From the NCBI RefSeq assembly GCF_020103755.1, contig NZ_JAHSQD010000019.1, forward strand, positions 1 to 38,779: a stretch of DNA of 38,779 nt, written 5' to 3'. The translations under genes and the position numbers were made by a program. The notes below the pieces were generated by a model. The model searched no databases and was not told the DNA's origin. It was given only the letters and a program-made list of their open reading frames with translations. The stretch is from Streptomyces sp. LS1784 (GTDB lineage: Bacteria; Actinomycetota; Actinomycetes; Streptomycetales; Streptomycetaceae). This document shows positions 1 through 38,779 of the stretch, piece by piece. Position 1 is the stretch's first letter, and the number at the start of each line of letters is the position of its first letter.

Positions 1-1
1 C

Positions 2-391
2 GCCGGCTCCGCGGCGGCCCACGCCGTCCCCGGTGCGCAGCCGGCGACCGGCGGGCCCGGCGCCCAGACCGTGACGGGGGTCCGTTCGGTCCGCCCGGCC
101 GCGCGCGGCATCTCCGTCGACACCGAGCGGCGCAACGCTTATGTCGACGGGCGGTTGCTCGACCTCACCTACCTGGAGTTCGAGCTGCTGGCCCACCTCA
201 CCGATCACCCGCAGCGGGTGCACACCCGGGACCACCTGGTCTCCGCGGTCTGGGGCTACGGCCACGTCGGGGACGGGCGGACGGTCGACGTGCACGTCGC
301 CAGGCTGCGCCGCAAGCTCGGACCGGCCTACCGGGACACCATCGTGACGGTCCGCCGGGTCGGCTACAAGTACACCCCGGCCACGGTCTGA
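2..391 (+). CDS. Winged-helix (OmpR/PhoB-type) DNA-binding protein, 5' partial
   Basis: The reading frame is open to the left edge, so the gene probably begins outside the window. A GTG at 71 is an alternative start but has no ribosome-binding site. The first 30 or so codons give an Ala/Pro/Gly-rich stretch. The last 90 residues are a transcriptional-regulator winged helix: a T-Y-L-E-F-E-L-L-A segment, the recognition region around VHTRDHLVSAVWGY, then RTVDVHVARLRRKLG and the wing RRVGYKYTP. This is the DNA-binding half of OmpR/PhoB response regulators. No receiver domain is visible here. Streptomyces has both true response regulators and orphan winged-helix proteins with low-complexity N-termini, and the visible part fits the second better. 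Its target cannot be inferred. Confidence 0.8.
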   Translation, partial: AGSAAAHAVPGAQPATGGPGAQTVTGVRSVRPAARGISVDTERRNAYVDGRLLDLTYLEFELLAHLTDHPQRVHTRDHLVSAVWGYGHVGDGRTVDVHVARLRRKLGPAYRDTIVTVRRVGYKYTPATV

Positions 392-463
392 GGGCCGGTC
401 TGAGGGCTGGTCTGACAGCCGGTCCGAAGACGGATCCGACGTTCGGCCTGAAGGCCGGTCGCC
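392..463. repeat. Degenerate 12-nt tandem repeat after the winged-helix gene
   Basis: About six imperfect 12-nt units (gggccggtctga, gggctggtctga, cagccggtccga and so on) begin directly after the stop codon. Each unit ends in TGA or a TGA-like triplet, so the frame meets several further stops. No function is evident. The rest of the gap, to 541, shows nothing recognisable. Confidence 0.5.
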
Positions 464-541
464 GACGGTCGGTCGAAGCGGCGGGCCACTCGTCCTGACG
501 TGGACGGGCGGCCCGCTGCTCCGCCGTGTTCCGGTGGACCG

Positions 542-1324
542 TCAGGAGCGCTGGTCCGGCGGAAGCAGGAGGACGGCGAGGGCGTCGGCGCAGCTGCGGG
601 CGTGGCCGAGGAACCGGTCCAGCCGGTCGTCGGTGAGGTGCGCGGGCGTCGAGCGGACCGCCAGGGCGAACCGGGCCTGCCCGGCGCCGTCCAGGACGGG
701 TACGGCCACCGTCCGCACCCCGGCGGCCGACTCGCCGTCGTTGAGGGCGTACCCGGCCGCCCGGACTTTCGCCAACTCCTCCTCCAGGGCGGACGGTTCG
801 GTGATCGTGCGGTCGGTGAACGGCGTCAGCGGGCCGAGTGTCGACGGTGCCGTCGCGCCCGGGCGGGGCCAGGCCAGCAGGACCTTGCCGAGCGCTGTGG
901 AGTGCAGTGGGCGGCGCAGGCCCAGTCCGGTGTCCGGGCGGACCGAGCCTCCGACCAGGATCACCGCGTGCGCGCCGCTGCGGATCGCCAGATCGGCCGT
1001 CGCCTTGGTGCGCCGGGACAGCAGCTCAAGCTCGGGCCCGGCGAGGTGCAGCCCGCGCTGGTGGAAGGTGAGCTGGCCGAGTTCGGCGACGGCCGGACCG
1101 AGCCGGTAGCGCGCGGTCTGTTCGTCCTGCTCCAGGAATCCGGCGCTGACCAGCGTGCGGGCCAGCCGGTGCGCGGTGGAGACCGACAGGCCCATCCGGC
1201 GGGCCAGGTCCGAGGCGCTCAGGTCGGGGCCGTTGTCGTGGAAGCAGTGCAGCAGTCCGAGCGCGCGCTGGACGGCCTGCGCACCGGCCGGCGGACTCTG
1301 GACGGCGGTGGCGGCCTCGGCCAT
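542..1324 (-). CDS. IclR-family transcriptional regulator
   Basis: This 260-residue protein has an N-terminal winged helix (about residues 15-80: AVQRALGLLHCF, SASDLARRMGLSVSTAHRLARTL) followed by the IclR effector-binding domain, which includes the RRPLHSTALGKVLLA segment. The ATG at 1324 is chosen because a GAGGTG ribosome-binding site lies just before it. The frame stays open for about 115 more codons upstream, but that part is low-complexity and runs into the divergent promoter. The gene diverges from the organosulfur cluster. IclR proteins often control the adjacent catabolic operon, so this is a candidate regulator of it. That is inference from position only; ligand and target are unknown. 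Confidence 0.85.
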   Translation of the reverse strand: MAEAATAVQSPPAGAQAVQRALGLLHCFHDNGPDLSASDLARRMGLSVSTAHRLARTLVSAGFLEQDEQTARYRLGPAVAELGQLTFHQRGLHLAGPELELLSRRTKATADLAIRSGAHAVILVGGSVRPDTGLGLRRPLHSTALGKVLLAWPRPGATAPSTLGPLTPFTDRTITEPSALEEELAKVRAAGYALNDGESAAGVRTVAVPVLDGAGQARFALAVRSTPAHLTDDRLDRFLGHARSCADALAVLLLPPDQRS

Positions 1325-1567
1325 GGCACCTCGCGTTTCGGTTCGGGACTCCGGACGGGCGGCCGGAAGCGGTCTCAGCGTAGGGCAGACGGTGCTGCGG
1401 GAATGTGTCGACGACGTTGCAATGGAATGGCTTTGATGAACAACTGATCCCACCATGTGGCAAAGGCTTGCCTCCGGCTCACCTGCCGTGGAACGCTCCT
1501 TGCATCGCGCCGGACGGCCACTCGGGCCTGGCGGCGATTGCCCCGACTCCACGGAAGGAGAAGCACC

Positions 1568-1612
1568 GTGACGTCCCACCGGTGTCTCCCCTCCCGTGCG
1601 TGTTGTCGCTGA
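1568..1612 (+). CDS. Cys-rich leader peptide of the organosulfur operon
   Basis: This 14-codon ORF, MTSHRCLPSRACCR, starts at a GTG preceded by AAGGAG with 7 nt spacing, the best ribosome-binding site in the region. Three of the 14 codons are Cys, including a Cys-Cys pair near the end, and all three use TGT, the rare Cys codon in this GC-rich genome. It ends 143 nt before the desulfinase start. Short Cys-rich ORFs upstream of sulfur-acquisition genes are known in actinobacteria as cysteine-responsive attenuators: ribosome stalling at Cys codons under starvation changes downstream expression. Composition, position and signal strength fit that role here. The ORF was missed by length cut-offs. 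Function is inferred. Confidence 0.75.
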   Translation: MTSHRCLPSRACCR

Positions 1613-1667
1613 CCGAACGTCTTCCGCGCCGCCTGCCCCTTTCCTGCATCGTGGCGCACAACTCCCT

Positions 1668-1697
1668 TGCACACCAGGCCCAGTGGGCCGCCGTGCA
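1668..1697 (+). promoter_or_regulatory. Hairpin between leader peptide and desulfinase gene
   Basis: A nested inverted repeat lies in the leader: outer arms TGCAC (1668-1672) and GTGCA (1693-1697), inner arms GGCC (1677-1680) and GGCC (1686-1689). It starts 55 nt after the leader-peptide stop and ends 58 nt before the desulfinase start. This is where an attenuator structure would be expected. No U-tract follows, so if it acts, it probably does so through translation or Rho access rather than intrinsic termination. An anti-structure pairing partner was not established. Confidence 0.35.
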
Positions 1698-1755
1698 GGT
1701 AATCGACACCCAGTTTCTCCGGCTGCCGTCGGAGCCCCGTGGAGGACCGACTCCG

Positions 1756-2841
1756 TTGTCCAGTCGTACCCGGAACGCTTCCGTGCTTCCCGACACCCTC
1801 TGGTTCACCCGCTGTCCGGTGCCCACCGCGACCGGGATCGCCGCCGACCAGGGTTGGCTCGCCCGCGAGTTCGCCGCCGACGGCATCGCGGTCCGCTCGC
1901 TGCAGGACGCTCCGCCCGAAGTGGCCGCGGACCACCACTACACCCACGCGCTGACGGGCCTGTTCCGGGAGGGCGGCAACGTCCCGGCGCTGTGGGCCCG
2001 TTCGCGCGGTGAGGCGACCAGGCTGATCGGCCTCACCTGGATCGAGGAGCGCCAGGCGGTGCTGGTGCGGGCCGGTAGCGGCATCACCGAACCCGGGCAG
2101 CTGCGCGGGCTGCGGCTGGCGATCCCCCGTCATGACATCGGCATCGACTTCTGGCGGGCGATGGCGCTGGCCGGCTTCCGTGGCGCCCTCGGGCTCGCGG
2201 GCCTCACCCTGGCGGACGCCGAACCGGTGGACATTCCCGGCGCCCCGGACGGCGCGCAGTGGTCCGCCGAGCTGGCCGCGCTGCGGCGCGGCACGGTGGA
2301 CGCGGTGTACGTGAAGGGGGCGCTCGCCGTCGAGGCGGCCCGCCGGATCGGCGCGGAGGTGGCCGTGGAACTGGACGCGGCGCCGGACCGCAGGGTCCGG
2401 GTCAACAACGGCACGCCTCGGCCGATCACCGTCCACCAGCGGCTGCTGGACGAGCGGCCCGAGCTGGTCGCCCGTTTCCTCGCCGTGCTGCTGGAGGCCG
2501 CCGACTGGGCGGCGGAGCACCCGGAGGAGGTGGTCCGGATCCTGCAGGCCGAGACCGGCGCCGGGGCCGAGGGCGTCGCCGGGGCCTACGCGCCGGGCAG
2601 CCACCGCACCCTGCACCTGGACCTGTCGGCGGAGCGGCTGGAGTTGCTGGCGATGCAGGAACGATTCCTCGGAGAGCAGGGCTTCCTCGCCGCGCCGGTG
2701 GACGTCCAGGCGTGGGCCGACCCGGAGCCGCTTCGTGCGGCCCGCGAGCTGCTGCGCGAGCGGCGTGCGCGCGCCGGTGCCGATGCTGAGGCGGTTGCCG
2801 GAGCCGGTGCCGGCGCTGTTCGAATCACAGACTTCGGATAA
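1756..2841 (+). CDS. DszB-like sulfinate desulfinase / SsuA-fold protein
   Basis: This protein has the substrate-binding-protein fold of the NMT1/SsuA superfamily but resembles the biodesulfurisation enzyme DszB (2'-hydroxybiphenyl-2-sulfinate desulfinase). Near the N-terminus it has RCPVPTATG, matching the DszB region that carries the catalytic Cys. Downstream it has H61...R71-x-G-G74, with the same spacing as the DszB catalytic His, Arg and Gly (H60, R70, G73). Cys20 is the only cysteine in the protein. No signal peptide is present, which fits a cytoplasmic enzyme. The TTG at 1756 is chosen because GGAGGA lies 9 nt upstream; this gives 361 residues, against 365 for DszB. A longer frame from 1405 would run through the leader region. 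The gene heads an SsuABCD-like set, so it probably releases sulfite from a sulfinate. The substrate is unknown. Confidence 0.72.
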   Translation: MSSRTRNASVLPDTLWFTRCPVPTATGIAADQGWLAREFAADGIAVRSLQDAPPEVAADHHYTHALTGLFREGGNVPALWARSRGEATRLIGLTWIEERQAVLVRAGSGITEPGQLRGLRLAIPRHDIGIDFWRAMALAGFRGALGLAGLTLADAEPVDIPGAPDGAQWSAELAALRRGTVDAVYVKGALAVEAARRIGAEVAVELDAAPDRRVRVNNGTPRPITVHQRLLDERPELVARFLAVLLEAADWAAEHPEEVVRILQAETGAGAEGVAGAYAPGSHRTLHLDLSAERLELLAMQERFLGEQGFLAAPVDVQAWADPEPLRAARELLRERRARAGADAEAVAGAGAGAVRITDFG

Positions 2842-2890
2842 CAGCCTTCAGCTAACAGATTTCGAAAGTTGTCAGCTGTCGGCTGTCATC
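2837..2890. repeat. Intergenic palindromic element, TTTCGAAA core (copy A)
   Basis: An imperfect inverted repeat is exactly centred between 2863 and 2864, on TTTCGAAA (2860-2867). Outer arms GATAACAGCC-like (2837-2846) and GGCTGTCATC (2881-2890) pair with G-U wobble, and middle arms centre on CAGCT/AGCTG. It begins at the stop codon of the desulfinase gene and ends 21 nt before the next start, so it lies between two co-directional genes. The same core recurs near 7747 and 15657. Confidence 0.75.
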
Positions 2891-2911
2891 TGTCACTTGT
2901 TTGGAGAGCCC

Positions 2912-3940
2912 GTGAAGACCCCCCGCCTCGCCCTCGCCGCGACCGCGCTGCTCGCCTCCACCGCCCTGGCCGCCTGCGGCTCGTCCGCCGACGGGGCCAA
3001 GGCCTCCGCCGGAGACGGGGCCGGCGGCAAGGCCGACGTGGTGCTCCGGCTGCCCGACCCCGGCAACAACGGCTTCCTCGCCCGCGGCAAGAAGGACGGC
3101 TCACTGGACCGGGCCCTGGCCGTCGTCCACGCCAAGGTCGCCTGGACCGGCAGCGCCGGCCCCTTCGCCCCCGCCGCCCAGGCCCTCTCCGCCGACCAAC
3201 TGGACGTCGCCCAGGGCTCGATCACCTCGGCCGTCGCCGCGCTGGCCCAGAAGCCCGGCTTCAAGCTGTTCGCCCAGACCGCGCCCGACGGCGTCGGCGA
3301 GGGAATCCTGGTGAAGAACGACTCGCCCATCAAGTCCGTCCAGGACCTCGTCGGCCGGAAGGTCGCCGTCTCCCAGGGCGGCACCAGCGAGTACCTGCTG
3401 CTCAAGGCGCTGGCGAAGAACGGCGTCCCGGCCGACAAGGTGGAGCGGGTCTACCTGCGTGCCGACCAGACCTCCGGGGTCTTCAACTCCGGGCAGGTGG
3501 AAGCCTGGGCGACCTGGAACACCTTCTCGACGCCCGCCATCGCCAACGCCGGTGCGCACTTCCTGGTCAACGGCCAGGAGGTCGGCTCCGACAACTACGC
3601 CGTCTGGGCGGTGCGCAACGGCTTCGCCGACAAGCACCCCGAGGTGGTCAAGGCCTTCTACACCTACCTGCGGGACAACGGCGAGAAGGAGAAGGCCGAC
3701 CCGGCCGGCTACCTCAACGTGTTCACCGATGCCGGCCCGACCGCCGTCACCCCCGCCGAGAAGGTCGTCGCAGTGAACGTCAGCAGGCAGGGCGCCCCGG
3801 CCGGCGCCATCTCCGACGCCGACATCGCCCGCTTCGGGACGGTCGCCCAGTTCTTCGCCGACCAGAACGTCACCAAGCAACTGGTGGACGTCAAGCCGTA
3901 CCTGATCGACGTCAACAAGCTCGGGGACGGTGCCAAGTGA
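2912..3940 (+). CDS. Sulfonate/organosulfur ABC transporter substrate-binding lipoprotein
   Basis: This 342-residue SsuA/TauA/NrtA-type solute-binding protein has a lipoprotein signal peptide: KTPR, a hydrophobic stretch, then the lipobox LAAC at about residues 19-22. That Cys is its only cysteine. The mature part has typical family segments such as DVAQGSITSAVAALAQ, IKSVQDLVGRKVAVSQGGTSE and QVEAWATWNTFS. It starts at GTG 2912 with GGAGAG upstream. It would sit on the outer face of the membrane and deliver an organosulfur compound to the permease encoded next, whose start overlaps this gene's stop. A long palindromic element lies just upstream. The substrate class (sulfonate or sulfinate) is inferred from the neighbouring SsuD and DszB-like genes. 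Confidence 0.85.
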   Translation: MKTPRLALAATALLASTALAACGSSADGAKASAGDGAGGKADVVLRLPDPGNNGFLARGKKDGSLDRALAVVHAKVAWTGSAGPFAPAAQALSADQLDVAQGSITSAVAALAQKPGFKLFAQTAPDGVGEGILVKNDSPIKSVQDLVGRKVAVSQGGTSEYLLLKALAKNGVPADKVERVYLRADQTSGVFNSGQVEAWATWNTFSTPAIANAGAHFLVNGQEVGSDNYAVWAVRNGFADKHPEVVKAFYTYLRDNGEKEKADPAGYLNVFTDAGPTAVTPAEKVVAVNVSRQGAPAGAISDADIARFGTVAQFFADQNVTKQLVDVKPYLIDVNKLGDGAK

Positions 3941-4803
3941 TCGCCGCAAGCGCGGAGTTCGCGCCCGCCGACACCCGGGCGGCGCTGGACGCCGGTCTGG
4001 TCGCCCCGCAGAGCCGGCGGCGCCGGCCGCGCCCCCGCGCGCTCGCCGTGACCCTGCGGACCATCGGTCCGCTCGCCCTGATCGGCGGCTGGGCCATCGC
4101 CTCCGCCACCGGCGCACTCACCCAGGACGTGCTCGCCTCGCCCACTCAGGTCGCCCAGGCCGTCGGGGAGTTGTGGGGAAACGGCCAGTTGACCGACGCC
4201 CTGTCCGTCTCCCTCACCCGCGCCGGGCTCGGTCTGTTCCTCGGTGCGACCGCCGGACTGGTGCTCGGCGTGGTCACCGGATTCACCCGCCTCGGCGAGG
4301 AGTTGCTCGACTCCGCGATCCAGGTCCTGCGCACCGTACCGTTCCTGGCCCTCGTCCCACTGTTCATGGTGTGGTTCGGCATCACCGAGACCGCGAAGGT
4401 CGCCCTGATCGGGGTCGCCACCAGCTTCCCGATGTACGTGTCCGCCTCCGGCGGGGTCCGCAGTACCGACCGCAAGCTGGTCGAGGCGATGCGCAGCTTC
4501 GGCCTCGGCCGCTGGGCGATCGTGCGTACGGTCGTACTGCCCGGCGCGCTGCCCTCGCTGCTGTCCGGACTGCGCCTGTCGATGACGCTCAGCGTGATCG
4601 CCCTGATCGCCGCCGAGGAGATCAACTCGACCGAGGGCATCGGGTACTTGATGGCCCAGGCGCAGAACTACTCGCGTACCGACGTCCTCGCCGTCTGCAT
4701 CCTGATCTACGGGCTGCTCGGCCTCGGCGCCGACGGCATCGTCCGAGTCCTGGAGCGCGTGCTGATGCCGTGGCGCCAGGCCGTCCCGGGAGCGGCCCGA
4801 TGA
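3937..4803 (+). CDS. ssuC: Sulfonate-type ABC transporter permease (SsuC-like)
   Basis: This 288-residue BPD-type integral membrane permease has about six hydrophobic segments and the cytoplasmic EAA loop, EAMRSFGLGRWAIVRTVVLP, which contacts the ATPase. The hydrophilic N-terminal 35 residues end in a basic patch. The GTG start overlaps the stop of the binding-protein gene, and its own stop overlaps the ATPase start, so the three transporter genes are translationally coupled. The gene has little cysteine (one residue). The family handles sulfonates, taurine, nitrate and related anions. The neighbouring SsuD monooxygenase favours sulfonates. Confidence 0.88.
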   Translation: MIAASAEFAPADTRAALDAGLVAPQSRRRRPRPRALAVTLRTIGPLALIGGWAIASATGALTQDVLASPTQVAQAVGELWGNGQLTDALSVSLTRAGLGLFLGATAGLVLGVVTGFTRLGEELLDSAIQVLRTVPFLALVPLFMVWFGITETAKVALIGVATSFPMYVSASGGVRSTDRKLVEAMRSFGLGRWAIVRTVVLPGALPSLLSGLRLSMTLSVIALIAAEEINSTEGIGYLMAQAQNYSRTDVLAVCILIYGLLGLGADGIVRVLERVLMPWRQAVPGAAR

Positions 4804-5567
4804 CCGCCGACACATCCACCACCGCCACGCTCTCCCCCTCTTCGCTCCCTTCCCCCTCGGTGTCCGAGGAGGCGGTGCCGGCCGTCCATCTGCGCGGTCT
4901 GCGCCGGGTGTTCGGCACCCGGGCCGTGCTCGACGGGGTCGACCTCTCCATCGCCCGCGGGGAGTTCGTCGCCCTGCTGGGCGCCAGCGGGACCGGCAAG
5001 ACCACGCTGCTGCGGATCCTCGGGGCGCTCGACCGGGCGGACGAGGGCACCGTGCTCGTCCCGCCGGTCCGTACCGTGGTGTTCCAGGAGCCCCGGCTGA
5101 TGCCGTCCAAGCGGGTGCTGGCCAACGTCACGGTCGGCCTGCCGCGGGGCGCCGCGACCCGGGAGACCGGGCTGAAGGCGCTCGCCGAGGTCGGCCTGGA
5201 GCGGCACGCCGAGGCCTGGCCGGCCACCCTCTCGGGCGGCGAGGCGCAGCGCGTGGCGCTCGCCCGGGCGCTCGTTCGGGAGCCGCAACTCCTTCTGCTC
5301 GACGAACCGTTCGCCGCGCTGGACGCACTCACCCGGCTGCGCATGCAGGACCTCGTCGGCGACCTGGTGCGCCGCCACCGCCCGGCGGTGCTGCTGGTCA
5401 CCCACGACGTGGACGAGGCCGTACGGCTCGCCGACCGGGTCGTGGTGCTGCGCGAGGGCCTGTTCGCGCGGGACGAAGCCGTCACCGTCCAGCGCCCGCG
5501 CGACCCGGCGGATCCTGCCTTCGCCGACTTGCGGCGCCGCCTGCTCACCGACCTCGGCGTCCACTGA
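4800..5567 (+). CDS. ssuB: Sulfonate-type ABC transporter ATP-binding protein (SsuB-like)
   Basis: This 255-residue cytoplasmic ATPase energises the SsuC-like permease. Walker A GASGTGKTT is at residues 61-69, then the Q-loop VVFQEPRLMP, signature LSGGEAQRVALARAL, Walker B LLLLDEPFAALD and H-loop LLVTHD. It shows the NrtD/SsuB pattern and is short (no regulatory C-terminal domain). The first 25 residues are a Ser/Thr/Pro-rich extension. Start and upstream stop overlap as ATGA at 4800-4803. The protein has no cysteine. Confidence 0.9.
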   Translation: MTADTSTTATLSPSSLPSPSVSEEAVPAVHLRGLRRVFGTRAVLDGVDLSIARGEFVALLGASGTGKTTLLRILGALDRADEGTVLVPPVRTVVFQEPRLMPSKRVLANVTVGLPRGAATRETGLKALAEVGLERHAEAWPATLSGGEAQRVALARALVREPQLLLLDEPFAALDALTRLRMQDLVGDLVRRHRPAVLLVTHDVDEAVRLADRVVVLREGLFARDEAVTVQRPRDPADPAFADLRRRLLTDLGVH

Positions 5568-5654
5568 CGTCCGTGATCCCCCCTGAATGCCCCGGCATTT
5601 CCCTGATTCCCCTGACTCCCGACAAACCAAGCCCGCACCACCGGAGTTGACCAG

Positions 5655-6560
5655 ATGACCGTCACCCTCGGCGTCCACGCCAGCAACCCCTCGCTCTACT
5701 ACCTCGCCCGACTCCCGTACCTGGACGAGGAACTGGCCCCGCTCGGCGAGACCGGCGCCTTCCACCACTACGCGGACGGCACCCGCACCGGCCCGCTGCT
5801 CGCCGAGGGTGTCATCGACTTCGGCGGCACCGGCTCCACCCCGCCGATCACCGCCCAGGCGGCCGGTCACGACCTGGTCTACGCGGTGGTCTCGGCACCC
5901 CGCCCGGACCACGGCGCCCTGCTGGTGTCGGACTCCGGCCCGGTGCGGACGGTCGCGGACCTCAAGGGCACCACCGTCGTCCTCGCCGTGGGCTCCTGGC
6001 AGACCCACCTGCTCGCCAAGGCCCTGCACGCACAGGGGCTTTCGTACGGCGAGGACGTCACCCCGGCGCGCCCGGCGGCCGGTGAGGACCAGGCCCGGAG
6101 GCTGCGCGACGGCGAGATCGCAGGCTGGATCGCCCAGGGCGCCGAACTCGCCGCCGCCCGCCGCAGCGGGGAGTTCCGGGAGCTGATCCGCACCGGCGAC
6201 GTCATCGCCGACCGCTCGGTGTTCTTCACCCGCCGGGACTTCGCGACCGAGCGCCCCGAGGTGGTTGCCGCGATCGTGACCGCACTGCGCCGGGCGGATG
6301 CCTGGGCGGCCGCCAACCCGGCCGAGGCCGCCGCGATCGCCGCCGAGGAGCTGGGCGGCACGGCCGCCGACTGGCAGTCCGCGCTGGGTGCACTGCCCTG
6401 GCAGCTGGAGCCCGCCACCGCCGGGTTCGTCGCCGAGCAGCAGGAGGCCGCGAACATCTTCCACGGTGTGGGCTTCATCGACCGGGCGCTGACCGTCTCC
6501 GACGCCCACCTCCCCGCGCTGGAGGCCCCGGTGGCCGCCGCGCTCGCGAAGGCGGTCTGA
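5655..6560 (+). CDS. SsuA-like substrate-binding protein without export signal
   Basis: This 301-residue protein has the NMT1/SsuA binding-protein fold. The segment VIDFGGTGSTPPITAQAAG matches the SsuA ligand-site motif, and VADLKGTTVVLAVGSWQTHL the following lobe. It starts MTVTLGVHASNPSLYYL at an ATG with GGAG upstream, directly in the first beta strand, so there is no signal peptide or lipobox and it should be cytoplasmic. It contains no cysteine and only the initiator methionine. Its stop is 3 nt before the SsuD-like gene, so the two are probably coupled. Unlike the desulfinase homologue at 1756, it lacks the Cys-His-Arg set. It may be an intracellular binding or feeder protein for the monooxygenase, or a non-Cys enzyme. 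The role is unproven. Confidence 0.75.
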   Translation: MTVTLGVHASNPSLYYLARLPYLDEELAPLGETGAFHHYADGTRTGPLLAEGVIDFGGTGSTPPITAQAAGHDLVYAVVSAPRPDHGALLVSDSGPVRTVADLKGTTVVLAVGSWQTHLLAKALHAQGLSYGEDVTPARPAAGEDQARRLRDGEIAGWIAQGAELAAARRSGEFRELIRTGDVIADRSVFFTRRDFATERPEVVAAIVTALRRADAWAAANPAEAAAIAAEELGGTAADWQSALGALPWQLEPATAGFVAEQQEAANIFHGVGFIDRALTVSDAHLPALEAPVAAALAKAV

Positions 6561-6563
6561 CCC

Positions 6564-7640
6564 GTGGCCTCCGAAGTCCTCTGGTACATCGTCCCGCGCG
6601 AGGGGCACTACCCCTGGGAACCGGCCGGTCGCCGCCCGGTGGACCTCCGTTACCTCCAGCAACTGGCCGGCACTGTCGAGCGGTTGGGCTATACCGGCGC
6701 CCTGCTCGCGACCGACCTGTACGACGTCTGGACGCTCGGCAGCGCGCTCGCGGCCGCCACCACCCCGGCCTTCAAACCGCTGCTGGCCGTCCACCCGGGG
6801 CTGGTCTCGCCCACCCTGCTGGCCAAGATGGCGCTCAGCTTCGACCACCTGCACGGCGGCCGGCTGCGCTTCAACGTGGTCAACGGATCGACCGCGCAGC
6901 TGCGCGAGTACGGCCTGGATGTCGAGCACGACGACCGCTACCGGCTCAGCGGCGAGTACTGGTCGATCGTGAAGCGCCTGACGGCGGGCGAAGTCTTCGA
7001 CCACAAGGGCGAGTTCTACGAGCTGAAGAACGCCGGTGCGAGTCTGCGCGACCTCCCCCCGGTGCAGCCCGGCGGCATCCCGCTCTGGTTCGGCGGCAGC
7101 TCGGCGGTCGGCATCGAGATGGCGGCCCAGCACGTGGACGTCTACCTGACCTGGGGTGAGCCGCCGCACCTGCTCAAGGAGAAGCTGGACCTGGTCCGTG
7201 AGCGCGCCGCCGCCCACGGGCGGAGCCTGCGGATCGGGCTGCGGCTGCACCTGATCGTCCGGGACACCGAGGACGAGGCCTGGGCGGCCGCCGACCGACT
7301 GCTGGACGTCACCAGCGAGGCGACCTACGCGCGCCGGCTGGGCGAGACGAAGGGGGAGGACGGGGTCGGCTGGCAGCGGCAGTTCCGCCAGCACGGCGGC
7401 AGGGTGCCGGCGCGGGCCCGGGAGCTGGAGGTCCACCCCAACCTCTGGCCGGGGATGAGCCTGTTCCGTCCCGGCCCGGGGACGGCGGTGGTCGGCTCGA
7501 CGGCCCAGGTGGTCGAGCGCCTGCAGGAGTTCGAGGCGCTGGGCGTCGACACCTTCATCCTCTCGGGCAACCCGCTGCTGGAGGAGGCCCACCGGGTTGC
7601 AGAAACGGTTCTGCCTGCCCTGGGTGTCAAGCGACCCTGA
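6564..7640 (+). CDS. ssuD: FMNH2-dependent alkanesulfonate monooxygenase (SsuD-like)
   Basis: This 358-residue luciferase-like flavin monooxygenase closely follows E. coli SsuD in its second half: YLTWGEPPHLLKEKLDLV, then IGLRLHLIVRDTEDEAW (containing the SsuD Arg/His pair), HPNLWPGMSLFRPGPGTA and DTFILSGNPLLEEAHRV. SsuD cleaves C1-C14 alkanesulfonates to aldehyde and sulfite with FMNH2 and O2. A flavin reductase partner (SsuE) is not in this window and must be supplied elsewhere. The protein has no cysteine at all, so the Cys near the E. coli active site is absent. The GTG at 6564 is 4 nt after the previous stop. It is the last gene of the cluster; a large palindrome follows. Confidence 0.88.
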   Translation: MASEVLWYIVPREGHYPWEPAGRRPVDLRYLQQLAGTVERLGYTGALLATDLYDVWTLGSALAAATTPAFKPLLAVHPGLVSPTLLAKMALSFDHLHGGRLRFNVVNGSTAQLREYGLDVEHDDRYRLSGEYWSIVKRLTAGEVFDHKGEFYELKNAGASLRDLPPVQPGGIPLWFGGSSAVGIEMAAQHVDVYLTWGEPPHLLKEKLDLVRERAAAHGRSLRIGLRLHLIVRDTEDEAWAAADRLLDVTSEATYARRLGETKGEDGVGWQRQFRQHGGRVPARARELEVHPNLWPGMSLFRPGPGTAVVGSTAQVVERLQEFEALGVDTFILSGNPLLEEAHRVAETVLPALGVKRP

Positions 7641-7701
7641 CGGGCCGGCGGGCGGGGCGGTGTCCGGTGTCCGGCCGCCGCCGGTCGGCGGATGGGCGGG
7701 C

Positions 7702-7793
7702 TGACAGCTGACAAGCAACGGATAACAGGTAACAGCTGACAGATTTCGAAATCTGTCAGCTGTCATCTGTGATCCGTCATCCGTCGGCTGTCA
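7702..7793. repeat. Intergenic palindromic element, TTTCGAAA core (copy B)
   Basis: This is a very large imperfect palindrome centred between 7747 and 7748. The first 16 bp on each side of the centre pair perfectly (core TTTCGAAA, arms ACAGCTGACAGA and TCTGTCAGCTGT). Symmetry continues with scattered mismatches to about 46 bp per arm. The right side is built from repeated (C/T)TGTCAT and CCGTCA units that continue to about 7806. It lies between the convergent SsuD-like and aldo-keto reductase genes and may serve as a bidirectional terminator. Confidence 0.8.
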
Positions 7794-7831
7794 TCCGTCA
7801 GCCGTCAACCCGCCGGCTGCCGCCTCGCCCC

Positions 7832-8833
7832 TCAGCGGCTCAGTCGGTCGATCTCCGCCAGCTCCTCCGCCGTCAGCGGCCCTCCCGCCAGCGCGTCGAG
7901 GTTCTGGTCCAGCTGGGCCACGCTGCTCGCGCCGATGATCACCGAGACCACCCGCGGATCCCGCAGCACCCAGCACAGCGCCAGCTGTGCCAGCGTCTGC
8001 CCGCGTCCCTCGGCGACCTTGGCCAGCGCCCGCAGCTGCTCCAACTTCGGCCCGGTCAGGGCCTCCTCGGTGAGGAACTTCCCGACCGACATCCGCGAGC
8101 CCGCCGGCACCTCTCCGGACAGGTAGCGGTCGGTCAGCAGCCCCTGGGCCAGCGGCGAGTAGGCGATCAGGCTGGTCCGGGTGTCGCCCACCGCGTCCAG
8201 CACGCCGCCGTCCTCCACGTACCGGTTGAGGATCGAGTACGCCGACTGGTTCAGCAGCACCGGCGTCCCCAGCTCGCGCAGGATCGCCACCGCCTCCCGG
8301 TGCTGCTCCGCCGGGTAGTTGGAGATCGCCGCGTACAGCGCCTTGCCCGAGCGCACCGCGCTGTCCAGCGCCCCCATCGTCTCCTCGATCGGGGTGTCCG
8401 GGTCGTACCGGTGCGAGTAGAAGACGTCCACGTAGTCCAGCCCCATCCGGTCCAGCGACTGGTCGAGGCTGGCCAGCAGGTACTTGCGGCTGCCGCCGTT
8501 GCCGTACGGGCCGGGCCACATGTCCCAGCCGGCCTTGGTGGCGATGAACAGCTCGTCCCGGTACGGCCGGAAGTCCTGGGCGAACAGGTAGCCGAAGTTG
8601 CGCTCGGCACTGCCGTACGGCGGGCCGTAGTTGTTCGCCAGGTCGAAGTGGGTGACGCCCCGGTCGAAGGCCCGGCGCAGCACCGCCCGCTGCACCTCCA
8701 GCGGTTGGGCGTCACCGAAGTTGTGCCAGAGCCCGAGCGAGACGGCGGGCAGCTGGACGCCGCTGCGGCCGGCTTTCCGATAGGTCATCGAGTCATAGCG
8801 GTCATCCGCGGCGAGGTAGCTCATGCCGGACAT
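7832..8833 (-). CDS. Aldo-keto reductase
   Basis: This 333-residue NADPH-dependent aldo-keto reductase, of the YghZ-like L-glyceraldehyde-3-phosphate reductase type, shows the catalytic tetrad in context: Asp and Tyr in HFDLANNYGPPYGSAE, Lys in LFIATKAGWD and His in VFYSHRYDPDTPIEETM. The C-terminal cofactor-binding strand reads VVSVIIGASSVAQLDQN. The start MSGMSYLAADDRYDSM at 8833 has GGTGG upstream; the codon at 8824 is an alternative. Longer in-frame extensions read into the divergent regulatory region and are basic, low-complexity sequence. It is convergent with the sulfur cluster and divergent from the next monooxygenase. Nothing ties it firmly to sulfur metabolism. Confidence 0.87.
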   Translation of the reverse strand: MSGMSYLAADDRYDSMTYRKAGRSGVQLPAVSLGLWHNFGDAQPLEVQRAVLRRAFDRGVTHFDLANNYGPPYGSAERNFGYLFAQDFRPYRDELFIATKAGWDMWPGPYGNGGSRKYLLASLDQSLDRMGLDYVDVFYSHRYDPDTPIEETMGALDSAVRSGKALYAAISNYPAEQHREAVAILRELGTPVLLNQSAYSILNRYVEDGGVLDAVGDTRTSLIAYSPLAQGLLTDRYLSGEVPAGSRMSVGKFLTEEALTGPKLEQLRALAKVAEGRGQTLAQLALCWVLRDPRVVSVIIGASSVAQLDQNLDALAGGPLTAEELAEIDRLSR

Positions 8834-8863
8834 CTTGCCACCCGGCCACGGCGGCTCAACCCC

Positions 8864-8893
8864 TTGCCCCCGCTTCCGGCCGGTGCCTATCCT
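8864..8893 (+). promoter_or_regulatory. Promoter of the leader peptide / monooxygenase transcript
   Basis: TTGCCC (8864-8869) and TATCCT (8888-8893) are separated by 18 nt and fit a housekeeping sigma promoter. Transcription would start near 8900, about 34 nt before the Cys leader peptide and about 310 nt before the monooxygenase gene. The call rests on hexamer match and position only. Confidence 0.45.
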
Positions 8894-8933
8894 CACGGAG
8901 GATCGTGTGTGTGCGAGGCGCGGGGGAGGCGAA

Positions 8934-8999
8934 ATGGCAGTCCGGACCGTGACCGTCGTCGCAGCCCGCTGTTGTCGCCGCCGCAGCACCGACCGCTGA
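8934..8999 (+). CDS. Cys-Cys leader peptide upstream of the second monooxygenase
   Basis: This 21-codon ORF reads MAVRTVTVVAARCC followed by a basic tail, RRRSTDR. The ATG has a strong GGGGGAGG ribosome-binding site 5 nt upstream. The two adjacent Cys codons are both TGT, the rare synonym here, exactly as in the leader peptide at 1568. The ORF ends 209 nt before the monooxygenase start. The ARCCR core is like the short leader peptides found upstream of sulfur-assimilation genes in Streptomyces and relatives. It is probably a cysteine-responsive attenuator for the downstream gene. That a second, separately transcribed gene carries the same device suggests co-regulation with the SsuABCD cluster. 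Function is inferred. Confidence 0.75.
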   Translation: MAVRTVTVVAARCCRRRSTDR

Positions 9000-9105
9000 C
9001 ACCACCCGCGCGACCTGCCGCCCGAGCGGCCCGCCGCCCGCCCCGTCGGCCATGTCCGCCGGTGTCGCCCGTGAGAGCGCAGCGCCGGTTCACTGCCCTG
9101 GTTCT

Positions 9106-9120
9106 CCGCGCTCCGCGCGG
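9106..9120 (+). promoter_or_regulatory. Small hairpin in the monooxygenase leader
   Basis: CCGCGC (9106-9111), loop TCC and GCGCGG (9115-9120) form a 6-bp stem, 107 nt after the leader-peptide stop and 88 nt before the gene. It could be part of an attenuator, but no U-tract follows. The rest of the 209-nt leader shows no other clear motif. Confidence 0.3.
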
Positions 9121-9208
9121 CTCACCGAGCCCCGGGACTCCACCCGGCCCCTGCCGATCGTGTTCCGGGAGTACTCCGAGCCCCTCCCGAGCACCCAAGG
9201 AGTCCGCC

Positions 9209-10228
9209 GTGCGGTTCACCGTCTCGTCCCTCGTGGCCAACGCCCCGGACCCGGTCACCGGCGTCCGGCGCACCCCGCAGCAGAAGCTGTACAGCGTCAT
9301 CGACCAGGCGCTCCTCGCCGAGCAACTCGGCTACGACGGCTTCGGCGTGGGGGAGCGGCGCGGTGAGCCGTTCCTCTCCCCGGCGCCGCCCCTGCTGCTC
9401 GGCGCCATCGCCGCCCGCACCTCCGCCATCCGGCTGTTCACCACGGTGACGGTGCTCAGCGTCCTCGACCCGGTCCGGGTCGCCGAGGACTATGCGATGC
9501 TCGACCAACTCTCGGGCGGTCGCCTGGAGTTGATTGTCGGCAAGGGCAACGACCCGCGCCACTTCGGGCTGTTCGGCCTCTCCGAGGAGCGACAGTGGGA
9601 GGCGCTCGCCGAGAACTACGGCCTGCTGCGCAGGCTCTGGCGCGAGGAGAAGGTGACCTGGGAGGGCTCGACCCGCCCGCCGCTGAAGGACGCCACCGTC
9701 TGGCCCCGCCCGCTCCAGGACCCGATCCCGGTGTGGCACGGAAGCGCGACCAGCACGCAGTCCACCGACCTCGCCGCCCGCCACGGCGACCCGCTCTTCT
9801 CCGCCAACTCCTTCCACCCGCTGGAGAAGTACCGGGCGCTGGTCGAGCACTACCGTGAGCGCTGGGAGCACTACGGGCACGACCCGGAGCAGGCCCGGGT
9901 GGGCGCGAGCTTCGGTGGACTGTACGTCGCCAAGCGTTCGCAGGACGCCGTCGAGGGCTTCCGCCCGTACTGGAACGCGCTGTTCGACTCGGCCGCCGGC
10001 CGGCACAACAACTCGCCGTTCCGGTCCTTGGACGACGCGCTGGAGCGCGGTTCGGCGCTGGTCGGCAGTCCGCAGCAGGTGATCGAGAAGATCCACCGGT
10101 ACCACGAGGCCTTCGGCAACGAGGTGGTCGGCATCGGGGTGGACACGCTCACCGAAGGGGCCCAGCGCGAGCAACTGGAGCTGTTCGCGAGCGAGGTGGC
10201 CCCGGAGATCCGCCGCGCGCTGCCGTAG
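9209..10228 (+). CDS. Luciferase-like flavin monooxygenase (LLM family)
   Basis: This 339-residue LLM-class flavin-dependent oxidoreductase has typical segments: LLAEQLGYDGFGVGE near the N-terminus, LLLGAIAARTSAIRLFTTVTVLSVLDPVRVAED, the family motif LDQLSGGRLELIVGKG, and an insertion-segment tail with VGSPQQVIEKI. It starts at GTG 9209, preceded by AAGGAG at 6 nt spacing. The upstream in-frame extension is rejected because it reads through the leader peptide region. It has no cysteine and only two methionines, like the proteins of the Ssu cluster, and it sits behind a Cys-Cys leader peptide. A role in oxidative release of sulfur from an organosulfur compound is likely. The substrate is not identifiable, and it is not close enough to SsuD or DszA to name. 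Confidence 0.85.
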   Translation: MRFTVSSLVANAPDPVTGVRRTPQQKLYSVIDQALLAEQLGYDGFGVGERRGEPFLSPAPPLLLGAIAARTSAIRLFTTVTVLSVLDPVRVAEDYAMLDQLSGGRLELIVGKGNDPRHFGLFGLSEERQWEALAENYGLLRRLWREEKVTWEGSTRPPLKDATVWPRPLQDPIPVWHGSATSTQSTDLAARHGDPLFSANSFHPLEKYRALVEHYRERWEHYGHDPEQARVGASFGGLYVAKRSQDAVEGFRPYWNALFDSAAGRHNNSPFRSLDDALERGSALVGSPQQVIEKIHRYHEAFGNEVVGIGVDTLTEGAQREQLELFASEVAPEIRRALP

Positions 10229-10359
10229 CCGCCCAGGTCCGCCGCCCGCCCGCGCAGTGCGCCGCGCACCCCCTACGCGGCGTGACGCCGGCCACCCTCC
10301 GTGACGTGACGCGCGCCACCAGGCGCGCCGGAATGCCGTTCAGCGGTGCGGGGGATGAC

Positions 10360-10413
10360 GAACGGTCGAGGGGCCGTGGCCGCCGGGGGGCGGCGCACGG
10401 CCCTCGATCGTTC
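10360..10413 (+). terminator. Terminator-like hairpin after the LLM monooxygenase
   Basis: A long stem is formed by GAACGGTCGAGGG... (from 10360) and ...CCCTCGATCGTTC (to 10413), with one bulge and a G-U pair, and an inner GCCGCC/GGCGGC stem. A second stem, GCGCGCC-acca-GGCGCGC (10311-10328), lies before it. No U-run follows, as is common in Streptomyces. The 263-nt gap holds these hairpins and the TetR operator. Confidence 0.55.
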
Positions 10414-10462
10414 CGGCCGGCGGGGTCCTCCGAGAGCTCGGGCGGAGTCCGCGCTGGCCTTC

Positions 10463-10482
10463 TGTACCTACTGGTATGTACA
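10463..10482. promoter_or_regulatory. Operator palindrome of the TetR regulator
   Basis: The sequence TGTACcTACtgGTAtGTACA is a 20-bp dyad, perfect except at the spacer positions 10468, 10472, 10473 and 10477. It lies 9 bp upstream of the TetR ATG at 10492. TetR proteins commonly bind such sites overlapping their own promoter, so autoregulation of this operon is likely. Confidence 0.65.
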
Positions 10483-10491
10483 GTGATCCGC

Positions 10492-11058
10492 ATGAGCACC
10501 CAGGACCGCCTCATCGAGAGCACCCAGGCCCTCCTCTGGGAGCGCGGCTACGTCGGCACCAGCCCCAAGGCCATCCAGCAGCGCTCCGGGGTCGGCCAGG
10601 GCAGCATGTACCACCACTTCACTGGCAAGCCCGACCTTGCGGCCGCCGCCCTGCGCCGCAGCGCCGAGCAGATGCGGGGCGTCGCCGAGGCCGACCTCGC
10701 CGCCCCCGGCACCGCCTACGACCGGATCGCCGCCTACCTGCACCGCGACCGCGACGTCCTACGCGGCTGCCGGATCGGCCGGATGGCCCAGGACCCGGAC
10801 GTGGTCTCCGACCCGCACCTGCGCGCACCCGTCGAGGAGACCTTCGACTGGCTGCGCGGCCGCATCGCCGGACTGGTCGCCGAAGGCCAGGCGGGCGGCG
10901 AGTTCGCCCCCGGCCTGGACCCGGCCGACACCGCCGCCGCCGTGGTCGCCGTCGTCCAGGGCGGCTATGTCCTGGCCCGCGCCGCCGACAGCGCCGAGCC
11001 GTTCGACCGGGCCGTTCGCGGCGCCCTCGGCCTGCTCGCGACACACCGCACGGCCTGA
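10492..11058 (+). CDS. TetR-family transcriptional regulator
   Basis: This 188-residue regulator has a TetR HTH in residues 5-50 (DRLIESTQALLWERGYVGTS, then VGQGSMYHHFTGKPDL). The all-helical C-terminal half resembles the LmrA/YxaF-type TetR ligand domain. The ATG at 10492 follows the palindromic operator; a GTG at 10483 is also in frame but falls against the operator. It appears to be the first gene of a four-gene run with the DUF4865, carboxymuconolactone decarboxylase and phosphotriesterase-family genes, which it probably represses. The inducer is unknown. Confidence 0.87.
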   Translation: MSTQDRLIESTQALLWERGYVGTSPKAIQQRSGVGQGSMYHHFTGKPDLAAAALRRSAEQMRGVAEADLAAPGTAYDRIAAYLHRDRDVLRGCRIGRMAQDPDVVSDPHLRAPVEETFDWLRGRIAGLVAEGQAGGEFAPGLDPADTAAAVVAVVQGGYVLARAADSAEPFDRAVRGALGLLATHRTA

Positions 11059-11066
11059 CCCGCGTC

Positions 11067-11153
11067 GCCGAACCCCAGGCACCCGCCGGACCCGAAGCCC
11101 CGCCGAACCTGAAGCCTCGCCGGACCCCTGCACCTGCCGGACCCGTCGAACCC
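11067..11153. repeat. Degenerate 17-nt tandem repeat between TetR and DUF4865 genes
   Basis: Five imperfect units of 17-18 nt begin GCCG(G/A)ACC at 11067, 11085, 11102, 11119 and 11136 (for example GCCGGACCCGAAGCCCC). They fill the intergenic gap up to the ribosome-binding site at 11154. No coding or structural role is evident. Confidence 0.55.
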
Positions 11154-11165
11154 GAGGAGCCCGCC

Positions 11166-11768
11166 GTGCACGCCATGCAGTACGAGATCACCCTCCCCGC
11201 CGACTACGACATGGGCGTCATCCGCAAGCGGGTCGCCGACAAGGGCCACCTGCTCGACGCGTACCCGGGCCTCGGCCTCAAGGCCTACCTGGTCCGCGAG
11301 CGCGGCCGGCACGGCTCGCCCGTCAACCAGTACGCGCCGTTCTACCTCTGGCGCACCGCCGAGGGCATGAACGGCTTCCTCTGGGGGCCGGGTTTCCGAG
11401 GCCTGAGCGCCGACTTCGGTCGCCCCGCCGTCCGGCACTGGCTCGGCGCGGGCCTGGCCCACGGAGCGTCGGCAGCGTCGGCACCCGCGGGGGAAACGGC
11501 CGGGCCGCCGACCACCGCCACCCGCGAGACCGTACGGCTGCCGGAAGCCGCCGACCCGGCCGAGGCCGTCGAGCGGGCGCTTGCCGACCTGCCCGCGCGC
11601 CCGGCCCTGCACACCGCCGCCGTGGCCGTCGACCCGAGCCGCTGGGAACTGCTCCGCTTCGCCCTTTGGCACGGTCCGGCCCCCGAGGACGCGCCAGGCG
11701 TCCGGTACGAGGTGCTGCACCTGTCCCGCCCCGAACTCGACCGGCTGCCGGCCGGCCGCCACTGGTGA
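11166..11768 (+). CDS. DUF4865 family protein
   Basis: This 200-residue protein opens MHAMQYEITLPADYDMGVIRKRV and contains GLKAYLVRERG, YAPFYLWRTAEGMNGFLWG and a C-terminal WELLRFALWHGP segment. These are features of the uncharacterised DUF4865 family, common in Streptomyces next to TetR regulators. It starts at GTG 11166, 6 nt after GAGGAG; the ATG at 11175 is a less well-placed alternative. A variable Ala/Thr/Gly-rich stretch (about residues 98-125) separates the halves. Its stop overlaps a possible GTG of the next gene. It is cytoplasmic, with no signal or membrane segment. Function is unknown; its context with a CMD-fold enzyme and an amidohydrolase-type enzyme suggests detoxification or small-molecule breakdown. 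Confidence 0.78.
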   Translation: MHAMQYEITLPADYDMGVIRKRVADKGHLLDAYPGLGLKAYLVRERGRHGSPVNQYAPFYLWRTAEGMNGFLWGPGFRGLSADFGRPAVRHWLGAGLAHGASAASAPAGETAGPPTTATRETVRLPEAADPAEAVERALADLPARPALHTAAVAVDPSRWELLRFALWHGPAPEDAPGVRYEVLHLSRPELDRLPAGRHW

Positions 11769-11785
11769 AAGGACCCACCGCCCCG

Positions 11786-12334
11786 ATGTCCCCCGCGACC
11801 GCTCCCGCCGGCACCGAACTCACCCGGGCCGCGCTCGACCGCGCGGCCGGCTACGCGTTGCTCGCCGACCTCGCCGGCCCGGGCGCCTCCACCACCCTCG
11901 GCGGCCTGGACGCCCTTGCCCCCGGCTTCCCCGACTGGATCGTCACCAGTCTCTTCGGCGGCACCTACCAGCGCGCCGGCCTCGCCCTGCGCGACCGTCA
12001 GATCGCCAACCTGGCCGCCCTCACCGCCCTCGGCGGCGTCGAGCCGCAGCTCGCCGACCACGTCCGCTACAGCCGACGGATCGGTCTGACGGAGGCGGAG
12101 ATCACCGAGGTCATCGTCCACCTCGCCCCGTACGTCGGCCTCCCCAAGGCGCTGGCCGGCCTGCGCGTCGCCACCGCCACCTTCGCCGAGGCCACCGAGA
12201 GCGTCACCGGGAGCACCGCCGAGAGCGCCACCGGCCCGGCCGCACCCGTCGAGACCGCACCCGTCGAGACCACACCCGTCGAGACCCCCGTCGACACCGC
12301 CACCCAGGTCGCCGGCGAGGAGGCCAGGGCATGA
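11786..12334 (+). CDS. Carboxymuconolactone decarboxylase family protein
   Basis: The first 130 residues form the all-helical CMD/AhpD-like fold: RDRQIANLAALTALGGVEPQLADHV, then RIGLTEAEITEVIVHLAPYVGLPKALAGL, typical of 4-carboxymuconolactone decarboxylase-like proteins. There is no CxxC pair, so AhpD-type peroxidase reductase activity is unlikely. The C-terminal 45 residues are a low-complexity Thr/Pro/Val/Glu tail with PVETxPVET repeats, an unusual addition. The ATG at 11786 gives 182 residues; a GTG at 11765 overlapping the upstream stop is possible. The stop overlaps the next start as ATGA. Confidence 0.82.
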   Translation: MSPATAPAGTELTRAALDRAAGYALLADLAGPGASTTLGGLDALAPGFPDWIVTSLFGGTYQRAGLALRDRQIANLAALTALGGVEPQLADHVRYSRRIGLTEAEITEVIVHLAPYVGLPKALAGLRVATATFAEATESVTGSTAESATGPAAPVETAPVETTPVETPVDTATQVAGEEARA

Positions 12335-13293
12335 GCCGTACCGTCCGCACCGTCCTCGGCGACGTGGCCCCCGCCGACCTCGGCATCACCGACTCCCACG
12401 ACCACCTCTTCATCCGCAGCCCGCTGCTCCCCGGCCAGGAACTGGACGACCCGGGCGCCGCCGAGGACGTGCTGCGCGCCTACGCCACCGCCGGTGGCCG
12501 CACCCTCGTCCAGTGGACCCCGCTCGGCCTGGGCCGGGGTGCGGACTCCCTCGCCGCGCTCTCCCGCGCGACCGGCGTGCACATCGTCGCCGCCACCGGC
12601 GCGCACCAGGCGATCCACTACGCGCCGGGCTTCTTCCCCGGACCCCCCGAACACCCCGACCCCGGTCTTCAGGCGGGCGAGAGCCCTGGCCCGTACGCCG
12701 ACCTCGCGGAACGTTTCGTCGCCGAGCTCACCACCGGCCTGCCCGGCGCGCCCGAGGGAGTCCGGGCCGGGTTGATCAAGATCGCGGGCGACGCGGGGCC
12801 CACCACCCGGCACACCCGGTGGACGATGGCCGCTGCCGCCGAAGCCCACCACGCCACCGGCGCCCCGATCGCCGTCCACCTCGAAGCCGGCGGCGCTCCG
12901 CACCGGGTCCTGCACGGGCTGCACGACCGGCACGGCGTGCGGCCCGACCGGATCATCCTCGGCCACCTCACCCGGCTCCCCGACCGCGCGCTGCACCGCG
13001 CCCTGGCCGCCGAGGGGGTCCACCTCGCCCTGGACAGCCCTTCCCGGGCCGGCCATCCCGCCGACCACCAGGCCTTCGACGTGATCGCCGACCTGGTCGA
13101 GGCGGGTCACGCCACCCAGCTGCTGCTCGGCGCCGACACCACTACCCGGACCGCCCGCGCGGCCGGCGGCCCGGTCCGCCTGCTCACCGACCTCGCCCCG
13201 CGCCTCGCCCGCAGCTACGGCCCCGAACTGCCCGAGCTGCTCCTCACCACCAACCCGGCCGCCGCCTTCGCTGCCGACTGGCGCACGCCGTAG
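12331..13293 (+). CDS. Phosphotriesterase-family metal-dependent hydrolase
   Basis: This 320-residue TIM-barrel hydrolase of the phosphotriesterase/lactonase (PHP) branch shows the metal-site pattern: HDHLF near residue 22, the bridging Lys in GLIKIAGDAG, His in IAVHLEAGG, His in IILGHLTRLPD, and a late Asp in LLLGADTTT. Family members hydrolyse organophosphates, lactones or related esters with a binuclear metal centre. The stretch after HDHLF is shorter than in classical enzymes. The ATG overlaps the upstream stop, so it is translationally coupled to the CMD gene. A CMD plus lactonase pair suggests lactone breakdown under TetR control. The substrate is not known. Confidence 0.8.
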   Translation: MSRTVRTVLGDVAPADLGITDSHDHLFIRSPLLPGQELDDPGAAEDVLRAYATAGGRTLVQWTPLGLGRGADSLAALSRATGVHIVAATGAHQAIHYAPGFFPGPPEHPDPGLQAGESPGPYADLAERFVAELTTGLPGAPEGVRAGLIKIAGDAGPTTRHTRWTMAAAAEAHHATGAPIAVHLEAGGAPHRVLHGLHDRHGVRPDRIILGHLTRLPDRALHRALAAEGVHLALDSPSRAGHPADHQAFDVIADLVEAGHATQLLLGADTTTRTARAAGGPVRLLTDLAPRLARSYGPELPELLLTTNPAAAFAADWRTP

Positions 13294-13380
13294 GGCTCCG
13301 CCGGCCCGGGTACCTCGCCGGACGGGACGTCCCGAACGGTCGGAGTCGAGGGTGGGACGCGCCACAGGCGGGGGAAGGGC

Positions 13381-13410
13381 CTGACGCCCGCCGGGCGTGC
13401 CCTCTACCGT
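13381..13410 (+). promoter_or_regulatory. Promoter of the GNAT gene (leaderless)
   Basis: CTGACG (13381-13386) and TACCGT (13405-13410) are separated by 18 nt. The ATG at 13418 starts 7 nt after the -10 element, where transcription should begin, so the mRNA is probably leaderless. No ribosome-binding site is present, in agreement. Confidence 0.5.
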
Positions 13411-13417
13411 CCCGTCC

Positions 13418-13909
13418 ATGGTGACGCTGACGCTCCGAACCCTCACGACCGCCGACTGGCCGCTCTGGCGGGACCTCCGCCTCGCCGCCCTGACCGATGC
13501 GCCGGACGCCTTCAAGGCCGGCCTCGCCGACTGGCACCAGGGCGGCGAGGACCGCTGGCGCGACCGGCTCCACCTCCCGGACGCCCACCACGTCGTGGCC
13601 TTCCTGGCCGGCGGCCCGGTCGGTCTGGCCGGTGGTCTCCCCGGATCGCCGGACGGCGTACGGGAGTTGCGCTCGCTCTGGGTCGCCCCGCAGGCACGCG
13701 GCCGGGGCGTCGCGGACCGGCTCATCGAGGAGGTGGAGCGCTGGGCCCGGGCCACCGGTGGCACCACGCTGCGCCTCGCCGTGCTCCCCGGCAACCAGGC
13801 GGCGTTCGCCCTCTACCGTCGCCACGGCTTCGTCCCGCTCGCGGAGCCCGGTGACCTGTTCACCGACGGGGCCACCCGGGAGCTCGTCCTGGTGAAGCCC
13901 CTGCGATGA
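13418..13909 (+). CDS. GNAT-family N-acetyltransferase
   Basis: This 163-residue acetyltransferase contains motif A, RSLWVAPQARGRGVADRLIEEVERWA, with the acetyl-CoA loop Q-A-R-G-R-G-V-A, then motif B, LAVLPGNQAAFALYRRHGFVPL. The N-terminus opens with the usual beta strand TLRTLTTADWPLWRDLRLAAL. The start at ATG 13418 follows a promoter by 7 nt. It stands alone after the TetR operon; the substrate is unknown. Confidence 0.87.
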   Translation: MVTLTLRTLTTADWPLWRDLRLAALTDAPDAFKAGLADWHQGGEDRWRDRLHLPDAHHVVAFLAGGPVGLAGGLPGSPDGVRELRSLWVAPQARGRGVADRLIEEVERWARATGGTTLRLAVLPGNQAAFALYRRHGFVPLAEPGDLFTDGATRELVLVKPLR

Positions 13910-14048
13910 CGGCCGCCGTACCCGGCTCGGAAGCGGGGCAGCGGCCGGCCCCGGCGTCCCCGTGGCGGCGGCGCCGGGAGAACACGGAGGCGGGGCCTGT
14001 GCCGTACGGGGGGATGGCACAGGCCCCGCCGTCAACCGGACCGACGGG

Positions 14049-14813
14049 TCACATGTGGGTGCCGCCGTCGATGCGGAGCTCGGTACCGGTGACGAAGGCG
14101 CCGTCGTCGGAGGCGAGCATGGCGATCACGCCGGCCACCGTCTCCGGGCCGGCGAAGCCCTGGCCGAGGGCGGGGGAGAGCTTGGCCAGCAGGCTGAAGT
14201 CGGCGTCGGCGGGCAGGCCCGGGTTGTGGGTCATGCCGCTGTCGATGCTGCCCGGCGCGACGCAGACCGCGCGCAGGCCCTGCTTCGAGTACTCCGAGGC
14301 GATGGCATGGGTGAAGGACTGGATGCCGCCCTTGGTCGCGGCGTACGCGGCCATGTACGGGTGGGCGAAGCTCGCGGAGGTGGAGCTGAAGTTGACCACC
14401 ACGCCCTTGCCGCCGGCGAGCAGCGCGGGGAGCGCCTCGCGGGTCATCAGGAAGGTGCCGGTGAGGTTCACCGCGAGGAGCTTGTTCCAGAACTCCAGGG
14501 TGGTCTCGTGGGTGTGCGAGGAGCGGAGGATGCCGGCCGCGTTGACCAGCACGTCCAGGCCGTCCAGGCCGGCGATCGCCTCGGCGACGCCGGCGACGAC
14601 GGCCGCCTCGTCCGATATGTCCAGCACCTGGATGGTCAGGCGGTCCGCGGTCCCCTCGGCGGTGGCGCGGTCCAGGGTCTTCTTCAGGCCGTCCTCGTTG
14701 ACGTCGACGGCGACGACCTTCCCGCCCTCGGCGAGGATCCGGTGGACGGTGGCCTGGCCGATGCCCGAGCCGCCGCCGGTGATCAGGACGTTCCGTCCGC
14801 TGAAGCGCTCCAT
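14049..14813 (-). CDS. SDR-family NAD(P)-dependent oxidoreductase
   Basis: This 254-residue classical short-chain dehydrogenase has cofactor motif TGGGSGIG near residue 12, D-V-N after beta 2 (an Asp, suggesting NAD preference), the NAAGI strand, catalytic Ser in VNFSSTSAS, and YAATK as the YxxxK motif. The C-terminus ends VTGTELRIDGGTHM. The ATG at 14813 has GGAG 7 nt upstream; a longer in-frame start would run into the promoter. It diverges from a TetR gene, with an inverted repeat between them, which is the usual arrangement for a TetR-controlled SDR. The substrate is unknown. Confidence 0.88.
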   Translation of the reverse strand: MERFSGRNVLITGGGSGIGQATVHRILAEGGKVVAVDVNEDGLKKTLDRATAEGTADRLTIQVLDISDEAAVVAGVAEAIAGLDGLDVLVNAAGILRSSHTHETTLEFWNKLLAVNLTGTFLMTREALPALLAGGKGVVVNFSSTSASFAHPYMAAYAATKGGIQSFTHAIASEYSKQGLRAVCVAPGSIDSGMTHNPGLPADADFSLLAKLSPALGQGFAGPETVAGVIAMLASDDGAFVTGTELRIDGGTHM

Positions 14814-14870
14814 GGTGGTACTCCGTTCGTTCGTGGTCTCTCGACCTCGAACGACACGGTACGCCCCGGT

Positions 14871-14919
14871 GGCACGTTGTGCCAAAAAGTCTCATGGTGC
14901 CGTTTCGTCGCAACGTGCC
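14871..14919. promoter_or_regulatory. Inverted repeat between SDR and TetR genes
   Basis: GGCACGTTG (14871-14879) and CAACGTGCC (14911-14919) are perfect 9-bp inverted copies about 40 bp apart in the divergent promoter region. The left copy also forms GGCAC-gtt-GTGCC. They are candidate half-sites for the adjacent TetR regulator. Confidence 0.5.
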
Positions 14920-14950
14920 GCCATGGCATCCGCCCGCGTAGGCTGGTCCC

Positions 14951-15571
14951 GTGACCGGACGCCCGACCCTGACCCAGCGCCGCCGCGAGGCCACTCGACT
15001 GGAGATCGCCCGTGCCGCCGCCGCGCTCTTCGCCGAGCGGGGAGCGGAGGCGACCACCGTCGAGGAGGTCGCCCTCGCCGCGGGCATCTCACTGCGCACC
15101 TTCTACCGGTACTTCTCCGTCAAGGAGGATGCCGTCGCTCCGCTGCTCGCGGCGGGTGGGCAGGAGTGGGTGGAGCTGTTCGCGGCGAGCCCGGCGGATC
15201 TGCCGCCCCGGGAGGCGTTGGAACGCGCGGCGGTCGCTTCGCTGACCCCTGCCGACGAGGCGCGGGCCGAGATGATGCAGTGGGCCCGCGGTCTGCTGCG
15301 CGACCCGAGGCTGAACGCCACCTGGCAGCGCGTCCACGCGGACTCGGAGGAGAGGCTGCGGGCCGCCCTCGCCGAGCGCTGCCCGGACGACACCGATCCG
15401 CTGGAGGTCCGGCTGGCCGCCGCCGCCGCGACCGCGGCGATCCGGGTGGCCCTGGAGCAGTGGGCCTCCTCCGACGCGCCCCTCGCCGGTCCGGGCTCCC
15501 CGCGGGACCTCGGCGCGCGCTGCATGCGCGAGCTCACGGCGGGGCTGCGGCTCTGGGAGCGGGTGGGCTGA
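14951..15571 (+). CDS. TetR-family transcriptional regulator
   Basis: This 206-residue regulator has its TetR HTH in residues 10-60 (RLEIARAAAALFAERGAEATT, VALAAGISLRTFYRYFSVKED). The C-terminal domain is Ala/Arg-rich and helical. The GTG at 14951 lies 7 nt after a TAGGCT -10 element, so the gene is probably leaderless. It diverges from the SDR gene and probably controls it through the inverted repeats between them. Confidence 0.86.
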   Translation: MTGRPTLTQRRREATRLEIARAAAALFAERGAEATTVEEVALAAGISLRTFYRYFSVKEDAVAPLLAAGGQEWVELFAASPADLPPREALERAAVASLTPADEARAEMMQWARGLLRDPRLNATWQRVHADSEERLRAALAERCPDDTDPLEVRLAAAAATAAIRVALEQWASSDAPLAGPGSPRDLGARCMRELTAGLRLWERVG

Positions 15572-15632
15572 GCCAGGCCCGCTCCCGGCCGGCGGTGTGG
15601 ACGGCGACGGGCCATGGCAGGTGACAACCAGG

Positions 15633-15682
15633 TGACAACTTTCAGATGACAGATTTCGAAATCTGTCATCTGAAAGTTGTCA
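15633..15682. repeat. Perfect 50-bp palindrome, TTTCGAAA core (copy C)
   Basis: This is a perfect 25+25 bp palindrome with no loop, centred between 15657 and 15658. The core is TTTCGAAA, flanked by ATGACAGA and TCTGTCAT, with outer TGACAACTTTC/GAAAGTTGTCA. A partial direct copy of its left end (GGTGACAACCA) precedes it at 15620. It lies between the TetR and esterase genes, both on the plus strand. It belongs to the same family as the elements at 2837 and 7702. Confidence 0.9.
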
Positions 15683-15840
15683 GCCGTCCGGCCCGCTCCC
15701 CGCAACCTCCCAGCCGCGATCAGCGTCCTCCCAGCTGGCGCTAGGGTTGGTCCTCGCGCCCCGACGGGGGAACCGGGGTGACCTCCTCGGATGTCCCCAG
15801 CGGAGGGGACTGGAGTTCGAGGCGTGGGAGCAAGCAGGAC

Positions 15841-16983
15841 ATGGGTCTGACGAGCCACAAGGTGCTGGCGCTGACCGCACTGGTCGCGGTCGTGATGATG
15901 GTCGGCACGGTCTGGTTGTGGCCCAGACTCGCGAAGAGGACCTGGCAGGCGGTGCTCGGCCGGATCGGCGCGCTGCTCGCCACCCAGCTCGCGGTGCTCG
16001 CCGCGCTCGGCCTGGTCGCGAACAACTACTTCGCCTTCTACAGCAGTTGGGACGACCTGCTGGGCACCGGCGACACCGGCCCCGTGGTCATCCACAACAA
16101 GGCGGACGCCTCCGGCCGGCTGATGGTGGAGACGATGGGGCAGGCCGCGGTCAAGGGTGGCGGGGCGATGGGCCGCGAGCCCGGCCAGTCCGGCGAGATC
16201 CGCAAGGTCCGGATCGACGGCGCGGTCAGTCGGCTGTCCACCGAGGGCTACGTCTACCTGCCCCCGCAGTACTTCCAGCCGGAGTACGCCCAGAAGCAGT
16301 TCCCGGCCGTGATCGTCAGCACCGGATTCCCAGGAATCGCCGAGAACCTGATCACCCGCTTCAACTACCCGGGTGCCGCGCTCAAGCTGCTGCAGGAAGG
16401 GCGGATGCAGCCGACCGTCATGGTCCTGGTGCGTCCCTCGCCCGCGCTGCCGCAGGACACCGAGTGCGAGGACGTCCCGAACGGCCCGCAGTCCGACACC
16501 TACTTCACCAAGGACGTGCCCTCGGCGATCCAGGCCAGCTTCCGGGTCTCCAGCGACCCGCAGGCCTGGGCCTTCATGGGCAACTCGACCGGTGGCTACT
16601 GCGCGCTCAAGCTGGCCATGCGCCACCCGGACGTCTTCCCGACCGCCGTCGCCCTCTCCGCCTACTACGAAGCCGCCGACGACCCGACCACGGGCGACCT
16701 GTTCGGCGGCAGCAAGCAGCGCCGCGACGAGGCCAACCTGCTGTGGCGCCTGAAGAACCTGCCGCAGCCGAAGGTGTCCGTGCTGCTGGCCGGCACCAAG
16801 AAGGGCGACGGCAACTACCGGCAGGAGACCGAGGCCTTCGTCGACGCGGTGCAGAGCCCGATGAAGGTCTCGTACAGCATGCTGGAGAACGGCGGCCACA
16901 ACTTCGAGACCTGGAGCGCCCTGCTTCCCTCCTCGCTGGAGTGGCTGTCCCAGCACCTCAAGGTGCCGAACCAGACCGTCTGA
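15841..16983 (+). CDS. Membrane-anchored alpha/beta-hydrolase (esterase D/mycolyltransferase-like)
   Basis: This 380-residue protein has two N-terminal hydrophobic segments (about residues 6-28, KVLALTALVAVVMMVGTVWL, and about 40-60), then an extracytoplasmic esterase domain of the esterase D/antigen-85-like alpha/beta-hydrolase family. The nucleophile elbow is FMGNSTGGYCALKLA (Ser in G-N-S-T-G-G), and the C-terminal catalytic His is in NGGHNFETW. An acidic residue is expected in the KKGDGNYRQETE region. The ATG at 15841 has AGGA just upstream; an in-frame ATG at 15778 is too far from a site. It could act on cell-envelope lipids or esters. It stands alone, with a strong terminator downstream. 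Confidence 0.82.
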   Translation: MGLTSHKVLALTALVAVVMMVGTVWLWPRLAKRTWQAVLGRIGALLATQLAVLAALGLVANNYFAFYSSWDDLLGTGDTGPVVIHNKADASGRLMVETMGQAAVKGGGAMGREPGQSGEIRKVRIDGAVSRLSTEGYVYLPPQYFQPEYAQKQFPAVIVSTGFPGIAENLITRFNYPGAALKLLQEGRMQPTVMVLVRPSPALPQDTECEDVPNGPQSDTYFTKDVPSAIQASFRVSSDPQAWAFMGNSTGGYCALKLAMRHPDVFPTAVALSAYYEAADDPTTGDLFGGSKQRRDEANLLWRLKNLPQPKVSVLLAGTKKGDGNYRQETEAFVDAVQSPMKVSYSMLENGGHNFETWSALLPSSLEWLSQHLKVPNQTV

Positions 16984-17060
16984 CGGGGGAACGGCACCCG
17001 GGTCCGCCCGAACCGCCCGGCGCCCGGACCGCCCGGGCCATCCGAACAGGCTGGGGAGAA

Positions 17061-17098
17061 GACCGAACCCCCGGGGCCACGGCCCCGGGGGTTCGGTC
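17061..17098. terminator. Strong bidirectional terminator hairpin
   Basis: A perfect 18-bp stem lies between the convergent esterase and MoaF-like genes: GACCGAACCCCCGGGGCC at 17061-17078 and its complement at 17081-17098, with a minimal loop. There is no long U-tract. Confidence 0.8.
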
Positions 17099-17138
17099 GT
17101 TCACGAGCCGTACGGCTCCCGCGCAGCGGTCCCGCCGC

Positions 17139-17468
17139 TCAGGCCACCCGCTCCAGCGTCCCGGTGTGCAGCTCGCCGACCCGGCCGCCCTCGCCCTCGA
17201 AGGTCCAGAAGGCCCGCACCGTCAGCTTGCCGAGGTCCATCACGTGGCTGACGGTGATCCCGCTCTGCTCCGTCCAGCTGACGAAGTAGATCTCCGGTGC
17301 GACCTCGGCGACGTGCAGCCGCACGTCCTCCCACTGGCCCGCGGACTCGCCGAGGCCCTCCCAGCGCAGCCGCGTGCCGTCGGCCGAGTAGGTGTTGCGG
17401 AAGGCCGCGCCGTTGTCGGCCCGGAAGAGGTAGGTGCGGCCGGCGAAGGCGGGCAGGGGCGCGGTCAT
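17139..17468 (-). CDS. Small MoaF-like (lipocalin-fold) protein
   Basis: This 109-residue protein has a strand-rich pattern: RTYLFRADNGAAFRNTYSADG, RLRWEGLG, VRLHVAEVAPEIYFVSWTEQSG, VSHVMDLGKLTVRAFWTFEG. It resembles the MoaF-type calycin domain found as small single-domain proteins in actinobacteria. No signal peptide is visible. The ATG at 17468 has only a distant GAGGA. Binding of a small hydrophobic ligand is plausible, but there is no evidence of function in the sequence. It stands alone, convergent with the esterase gene. Confidence 0.7.
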   Translation of the reverse strand: MTAPLPAFAGRTYLFRADNGAAFRNTYSADGTRLRWEGLGESAGQWEDVRLHVAEVAPEIYFVSWTEQSGITVSHVMDLGKLTVRAFWTFEGEGGRVGELHTGTLERVA

Positions 17469-17629
17469 GGCGGGGCGGGTCCTCGTTCCTGTTCGGTCGT
17501 GGCGAGCATCCGGTCGGGCTCGCCGCTCTTGTGCACGGCGGATGATGTCAGGCTTCCAATTTATCCGACCGGGCGCACTCGGTCAGGCACTCGCCACGGT
17601 ACGGTCCGCCACCACGCGGCCGCCCGGAT

Positions 17630-17765
17630 GCGCTGGTCTTCACCGCGAGCGCGCTGGACACCATCGGCATCGCGGCGGTCGGCGGCACCCGGCTGCTCGC
17701 CGGCCTGAACCACCTGGAGCTCGCCTGGGCGCCGGACGCCCGTCCGCCTGGCCCGCCTTGGCTCT
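17630..17765 (+). pseudogene. Possible coding remnant, weakly acetate-kinase-like
   Basis: In one plus frame this stretch reads DALVFTASALDTIGI, then TRLLAGLNHLELAWAPDARP. The composition is protein-like, and the first part resembles the DAxVFTxGIGEN strand of acetate kinase. There is no start codon with a ribosome-binding site, and no continuation on either side. It may be the decayed end of a gene, or chance. The open frames at 17434-17880 and on the opposite strand do not look like real proteins. Confidence 0.22.
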
Positions 17766-17853
17766 CCCGCTCCCGGAAATTGATCAACTCGACTGCCACA
17801 CAGCGTCGTTGATCGACACCACTGTGAGCTGCGCGACAACCTGCCCGGCCGAG

Positions 17854-17883
17854 TTGTCCGCTCACGTACGACCCACCTAGCCT
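17854..17883 (+). promoter_or_regulatory. Promoter of the riboswitch-GH16 transcript
   Basis: TTGTCC (17854-17859) and TAGCCT (17878-17883) are separated by 18 nt. Transcription would start near 17890, upstream of the c-di-AMP riboswitch, leaving a leader of about 225 nt. The assignment rests on the hexamers and position. Confidence 0.45.
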
Positions 17884-17954
17884 GCAACGGTCGTCCGCCC
17901 TCGCGGACCCCGCCGCCGGGACGCCGAATCCTGTCCACCCGCCGGCGGGTCACC

Positions 17955-18107
17955 GAGCACCACAGCGGACGGGAGCGGGGGAACCAAGGTCAGCGCCCGG
18001 GCCGCACGCCAGAGCGTACGGGCCGCGGCTAGGGGTGAAGCCGCTCCGCAGGCGGCCGGGCGACCTCAGCCCGAACCCGACAGCTCACCTCGCAGGCGTC
18101 GCAGAGG
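17955..18107 (+). ncRNA. ydaO-yuaA (c-di-AMP) riboswitch
   Basis: The leader carries the conserved blocks of the ydaO class in order: GCGGGGGAACCAAGG (17975-17989), GGGGTGAA (18032-18039), and the highly conserved CCCGAACCCGACAGCTCACC followed by TCGCAGGCG (18070-18098). Variable stems lie between them. This class binds cyclic di-AMP and in actinobacteria usually sits before secreted cell-wall hydrolase genes, which it normally turns off when c-di-AMP is high. Here it ends 8-10 nt before the GH16 start, so it probably controls that gene. The 5' limit is approximate. Confidence 0.88.
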
Positions 18108-18114
18108 TCACCCC

Positions 18115-19494
18115 ATGCCCCAGCCTGCCAGCTCGACGCACCGGCCGGCGCCCGCGTCCGCCCGCCGCGGTGGACCGCGCCATGCCCGTCCGTCCCACCG
18201 CGGACGCAATGCCGCCCTCGCCGCCACCGGGGCGTTCGCCATCAGCGGCGCCGGACTGCTCGGTCTGTCGGCGGTCACCGGTGCCCAGGCCGTCACCGCG
18301 TCGACCGTCACCCAGGACCGGCTCGGCCCCGCCACCATGGTCGCGGGCAGGGCCACCACCGCCTCGCTCGGCCTGCACTCCGCGGCCTGCTTCACCGCGA
18401 AGACCGTCGGTGTGGGCGTGCGCGACGCGCGCGGCAACAACCTCGACTTCCCCGGCAACGTCTCCAACGTGCAGATCTGCCCGAGCGGGGTCGACTTCAC
18501 CAGCGGTGCGCGCGCCCTGCCCGCCGGGACGTACACCCGGTTCGGCTTCTGGCAGGAGCTCGGCGGCGCCTGGCACAACCTGCCGTCGCAGCAGTTGGTC
18601 GTCTCCGCCACCGGGACGTCCACCCCGACCCCGACCTCGACCCCGATCGCGACGCCGACCCCGACGCCGACCGCCGAGCCGACCCCGACGACCAAGCCGA
18701 CCCCGACCACCGCGACGACGCCGACCACGCCGGCCCCGACGACCACGTTGACCCCGTCGCCGAGCGCAACCCCGAGCCCGAGCGCCCCGGCGCCGTCCTC
18801 CCCTGTCGCCGGCAAGTCGCTGACCTGGTCGGACGAGTTCAACGGCGCGATCAGCTGGGGCCGGCGCTGGGTCGGCGACAAGAGCTCCGCGTACAAGTAC
18901 GGCAATCACAACCCGGGCGACAACAAGCTCGACTGGCTGAACAGGAACAACGTCAGCGTCGCCAACGGGGTCGCCACCTTCACCGCCACGCCCGGCGGGC
19001 CGGCCCTGGAGAACGGCAAGCAGTCCTGGAACACCGGGTTCCTGACCACTGAGGGATCCAGCGAGGGCTTCCAGGTCAAGACCGGCGACTACGCCGAGAC
19101 CCGGGTCAAGCTGCCCGCCGGCAGCGGCGCCTGGCCGGCCCTGTGGACCTGGAAGAACGGCAACGGCGAGGTCGACTCCTTCGAGTACCACCCCGACAAC
19201 CCGAACCTGCTGGAGCTGACCAACCACGTCAACCCGGGCAGCGCGAGGTACTACACCGACGCGAGCGCCATCGCGAAGGACCGGTGGGTGACCATCGGCA
19301 CCCACTACGGCGCCAACTCGGTGGACTGGTACGTCAACGGCGTCAGGGTCTTCTCGGACGGCAAGGGCGTCGGTGCCAACTGGTCGGCGTACCTGAACCT
19401 CAGCCTCTCGGTGTGCGCGGGGCAGTACCACCCCGCGCCGCAGGGGACCGCCCCGATCACCTTCGCCGCCGACTACGTCCGCGTCTACCGGTAG
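18115..19494 (+). CDS. Secreted GH16-family glycoside hydrolase
   Basis: This 459-residue exported protein has a long basic signal region (residues 1-60, hydrophobic core AALAATGAFAISGAGLLGL). An unassigned beta-rich module (about 60-165) follows, then a Thr/Pro-rich linker with TPTP repeats (about 168-238), and a C-terminal GH16 beta-jelly-roll domain starting LTWSDEFNG. The catalytic motif ExDxxE is visible as NGEVDSFEYHP (Glu at about 352, Asp 354, Glu 357). GH16 enzymes cleave beta-1,3/1,4-glucans and related polysaccharides. The ATG at 18115 has AGAGG upstream, within the end of the riboswitch. Control by c-di-AMP suggests a link to cell-wall growth, osmotic state or spore germination. 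Confidence 0.88.
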   Translation: MPQPASSTHRPAPASARRGGPRHARPSHRGRNAALAATGAFAISGAGLLGLSAVTGAQAVTASTVTQDRLGPATMVAGRATTASLGLHSAACFTAKTVGVGVRDARGNNLDFPGNVSNVQICPSGVDFTSGARALPAGTYTRFGFWQELGGAWHNLPSQQLVVSATGTSTPTPTSTPIATPTPTPTAEPTPTTKPTPTTATTPTTPAPTTTLTPSPSATPSPSAPAPSSPVAGKSLTWSDEFNGAISWGRRWVGDKSSAYKYGNHNPGDNKLDWLNRNNVSVANGVATFTATPGGPALENGKQSWNTGFLTTEGSSEGFQVKTGDYAETRVKLPAGSGAWPALWTWKNGNGEVDSFEYHPDNPNLLELTNHVNPGSARYYTDASAIAKDRWVTIGTHYGANSVDWYVNGVRVFSDGKGVGANWSAYLNLSLSVCAGQYHPAPQGTAPITFAADYVRVYR

Positions 19495-19557
19495 GAACGG
19501 GCCATCGGCAGGACGGTTCCGCAGGCCGGGCCGGCCCCACCGGCGGGACCGCGTGAC

Positions 19558-20328
19558 TCAGGAGCCGGCAGTCGTCTCGACCACCGCGATGTCGAACGGC
19601 TGCCGGTTGTTGCCCTCGTTCCGGTCGTCCGCGCCGCGCACCACGACCGAGCCGCCGCTCAGCCTGCCCACCGGCAGCTGCGGGTCAAGCCGGACCGGGA
19701 CGAGGGCGGTCGCGCTGCGCCCCTCCCGCAGCCCGGGCCCGAACACGCACCGCACGGTGCGGCCGTGGCCCAGCACCTGGCAGTCGGAAGGGAAGTACGG
19801 ACCCTCCGGGCTGACGCCCTCCGGCAGGGTCACCACGACCGTGAACGGGGAGGCGGTGGTGTCCGGGCCCCCGTTGCCGACGAAGGCGCGGACGGTGGTG
19901 GTGCCGCCGGGGGTGGCCGGGTCCGGGGCGGTCCGGACCACCTCCAGGTCGGAGGCGGACGGCCGAGCGGCGGCCGGCGCGGGCAGCGTGGAGGCCTCGG
20001 ATCCCGCGTCCGTCGCTGCTCCGGGCTTCGCCAGGGCCGGCAGGGTGGAGGCCCCGGGCGCCGCCGGGACGGGCAGGGTGGACACCGTGGACGCGCCCGT
20101 CGTGACGACCTCCAGCGCGGGCCGGGGCTCGGGCCGCCGCAGCGCCCAGGACGGGTCGGTGGCCGACACCGTCACCGCGCACCCCGCCGCCAGGGCCGCG
20201 GCCAGTCCGGCCCCGCCGAACCCCCGGCCTCTCGCGGCAGGTCGTGCGCCGCCGCCCCGCACACCCCCGCCCGGTACGTGGCCACCCGGTACCTCACCGC
20301 CCCGAACGTCCCGGTGCTGCTGCTCCAT
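19558..20328 (-). CDS. Putative exported Ala/Pro-rich protein with DUF11-like domain
   Basis: The 256-residue product begins with a Gly/Arg-rich stretch (HVPGGGVRGGGARPAARGRG) and a hydrophobic segment (FGGAGLAAALAAGCAVTVSA), a likely signal or anchor. A Pro/Ala/Ser/Thr-rich linker follows (about residues 75-125), then a beta-sandwich of conserved-repeat (DUF11-like) type: VRTAPDPATPGGTTTVRAFV, GPDTTASPFTVVVTLPEGVSP, ending in NEGNNRQPFDIAVV. This is the architecture of a cell-surface or secreted binding module. No enzyme motif is seen. It is convergent with the GH16 gene. Function unknown. Confidence 0.65.
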   Translation of the reverse strand: MEQQHRDVRGGEVPGGHVPGGGVRGGGARPAARGRGFGGAGLAAALAAGCAVTVSATDPSWALRRPEPRPALEVVTTGASTVSTLPVPAAPGASTLPALAKPGAATDAGSEASTLPAPAAARPSASDLEVVRTAPDPATPGGTTTVRAFVGNGGPDTTASPFTVVVTLPEGVSPEGPYFPSDCQVLGHGRTVRCVFGPGLREGRSATALVPVRLDPQLPVGRLSGGSVVVRGADDRNEGNNRQPFDIAVVETTAGS

Positions 20329-20502
20329 CCCCGTTCACCCTGCCCTCGCGTCCCGGCCGCCCGCGCCGTCGCGGGCGGCGTCGGCACCAGGGTGGCGGAG
20401 CCGTCGCCGGAGCCCGGGGACAACCCGCCCGTCGTCCGCCCGAACGGATGAAGCGGCGTGCCTCTCCGACCGGGTGGGCCGGCAGCGATGGTTGACAGGG
20501 CG

Positions 20503-21300
20503 TCAGGGGGCGAGAACCTGCCCCAGCCGGGTCGCGATCCGGTGCATCACGGGGACCAGTGAGGCGGCCCCGGCCTGCTCCTCCAGGGCCCGGATGCGCG
20601 CCTCCGGGCCGGAGACCGAGAGTGCCGTGGGCGTCGGCGCGCCCGGGACGGCGAGCGCGATGCAGCGGACGCCGATCTCCTGCTCCTGGTCGTCGACCAC
20701 GTAGCCGCGCGAGCGTGCCTCGACGAGCTGGCGCATCAGCTCCTGCGGGTCGGTGACCGTGTACTCGGTGTGCGCGGGCAGCGGGTTGGGGCCGAGGACG
20801 GCGCGGGCCTCGTCCTCGGGCAGCTGGGCGAGCAGCGCCTTGCCGACGCCGGTGCAGTGCGGTTGCACCCGTCGGCCGACCTCGGTGAACATCCGCATCG
20901 AGCGGCGCGACTGGACCTGGCCGACGTACACCACCTCGCCGCCCTCCAGCACCGCCAGGTTGGCGGTCTCGCCGGTGGCCTCCATGAGTTCGGCCAGGTA
21001 CGGGCGGGCCCAGCTGCCGAGCAGTCGGCCGGCCGTCTCGCCGAGGCGGATCAGCCGGGGGCCCAAGGTGTAGCGGCGCGTGGTGTCCTGGCGGACATAG
21101 CCCTGCTGGACGAGGGTACGAACCAGTCGGTGGATGGTCGGCATCGGGAGGCCGGAACTGGTGGAGAGCTCGCTGAGGGTGGCCACGCCGCCGGAGTCGG
21201 CCAGCGCCTCCAGGAGTTGGAAGGCGCGTTCGACGGACTGCACGCCGCCGCCCGCGCGTTCGGCGCCTGTCGTCGATGCCGGGTCGGGGGTCGCAACCAC
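20503..21300 (-). CDS. allR: IclR-family regulator of purine/glyoxylate catabolism (AllR-like)
   Basis: This 265-residue IclR protein has its winged helix at about 20-85 (VQSVERAFQLLEALAD, LSELSTSSGLPMPTIHRLVRTLV) and the effector domain at about 95-265 (AVLEGGEVVYVGQVQSRRSMR, CTGVGKALLAQLPEDEARAVL). It starts at GTG 21300 with AAAGGA 6 nt upstream; the longer frame to 21504 overlaps the divergent promoter. It diverges from malate synthase and shares with it a palindromic box that recurs at three other promoters of the purine/glyoxylate gene set. This matches AllR of Streptomyces, the allantoin-pathway repressor, which senses an intermediate such as allantoate or glyoxylate in related systems. 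The ligand here is not shown by sequence. Confidence 0.85.
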   Translation of the reverse strand: MVATPDPASTTGAERAGGGVQSVERAFQLLEALADSGGVATLSELSTSSGLPMPTIHRLVRTLVQQGYVRQDTTRRYTLGPRLIRLGETAGRLLGSWARPYLAELMEATGETANLAVLEGGEVVYVGQVQSRRSMRMFTEVGRRVQPHCTGVGKALLAQLPEDEARAVLGPNPLPAHTEYTVTDPQELMRQLVEARSRGYVVDDQEQEIGVRCIALAVPGAPTPTALSVSGPEARIRALEEQAGAASLVPVMHRIATRLGQVLAP

Positions 21301-21346
21301 CGGCGTTCCTTTCGCTGTCGGGGAGGAGTAGAGTCCCGGCGACCTC

Positions 21347-21387
21347 TTCAACAAACCGTTGAAATTCTGTATCGCGGAAACTAGTCT
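21347..21387 (+). promoter_or_regulatory. AllR-type box and malate synthase promoter
   Basis: TTCAACAAACCGTTGAA (21347-21363) is a near-perfect dyad. Its right arm contains the -35 TTGAAA (21359-21364), 17 nt before the -10 TAGTCT (21382-21387). A second inverted repeat, ATTCTGTA/TACAGAAT, lies at 21364-21402. Binding of the box would block the malate synthase promoter; on the other strand it is 47 bp from the allR start. Confidence 0.75.
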
Positions 21388-21502
21388 CCACCCTACAGAA
21401 TCGAACTCGCCGACAGGCGGGTTCCGATCGAGGAAGTTCCCCGGGGAACCTCCCACCGGAGCTCCCCTCGCCAGGCTCAACCGTCTTAGGAGTGTCCTGC
21501 TC

Positions 21503-23185
21503 ATGGCTGCAGATCAGGGGCCCTCCCCCAGCCTCCGGCCGGGGGTACCCCCAACCGCGTCCTCCCCTTCCGCTCCGGTCGTCACTGTCGCCGGTCCTCG
21601 TGTCCACCGGGCGGAGGAGGTGCTCACTCCGGAGGCGATCGCCTTCGTCGGCGGGCTCCATCGCGCCTTCGAGGGGCGCCGGCAGGAACTGCTGGCCAGG
21701 CGGAGGAGCCGCCGCGCCGAGATCGCCGCCGCCGGCACGCTGGACTTCCTCCCCGAGACCGCCGACATCCGGGCCGGGGACTGGAAGGTCGCCGAGGCGC
21801 CCCGCGCGCTCCAGGACCGCCGGGTCGAGATCACCGGCCCGACCGACCGCAAGATGGTCGTCAACGCGCTCAACTCCGGGGCGAGGGTCTGGCTCGCCGA
21901 CTTCGAGGACGCCACCTCCCCGACCTGGGAGAACGTGGTCGGCGGCCAGGTCAATCTGATCGACGCCTTCGAGGGCCGGATCGACTTCACCAGTGCGGCC
22001 GGGAAGGCCTACGCCCTCAAGCCCGCCGCCGAGCTCGCCACCGTCGTGGTCCGCCCGCGCGGCTGGCACCTGGACGAGAACCACCTGCTGGTCGACGGCA
22101 CCCCGGTGGCCGGCGCGTTCGTCGACTTCGGCCTCTACTTCTTCCACAACGCCGCCCGACTGCTGGCCAAGGGCGAGGGGGACCCGAACTCCGGCCCGTA
22201 CTTCTACCTGCCGAAGACCGAGAGCCACCTTGAGGCCCGGCTGTGGAACGACGTGTTCACGCACGCCCAGGCCGAACTCGGCGTCCCGCACGGCACGATC
22301 CGGGCGACCGTGCTGATCGAGACCATCACCGCCGCCTTCGAGATGGACGAGATCCTCCACGAGCTGCGCGACCACGCGGCGGGCCTCAACGCCGGGCGCT
22401 GGGACTACCTGTTCTCGATCGTCAAGAACTTCCGCGACGCCGGCGAGCACTACATCCTGCCGGACCGCAACAGCGTCACCATGGCCTCGCCGTTCATGTC
22501 CGCCTACACCCGGCTGCTGGTGCAGACCTGCCACAAGCGCGGTGCCCACGCGATCGGCGGCATGGCCGCGTTCATCCCGAGCCGCCGCGACCCCGAGGTC
22601 AACGCGGCCGCGCTGGAGAAGGTCAGGGCGGACAAGGACCGGGAGGCGGGCAACGGCTTCGACGGCTCCTGGGTCGCCCACCCCGACCTGGTGCCGGTCG
22701 CCCGGGCCTCCTTCGACGCGGTGCTCGGCGAGCGCCCCCACCAGAAGGACAACCCCGGCCCGGCCGAGCCGGTGACCGCCGCCCAGCTGCTCGACATCGC
22801 CGGCGCCGGCGGCACCTGCACCCACGCGGGGCTGCACAACGCCGTCCAGGTCGGCATCCGCTACATCGAGGCCTGGCTGCGGGGTCTGGGCGCCGTCGGC
22901 ATCTTCAACATGATGGAGGACGCCGCCACCGCCGAGATCTCCCGCTCGCAGATCTGGCAGTGGATCCACAACGGGGTCGTGCTGTCCGACACGGGGGAGA
23001 AGGCCACCGCCGAGCTGGTCCGCGCGCTGGTCGCCGCGGAGCTGGCCGGACTCCTCGCCGAACTGGGCGAGGAGGCCTACAGTGCCGGCCGTTGGCACGA
23101 GGCCGCCAGGCTCTTCGAACAGGTCGCCCTGGCCGAGGAGTTCGTGGACTTCCTGACCCTTCCCGCGCTGCCCCTGCTGGGCTGA
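21503..23185 (+). CDS. aceB: Malate synthase A
   Basis: This 560-residue malate synthase condenses glyoxylate with acetyl-CoA to malate, the outlet for glyoxylate from allantoin. The family signature is complete ([16 protein letters not shown]), with the catalytic Arg in [12 protein letters not shown] and Asp in [10 protein letters not shown]. The ATG at 21503 has AGGAGTG upstream. Residues 5-25 ([20 protein letters not shown]) are a non-conserved Pro/Ser-rich insertion encoded by a GC-rich palindromic repeat. The conserved domain begins at about residue 30. The promoter carries an AllR-type box. It is divergent from allR and followed, after a strong hairpin, by the allophanate-hydrolase-like gene. 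Confidence 0.93.
21519..21553. repeat. Dispersed GC-rich palindromic repeat inside the malate synthase gene
   Basis: CCCTCCCCCAGCCTCCGGCC, followed by GGGGGTACCCCC (21541-21552, a perfect 12-bp palindrome), resembles a short element dispersed in Streptomyces genomes, of the form CTCCCCCAG...GGGGGnACCCCCA. Here it is translated in frame within the first 20 codons. Assignment to that family is from memory of the motif. Confidence 0.5.
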
Positions 23186-23253
23186 GCCCGACCTGCCCGC
23201 CGGTGCCACCGCTGCTGCCTGCCGGTCTGTGGCACCCCGGCGGTCCACCACTG

Positions 23254-23311
23254 CGTTCCGTACGGCGACGAATCCACCTGTCCTCTCGTCGCCGTGCGGA
23301 ACGGTCTTTTC
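23254..23311 (+). terminator. Intrinsic terminator/attenuator between malate synthase and AH_C genes
   Basis: An 18-bp stem is formed by 23254-23271 and 23286-23303 (one G-U pair) with a 14-nt loop. It is followed directly by GTCTTTTCC, one of the few hairpin-plus-T-tract structures in the window. It ends about 20 nt before the next gene's start, so it either ends the malate synthase transcript or attenuates read-through. Confidence 0.7.
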
Positions 23312-23329
23312 CACGTGAGGAGTTCACTC

Positions 23330-23731
23330 ATGACGCGCATGTTCTTCAACGGCCAGGCGATGGTCGGCGGCCCCTTCCACGCCAAGGTCGCCGACTCGCT
23401 GATCGGGCCGGCCCGGACCGCCCCCGGCTACCGCTTCTTCTCCATCGACCACAGCGGCGGGACGGACGTCTGTCCGGGACTGCTGGCCGACCCGGAGGCG
23501 GACACCGCCATCGAGGGCGAGCTGTACGACATCCCGCTGGAGCGGCTGCGGGACGTCATCCTGCCGGGCGAACCGCGGGAGCTGGAGCTGGGTGTCATCA
23601 AGCTGGAGGACGGCTCGGCCTGCCTGTCGATGCTGCTGGCCCGCGGCGAGGTCGAGCGCGGCGTGCATCGCGAGATCACCCACCACGGCGGCTGGCGTGC
23701 CTACCTCGCCACGATCGGGCGCGAGGCCTGA
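23330..23731 (+). CDS. Stand-alone allophanate hydrolase C-terminal-domain-like protein
   Basis: This 133-residue protein corresponds to the C-terminal (gamma-glutamylcyclotransferase-like) domain of allophanate hydrolase: FFNGQAMVGGPFHAK, GPARTAPGYRFFSI, EGELYDIPLERLRDVILP, ELELGVIKLEDGS and GGWRAYLATI. No amidase domain is encoded nearby. In full-length allophanate hydrolase this domain completes breakdown of the carboxycarbamate intermediate. The start at ATG 23330 has GTGAGGAG 7 nt upstream. Its place after malate synthase in the allantoin gene set suggests work on urea- or ureide-derived nitrogen compounds. The substrate is unknown. A terminator-like hairpin separates it from malate synthase. 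Confidence 0.78.
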   Translation: MTRMFFNGQAMVGGPFHAKVADSLIGPARTAPGYRFFSIDHSGGTDVCPGLLADPEADTAIEGELYDIPLERLRDVILPGEPRELELGVIKLEDGSACLSMLLARGEVERGVHREITHHGGWRAYLATIGREA

Positions 23732-23804
23732 CGGCGGGAGGCGCGACGCGGCACGGTGCGGCTCGCCTCGGCACGCCTCGCCGGGGATCGGCGCCGGAAC
23801 GGAT

Positions 23805-23831
23805 GACAGCTGACAACTTTCGTCAGCTGTT
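23805..23831. repeat. Intergenic palindromic element related to copies A-C, no TTTCGAAA core (copy D)
   Basis: A 9-bp stem, ACAGCTGAC (23806-23814) and GTCAGCTGT (23822-23830), has a 7-nt loop AACTTTC. It is followed by TAGCTGTTATCCGTC and further CCGTC/CTGTCA units to about 23875, the same vocabulary as elements A-C. It lies between the convergent AH_C-like and ArsR genes. Confidence 0.65.
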
Positions 23832-23871
23832 AGCTGTTATCCGTCCGCTGAAATCCGTCCACCGAAACCTG

Positions 23872-24912
23872 TCAGCCCCCCGCCGCGAGGTTCGGGCGCC
23901 CCGCCACCATCGCGTCGCCCAGCGGGCTGCGCCGGTACAGCACGCTGCGGCCGAGCCGGTTGCGCTCCAGCAGCCCGGCCTCCGCGAGCGCGCCCAGGTG
24001 ACGGCTGACCGCACCCGGGGTGACCCCGAGCCGGTGCGCCAGCTCCGTCGTGCTGGCCGGGGTCGCCAGCAGCGCCAGCAGCCTGGCCCTGGGGGCGCCG
24101 ATCAGTCCGGCCAGCGGCCCGTCGACCGCCGCCCGAGCTTCGGCGCCGGCGGGCCCCAGGCCCTCCGCCATCGTCGCCTTGCCGCGCGCCGGGTAGCAGA
24201 CCAGCGGCGGCCCGCCCTGGGTGACGTCGGTCTGCGCGCCGAGCCCGAACAGCGTCGGGATCAGCACCAGTCCGCGCCCGGCGACGTTCACCGTGGTGCC
24301 CACCGCCTTCACCGCCGGGTGCGGGTCGACGAGCCGCAGCACCCCGGCGTGCCAGCTCAGCCTGGCGTCGAGGTCCGCGAACAGCCCCTCCGCCCCGCGC
24401 TCCGAGAGCATCCGCCCCCGGTAGGCGATGTCCGCCTCCAGCACCGAGCGGGCGCGCGGCCACCAGGCGGGGGCGAGGCAGCGCGTCCAGTACGCCTCCA
24501 GCGCCTCGGCCGCCCGGGCGGCCAGCGCCGCCGGGTCGTCGATCAGCCCGGCCAGCACCGGCGGCAGCGGGCTCGGGTTCCCGCCGCCTCGGTAGGCCTC
24601 CAGCACGTCGGCCCGCACCACCTCCGGAGGGGTGGCCGCCAGCCGTGCCAGCTCGGCCGAGAAGTCCGGGCGGGGGCCGAGCGGACGCGGCGTCAGGAAG
24701 TCCGGCACGAAGCCGACCGGCGCGATCATCGACTCCAGCAGCGCGGTGTCCAGCGTCTCGTAGCGGTCCTGCCAGCCGGCGGTCCACGGCTGCTGCGCCG
24801 GGTAGCGCCCGGGCCAGTGGCGGGCGCGCAGGCTCAACACCGCCTCCTGCAGGGCGGAGTAGCCGAACCAGGTGGCGGCGAGGTCGTCGACGCCCAAGTG
24901 GAACTCGAACAT
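23872..24912 (-). CDS. ArsR-family regulator with DUF5937 domain
   Basis: This 346-residue protein has a C-terminal ArsR-type winged helix (about residues 270-335: LLALLATPASTTELAHRLGVTPGAVSRHLGALAEAGLLERNRLGRSVLY). The long N-terminal domain, starting MFEFHLGVDDLAATWFGYSALQEAV, is the DUF5937 module common in Streptomyces ArsR-like proteins. The start at ATG 24912 has no ribosome-binding site, but TTTACCGT lies close upstream, so a leaderless mRNA is likely. It diverges from an MFS exporter only 55 bp away and probably controls it. It has no evident link to the purine genes around it. Confidence 0.85.
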   Translation of the reverse strand: MFEFHLGVDDLAATWFGYSALQEAVLSLRARHWPGRYPAQQPWTAGWQDRYETLDTALLESMIAPVGFVPDFLTPRPLGPRPDFSAELARLAATPPEVVRADVLEAYRGGGNPSPLPPVLAGLIDDPAALAARAAEALEAYWTRCLAPAWWPRARSVLEADIAYRGRMLSERGAEGLFADLDARLSWHAGVLRLVDPHPAVKAVGTTVNVAGRGLVLIPTLFGLGAQTDVTQGGPPLVCYPARGKATMAEGLGPAGAEARAAVDGPLAGLIGAPRARLLALLATPASTTELAHRLGVTPGAVSRHLGALAEAGLLERNRLGRSVLYRRSPLGDAMVAGRPNLAAGG

Positions 24913-24967
24913 TGACCGCAACGGTAAAAGAGTTCCGCCACCGGGGGAAGCCCGCTGTCCTACTGCC

Positions 24968-26224
24968 ATGACCTCCACCGCGGTGCTTCCCTCGGCCGTC
25001 CGACGGCTGCTGCCGGCCGACCCCCTGCTGCGCAGGCTTGCCCTGATGAGCCTGGTGAACACCGTCGGCAACGGCCTGTTCGTGACCGTCAGCGTGCTGT
25101 TCCTGACCCGCTCCGTCGGTCTGACCCCGAGCCGGATCGCGCTCGGGCTGAGCGTGGCCGGCGTCTGCGGGGTGTTCGCCGGGGTGCCGATGGGCCGGCT
25201 CGCGGACCGGGTCGGCAGCAAGCGGCTGTTGATGGTGGTCGGGCCGCTGGAGGCGCTCGCCGTGCTCGGCTACGCCTTCGTGCACTCCTTCGCCGCCTTC
25301 GTCGCCCTGGCCTGTGTGGCGACGGTGCTGGAGCGCGGTGCGGCGGCGGTGCGCAGCGCCCTGATCGCCCGGACACTGCCGGCCGAGACCCAGGTGCGTT
25401 CGCGCTCGCTGCTGCGCTCGGTGATGAACGCGGGGCTGGTGGTCGGGTCCGGCGGTGCGGCGCTGGCGCTGCAGTCCGACAGCTACGCCGGGTACGTCAC
25501 CATGATGGTCCTGGACGCCGCGAGCTTCCTGGGCGCGACGGCACTGCTGGCCGGCCTGCCCGACCGTGACCCGACGGTCCGCCGGACGACCGGTCCGCAG
25601 GCCCCGGTGGCCCCGGTGGGACGGCGGACGGTGCTGCGCGACCGCCGCTACCTGCTGGTCACCGTGCTGCACGCGCTGCTGGAGCTCCAACTCCCGGTGC
25701 TCACCGTGGGGATCCCGCTGTGGATCGTGCTCGCGACGGACGCGCCGGCGGCGGTGGTCGCCGCGGTCGACGTGGTCAACTGCCTGCTGGTGGTGGTGTT
25801 CCAGGTGCGGGCGAGTCGCGGGGTGGACGACGTTCCGTCGGCGGCCCGGGCCTGTGCCCGGGGCGGCCTGCTGCTGGCGGGCGGCTGCCTGCTCTACGCG
25901 GCGGCGGGGTCGGGCCCGGCGGCGGTCGCCACCGCGGCGGTCCTGGTGGGTGCCCTGGTGCACAGCCTCGGCGAGCTGCTCACCTCCGCGGGCGGTTGGA
26001 CGCTGAGCCTGGACCTGGCCGATCCGCGGTCCCACGGCGAGTACCAGGGCGTGTTCATGAGCGGCCAGGCGGCGGCCCACGTGATCGGGCCGCTGGTGAT
26101 CAGCCTGACCGTGGTCGCCCACGGCGCGGTCGGCTGGGCCGTCCTGGCCGGGGTGTTCGTCCTCGCGGGCGCCGCTCTCCAGGCTGCCGTCCGGCACACG
26201 GAGCAACCGGCTGCCATCGGCTGA
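24968..26224 (+). CDS. MFS transporter
   Basis: This 418-residue major facilitator protein has about 12 hydrophobic segments. The loop 2-3 motif is visible as GVPMGRLADRVGSKRLL (the G-x-L-a-D-r-x-G-x-r/k-x-x-l signature), with a mid-protein cytoplasmic loop near residues 200-225. It is most like drug/proton antiporter-type MFS permeases. The ATG at 24968 lies close to a CCTACT -10-like element, so it may be leaderless. It is divergent from the ArsR regulator and followed by two terminator hairpins. Substrate unknown. Confidence 0.88.
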   Translation: MTSTAVLPSAVRRLLPADPLLRRLALMSLVNTVGNGLFVTVSVLFLTRSVGLTPSRIALGLSVAGVCGVFAGVPMGRLADRVGSKRLLMVVGPLEALAVLGYAFVHSFAAFVALACVATVLERGAAAVRSALIARTLPAETQVRSRSLLRSVMNAGLVVGSGGAALALQSDSYAGYVTMMVLDAASFLGATALLAGLPDRDPTVRRTTGPQAPVAPVGRRTVLRDRRYLLVTVLHALLELQLPVLTVGIPLWIVLATDAPAAVVAAVDVVNCLLVVVFQVRASRGVDDVPSAARACARGGLLLAGGCLLYAAAGSGPAAVATAAVLVGALVHSLGELLTSAGGWTLSLDLADPRSHGEYQGVFMSGQAAAHVIGPLVISLTVVAHGAVGWAVLAGVFVLAGAALQAAVRHTEQPAAIG

Positions 26225-26323
26225 CCACGAACCCGCCGACCACGAACCCGCTGTCCACGAGCCCCCGGTCCGCGGCCCCCTCCGCGGCCCCCCGATCCGC
26301 GGTTCCCTCCGCGGCCCCCTGAT
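26225..26323. repeat. Degenerate 15/12-nt tandem repeat after the MFS gene
   Basis: Seven GC-rich units begin CC(A/G)CG: three of CCACGAACCCGCCGA type (15 nt), then CCGCGGCCCCCT types of 12 or 15 nt. They start directly after the stop codon and end at the terminator hairpin. Confidence 0.6.
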
Positions 26324-26326
26324 CGT

Positions 26327-26361
26327 CCGGCCCGCTTCCCACGGGGGTGGGAGCGGGCCGG
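26327..26361. terminator. Terminator hairpin 1 between MFS and 8-oxoguanine deaminase genes
   Basis: CCGGCCCGCTTCCC (26327-26340) pairs with GGGAGCGGGCCGG (26349-26361) with one G-U, and a short loop. It lies between convergent genes. Confidence 0.65.
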
Positions 26362-26372
26362 AGGCACGCCAC

Positions 26373-26403
26373 GGCCCCGGACCCTCGCCGTGGGTCCGGG
26401 GCC
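26373..26403. terminator. Terminator hairpin 2 between MFS and 8-oxoguanine deaminase genes
   Basis: GGCCCCGGACCC (26373-26384) pairs perfectly with GGGTCCGGGGCC (26392-26403) around a 7-nt loop. It probably acts on both convergent transcripts. Confidence 0.7.
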
Positions 26404-26480
26404 ACGGTCCGTACACCCGCCGGGGTGGACGGAGTCCGGGGGCGCACCGTCCCTGGGCGCCCCCGGAGTGCGGGTGGGCG

Positions 26481-27866
<1,386 letters not shown>

Positions 27867-27933
27867 GGGGTGACTCCTATGGGGGAGGGCTGGGAGGGGC
27901 GCGCACCGAAGGGCGCACGCCCTCCCCGGCCGG

Positions 27934-29397
27934 TCAGGACGGTGTCGCCGTCGGCACCGTCGCGCCGGAGGCCTGGCCGGACGTGGTATGGCGGGCGGTC
28001 CCGACGTGGTGGAAGAGCAGGTTGAGCAGGACGGCCATCACGGAGCCGGCCGAGATCCCCGAGTGCATCAGGGTCCTTACGGCCTCCGGGAAGGAGTCGT
28101 AGAACGTCGGCACGGCGATCGGGATGATGCCGACACCGAGTGAGACCGACACCAGGATGGTGTTCGAGCCGGACTCCATCCCCGCCTCCGCGAGGGTGCG
28201 GATGCCGCTGGCCGCGACCGTGCCGAAGAGCACGATCCCGGCGCCGCCGAGGACGGGCTGCGGTACCAGGGAGACGAGCGAGCCCAGCACGGGGAACAGC
28301 CCCAGCAGGACCAGGATGGCTCCGCCGGCCGCGACCACGTAGCGGCTGCGGATCCTCGTCAGCGCCACCAGCCCGATGTTCTGGGCGAAGGCGCTGGCGG
28401 CGAAGCCGTTGAAGACGGGACTGAGCGCGGTGGCCAGACCGTCGGCCCGCAGGCCGGCGGCGAGGGTGGGCTCGTCCGCCTCGCGATCGACGATCTTGCC
28501 GAGGGCGAGCATGTCGGCGGTGGACTCGGTCATCGAGACCATCATGACGATGCACATCGAGACGATCGCGGCGGCGTCGAACATCGGCGCGCCGAAGTGG
28601 AACGGGGAGGGGAGCGAGAAGACGTTCGCGTCCTTGACCGCGCCGAAGTCGGCGAGCCCCAGCGGGAAGGCGATCAGGGTGCCGAGCGCCAAGCCGATGA
28701 GCAGCGACAGCTGCTGCCAGAAACCGTGCAGCAGCCGGTTGCAGAGCACCACCGCGACGAGGGTGATCGCGGCGAGGCCGATGGCCCGCATGGAGCCGTA
28801 CCCGGGGGCGCCCGGCGAGCCGCCGCGCGCCCAGTTGACCGCCACCGGAAGCAGGGACACCCCGATGAGGGTGATCACGGTGCCCTGGACGACCGGGGGG
28901 AAGAACCGGATGAGCTTGCAGAAGTACGGTGCCGCGAGGAAGCACAGGAGCCCCGCGACGATCACCGATCCGAAGATCACCGGGAGGGCGTCCTTCGGTC
29001 CGTGCTCCTTCGCTATGGCGATCATGGGCGCGACCCCCGCGAAGGAGACGCCGTTCACGAACGGCAGTCGCGCGCCGATCTTCCAGATGCCGAGCGTCTG
29101 GAGGAGGGTGGCCAGTCCGGCGGTGAACAGGCTGGCCGAGATGAGCAGGGCGAGTTCGGCGGCGGAGAGCCCGACGCCGGCGCCGACGATGAGCGGGGGT
29201 GCGACGACCCCCGCGTACATCGCGGCGACGTGCTGGAGTCCGGTGGAGAACAGCTTCACCGGGGGCAGCAACTCGTCCACGGGGTGGGTCCCGGGCCGGG
29301 GCGGCTCGCCGGGGAGGTGTGCCGACACGCCGTCCGGGCCGTGCGCTCTTTCCGGGGTGGAACCGCCGTCTGTACTGCTGGTGTTGCTGGGTGCCAT
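27934..29397 (-). CDS. NCS2 purine (xanthine/urate) permease
   Basis: This 487-residue membrane symporter of the nucleobase:cation symporter-2 family has about 12-14 hydrophobic segments. It carries the family Q-H motif in TM1 (GLQHVAAMYAGVVAPPLIVG) and the signature QNIGLVALTRIRSRYV. A Gln at the first signature position is typical of xanthine/urate rather than uracil carriers. The ATG at 29397 has GAGGGG 5 nt upstream and follows a hydrophilic N-tail. It lies between 8-oxoguanine deaminase and uricase on the same strand, so it probably imports urate or xanthine for this pathway. Confidence 0.9.
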   Translation of the reverse strand: MAPSNTSSTDGGSTPERAHGPDGVSAHLPGEPPRPGTHPVDELLPPVKLFSTGLQHVAAMYAGVVAPPLIVGAGVGLSAAELALLISASLFTAGLATLLQTLGIWKIGARLPFVNGVSFAGVAPMIAIAKEHGPKDALPVIFGSVIVAGLLCFLAAPYFCKLIRFFPPVVQGTVITLIGVSLLPVAVNWARGGSPGAPGYGSMRAIGLAAITLVAVVLCNRLLHGFWQQLSLLIGLALGTLIAFPLGLADFGAVKDANVFSLPSPFHFGAPMFDAAAIVSMCIVMMVSMTESTADMLALGKIVDREADEPTLAAGLRADGLATALSPVFNGFAASAFAQNIGLVALTRIRSRYVVAAGGAILVLLGLFPVLGSLVSLVPQPVLGGAGIVLFGTVAASGIRTLAEAGMESGSNTILVSVSLGVGIIPIAVPTFYDSFPEAVRTLMHSGISAGSVMAVLLNLLFHHVGTARHTTSGQASGATVPTATPS

Positions 29398-29713
29398 GTC
29401 GAGCCCCTCTTGTGCCCGTGGCTCCCGGCGCGCCCGTGGCGCTGGAGTGCGGCTGGTGCTGGTGTGACCGAGAGCGGGACGGCGGTGCAAGGATCCCTCG
29501 GCCGGCCTCTCCAGTGCCCCGGGCCGGCCGCCGCGAGGCAGACACGAACTCCGGTGGGTGGGGGTGGGGGTGGAGAAACTGCTGGTACGGATGGAACGCG
29601 CGGTGGTGCGGTGGTGGGGTCGGTGGAGCGGCCCGCCCGGACTCGACCGGCCCGTGGGGACCGGAGGGTGCGGCGATTCCGGGCGGTGTCCACCTGGTGG
29701 TGGGGCGGGGAGG
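29398..29713. other. Gap between uricase and permease genes, with G-run tract
   Basis: No coding frame or clear operator is seen. On the plus strand, 29553-29573 contains consecutive G-runs (GG, GGG, GGGGG, GGGGG, GG, each separated by a single T), a potential G-quadruplex. The permease promoter must lie here on the minus strand, but no convincing hexamer pair was identified. Confidence 0.4.
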
Positions 29714-30634
29714 TCAGGCGACCGGGATGACCGGGACGACGCCCTCGCGGTGCACGGTGCCCTCGATCAGGCCGTACATGCGGTCCGCGGCGAAGTAGAC
29801 CTCGTTGTCGTTCTTGAGGCCGAACGGCTCCAGGTCGACCAGGAAGTGGTGCTTGTTGGGCAGTTCGAGCCGGACCTCGTCCACCTCGGCGCGGTTGTTG
29901 AGGACCCGGGTGCCCATCGCGTGCAGGGTCTGCTGCAGCGAGTAGGAGTAGGTCTCGGCGAAGGCCTCCAGCATGTGCCGCTTCACCTGGGTGTAGGAGC
30001 GGTTCCAGTTGGGCTGGGCCTCGCCGTCCCTGCCGCTGTAGCCGAACTTCCAGCGGGCGGTGACCTGGGTGGCGAGGATGCGGTCGTAGGATTCCTGGAG
30101 GGTGGTGTAGCCGTCCTTGATGTAGCCCCAGAACTCCGAGTTGGTGGAGTTCAGGACGACCAGGTCCTTCAGGCCGGAGATCACCTGGACGGACTCGCCG
30201 TCGTAGACGATCTCGCTGGTGCGGGTCTCCTGGCCGCTGCGGACGAAGGAGTGGCCGACCTCCTCCGAGCCGATGAAGCGGGCCGAGCTGTCCGGGGTCC
30301 GGATCCGCTCCCAGGCGTACTCCTCGATCCGGATCCGGGCGCTGTGCACGACGCCGCGCTCGGTGTCGTCGACGAAGTGGCGCGCCAGGAGGATGCCGAA
30401 GGCCTCGGCCGACTCGATGCCGTACTTCTTGGCGAAGGCGTAGACGGTGTTCTTGGTGGTGTCGGTGGGAAGGCAGTTGGCGTTGGACCCCGTGAGGTGG
30501 ACGTCCTCGAACTCGCCGCGGAGCGAGACCGAGACGTTCAGGTCCTTGATCTCGTGCCGGGTGGAGTCGCGGTGGATCCGGACGATGCGGCTCTCCGCCT
30601 TGCCGTACTGGTTCTGGCCGAGCACGTGGGCCAT
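29714..30634 (-). CDS. uox: Urate oxidase (uricase)
   Basis: This 306-residue cofactor-free uricase has the N-terminal YGKAESRIVRI with the catalytic Lys, LPTDTTKNTVYAFAKK with the catalytic Thr, ILARHFVDD, Arg/Gln ligands in the second half, and the C-terminal signature LPNKHHFLVDL. It oxidises urate to 5-hydroxyisourate and H2O2. The ATG at 30634 has AGGAG 7 nt upstream. It is 32 nt after the HIU hydrolase gene, in the same operon (OHCU decarboxylase, HIU hydrolase, uricase), so the three steps from urate to (S)-allantoin are encoded together. Confidence 0.95.
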   Translation of the reverse strand: MAHVLGQNQYGKAESRIVRIHRDSTRHEIKDLNVSVSLRGEFEDVHLTGSNANCLPTDTTKNTVYAFAKKYGIESAEAFGILLARHFVDDTERGVVHSARIRIEEYAWERIRTPDSSARFIGSEEVGHSFVRSGQETRTSEIVYDGESVQVISGLKDLVVLNSTNSEFWGYIKDGYTTLQESYDRILATQVTARWKFGYSGRDGEAQPNWNRSYTQVKRHMLEAFAETYSYSLQQTLHAMGTRVLNNRAEVDEVRLELPNKHHFLVDLEPFGLKNDNEVYFAADRMYGLIEGTVHREGVVPVIPVA

Positions 30635-30666
30635 GACGTGGCTCCTAAGCTTTCAAGGTCGGTCCA

Positions 30667-31002
30667 CTAGCTTCCGCGGTAGACCGAGTATCCGAACGGG
30701 TTGAGCAGCAACGGCACGTGGTAGTGGTGCTGTTCGGGCGCGACCGTGAAGACGATCGAGACCTCGGGGAAGAACGGCGGCTCGGAGGACTTGAGCGCGT
30801 GGTAAGCGCCGGTGTCGAAGAGCAGCCGGACGACCGAGCCCGCCTCCACGGCCGGCAGGTCCTTGGCCCGGCCGTCGGAGTCCGTGGCGGAGGTGCCGAG
30901 CACCTGCCAGCCACCCTCGGTTTGCAGTGCGAGCTCGACCGGGACGCCCTCGGCCGGGTGGCCGAGGCTGGTGTCGAGCACGTGGGTGGAGATGCCAGTC
31001 AT
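30667..31002 (-). CDS. uraH: 5-hydroxyisourate hydrolase
   Basis: This 111-residue transthyretin-like HIU hydrolase begins with THVLDTSLGHPAEGVPV (active-site His) and ends with the hallmark YRGS; the internal HHYHVPLLLNPFGYS strand holds further active-site His residues. It hydrolyses 5-hydroxyisourate to OHCU. The start at ATG 31002 has a weak AAGG site. It sits between the OHCU decarboxylase gene (95-nt gap) and uricase. Confidence 0.95.
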   Translation of the reverse strand: MTGISTHVLDTSLGHPAEGVPVELALQTEGGWQVLGTSATDSDGRAKDLPAVEAGSVVRLLFDTGAYHALKSSEPPFFPEVSIVFTVAPEQHHYHVPLLLNPFGYSVYRGS

Positions 31003-31097
31003 GGGTGGAGTGACCTTACTGATGGCAGAAGTGATGGTGCGTCAGTTTCCTGATGGGGCAACCGGAACGATTCGGTGCGAAACAAACTGGCGGATTG

Positions 31098-31601
31098 TCA
31101 GGGCGCATCGAGCAGGCGGTTGAGCCGGATGTCGTTGATCTTGCACAGCTCCCCTCGGACGATCTCCGCCTCGGTGGCGGCGTCGTTGGGGTGGCGATCG
31201 CGCAGGGCGGCGAGCATCCCGACCGCGGTGCGGCCGGTCGCGCAGATCAGGAACACATGGCCGAACTTGGCCTCGTAGGCGGCGTTGGCCTCGTGTAGTT
31301 CGTCGAGGATCGCCTGGTTCACGCCCTGGATTCCGGCCTGTTCGCGCTCGGAGGTGGCGTCGCCCGCCATGGGCTCGCCGATCCGGGCGTGGCCGGCCAT
31401 CGCGTCGCGCAGATCCTCGGTCGTCAGTGACGCCATGGCCGCCGAATTGGCGGCGAGCAGGGCCTCACGGTCGGACCAGGGTCGGGCCTCCACGATCGCG
31501 GCGGCCCAGCGGGGGCTGGAGCATACCTCCAGCAGGATCTCTTCCAACTCCGCGGCGTCGGCCGCGGCCAGGGCGTCAAGGGTGTGGGGATGGTTGGTCA
31601 C
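31098..31601 (-). CDS. uraD: OHCU decarboxylase (2-oxo-4-hydroxy-4-carboxy-5-ureidoimidazoline decarboxylase)
   Basis: This 167-residue helical decarboxylase has the catalytic His in GHARIGEP (about residue 71), followed by SEREQAGI and the FGHVFLICATGR strand typical of the family. It produces (S)-allantoin stereospecifically. The GTG at 31601 is chosen because AGGAGGT lies 6 nt upstream; the longer frame reads through the promoter. It is the first gene of the urate operon, and its promoter carries an AllR-type box. Confidence 0.93.
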   Translation of the reverse strand: MTNHPHTLDALAAADAAELEEILLEVCSSPRWAAAIVEARPWSDREALLAANSAAMASLTTEDLRDAMAGHARIGEPMAGDATSEREQAGIQGVNQAILDELHEANAAYEAKFGHVFLICATGRTAVGMLAALRDRHPNDAATEAEIVRGELCKINDIRLNRLLDAP

Positions 31602-31635
31602 GAGTGGACCTCCTGAAGAGTGGTGCCACCCGGAA

Positions 31636-31676
31636 AAGCTAGATCGGCCCCACCCGGCCGTCAACACTTTGTTGAA
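31636..31676 (-). promoter_or_regulatory. AllR-type box and promoter of the urate operon
   Basis: On the minus strand TTCAACAAAGTGTTGAC (31676-31660) contains in its right arm the -35 TTGACG (31664-31659). A TAGCTT -10 (31641-31636) lies 17 nt further on. Repressor binding would cover the -35. The start codon is 34 nt beyond the -10. Confidence 0.75.
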
Positions 31677-31744
31677 CGGTTGGTGGTTACGTTTTGAACC
31701 GGGCCGCGGTGCCGGGCCCTTTCGTGTGCGATTCGCCAAGTGTG

Positions 31745-31784
31745 CCCCGCCGCAGGCCGATCCAGTCCTGCCATGCCGGCGGGG
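31745..31784 (-). terminator. Terminator hairpin after the HTH/thiamine-binding pair
   Basis: CCCCGCCG (31745-31752) pairs with CGGCGGGG (31777-31784), with an inner CAGG/CCTG stem. It lies downstream of the minus-strand gene ending at 31848 and upstream of the urate promoter. Confidence 0.5.
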
Positions 31785-31847
31785 TCACCCGTTCGGAAGC
31801 CCCCGGAATGGGGTCGCATGCGCCCCGGAGGGCGCCGAACCGGGGCG

Positions 31848-32228
31848 TCAGGACGACTTCGCGCCGTCCTGGCGGTTCAGGTAGTTGTACACGGTGAAGC
31901 GGCTGACGCCCAGAGCCGAGGCGACGGTCTCCACGCCGTGGCGGACGGTGAAGGCGCCGCGCTCCTCCAGGAGGGCGACGACTCGCTGCTTCTCCAGTCG
32001 GTCGAGCTCGGCCAGCGGGCGGCCGTCGAACTGGCGGGTCATCTCGGCGAGCAGTCGGTCCAGTGCGCTGCCCAGGTGCGGCAGTCGGACGGCCAGGGCC
32101 GGGACGCCCTCCCACTCCAGGACCACGTCGTCGGGCTTCGCCTCGTCCAGCGGGACGGGCGTCGCGCCGACCGCGGCCAGCAGCGGCTTCACCGCCGCGG
32201 CGAGCGGGTGTTCCACGTTCTCGGTCAC
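31848..32228 (-). CDS. Helix-turn-helix (HTH_22/DauR-like) protein
   Basis: In this 126-residue protein the last 50 residues, KQRVVALLEERGAFTVRHGVETVASALGVSRFTVYNYLN, match the C-terminal HTH of YheO/DauR-type regulators. The N-terminal part (LAAAVKPLLAAVGATPVPLDEAKPDDVVLEWEG) is unassigned and lacks the PAS-like YheO domain. It overlaps the upstream thiamine-binding-like gene by 4 nt, so the pair is co-translated. The same arrangement next to urate genes is familiar in Streptomyces. It may be a local regulator; its target is unknown. Confidence 0.75.
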   Translation of the reverse strand: MTENVEHPLAAAVKPLLAAVGATPVPLDEAKPDDVVLEWEGVPALAVRLPHLGSALDRLLAEMTRQFDGRPLAELDRLEKQRVVALLEERGAFTVRHGVETVASALGVSRFTVYNYLNRQDGAKSS

Positions 32229-32479
32229 GGCGTACCGCCCTCCTCGCCCAGCAGGCTGACCTGGACCGAGATCCGGGTCGCCCCGGCGTCCAGGGTCTCC
32301 TTGAGCAGCTTGGTCACCGCGGCGAGGACCTGCTCGGCCTCACCCTCGGCGCCGGTGCCGAAGGGGCCGACCGACACGGCCAGGCCGGCCTCGTCGACGG
32401 CCTTGCGGGCCGCCGCGGCGTGCTCCGGGAACGTGTCCAGTTCGAACGGTTCTGTCGTGAACTCCACCATCAATCGCAC
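32225..32479 (-). CDS. Thiamine-binding (MTH1187/YkoF-like) family protein
   Basis: This 84-residue ferredoxin-fold protein of the thiamine-binding/DUF77 family reads LMVEFTTEPFELDTFPEHA, then GLAVSVGPFGTGAEGEAEQVL and GATRISVQVSLL. The GTG at 32479 is 6 nt after a TACAGT -10-like element, suggesting a leaderless mRNA; ATG 32470 is the alternative. Its stop overlaps the start of the HTH gene. Family members bind thiamine or related ligands. Thiamine diphosphate is the cofactor of glyoxylate carboligase, which would make a link with this pathway sensible, but that is inference. Confidence 0.72.
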   Translation of the reverse strand: MRLMVEFTTEPFELDTFPEHAAAARKAVDEAGLAVSVGPFGTGAEGEAEQVLAAVTKLLKETLDAGATRISVQVSLLGEEGGTP

Positions 32480-32568
32480 GAGGTCACTGTAGCGAGCAGG
32501 TGTGCGGGCGGGCAGGGGCCGGGTGATCGAACGGTCCGGCCCCCTGGGGCGGCGCACGCCCAGGCTTC

Positions 32569-32621
32569 TTCAACAAAATGTTGCGACTCTCTTGACACTC
32601 GCTCGGCAGGCCGGAGATGCT
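32569..32621 (+). promoter_or_regulatory. AllR-type box and promoter of hydroxypyruvate isomerase
   Basis: TTCAACAAAATGTTGCG (32569-32585) is followed by the -35 TTGACA (32592-32597) and a weak -10 GATGCT (32616-32621) after 18 nt. Here the box lies just upstream of the -35 rather than over it. Confidence 0.6.
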
Positions 32622-32684
32622 TCCACCACACAGAATCCCTCTTCCGGATCGTGGAAGTTGCGGATGAAGGAAGAGAGATGAGAG

Positions 32685-33530
32685 GTGAGTGACGTGACGG
32701 CGGCTGCCAAGCACGGCTTCACGGTCAACCTGTCGATCCTGTTCGGCGAACTGCCGCTCCTGGAGCGCCCCGCCGCGGCCGCCGCGGCCGGCTTCACCGC
32801 CGCCGAACTCTGGTGGCCCTTCGGGGAGGAGCGCGACCCCTCGCAGGCCGAACTGGACGCGCTGCGCAAGGCGTTCACCGACGCCGGCGTGCGGCTCACC
32901 GGCCTCAACCTCCTGGACGACCTGAGCAAGGGCGCTCGCGGTACCGTCTCGGTGCCGTCCGAGCGGGACCGCTTCCGCGCCAACGTCCCGGTCGCCGCGG
33001 AACTCGCCGCCTCGCTCGGCGCCACCGCGCTCAACGCGCTGTACGGCAACCGGGTCGAGGGCGTCGACCCGGCCGAGCAGGACGCGCTCGCGCTGGAGCA
33101 CCTGGTGCTCGCCGCGCGGGCCGCGCACGGAATCGGAGCCGTCCTGCTGATCGAGGCCCTGAACGGGGCCGAGTCGCCGGACTATCCGCTGGTCTCGGCC
33201 GCCGCCGCGGTCGAGGTGGTCGACAGGGTCAACGCCGCCACCGGCCTGGGGAACGCCAGATTCCTCTGCGACCTGTACCACCTGGCCAGGAACGGCGAGG
33301 ACCTGGCGGCCGTCATCGACACCCACGCCGACCGCATCGGCCACGTGCAGATCGCCGACAACCCGGGCCGCAACGAGCCCGGCACCGGAGAGCTGGACTT
33401 CGAGGACCTGTTCGCCCGGCTCACGGCCGCGGGCTACACCGGCTCGATCGGCCTGGAGTACCGCCCCTCCACCGGCGTCAGCGCCGACAGCTTCGGGTGG
33501 CTGCCGCGCGAACTGCGCGCAGCCGGATAG
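32685..33530 (+). CDS. hyi: Hydroxypyruvate isomerase
   Basis: This 281-residue TIM-barrel isomerase has the two active-site Glu residues in VLLIEALNG and IGLEYRPS, with the metal-binding strands FLCDLYHLARNG and IGHVQIADNPGRNEPGTGELDF. It interconverts hydroxypyruvate and tartronate semialdehyde in the glyoxylate-to-glycerate route. The GTG at 32685 follows a purine-rich stretch; GTG 32694 is an alternative. It is followed by tartronate semialdehyde reductase 86 nt downstream. The promoter carries an AllR-type box. Confidence 0.9.
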   Translation: MSDVTAAAKHGFTVNLSILFGELPLLERPAAAAAAGFTAAELWWPFGEERDPSQAELDALRKAFTDAGVRLTGLNLLDDLSKGARGTVSVPSERDRFRANVPVAAELAASLGATALNALYGNRVEGVDPAEQDALALEHLVLAARAAHGIGAVLLIEALNGAESPDYPLVSAAAAVEVVDRVNAATGLGNARFLCDLYHLARNGEDLAAVIDTHADRIGHVQIADNPGRNEPGTGELDFEDLFARLTAAGYTGSIGLEYRPSTGVSADSFGWLPRELRAAG

Positions 33531-33615
33531 CGGAGCCGCCAAGGAGCGGAGTCGCCGAGCAGCGCGCCGCGGACCCACCCGACCTCCCACCCGCACACGT
33601 AAGGAACTCGACGCG

Positions 33616-34503
33616 ATGAGCCGCAAGATCGCCTTCATCGGCCTCGGCATCATGGGCAGCCCGATGGCCGCCAACCTCGTCAAGGCCGGGCACCACGTCA
33701 CCGGCTTCAACCTCACCCGGCCGCCGATCGACGCCCTGGTCGCGGCCGGCGGCCACGGCGCCACCAGCATCGCGGACGCGGTGAAGGACGCCGAGGTCGT
33801 CATCACGATGGTCCCGGCCGACCCGCAGGTCGAACAGGTCGTCCTGGGCGAGGGCGGCGTGCTGGAGAACGCCAAGCCCGGCACCCTGGTGATCGACATG
33901 TCCTCGATCACCCCGCGGACCTCGATCAAGGTCGAGGCCGCCGCCGGGGAGAAGGGCATCCGCACCCTGGACGCCCCGGTCTCGGGCGGCGAGGCCGGCG
34001 CCGTGGAGGCCGTCCTGTCGATCATGGTCGGCGGCGCCGCCGAGGACTTCGCCGAGGCCAAGCCGCTGTTCGACGTGCTGGGCACCACGGTCGTCCATGT
34101 CGGCCCGTCCGGCGCCGGCCAGACCGTCAAGGCCGCCAACCAGCTGATCGTCGCGGTCAACATCCAGGTGCTCGCCGAGGCCGTGGTGTTCCTGGAGAAC
34201 GCCGACGTGGACCTCGCGGCCGCGCTGGACGTGCTCGGCGGCGGCCTGGCCGGCTCGACCGTGCTCAACCGCAAGAAGGCGAACATGCTGAACCGCGAGT
34301 TCGCCCCCGGCTTCCGGATCGACCTGCACCACAAGGACATGGGCATCGTCACCGACGCCGCCCGCGCCGTGGGCGCCGCGCTGCCGGTCGGCGCCGTGGT
34401 GGCCCAGTTGGTCGCCTCCGCCCGGGCCAACGGCGACGGCTCGCTCGACCACTCGGCGCTCCTGCGTGGCGTCGAGCGGCTCTCCGGGCGCGAGGTCGAG
34501 TAA
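33616..34503 (+). CDS. glxR: 2-hydroxy-3-oxopropionate (tartronate semialdehyde) reductase
   Basis: This 295-residue beta-hydroxyacid dehydrogenase has the N-terminal Rossmann motif FIGLGIMGSPMAANLVKAGH, substrate-site LDAPVSGGEAGA, the catalytic Lys region GAGQTVKAANQL, and HHKDMGIVTDAA near the end. It reduces tartronate semialdehyde to D-glycerate with NAD(P)H. ATG 33616 is preceded by AAGGA. It follows hyi, with which it forms an operon. Confidence 0.92.
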   Translation: MSRKIAFIGLGIMGSPMAANLVKAGHHVTGFNLTRPPIDALVAAGGHGATSIADAVKDAEVVITMVPADPQVEQVVLGEGGVLENAKPGTLVIDMSSITPRTSIKVEAAAGEKGIRTLDAPVSGGEAGAVEAVLSIMVGGAAEDFAEAKPLFDVLGTTVVHVGPSGAGQTVKAANQLIVAVNIQVLAEAVVFLENADVDLAAALDVLGGGLAGSTVLNRKKANMLNREFAPGFRIDLHHKDMGIVTDAARAVGAALPVGAVVAQLVASARANGDGSLDHSALLRGVERLSGREVE

Positions 34504-34962
34504 CACCCCCCGGGGGTTCCCGCGCGGAGCCCCGCCCGAGTTCCTCCTGGCGGCGTGTACCCATCCGGTCGTGCCCGCGCCGTCAGGAGGCCGGACCCGA
34601 CCGGCGTGCGGGCCGGGGCTCATCCGCCCGCCCGTCGGTCGATCCAAGCCGGTGACGCGTACGTCCCCCTGGGGGCACTTCGGTCGTGCCTGGTACGCGT
34701 CGCCCGGCCTCCTCCCTGCCGAGGGGAGCCTCTCGTACGTCGGAAGCGGGACCAGTGGAACGGCGGGGAGGGGGTCGCACCCCCGGGCCGCCCGGGACGG
34801 TGCCGGCCCCCCTTCGGAACGCACCGAACGGGGCGCATCTCCTGGGAGCGTTCCGCCCCGGCCACTGCGGCCGAGGAGCTGGCACCCCCGGGCCGCCCCG
34901 CCCCATGCTGGACGCACGTCGTACCACCACCGCCAGACCCGTACGGAAGCGAGGACCGCGCC
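34504..34962 (+). other. Long structured gap upstream of glycerate kinase
   Basis: This 459-nt gap has no convincing gene. It holds a strong stem, GGTGACGCGTAC (34651-34662) with GTACGCGTCGCC (34693-34704), 12 bp with one G-U, enclosing an inner GGCAC/GTGCC hairpin (34674-34678 and 34686-34690). It also has a 17-bp direct repeat, GCACCCCCGGGCCGCCC, at 34777-34793 and 34882-34898. No AllR-type box is seen. It could be a leader RNA of the glycerate kinase gene or a decayed insertion. Confidence 0.45.
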
Positions 34963-36105
34963 ATGCCCCCCACTCCCCGCCAGGGCCATGTGGTCGTCGC
35001 CCCCGACAAGTTCAAGGGCAGCCTGGACGGCGCCGAGGTGGCGGCCCGGATCGCCGCAGGCATCCGGCGCGCCGCGCCCGGAACCGAGGTGCGCGAGCTG
35101 CCCGTCGCCGACGGCGGCGAGGGCACCCTGGCCGCCGCGCTCGCGGCCGGCTTCAGCCGGGTCCCGGCCAAGGTGACCGGTCCGACCGGACTGCCGGTGG
35201 ACGCCGCGCTGGCCGTCCGGGACGACACCGCCGTGGTCGAGCTGGCGCAGGCCTCCGGTCTCGCCCGGCTGCCCGGCGGCCGCACCGCCCCGCTCGCGGC
35301 CGGGTCCTACGGGGTCGGCCAGCTGATCGCCAAGGCTGTCTCGCTCGGCGTCAAGCGGATCGTGCTGGGCCTCGGCGGCAGCGCCTGTACGGACGGCGGG
35401 GCCGGCATGGTGCAGGCGCTCGGGGTGCGGCTGCGCGACGCCGACGGGGTCGAACTCCCGCCCGGCGGCGCTGCGTTGCGCAGGCTCGCGGAGATCGACC
35501 TCGGCCCGCTGGTCGACGCCCTGGGCGGCGTCGAGGTCGTGGTGGCCTGCGACGTGGACAACCCGCTGCTCGGGCCGCGCGGCGCCACCGCCGTCTACGG
35601 CCCGCAGAAGGGCGCCGACGCCGAGGGCCTGGTGGTCCTGGAGGAGGGGCTGACCACGTTCGCCGACCTGGTCGCCGGGGCCACCGGGCGGGACGTCCGG
35701 GAGGCGCCCGGCGCCGGCGCCGCGGGCGGGGTGGGCTTCGCCGCCCTCGCCCTGCTCGGCTCCACCATGCGACCCGGCATCGAGCTGCTGCTCGACCTGC
35801 TGGGCTTCGACGGGGCCGTGCGTGGGGCACGCCTCGTCGTGACCGGCGAGGGCTGCCTGGACGCGCAGACGCTCCACGGCAAGGCCCCTGCCGGAGTCGC
35901 CGCGGCGGCCGCCCGGGCGGGGGTTCGAGTGGCCGCCGTGGCGGGTCGGCTGGAGCTCTCCGAGCCCGAGTGGCGCGCCGCCGGCTTCACCGCCGCCATC
36001 GCGCTGACCGACCTGGCCGAACAGCCGGGGGAGAGCATGACCAGGGCCTCCGAGCTGGCCGAACTCGCGGGGGAGCAGCTGGCCGCCCGGCTGTTGCCCT
36101 GCTGA
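34963..36105 (+). CDS. glxK: Glycerate kinase
   Basis: This 380-residue GlxK/GarK-type kinase shows VVVAPDKFKGSLDGAEVA at the N-terminus, ELPVADGGEGT, the glycine-rich IVLGLGGSACTDGGAGM, and the C-terminal VVTGEGCLDAQTLHGKAPAGVA. It phosphorylates D-glycerate to 2-phosphoglycerate (or 3-phosphoglycerate), linking the pathway to glycolysis. The ATG at 34963 has GAGGA 8 nt upstream. It is separated from glxR by a long structured gap and followed by the allantoinase promoter. Confidence 0.93.
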   Translation: MPPTPRQGHVVVAPDKFKGSLDGAEVAARIAAGIRRAAPGTEVRELPVADGGEGTLAAALAAGFSRVPAKVTGPTGLPVDAALAVRDDTAVVELAQASGLARLPGGRTAPLAAGSYGVGQLIAKAVSLGVKRIVLGLGGSACTDGGAGMVQALGVRLRDADGVELPPGGAALRRLAEIDLGPLVDALGGVEVVVACDVDNPLLGPRGATAVYGPQKGADAEGLVVLEEGLTTFADLVAGATGRDVREAPGAGAAGGVGFAALALLGSTMRPGIELLLDLLGFDGAVRGARLVVTGEGCLDAQTLHGKAPAGVAAAAARAGVRVAAVAGRLELSEPEWRAAGFTAAIALTDLAEQPGESMTRASELAELAGEQLAARLLPC

Positions 36106-36123
36106 ACCCTCGTGCGTTCATCC

Positions 36124-36154
36124 ATTGACGTTTTGTTGAAGGCGGGCCTAGGCT
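36124..36154 (+). promoter_or_regulatory. AllR-type box and allantoinase promoter
   Basis: ATTGACGTTTTGTTGAA (36124-36140) is the box in inverted orientation (TTCAACAAAACGTCAAT on the minus strand). It contains the -35 TTGACG (36125-36130), 18 nt before the -10 TAGGCT (36149-36154). Repressor binding would mask the -35. Confidence 0.75.
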
Positions 36155-36189
36155 CCCGGCAATCCCTCGCCACCTCCCGCGTTCCACCG

Positions 36190-36267
36190 CCTCCGAAGCG
36201 ACGCCCCCCGAGGTGCCGCCCCCCGAAGCGATGCCCTCGAAACACCCCCGAAGCGCCCTCGAACCAC
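36190..36267. repeat. Degenerate tandem repeat in the allantoinase leader
   Basis: Three 15-nt units (CCTCCGAAGCGACGC, CCCCCGAGGTGCCGC, CCCCCGAAGCGATGC) are followed by three 11-nt units of CCTCGAAACAC type. They fill most of the 5' untranslated region between promoter and ribosome-binding site. Confidence 0.6.
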
Positions 36268-36295
36268 CACGACTCCCAGGTTCCGGAGGTCTCCC

Positions 36296-37684
36296 ATGCC
36301 TTTCAGCCAACCGACGGTGATCCGCTCCCGGCGGGTGGTCCTGCCCGACGGCGAGCGCCCCGCGGACGTGCTGATCCAGGACGGGAAGATCACCCGGACG
36401 GCCCCGCACGGCTCGCTCACGGCCGGTGAGGGCGATCTCGTCGACCTCGGTGACACCGCCCTGCTGCCCGGGCTGGTCGACACCCACGTGCACGTCAACG
36501 AGCCCGGCCGCACCGAGTGGGAGGGGTTCGCCACCGCCACCCGGGCCGCCGCGGCCGGCGGCGTCACCACGATCATCGACATGCCGCTCAACTCGATCCC
36601 GCCTACCACCACGGTGGCGGGGCTGGCGCTCAAGCGGAAGGCCGCCGAGGGGCAGACCTGGGTCGACCTCGGTTTCTGGGGCGGCGCCGTCCCCGGCAAC
36701 GTCGCGGACCTCGAACCGTTGCACGAGGAAGGCGTGTTCGGCTTCAAGAGCTTCCTCGCGCCCTCCGGGGTGGACGAGTTCCCGCACGTCGAGGCCGCCG
36801 ACCTGGCGGCCGCGCTGGCCGAGCAGGCCCGGATCGGGGCGCTGGCGATCATCCACGCCGAGGACCCGGCCGTGCTGGCCGCCGCCCCGCAGCAGCCCGG
36901 CGTCCACTACCGGGACTTCCTGGCCTCCCGGCCCGCCGACGCGGAGACCGCGGCCGTCGCCCACCTGCTCGACACGGCCCGGCGCACCGGTGCCCGGGTG
37001 CACATCCTGCACGTCTCCTCCGCCGCCGTGCTGCCGCTGCTGCGGCAGGCCCGCGAGGACGGCGTACGGGTGACCGCCGAGACCTGTCCGCACTACCTGA
37101 CCCTCGCGGCCGAGCAGGTGCCGGACGGCGACACCGCCTTCAAGTGCTGCCCGCCGATCCGCGACGAGTCCAACCGGGACGCGCTCTGGGAGGCCCTGGC
37201 GAACGGCGAGTTCATCGCCGTCGTCTCCGACCACTCGCCGTCCACCCCCGACCTCAAACTGCTGCCCGAGTACGGCGGCAGCGGCGACTTCGCAGCCGCC
37301 TGGGGCGGCATCGCCTCGCTCCAGCTCGGCCTGCCGGCCGTCTGGACCGAGGCCCGCCGGCGCGGCCACACCCTCGTCGATGTGGTGCGTTGGATGTCCG
37401 CCGGACCGGCCGAACTGGCCGGCCTCACCGGCACCAAGGGCGCCATCGCCGCCGGCCACGACGCGGACCTGGTCGCCTTCGACCCGGACGGCGAGTTCGC
37501 CGTCCGGGCGAGCGGACTGCACCACCGCAACCCGGTGACGCCCTACGCGGGCCGGACCCTCACCGGTGCGGTGCGCGCCACCTGGTTGCGCGGTCGCGAG
37601 GTGGACCCCGCAGCCCGCCCCTTCGGCCGGCAGCTCGTCCGGCCCCGTTCCCACCCCGCCACCACCCCGTCCGAACGCGCCTAG
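36296..37684 (+). CDS. allB: Allantoinase
   Basis: This 462-residue cyclic amidohydrolase has metal ligands in [20 protein letters not shown] (His64, His66), the bridging Lys in [13 protein letters not shown], His in RVHILHVSS and ETCPHYL, and the late Asp in VVSDHSP. The [11 protein letters not shown] sequence is typical of allantoinase rather than dihydropyrimidinase. It opens allantoin to allantoate. ATG 36296 has GGAGGT 5 nt upstream. It is followed after 10 nt by allantoicase. It is under an AllR-type box. Confidence 0.95.
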
Positions 37685-37694
37685 AGGAGAGTCA

Positions 37695-38779
37695 GTGACC
37701 ACTGCCGACAACCCGAGTGCTCCCTTCACCGAGCTGGTCAACCTGGCCTCCCGGCTGCTCGGCGCGGGCGTCGTCGCCACGAACGAGGACACCTTCGCGG
37801 ACGCCGAGAACCTGCTGGTCGCCAAGCCGGCCGAGTTCCGCCCGCACACGTTCGGCCACAAGGGCCAGATCATGGACGGCTGGGAGTCCAAGCGCCGCCG
37901 CGGTGTCTCCGCCGACCAGCCGCACCCCACCGACGAGGACCACGACTGGACGATCGTCCGGCTCGGTGCCGCCGGGGTGGTCCGCGGTGTGATCGTGGAC
38001 ACCGCCCACTTCACCGGCAACTACCCGGAGTCCGCCTCGGTCGAGGCCGCGTCCGTCCCCGGCCACCCCTCGCCCGAGGAACTCCAGGACGCCGAGTGGA
38101 CCACGATCGTGCCGCGCACCGGGCTGAGGGGCGACACCGCCCACGAGTTCGCCGTCACGGACGGCACCCGCTACACCCACGTGCGGCTGAACATCTTCCC
38201 GGACGGCGGCGTCGCCCGGCTGCGGGTGCACGGCGAGGTGCTGCCCGACCCGCGCGAACTGGACGGCCTCACCTTCGACCTGGCCGCCCAGGAGTACGGC
38301 GGCGTGGCCGAGGCGGCGTCCGACCGCTACTTCTCCTCCCCGCACAACCTGAACGCTCCCGGCCGCGCCTCCGTCATGGGCGACGGTTGGGAGACCCGGC
38401 GTCGGCGCGACAAGGCCAACGACTGGGTGCAGATCGCCCTGGCCGGGGGCGGTGAGGTCCTGGCCGTCGAGGTGGACACCTCCTGCTTCGTCGCCAATGC
38501 CCCCGGCTGGGCCGATCTGATCGGCTTCGACGCCTCGACCGGGGCCGACCCGGCCGAGGGCGAGTGGTTCGAACTCCTGGCTCGCACGCGACTCCAGCCC
38601 GACACCCGGCACCGTTTCCGGCTCGACACCGGCCGCGCGGTGACCCACGTGCGCATCAACGTCCACCCGGACGGCGGGCTGGCCCGCCTCCGGCTCACCG
38701 GCCGCCTCACCGGGGCCGGCCGCGCCGCGCTGGCGCTGCGCTGGTTCAACGCCCTCCCGGCCGCCGAGGCCGTCGCGGC
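37695..38779 (+). CDS. alc: Allantoicase, 3' partial
   Basis: The visible 361 codons, running off the right edge, encode the two homologous jelly-roll repeats of allantoicase. Each contains the hallmark (DGWESKRRRG in repeat 1, about residue 60; GDGWETRRRRD in repeat 2, about residue 230), a D-T-x-x-F segment (DTAHFTGNYPES; DTSCFVANAPGW), and a T-H-V-R-x-N-x-x-P-D-G-G strand. It converts allantoate to ureidoglycolate and urea. GTG 37695 has GAGGAGA upstream, 10 nt after allB. With typical lengths near 360-380 residues, little is missing. Confidence 0.93.
   Translation, partial: MTTADNPSAPFTELVNLASRLLGAGVVATNEDTFADAENLLVAKPAEFRPHTFGHKGQIMDGWESKRRRGVSADQPHPTDEDHDWTIVRLGAAGVVRGVIVDTAHFTGNYPESASVEAASVPGHPSPEELQDAEWTTIVPRTGLRGDTAHEFAVTDGTRYTHVRLNIFPDGGVARLRVHGEVLPDPRELDGLTFDLAAQEYGGVAEAASDRYFSSPHNLNAPGRASVMGDGWETRRRRDKANDWVQIALAGGGEVLAVEVDTSCFVANAPGWADLIGFDASTGADPAEGEWFELLARTRLQPDTRHRFRLDTGRAVTHVRINVHPDGGLARLRLTGRLTGAGRAALALRWFNALPAAEAVA

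What the first reader, a model, noticed from the sequence alone, without database searches (positions are those of the whole stretch)
1568..7640. A DszB-like desulfinase leads an SsuABCD sulfonate operon
Seen: the protein at 1756 has one Cys, in RCPVP, plus His61...Arg71-x-G-G74. Known: DszB of biodesulfurising Rhodococcus uses Cys27, His60, Arg70 and Gly73 with the same His-to-Arg-to-Gly spacing. Inferred: the operon pairs an FMNH2 monooxygenase with a desulfinase, which would allow use of an aromatic or other sulfonate/sulfinate outside the usual SsuD range. No dszA or dszC is present, and no flavin reductase, so this is not the 4S pathway as known.
Basis: partly seen in the sequence, partly recalled or inferred. 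Interest (0 to 1): 0.75.

Follow-up and report, generated by a model that had tools for sequence, protein, structure and literature searches.

The report
Desulfinase heading a sulfur-starvation operon
An actinomycete carries a conserved operon whose first protein is a relative of the fuel-desulfurising enzyme DszB with the same active-site residues; it would release sulfite from organic sulfinates when sulfur is scarce, and a short cysteine-rich leader peptide is predicted to switch the operon on.

Summary
The protein at 1756-2841 is closer to DszB than to any solved transport protein, by sequence and by predicted fold. It aligns Cys20/His61/Arg71/Gly74 with DszB Cys27/His60/Arg70/Gly73. Of 246 listed homologues only a truncated one lacks the Cys. 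It has no signal peptide. In 72 of 80 related loci it sits with ssuC, ssuB, an SsuD-like oxygenase and a second, signal-less SsuA-like protein. Except for the permease, the proteins are poor in Cys+Met, as expected under sulfur starvation. Mechanism (inferred): a cytosolic desulfinase frees sulfite from a sulfinate made by the operon's oxygenase. The operon kind is not new: by gene order it is a shorter version of the bds operon of Gordonia terrae C-6, whose bdsABC turned benzothiophene into o-hydroxystyrene, and of a Rhodococcus IGTS8 cluster raised on dibenzothiophene. The substrate here is untested. I rate it a new variant of a known kind.

The parts
542..1324 (-). IclR-family regulator, divergent from the operon
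   Evidence: PF01614 and PF09339; start at MAEAATAVQ. An IclR gene over 50% identical lies within 8 kb of the desulfinase gene in 64 of 80 loci.
1568..1612 (+). Cysteine-rich leader peptide (uORF) VTSHRCLPSRACCR*, GTG start, Shine-Dalgarno GGAAGGAG upstream
   Evidence: Sequence; found through conserved intergenic words. 42 of 44 type I leaders (the window's included) hold an SD-led uORF with Cys among its last four residues, against a mean of 2.2 (max 6) in 100 first-order resampled sets (rule set). No Rfam match at E<=0.1 in 1300-1800.
1756..2841 (+). DszB-like sulfinate desulfinase (predicted), no signal peptide; Cys20 codon at 1813-1815
2912..3940 (+). SsuA-type binding lipoprotein (signal sequence with LAAC lipobox)
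   Evidence: PF09084; TIGR01728 126 bits, under its cut-off. The lipobox is read from the sequence.
3937..4803 (+). SsuC-type permease
   Evidence: PF00528; PRK11365 SsuC 210 bits, under its cut-off
4800..5567 (+). SsuB-type ATPase
   Evidence: PF00005; PRK11247 sulfonate ATPase 224 bits, under its cut-off (searched from 4782); ATGA overlap with ssuC
5655..6560 (+). SBP2: second SsuA-like protein without signal peptide, 0 Cys and 0 internal Met
   Evidence: PF09084; best PDB sequence match SsuA 2x26, E=4.9e-27. Cys/Met count. Model pLDDT 95.9, first strand at residue 2, best fold match SsuA. The 31 aligned orthologues start at the same strand; 11 loci have a stop codon directly before that start.
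6564..7640 (+). SsuD-like FMNH2-dependent monooxygenase
   Evidence: PF00296; TIGR03565 336 bits, under its cut-off of 518. Best PDB match E. coli SsuD E=6.8e-88. Keeps SsuD W196/R226/H228/R297, lacks H11/E20/C54/Y331.

Best explanation
The operon encodes a DszB-type protein without a signal peptide, beside a sulfonate-type importer and an SsuD-like oxygenase, and this protein is predicted to hydrolyse an organic sulfinate to sulfite in the cytosol when sulfur is scarce. Steps: (1) SsuA, SsuC and SsuB would import an organosulfur compound. (2) The SsuD-like enzyme, with reduced flavin supplied by reductases encoded elsewhere, likely oxidises it to a sulfinate, as DszA does to dibenzothiophene sulfone. 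(3) Cys20, His61 and Arg71 would then release sulfite, which feeds cysteine synthesis. (4) The Cys-rich leader peptide would let ribosomes stall at Cys codons when cysteine is low and so free translation of the first gene; the IclR protein is a likely second control. SBP2 likely binds the same kind of ligand in the cytosol. Shown: homology and active-site residues, operon conservation, the leader ORF, low Cys+Met content (not in the permease), no signal peptides on the two proteins. Inferred: activity, substrate, order of steps, attenuation, role of SBP2. A protonation mechanism by Cys, proposed for DszB from calculations, would favour an aryl or vinyl sulfinate (inferred).
Against: Only about 28% identity to DszB. 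DszB Trp155 and Leu152 have no counterpart in the alignment, so the biphenyl pocket is not fully kept. The window's oxygenase keeps SsuD's R226, H228 and R297; if it works as SsuD does, it yields sulfite directly and needs no desulfinase. The operon lacks the short oxygenase (bdsB) of the Gordonia operon. PMC3868597 says strain IGTS8 seems unable to desulfurise benzothiophene, although it appears to have the similar cluster, so cluster type does not fix the substrate. SsuC is not sulfur-poor. None of the 11 type II leaders examined held the Cys uORF, so that control is not general. The leader's RNA fold is only weakly better than shuffles (z -2.0). A Burkholderia paralogue has Ser for Cys, so not every family member need be an enzyme.
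Confidence: 0.62

Rival explanations
1. Parallel routes: the importer brings in both sulfonates and sulfinates; the SsuD-like enzyme frees sulfite from sulfonates and the DszB-like enzyme frees sulfite from ready-made sulfinates. The two enzymes do not share a pathway.
For: The window's oxygenase keeps R226, H228, R297 and W196 of E. coli SsuD, whose known reaction gives sulfite directly. The importer is of the sulfonate type.
Against: In the 27 type II and III loci the oxygenase has Asp or Glu for His228 and lacks Cys54 and Tyr331, yet the desulfinase stays. In Rhizobium acidisoli the gene lies between a luciferase-like monooxygenase and an acyl-CoA dehydrogenase, with peptide-type ABC genes instead of ssuABC in the stretch shown.
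Confidence: 0.27
2. The protein is a non-catalytic, cytosolic binding or regulatory protein derived from SsuA that senses or carries sulfonates.
For: Same fold class as SsuA. SBP2 in the same operon is signal-less and has no Cys. One Burkholderia family member has lost the Cys.
Against: The single Cys is kept in 245 of 246 listed homologues of a protein otherwise poor in sulfur residues, together with H61 and RxGG. DszB is nearer than any SsuA in sequence, profile and fold.
Confidence: 0.07
3. The protein cleaves another C-S bond (a sulfonate or sulfite ester) with the same residues rather than a sulfinate.
For: Residues invariant in the 46-row set but different in DszB (E98, R215, G219, P221, R222; N217 in 45 of 46) suggest another or an additional charged group in the ligand (inference).
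Against: The residues named for sulfinate binding in DszB (Cys27, His60, Arg70, Gly73) are kept. BdsA of the sister operon is annotated and used as a sulfinate desulfinase, although the paper itself writes 'sulfinate or sulfonate'.
Confidence: 0.1

Closest known systems
bdsABC operon region of Gordonia terrae C-6 (GTC6_01585 to 01620; PMC3868597, section 7 and passages read)
   Same: As listed there: binding protein, permease, ATPase, desulfinase (bdsA), FMNH2 monooxygenase (bdsB), 'alkanesulfonate monooxygenase' (bdsC), hypothetical protein, binding protein.
   Different: The window is type I: desulfinase first, no short oxygenase (bdsB) and no 235-aa gene, SBP2 before the oxygenase, a different SsuD-like enzyme (36-39% to type III), a Cys leader. 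BdsA's own sequence was not retrieved, so the match rests on gene order.
[quoted passage not shown] PDB 2de2, 2de3)
   Same: Fold; Cys, His, RxGG; a single Cys (DszB: PMC8557817).
   Different: About 28% identity; separate, well-supported branch; L152 and W155 without counterpart; own invariants E98, R215, R222; not beside dszA and dszC.
Rhodococcus qingshengii IGTS8 peg4799-4806 (PMC8557817, passages read)
   Same: SsuA, SsuB, 'DBT desulfurization enzyme B, SsuA/DszB', SsuD and SsuA listed in numerical order among proteins raised on dibenzothiophene; fits type III.
   Different: Genes 4800, 4803 and 4805 are not in the passages seen; sequence not retrieved; no function assigned there beyond 'sulfur acquisition' and transport.
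SsuEADCB alkanesulfonate operon of E. coli
   Same: SsuA, SsuB, SsuC and SsuD types.
   Different: No SsuE here; adds a desulfinase, a signal-less SsuA and a Cys leader.
Cys-rich uORF attenuators of mycobacteria (PMC4633059, passages read; Canestrari et al. 2020, title seen in a reference list)
   Same: Short ORF with Cys codons near its end, before sulfur genes.
   Different: Here SD-led, before a desulfinase-ssu operon in Streptomycetaceae; response to cysteine untested.

Membership tests
DszB-type sulfinate desulfinase | Catalytic Cys27 | tested here: met
   C20 aligned with C27; kept in 45 of 46 diverse rows
DszB-type sulfinate desulfinase | His60 and the R70-x-G-G73 motif | tested here: met
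   H61 44 of 46; R71, G73 and G74 46 of 46
DszB-type sulfinate desulfinase | Nearest solved fold is DszB | tested here: met
DszB-type sulfinate desulfinase | Biphenyl pocket (F61, W155, F203 named in PMC6100217; L152 recalled) | tested here: inconclusive
   F61 is Y/F in 43 of 46 rows and F203 is W/Y/F in 46 of 46, but W155 and L152 fall in a gap of all 46 rows, in a poorly alignable stretch
DszB-type sulfinate desulfinase | Operon with dszA and dszC | tested here: not met
   Neighbours are ssuA, C, B, SBP2 and ssuD-like. So I do not call it a dsz operon or DszB itself.
DszB-type sulfinate desulfinase | Releases sulfite from a sulfinate | not testable with these tools
   Needs an assay
bds operon type | Desulfinase in one operon with sulfonate ABC genes and SsuD-like oxygenase | tested here: met
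   Window and 72 of 80 loci; L148, L149, L154
bds operon type | Short second oxygenase (bdsB) present | tested here: not met
   3 nt between SBP2 and ssuD, 87 nt between ssuB and SBP2 and 70 nt after the desulfinase gene leave no room; hence 'variant'
bds operon type | Sequence homology to BdsA (KC831580) | not tested
   Record not held; a primer-site search in 59 genomes of the genus and in the fetched loci gave no convincing match
SsuA-type transport binding protein | Signal peptide or lipobox | tested here: not met
   Protein 1756-2841 has only a short polar tail before its first strand, SBP2 none; judged by eye, no signal-peptide program was run
SsuEADCB operon | Flavin reductase SsuE in the operon | tested here: not met
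   None among the genes; 3 PF01613 and 12 PF03358 matches elsewhere in the genome
Cys-responsive attenuator | Cys codons in a conserved leader ORF before sulfur genes | tested here: met
   42 of 44 type I leaders; 0 of 11 type II leaders examined
Cys-responsive attenuator | Expression responds to cysteine | not testable with these tools
   Needs a reporter

The most novel reading that the evidence does not exclude
Two binding-protein folds have moved into the cytosol of this operon: one became a cysteine enzyme, and the other (SBP2), stripped of nearly all Cys and Met, works as an intracellular ligand carrier that hands sulfonates or sulfinates from the importer to the oxygenase and the desulfinase. 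The whole is a self-sparing sulfur-scavenging machine switched by a Cys-codon leader in Streptomycetaceae.
Probability: 0.25. Interest if true: 0.72.

Novelty: new variant of a known kind. Interest (0 to 1): 0.55.

Why it matters
Nearly all listed relatives that carry a name are called substrate-binding proteins of ABC transporters. If the reading is right, desulfinases are common in Streptomycetaceae and other actinomycetes and not confined to fuel-desulfurising strains. The natural substrates of biodesulfurisation enzymes could then be sought, and the operon offers new catalysts. The Cys leader and the signal-less SsuA are each directly testable.

Tried and rejected
Rejected: (1) Plain transport protein: no signal peptide, DszB nearer than SsuA. 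(2) Full 4S pathway: no dszA or dszC in the operon. (3) SBP2 as a second desulfinase of the same chemistry: no Cys, best match SsuA. (4) Rfam element in the leader: no match at E<=0.1. (5) A strong leader hairpin: only z -2.0.

Led nowhere: finding BdsA itself, by protein search P0230 and by the published primer in 59 genomes of the genus (matches at 2-3 mismatches only; the ten loci fetched held no family member). Paper searches (open PMC library only, judged by titles and abstract starts) listed no study of this protein in Streptomyces or Kitasatospora; most subscription papers are not held.

Limits: the 80 loci were picked with patterns of which one includes the Cys, so they were not used to count Cys conservation; the protein lists used instead are best-scoring relatives, hence biased to likeness. 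The operon typing is a script rule; L087 was put in type I although its order differs. The gene caller used codon composition and kept only 41 desulfinase, 50 ssuA, 33 ssuC, 46 SBP2 and 7 ssuB genes from 75 actinomycete loci (5 proteobacterial loci left out); ssuD-like genes (69) include any copy nearby. The leader test skipped L086 and L087, its rules were set, and related loci are not independent. One search used 16 of the 45 type I loci. In the tree the outgroup branches are long.
Full report
OBSERVATION. The frame 1756-2841 is as described: 361 residues, TTG start behind GGAGG, a single Cys (residue 20 in RCPVP), His61 and Arg71-Glu-Gly73-Gly74. Against PDB sequences the only matches below E=0.04 are DszB entries (2de2, E=7.7e-16; 2de3, 2.4e-14). 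The alignment has no gap round the Cys and puts C20, H61, R71, G73 and G74 on DszB C27, H60, R70, G72 and G73. PMC12168087 (passages read) lists Cys27, His60, Arg70 and Gly73 as the active site. PMC6100217 (passages read) adds that C27S is inactive, that RXGG is conserved in DszB homologues and that Ser25 bonds to His60; here Thr18 stands in that place.

FAMILY. Three protein searches each found over 1,800 relatives at E<=0.001 among about 8,000 scored candidates (1,911, 1,868 and 1,879), of which 120 per search are listed. Nearly all that carry a name are called substrate-binding proteins of ABC transporters; a few are called monooxygenase, soxB or 2'-hydroxybiphenyl-2-sulfinate desulfinase. 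In the first list C20 is present in 119 of 120 (the other lacks the N-terminus) and H61, R71, G73 and G74 in 120 of 120; 118 of 120 have exactly one Cys. In the further 126 proteins all of T18, C20, H61, R71, G73, G74, E98, R215 and R222 are present in 126 of 126, and 124 have exactly one Cys. In a diverse 46-row set that includes proteobacteria, C20 is in 45, H61 in 44, and R71, G73 and G74 in 46. The Cys exception is a Burkholderia paralogue with Ser. A profile of these 46 scores DszB at 132.9 bits and three SsuA-type proteins at 20-26. The tree puts DszB and a 61%-identical DszB from genome G584 as a separate pair beside the family (99/89 for the family branch; outgroup branches long). The protein is thus a DszB relative in its own clade, not DszB.

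OPERON. Downstream lie ssuA (2912-3940, lipoprotein), ssuC (3937-4803), ssuB (4800-5567), SBP2 (5655-6560) and an SsuD-like monooxygenase (6564-7640); an IclR gene is divergent (542-1324). SBP2 is SsuA-like, has no signal peptide, and has no Cys and no Met after the start. The 31 orthologues aligned begin at the first strand, and 11 of the loci have a stop codon directly before that start. Its model (pLDDT 95.9) matches SsuA best. Of 80 loci from named genomes, within 8 kb on the same strand ssuB is found in 77, ssuC in 74, an SsuD-like gene in 77, SBP2 in 72; the full set in 72: 45 of type I (as in the window), 12 of type II and 15 of type III. The 8 others are five proteobacterial loci and three actinomycete loci (L067, L080 and L082, the last on a short contig). 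In 7 of 9 type II and III loci read in detail a further short luciferase-like gene precedes the SsuD-like gene (three such genes scanned). In the same genus 36 of 70 genomes hold a strong copy, one of them split in two pieces, and two more have only weak matches. In the class sample it is 5 of 148; 13 further genomes match at under 30 bits only, beside ssuB/ssuC-type genes. In a sample of 401 genomes of the family of the Prescottella genome G217, 54 match P0230 at E<=1e-60.

SULFUR STARVATION. Cys+Met content is low in the desulfinase (median 0.62%), ssuA (0.59%), SBP2 (0.0%) and ssuD (1.04%) against 1.98% in 392 flanking genes; ssuC is not low (2.43%), and ssuB (1.06%) rests on 7 genes. The leader holds a short SD-led ORF, 1568-1612, VTSHRCLPSRACCR*. 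Counterparts in Streptomyces read ...RRHIDLARVSSAACR* and the like. 42 of 44 type I leaders have such an ORF with Cys in its last four residues, against a mean of 2.2 and a maximum of 6 in 100 resampled sets; the stricter rule (also three Cys or RRH[IV]DL) gives 39 of 44 against a mean of 0.47 and a maximum of 3. Both rules were written after one search had shown the peptides, and the loci are related. In one search a fixed end pattern found it in 36 of 57 intergenic regions; none of the 11 type II regions there held it, and type III leaders were not examined. PMC4633059 (passages read) proposed Cys-rich uORFs as attenuators in mycobacteria; a 2020 paper by Canestrari et al. on this is known to me from its title in a reference list. 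Response to cysteine is untested here, and the predicted fold of the leader is only weakly better than shuffles (z -2.0).

OXYGENASE. The window's SsuD-like protein keeps E. coli SsuD W196, R226, H228 and R297 but has Arg, Pro, Leu and Asn at H11, E20, C54 and Y331. In 27 type II and III loci H228 is Asp in 26 and Glu in one, and C54 is Thr in all 27. The importance of these SsuD residues is recalled, apart from Arg226, whose role is named in a reference title. So the oxygenase is not simply SsuD, and it differs between operon types while the desulfinase stays. Flavin reductases are present elsewhere in the genome.

PRECEDENTS. PMC3868597 (section 7 and passages read) reports in Gordonia terrae C-6 the genes 01605 (bdsA, desulfinase), 01600 (bdsB) and 01595 (bdsC); its table also lists 01610, 01615, 01620 (ATPase, permease, binding protein) and 01590, 01585 (hypothetical, binding protein), all eight raised on benzothiophene (92- to 188-fold by RNA-seq). 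E. coli extracts with bdsABC, DszD, FMN and NADH made o-hydroxystyrene from benzothiophene. The link to bds is by gene order; the BdsA sequence was not held. PMC8557817 (passages read) lists peg4799 SsuA, 4801 SsuB, 4802 SsuA/DszB, 4804 SsuD and 4806 SsuA among proteins raised on dibenzothiophene. Against a simple equation, PMC3868597 says IGTS8 seems unable to use benzothiophene.

MECHANISM. I commit to a cytosolic, Cys-dependent sulfinate desulfinase acting after the SsuD-like oxygenase (serial). Parallel action is the main rival. PMC6100217 computes that Cys27 of DszB acts as a proton donor to an aromatic carbon, which would suit aryl or vinyl sulfinates such as the one implied in the benzothiophene route (inference). 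DszB pocket residues F61 and F203 are aromatic in most rows (F61: Y/F in 43 of 46; F203: W/Y/F in 46 of 46), whereas W155 and L152 have no counterpart. The true substrate is unknown.

VERDICT. The operon is a new, short variant of a kind already seen in Gordonia and Rhodococcus. The signal-less SsuA and the Cys leader are additions.

Noticed in passing
L007:6230-7303 (Burkholderia cenocepacia plasmid record): A family paralogue with Ser for the catalytic Cys and no His61, beside two paralogues that keep the Cys: a possible pseudo-enzyme.
   Followed up: partly
L003:7787-11195 (Rhizobium acidisoli conjugative plasmid pRapFH23a): Gene order luciferase-like monooxygenase, DszB-like protein, acyl-CoA dehydrogenase family protein, which recalls the order dszA-dszB-dszC.
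   Followed up: partly
L002:9004-18213 (Variovorax paradoxus plasmid record): The DszB-like gene is followed on the same strand by sulfurtransferase, amino acid transporter, cysteine dioxygenase and cystathionine beta-lyase genes, hinting at small aliphatic sulfinates.
   Followed up: no
L067 (Streptomyces bikiniensis), about 10201-10516: A partial ssuA match (140 aa) is followed closely by an ssuD match, and ssuC, ssuB and SBP2 are not found: a deletion or an assembly error.
   Followed up: no
G169:C1:1134823-1135787 (same genus): The desulfinase gene is split into two overlapping pieces in different frames: frameshift or sequencing error.
   Followed up: no
window 1449-1460: Word CCCACCATGTGG (CCACATGGTGGG on the other strand) recurs in 18 of 57 iclR-desulfinase intergenic regions, with a variant CCACATCATGGG in 13; possible IclR operator.
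   Followed up: no
window 7832-8989 (-) and about 9164-10228 (+): An aldo/keto reductase and a second luciferase-like monooxygenase (best NCBIfam match CE1758 type, under its cut-off) flank the operon in Kitasatospora-like loci (for example L029-L032, L034-L036, L044) but not in most other Streptomyces loci.
   Followed up: partly
window about 26481-37684: A run of ORFs that look like purine and allantoin breakdown (deaminase, permease, uricase, allantoinase, glyoxylate-route enzymes); names recalled from reading the translations, not searched.
   Followed up: no
L153 about 9569 (G584) and G568:C1:123783-124385: Genome G584 carries a DszB 61% identical to the Rhodococcus enzyme; G568 carries a type III operon and a second, weaker match with the same model span as the one in G584.
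   Followed up: partly
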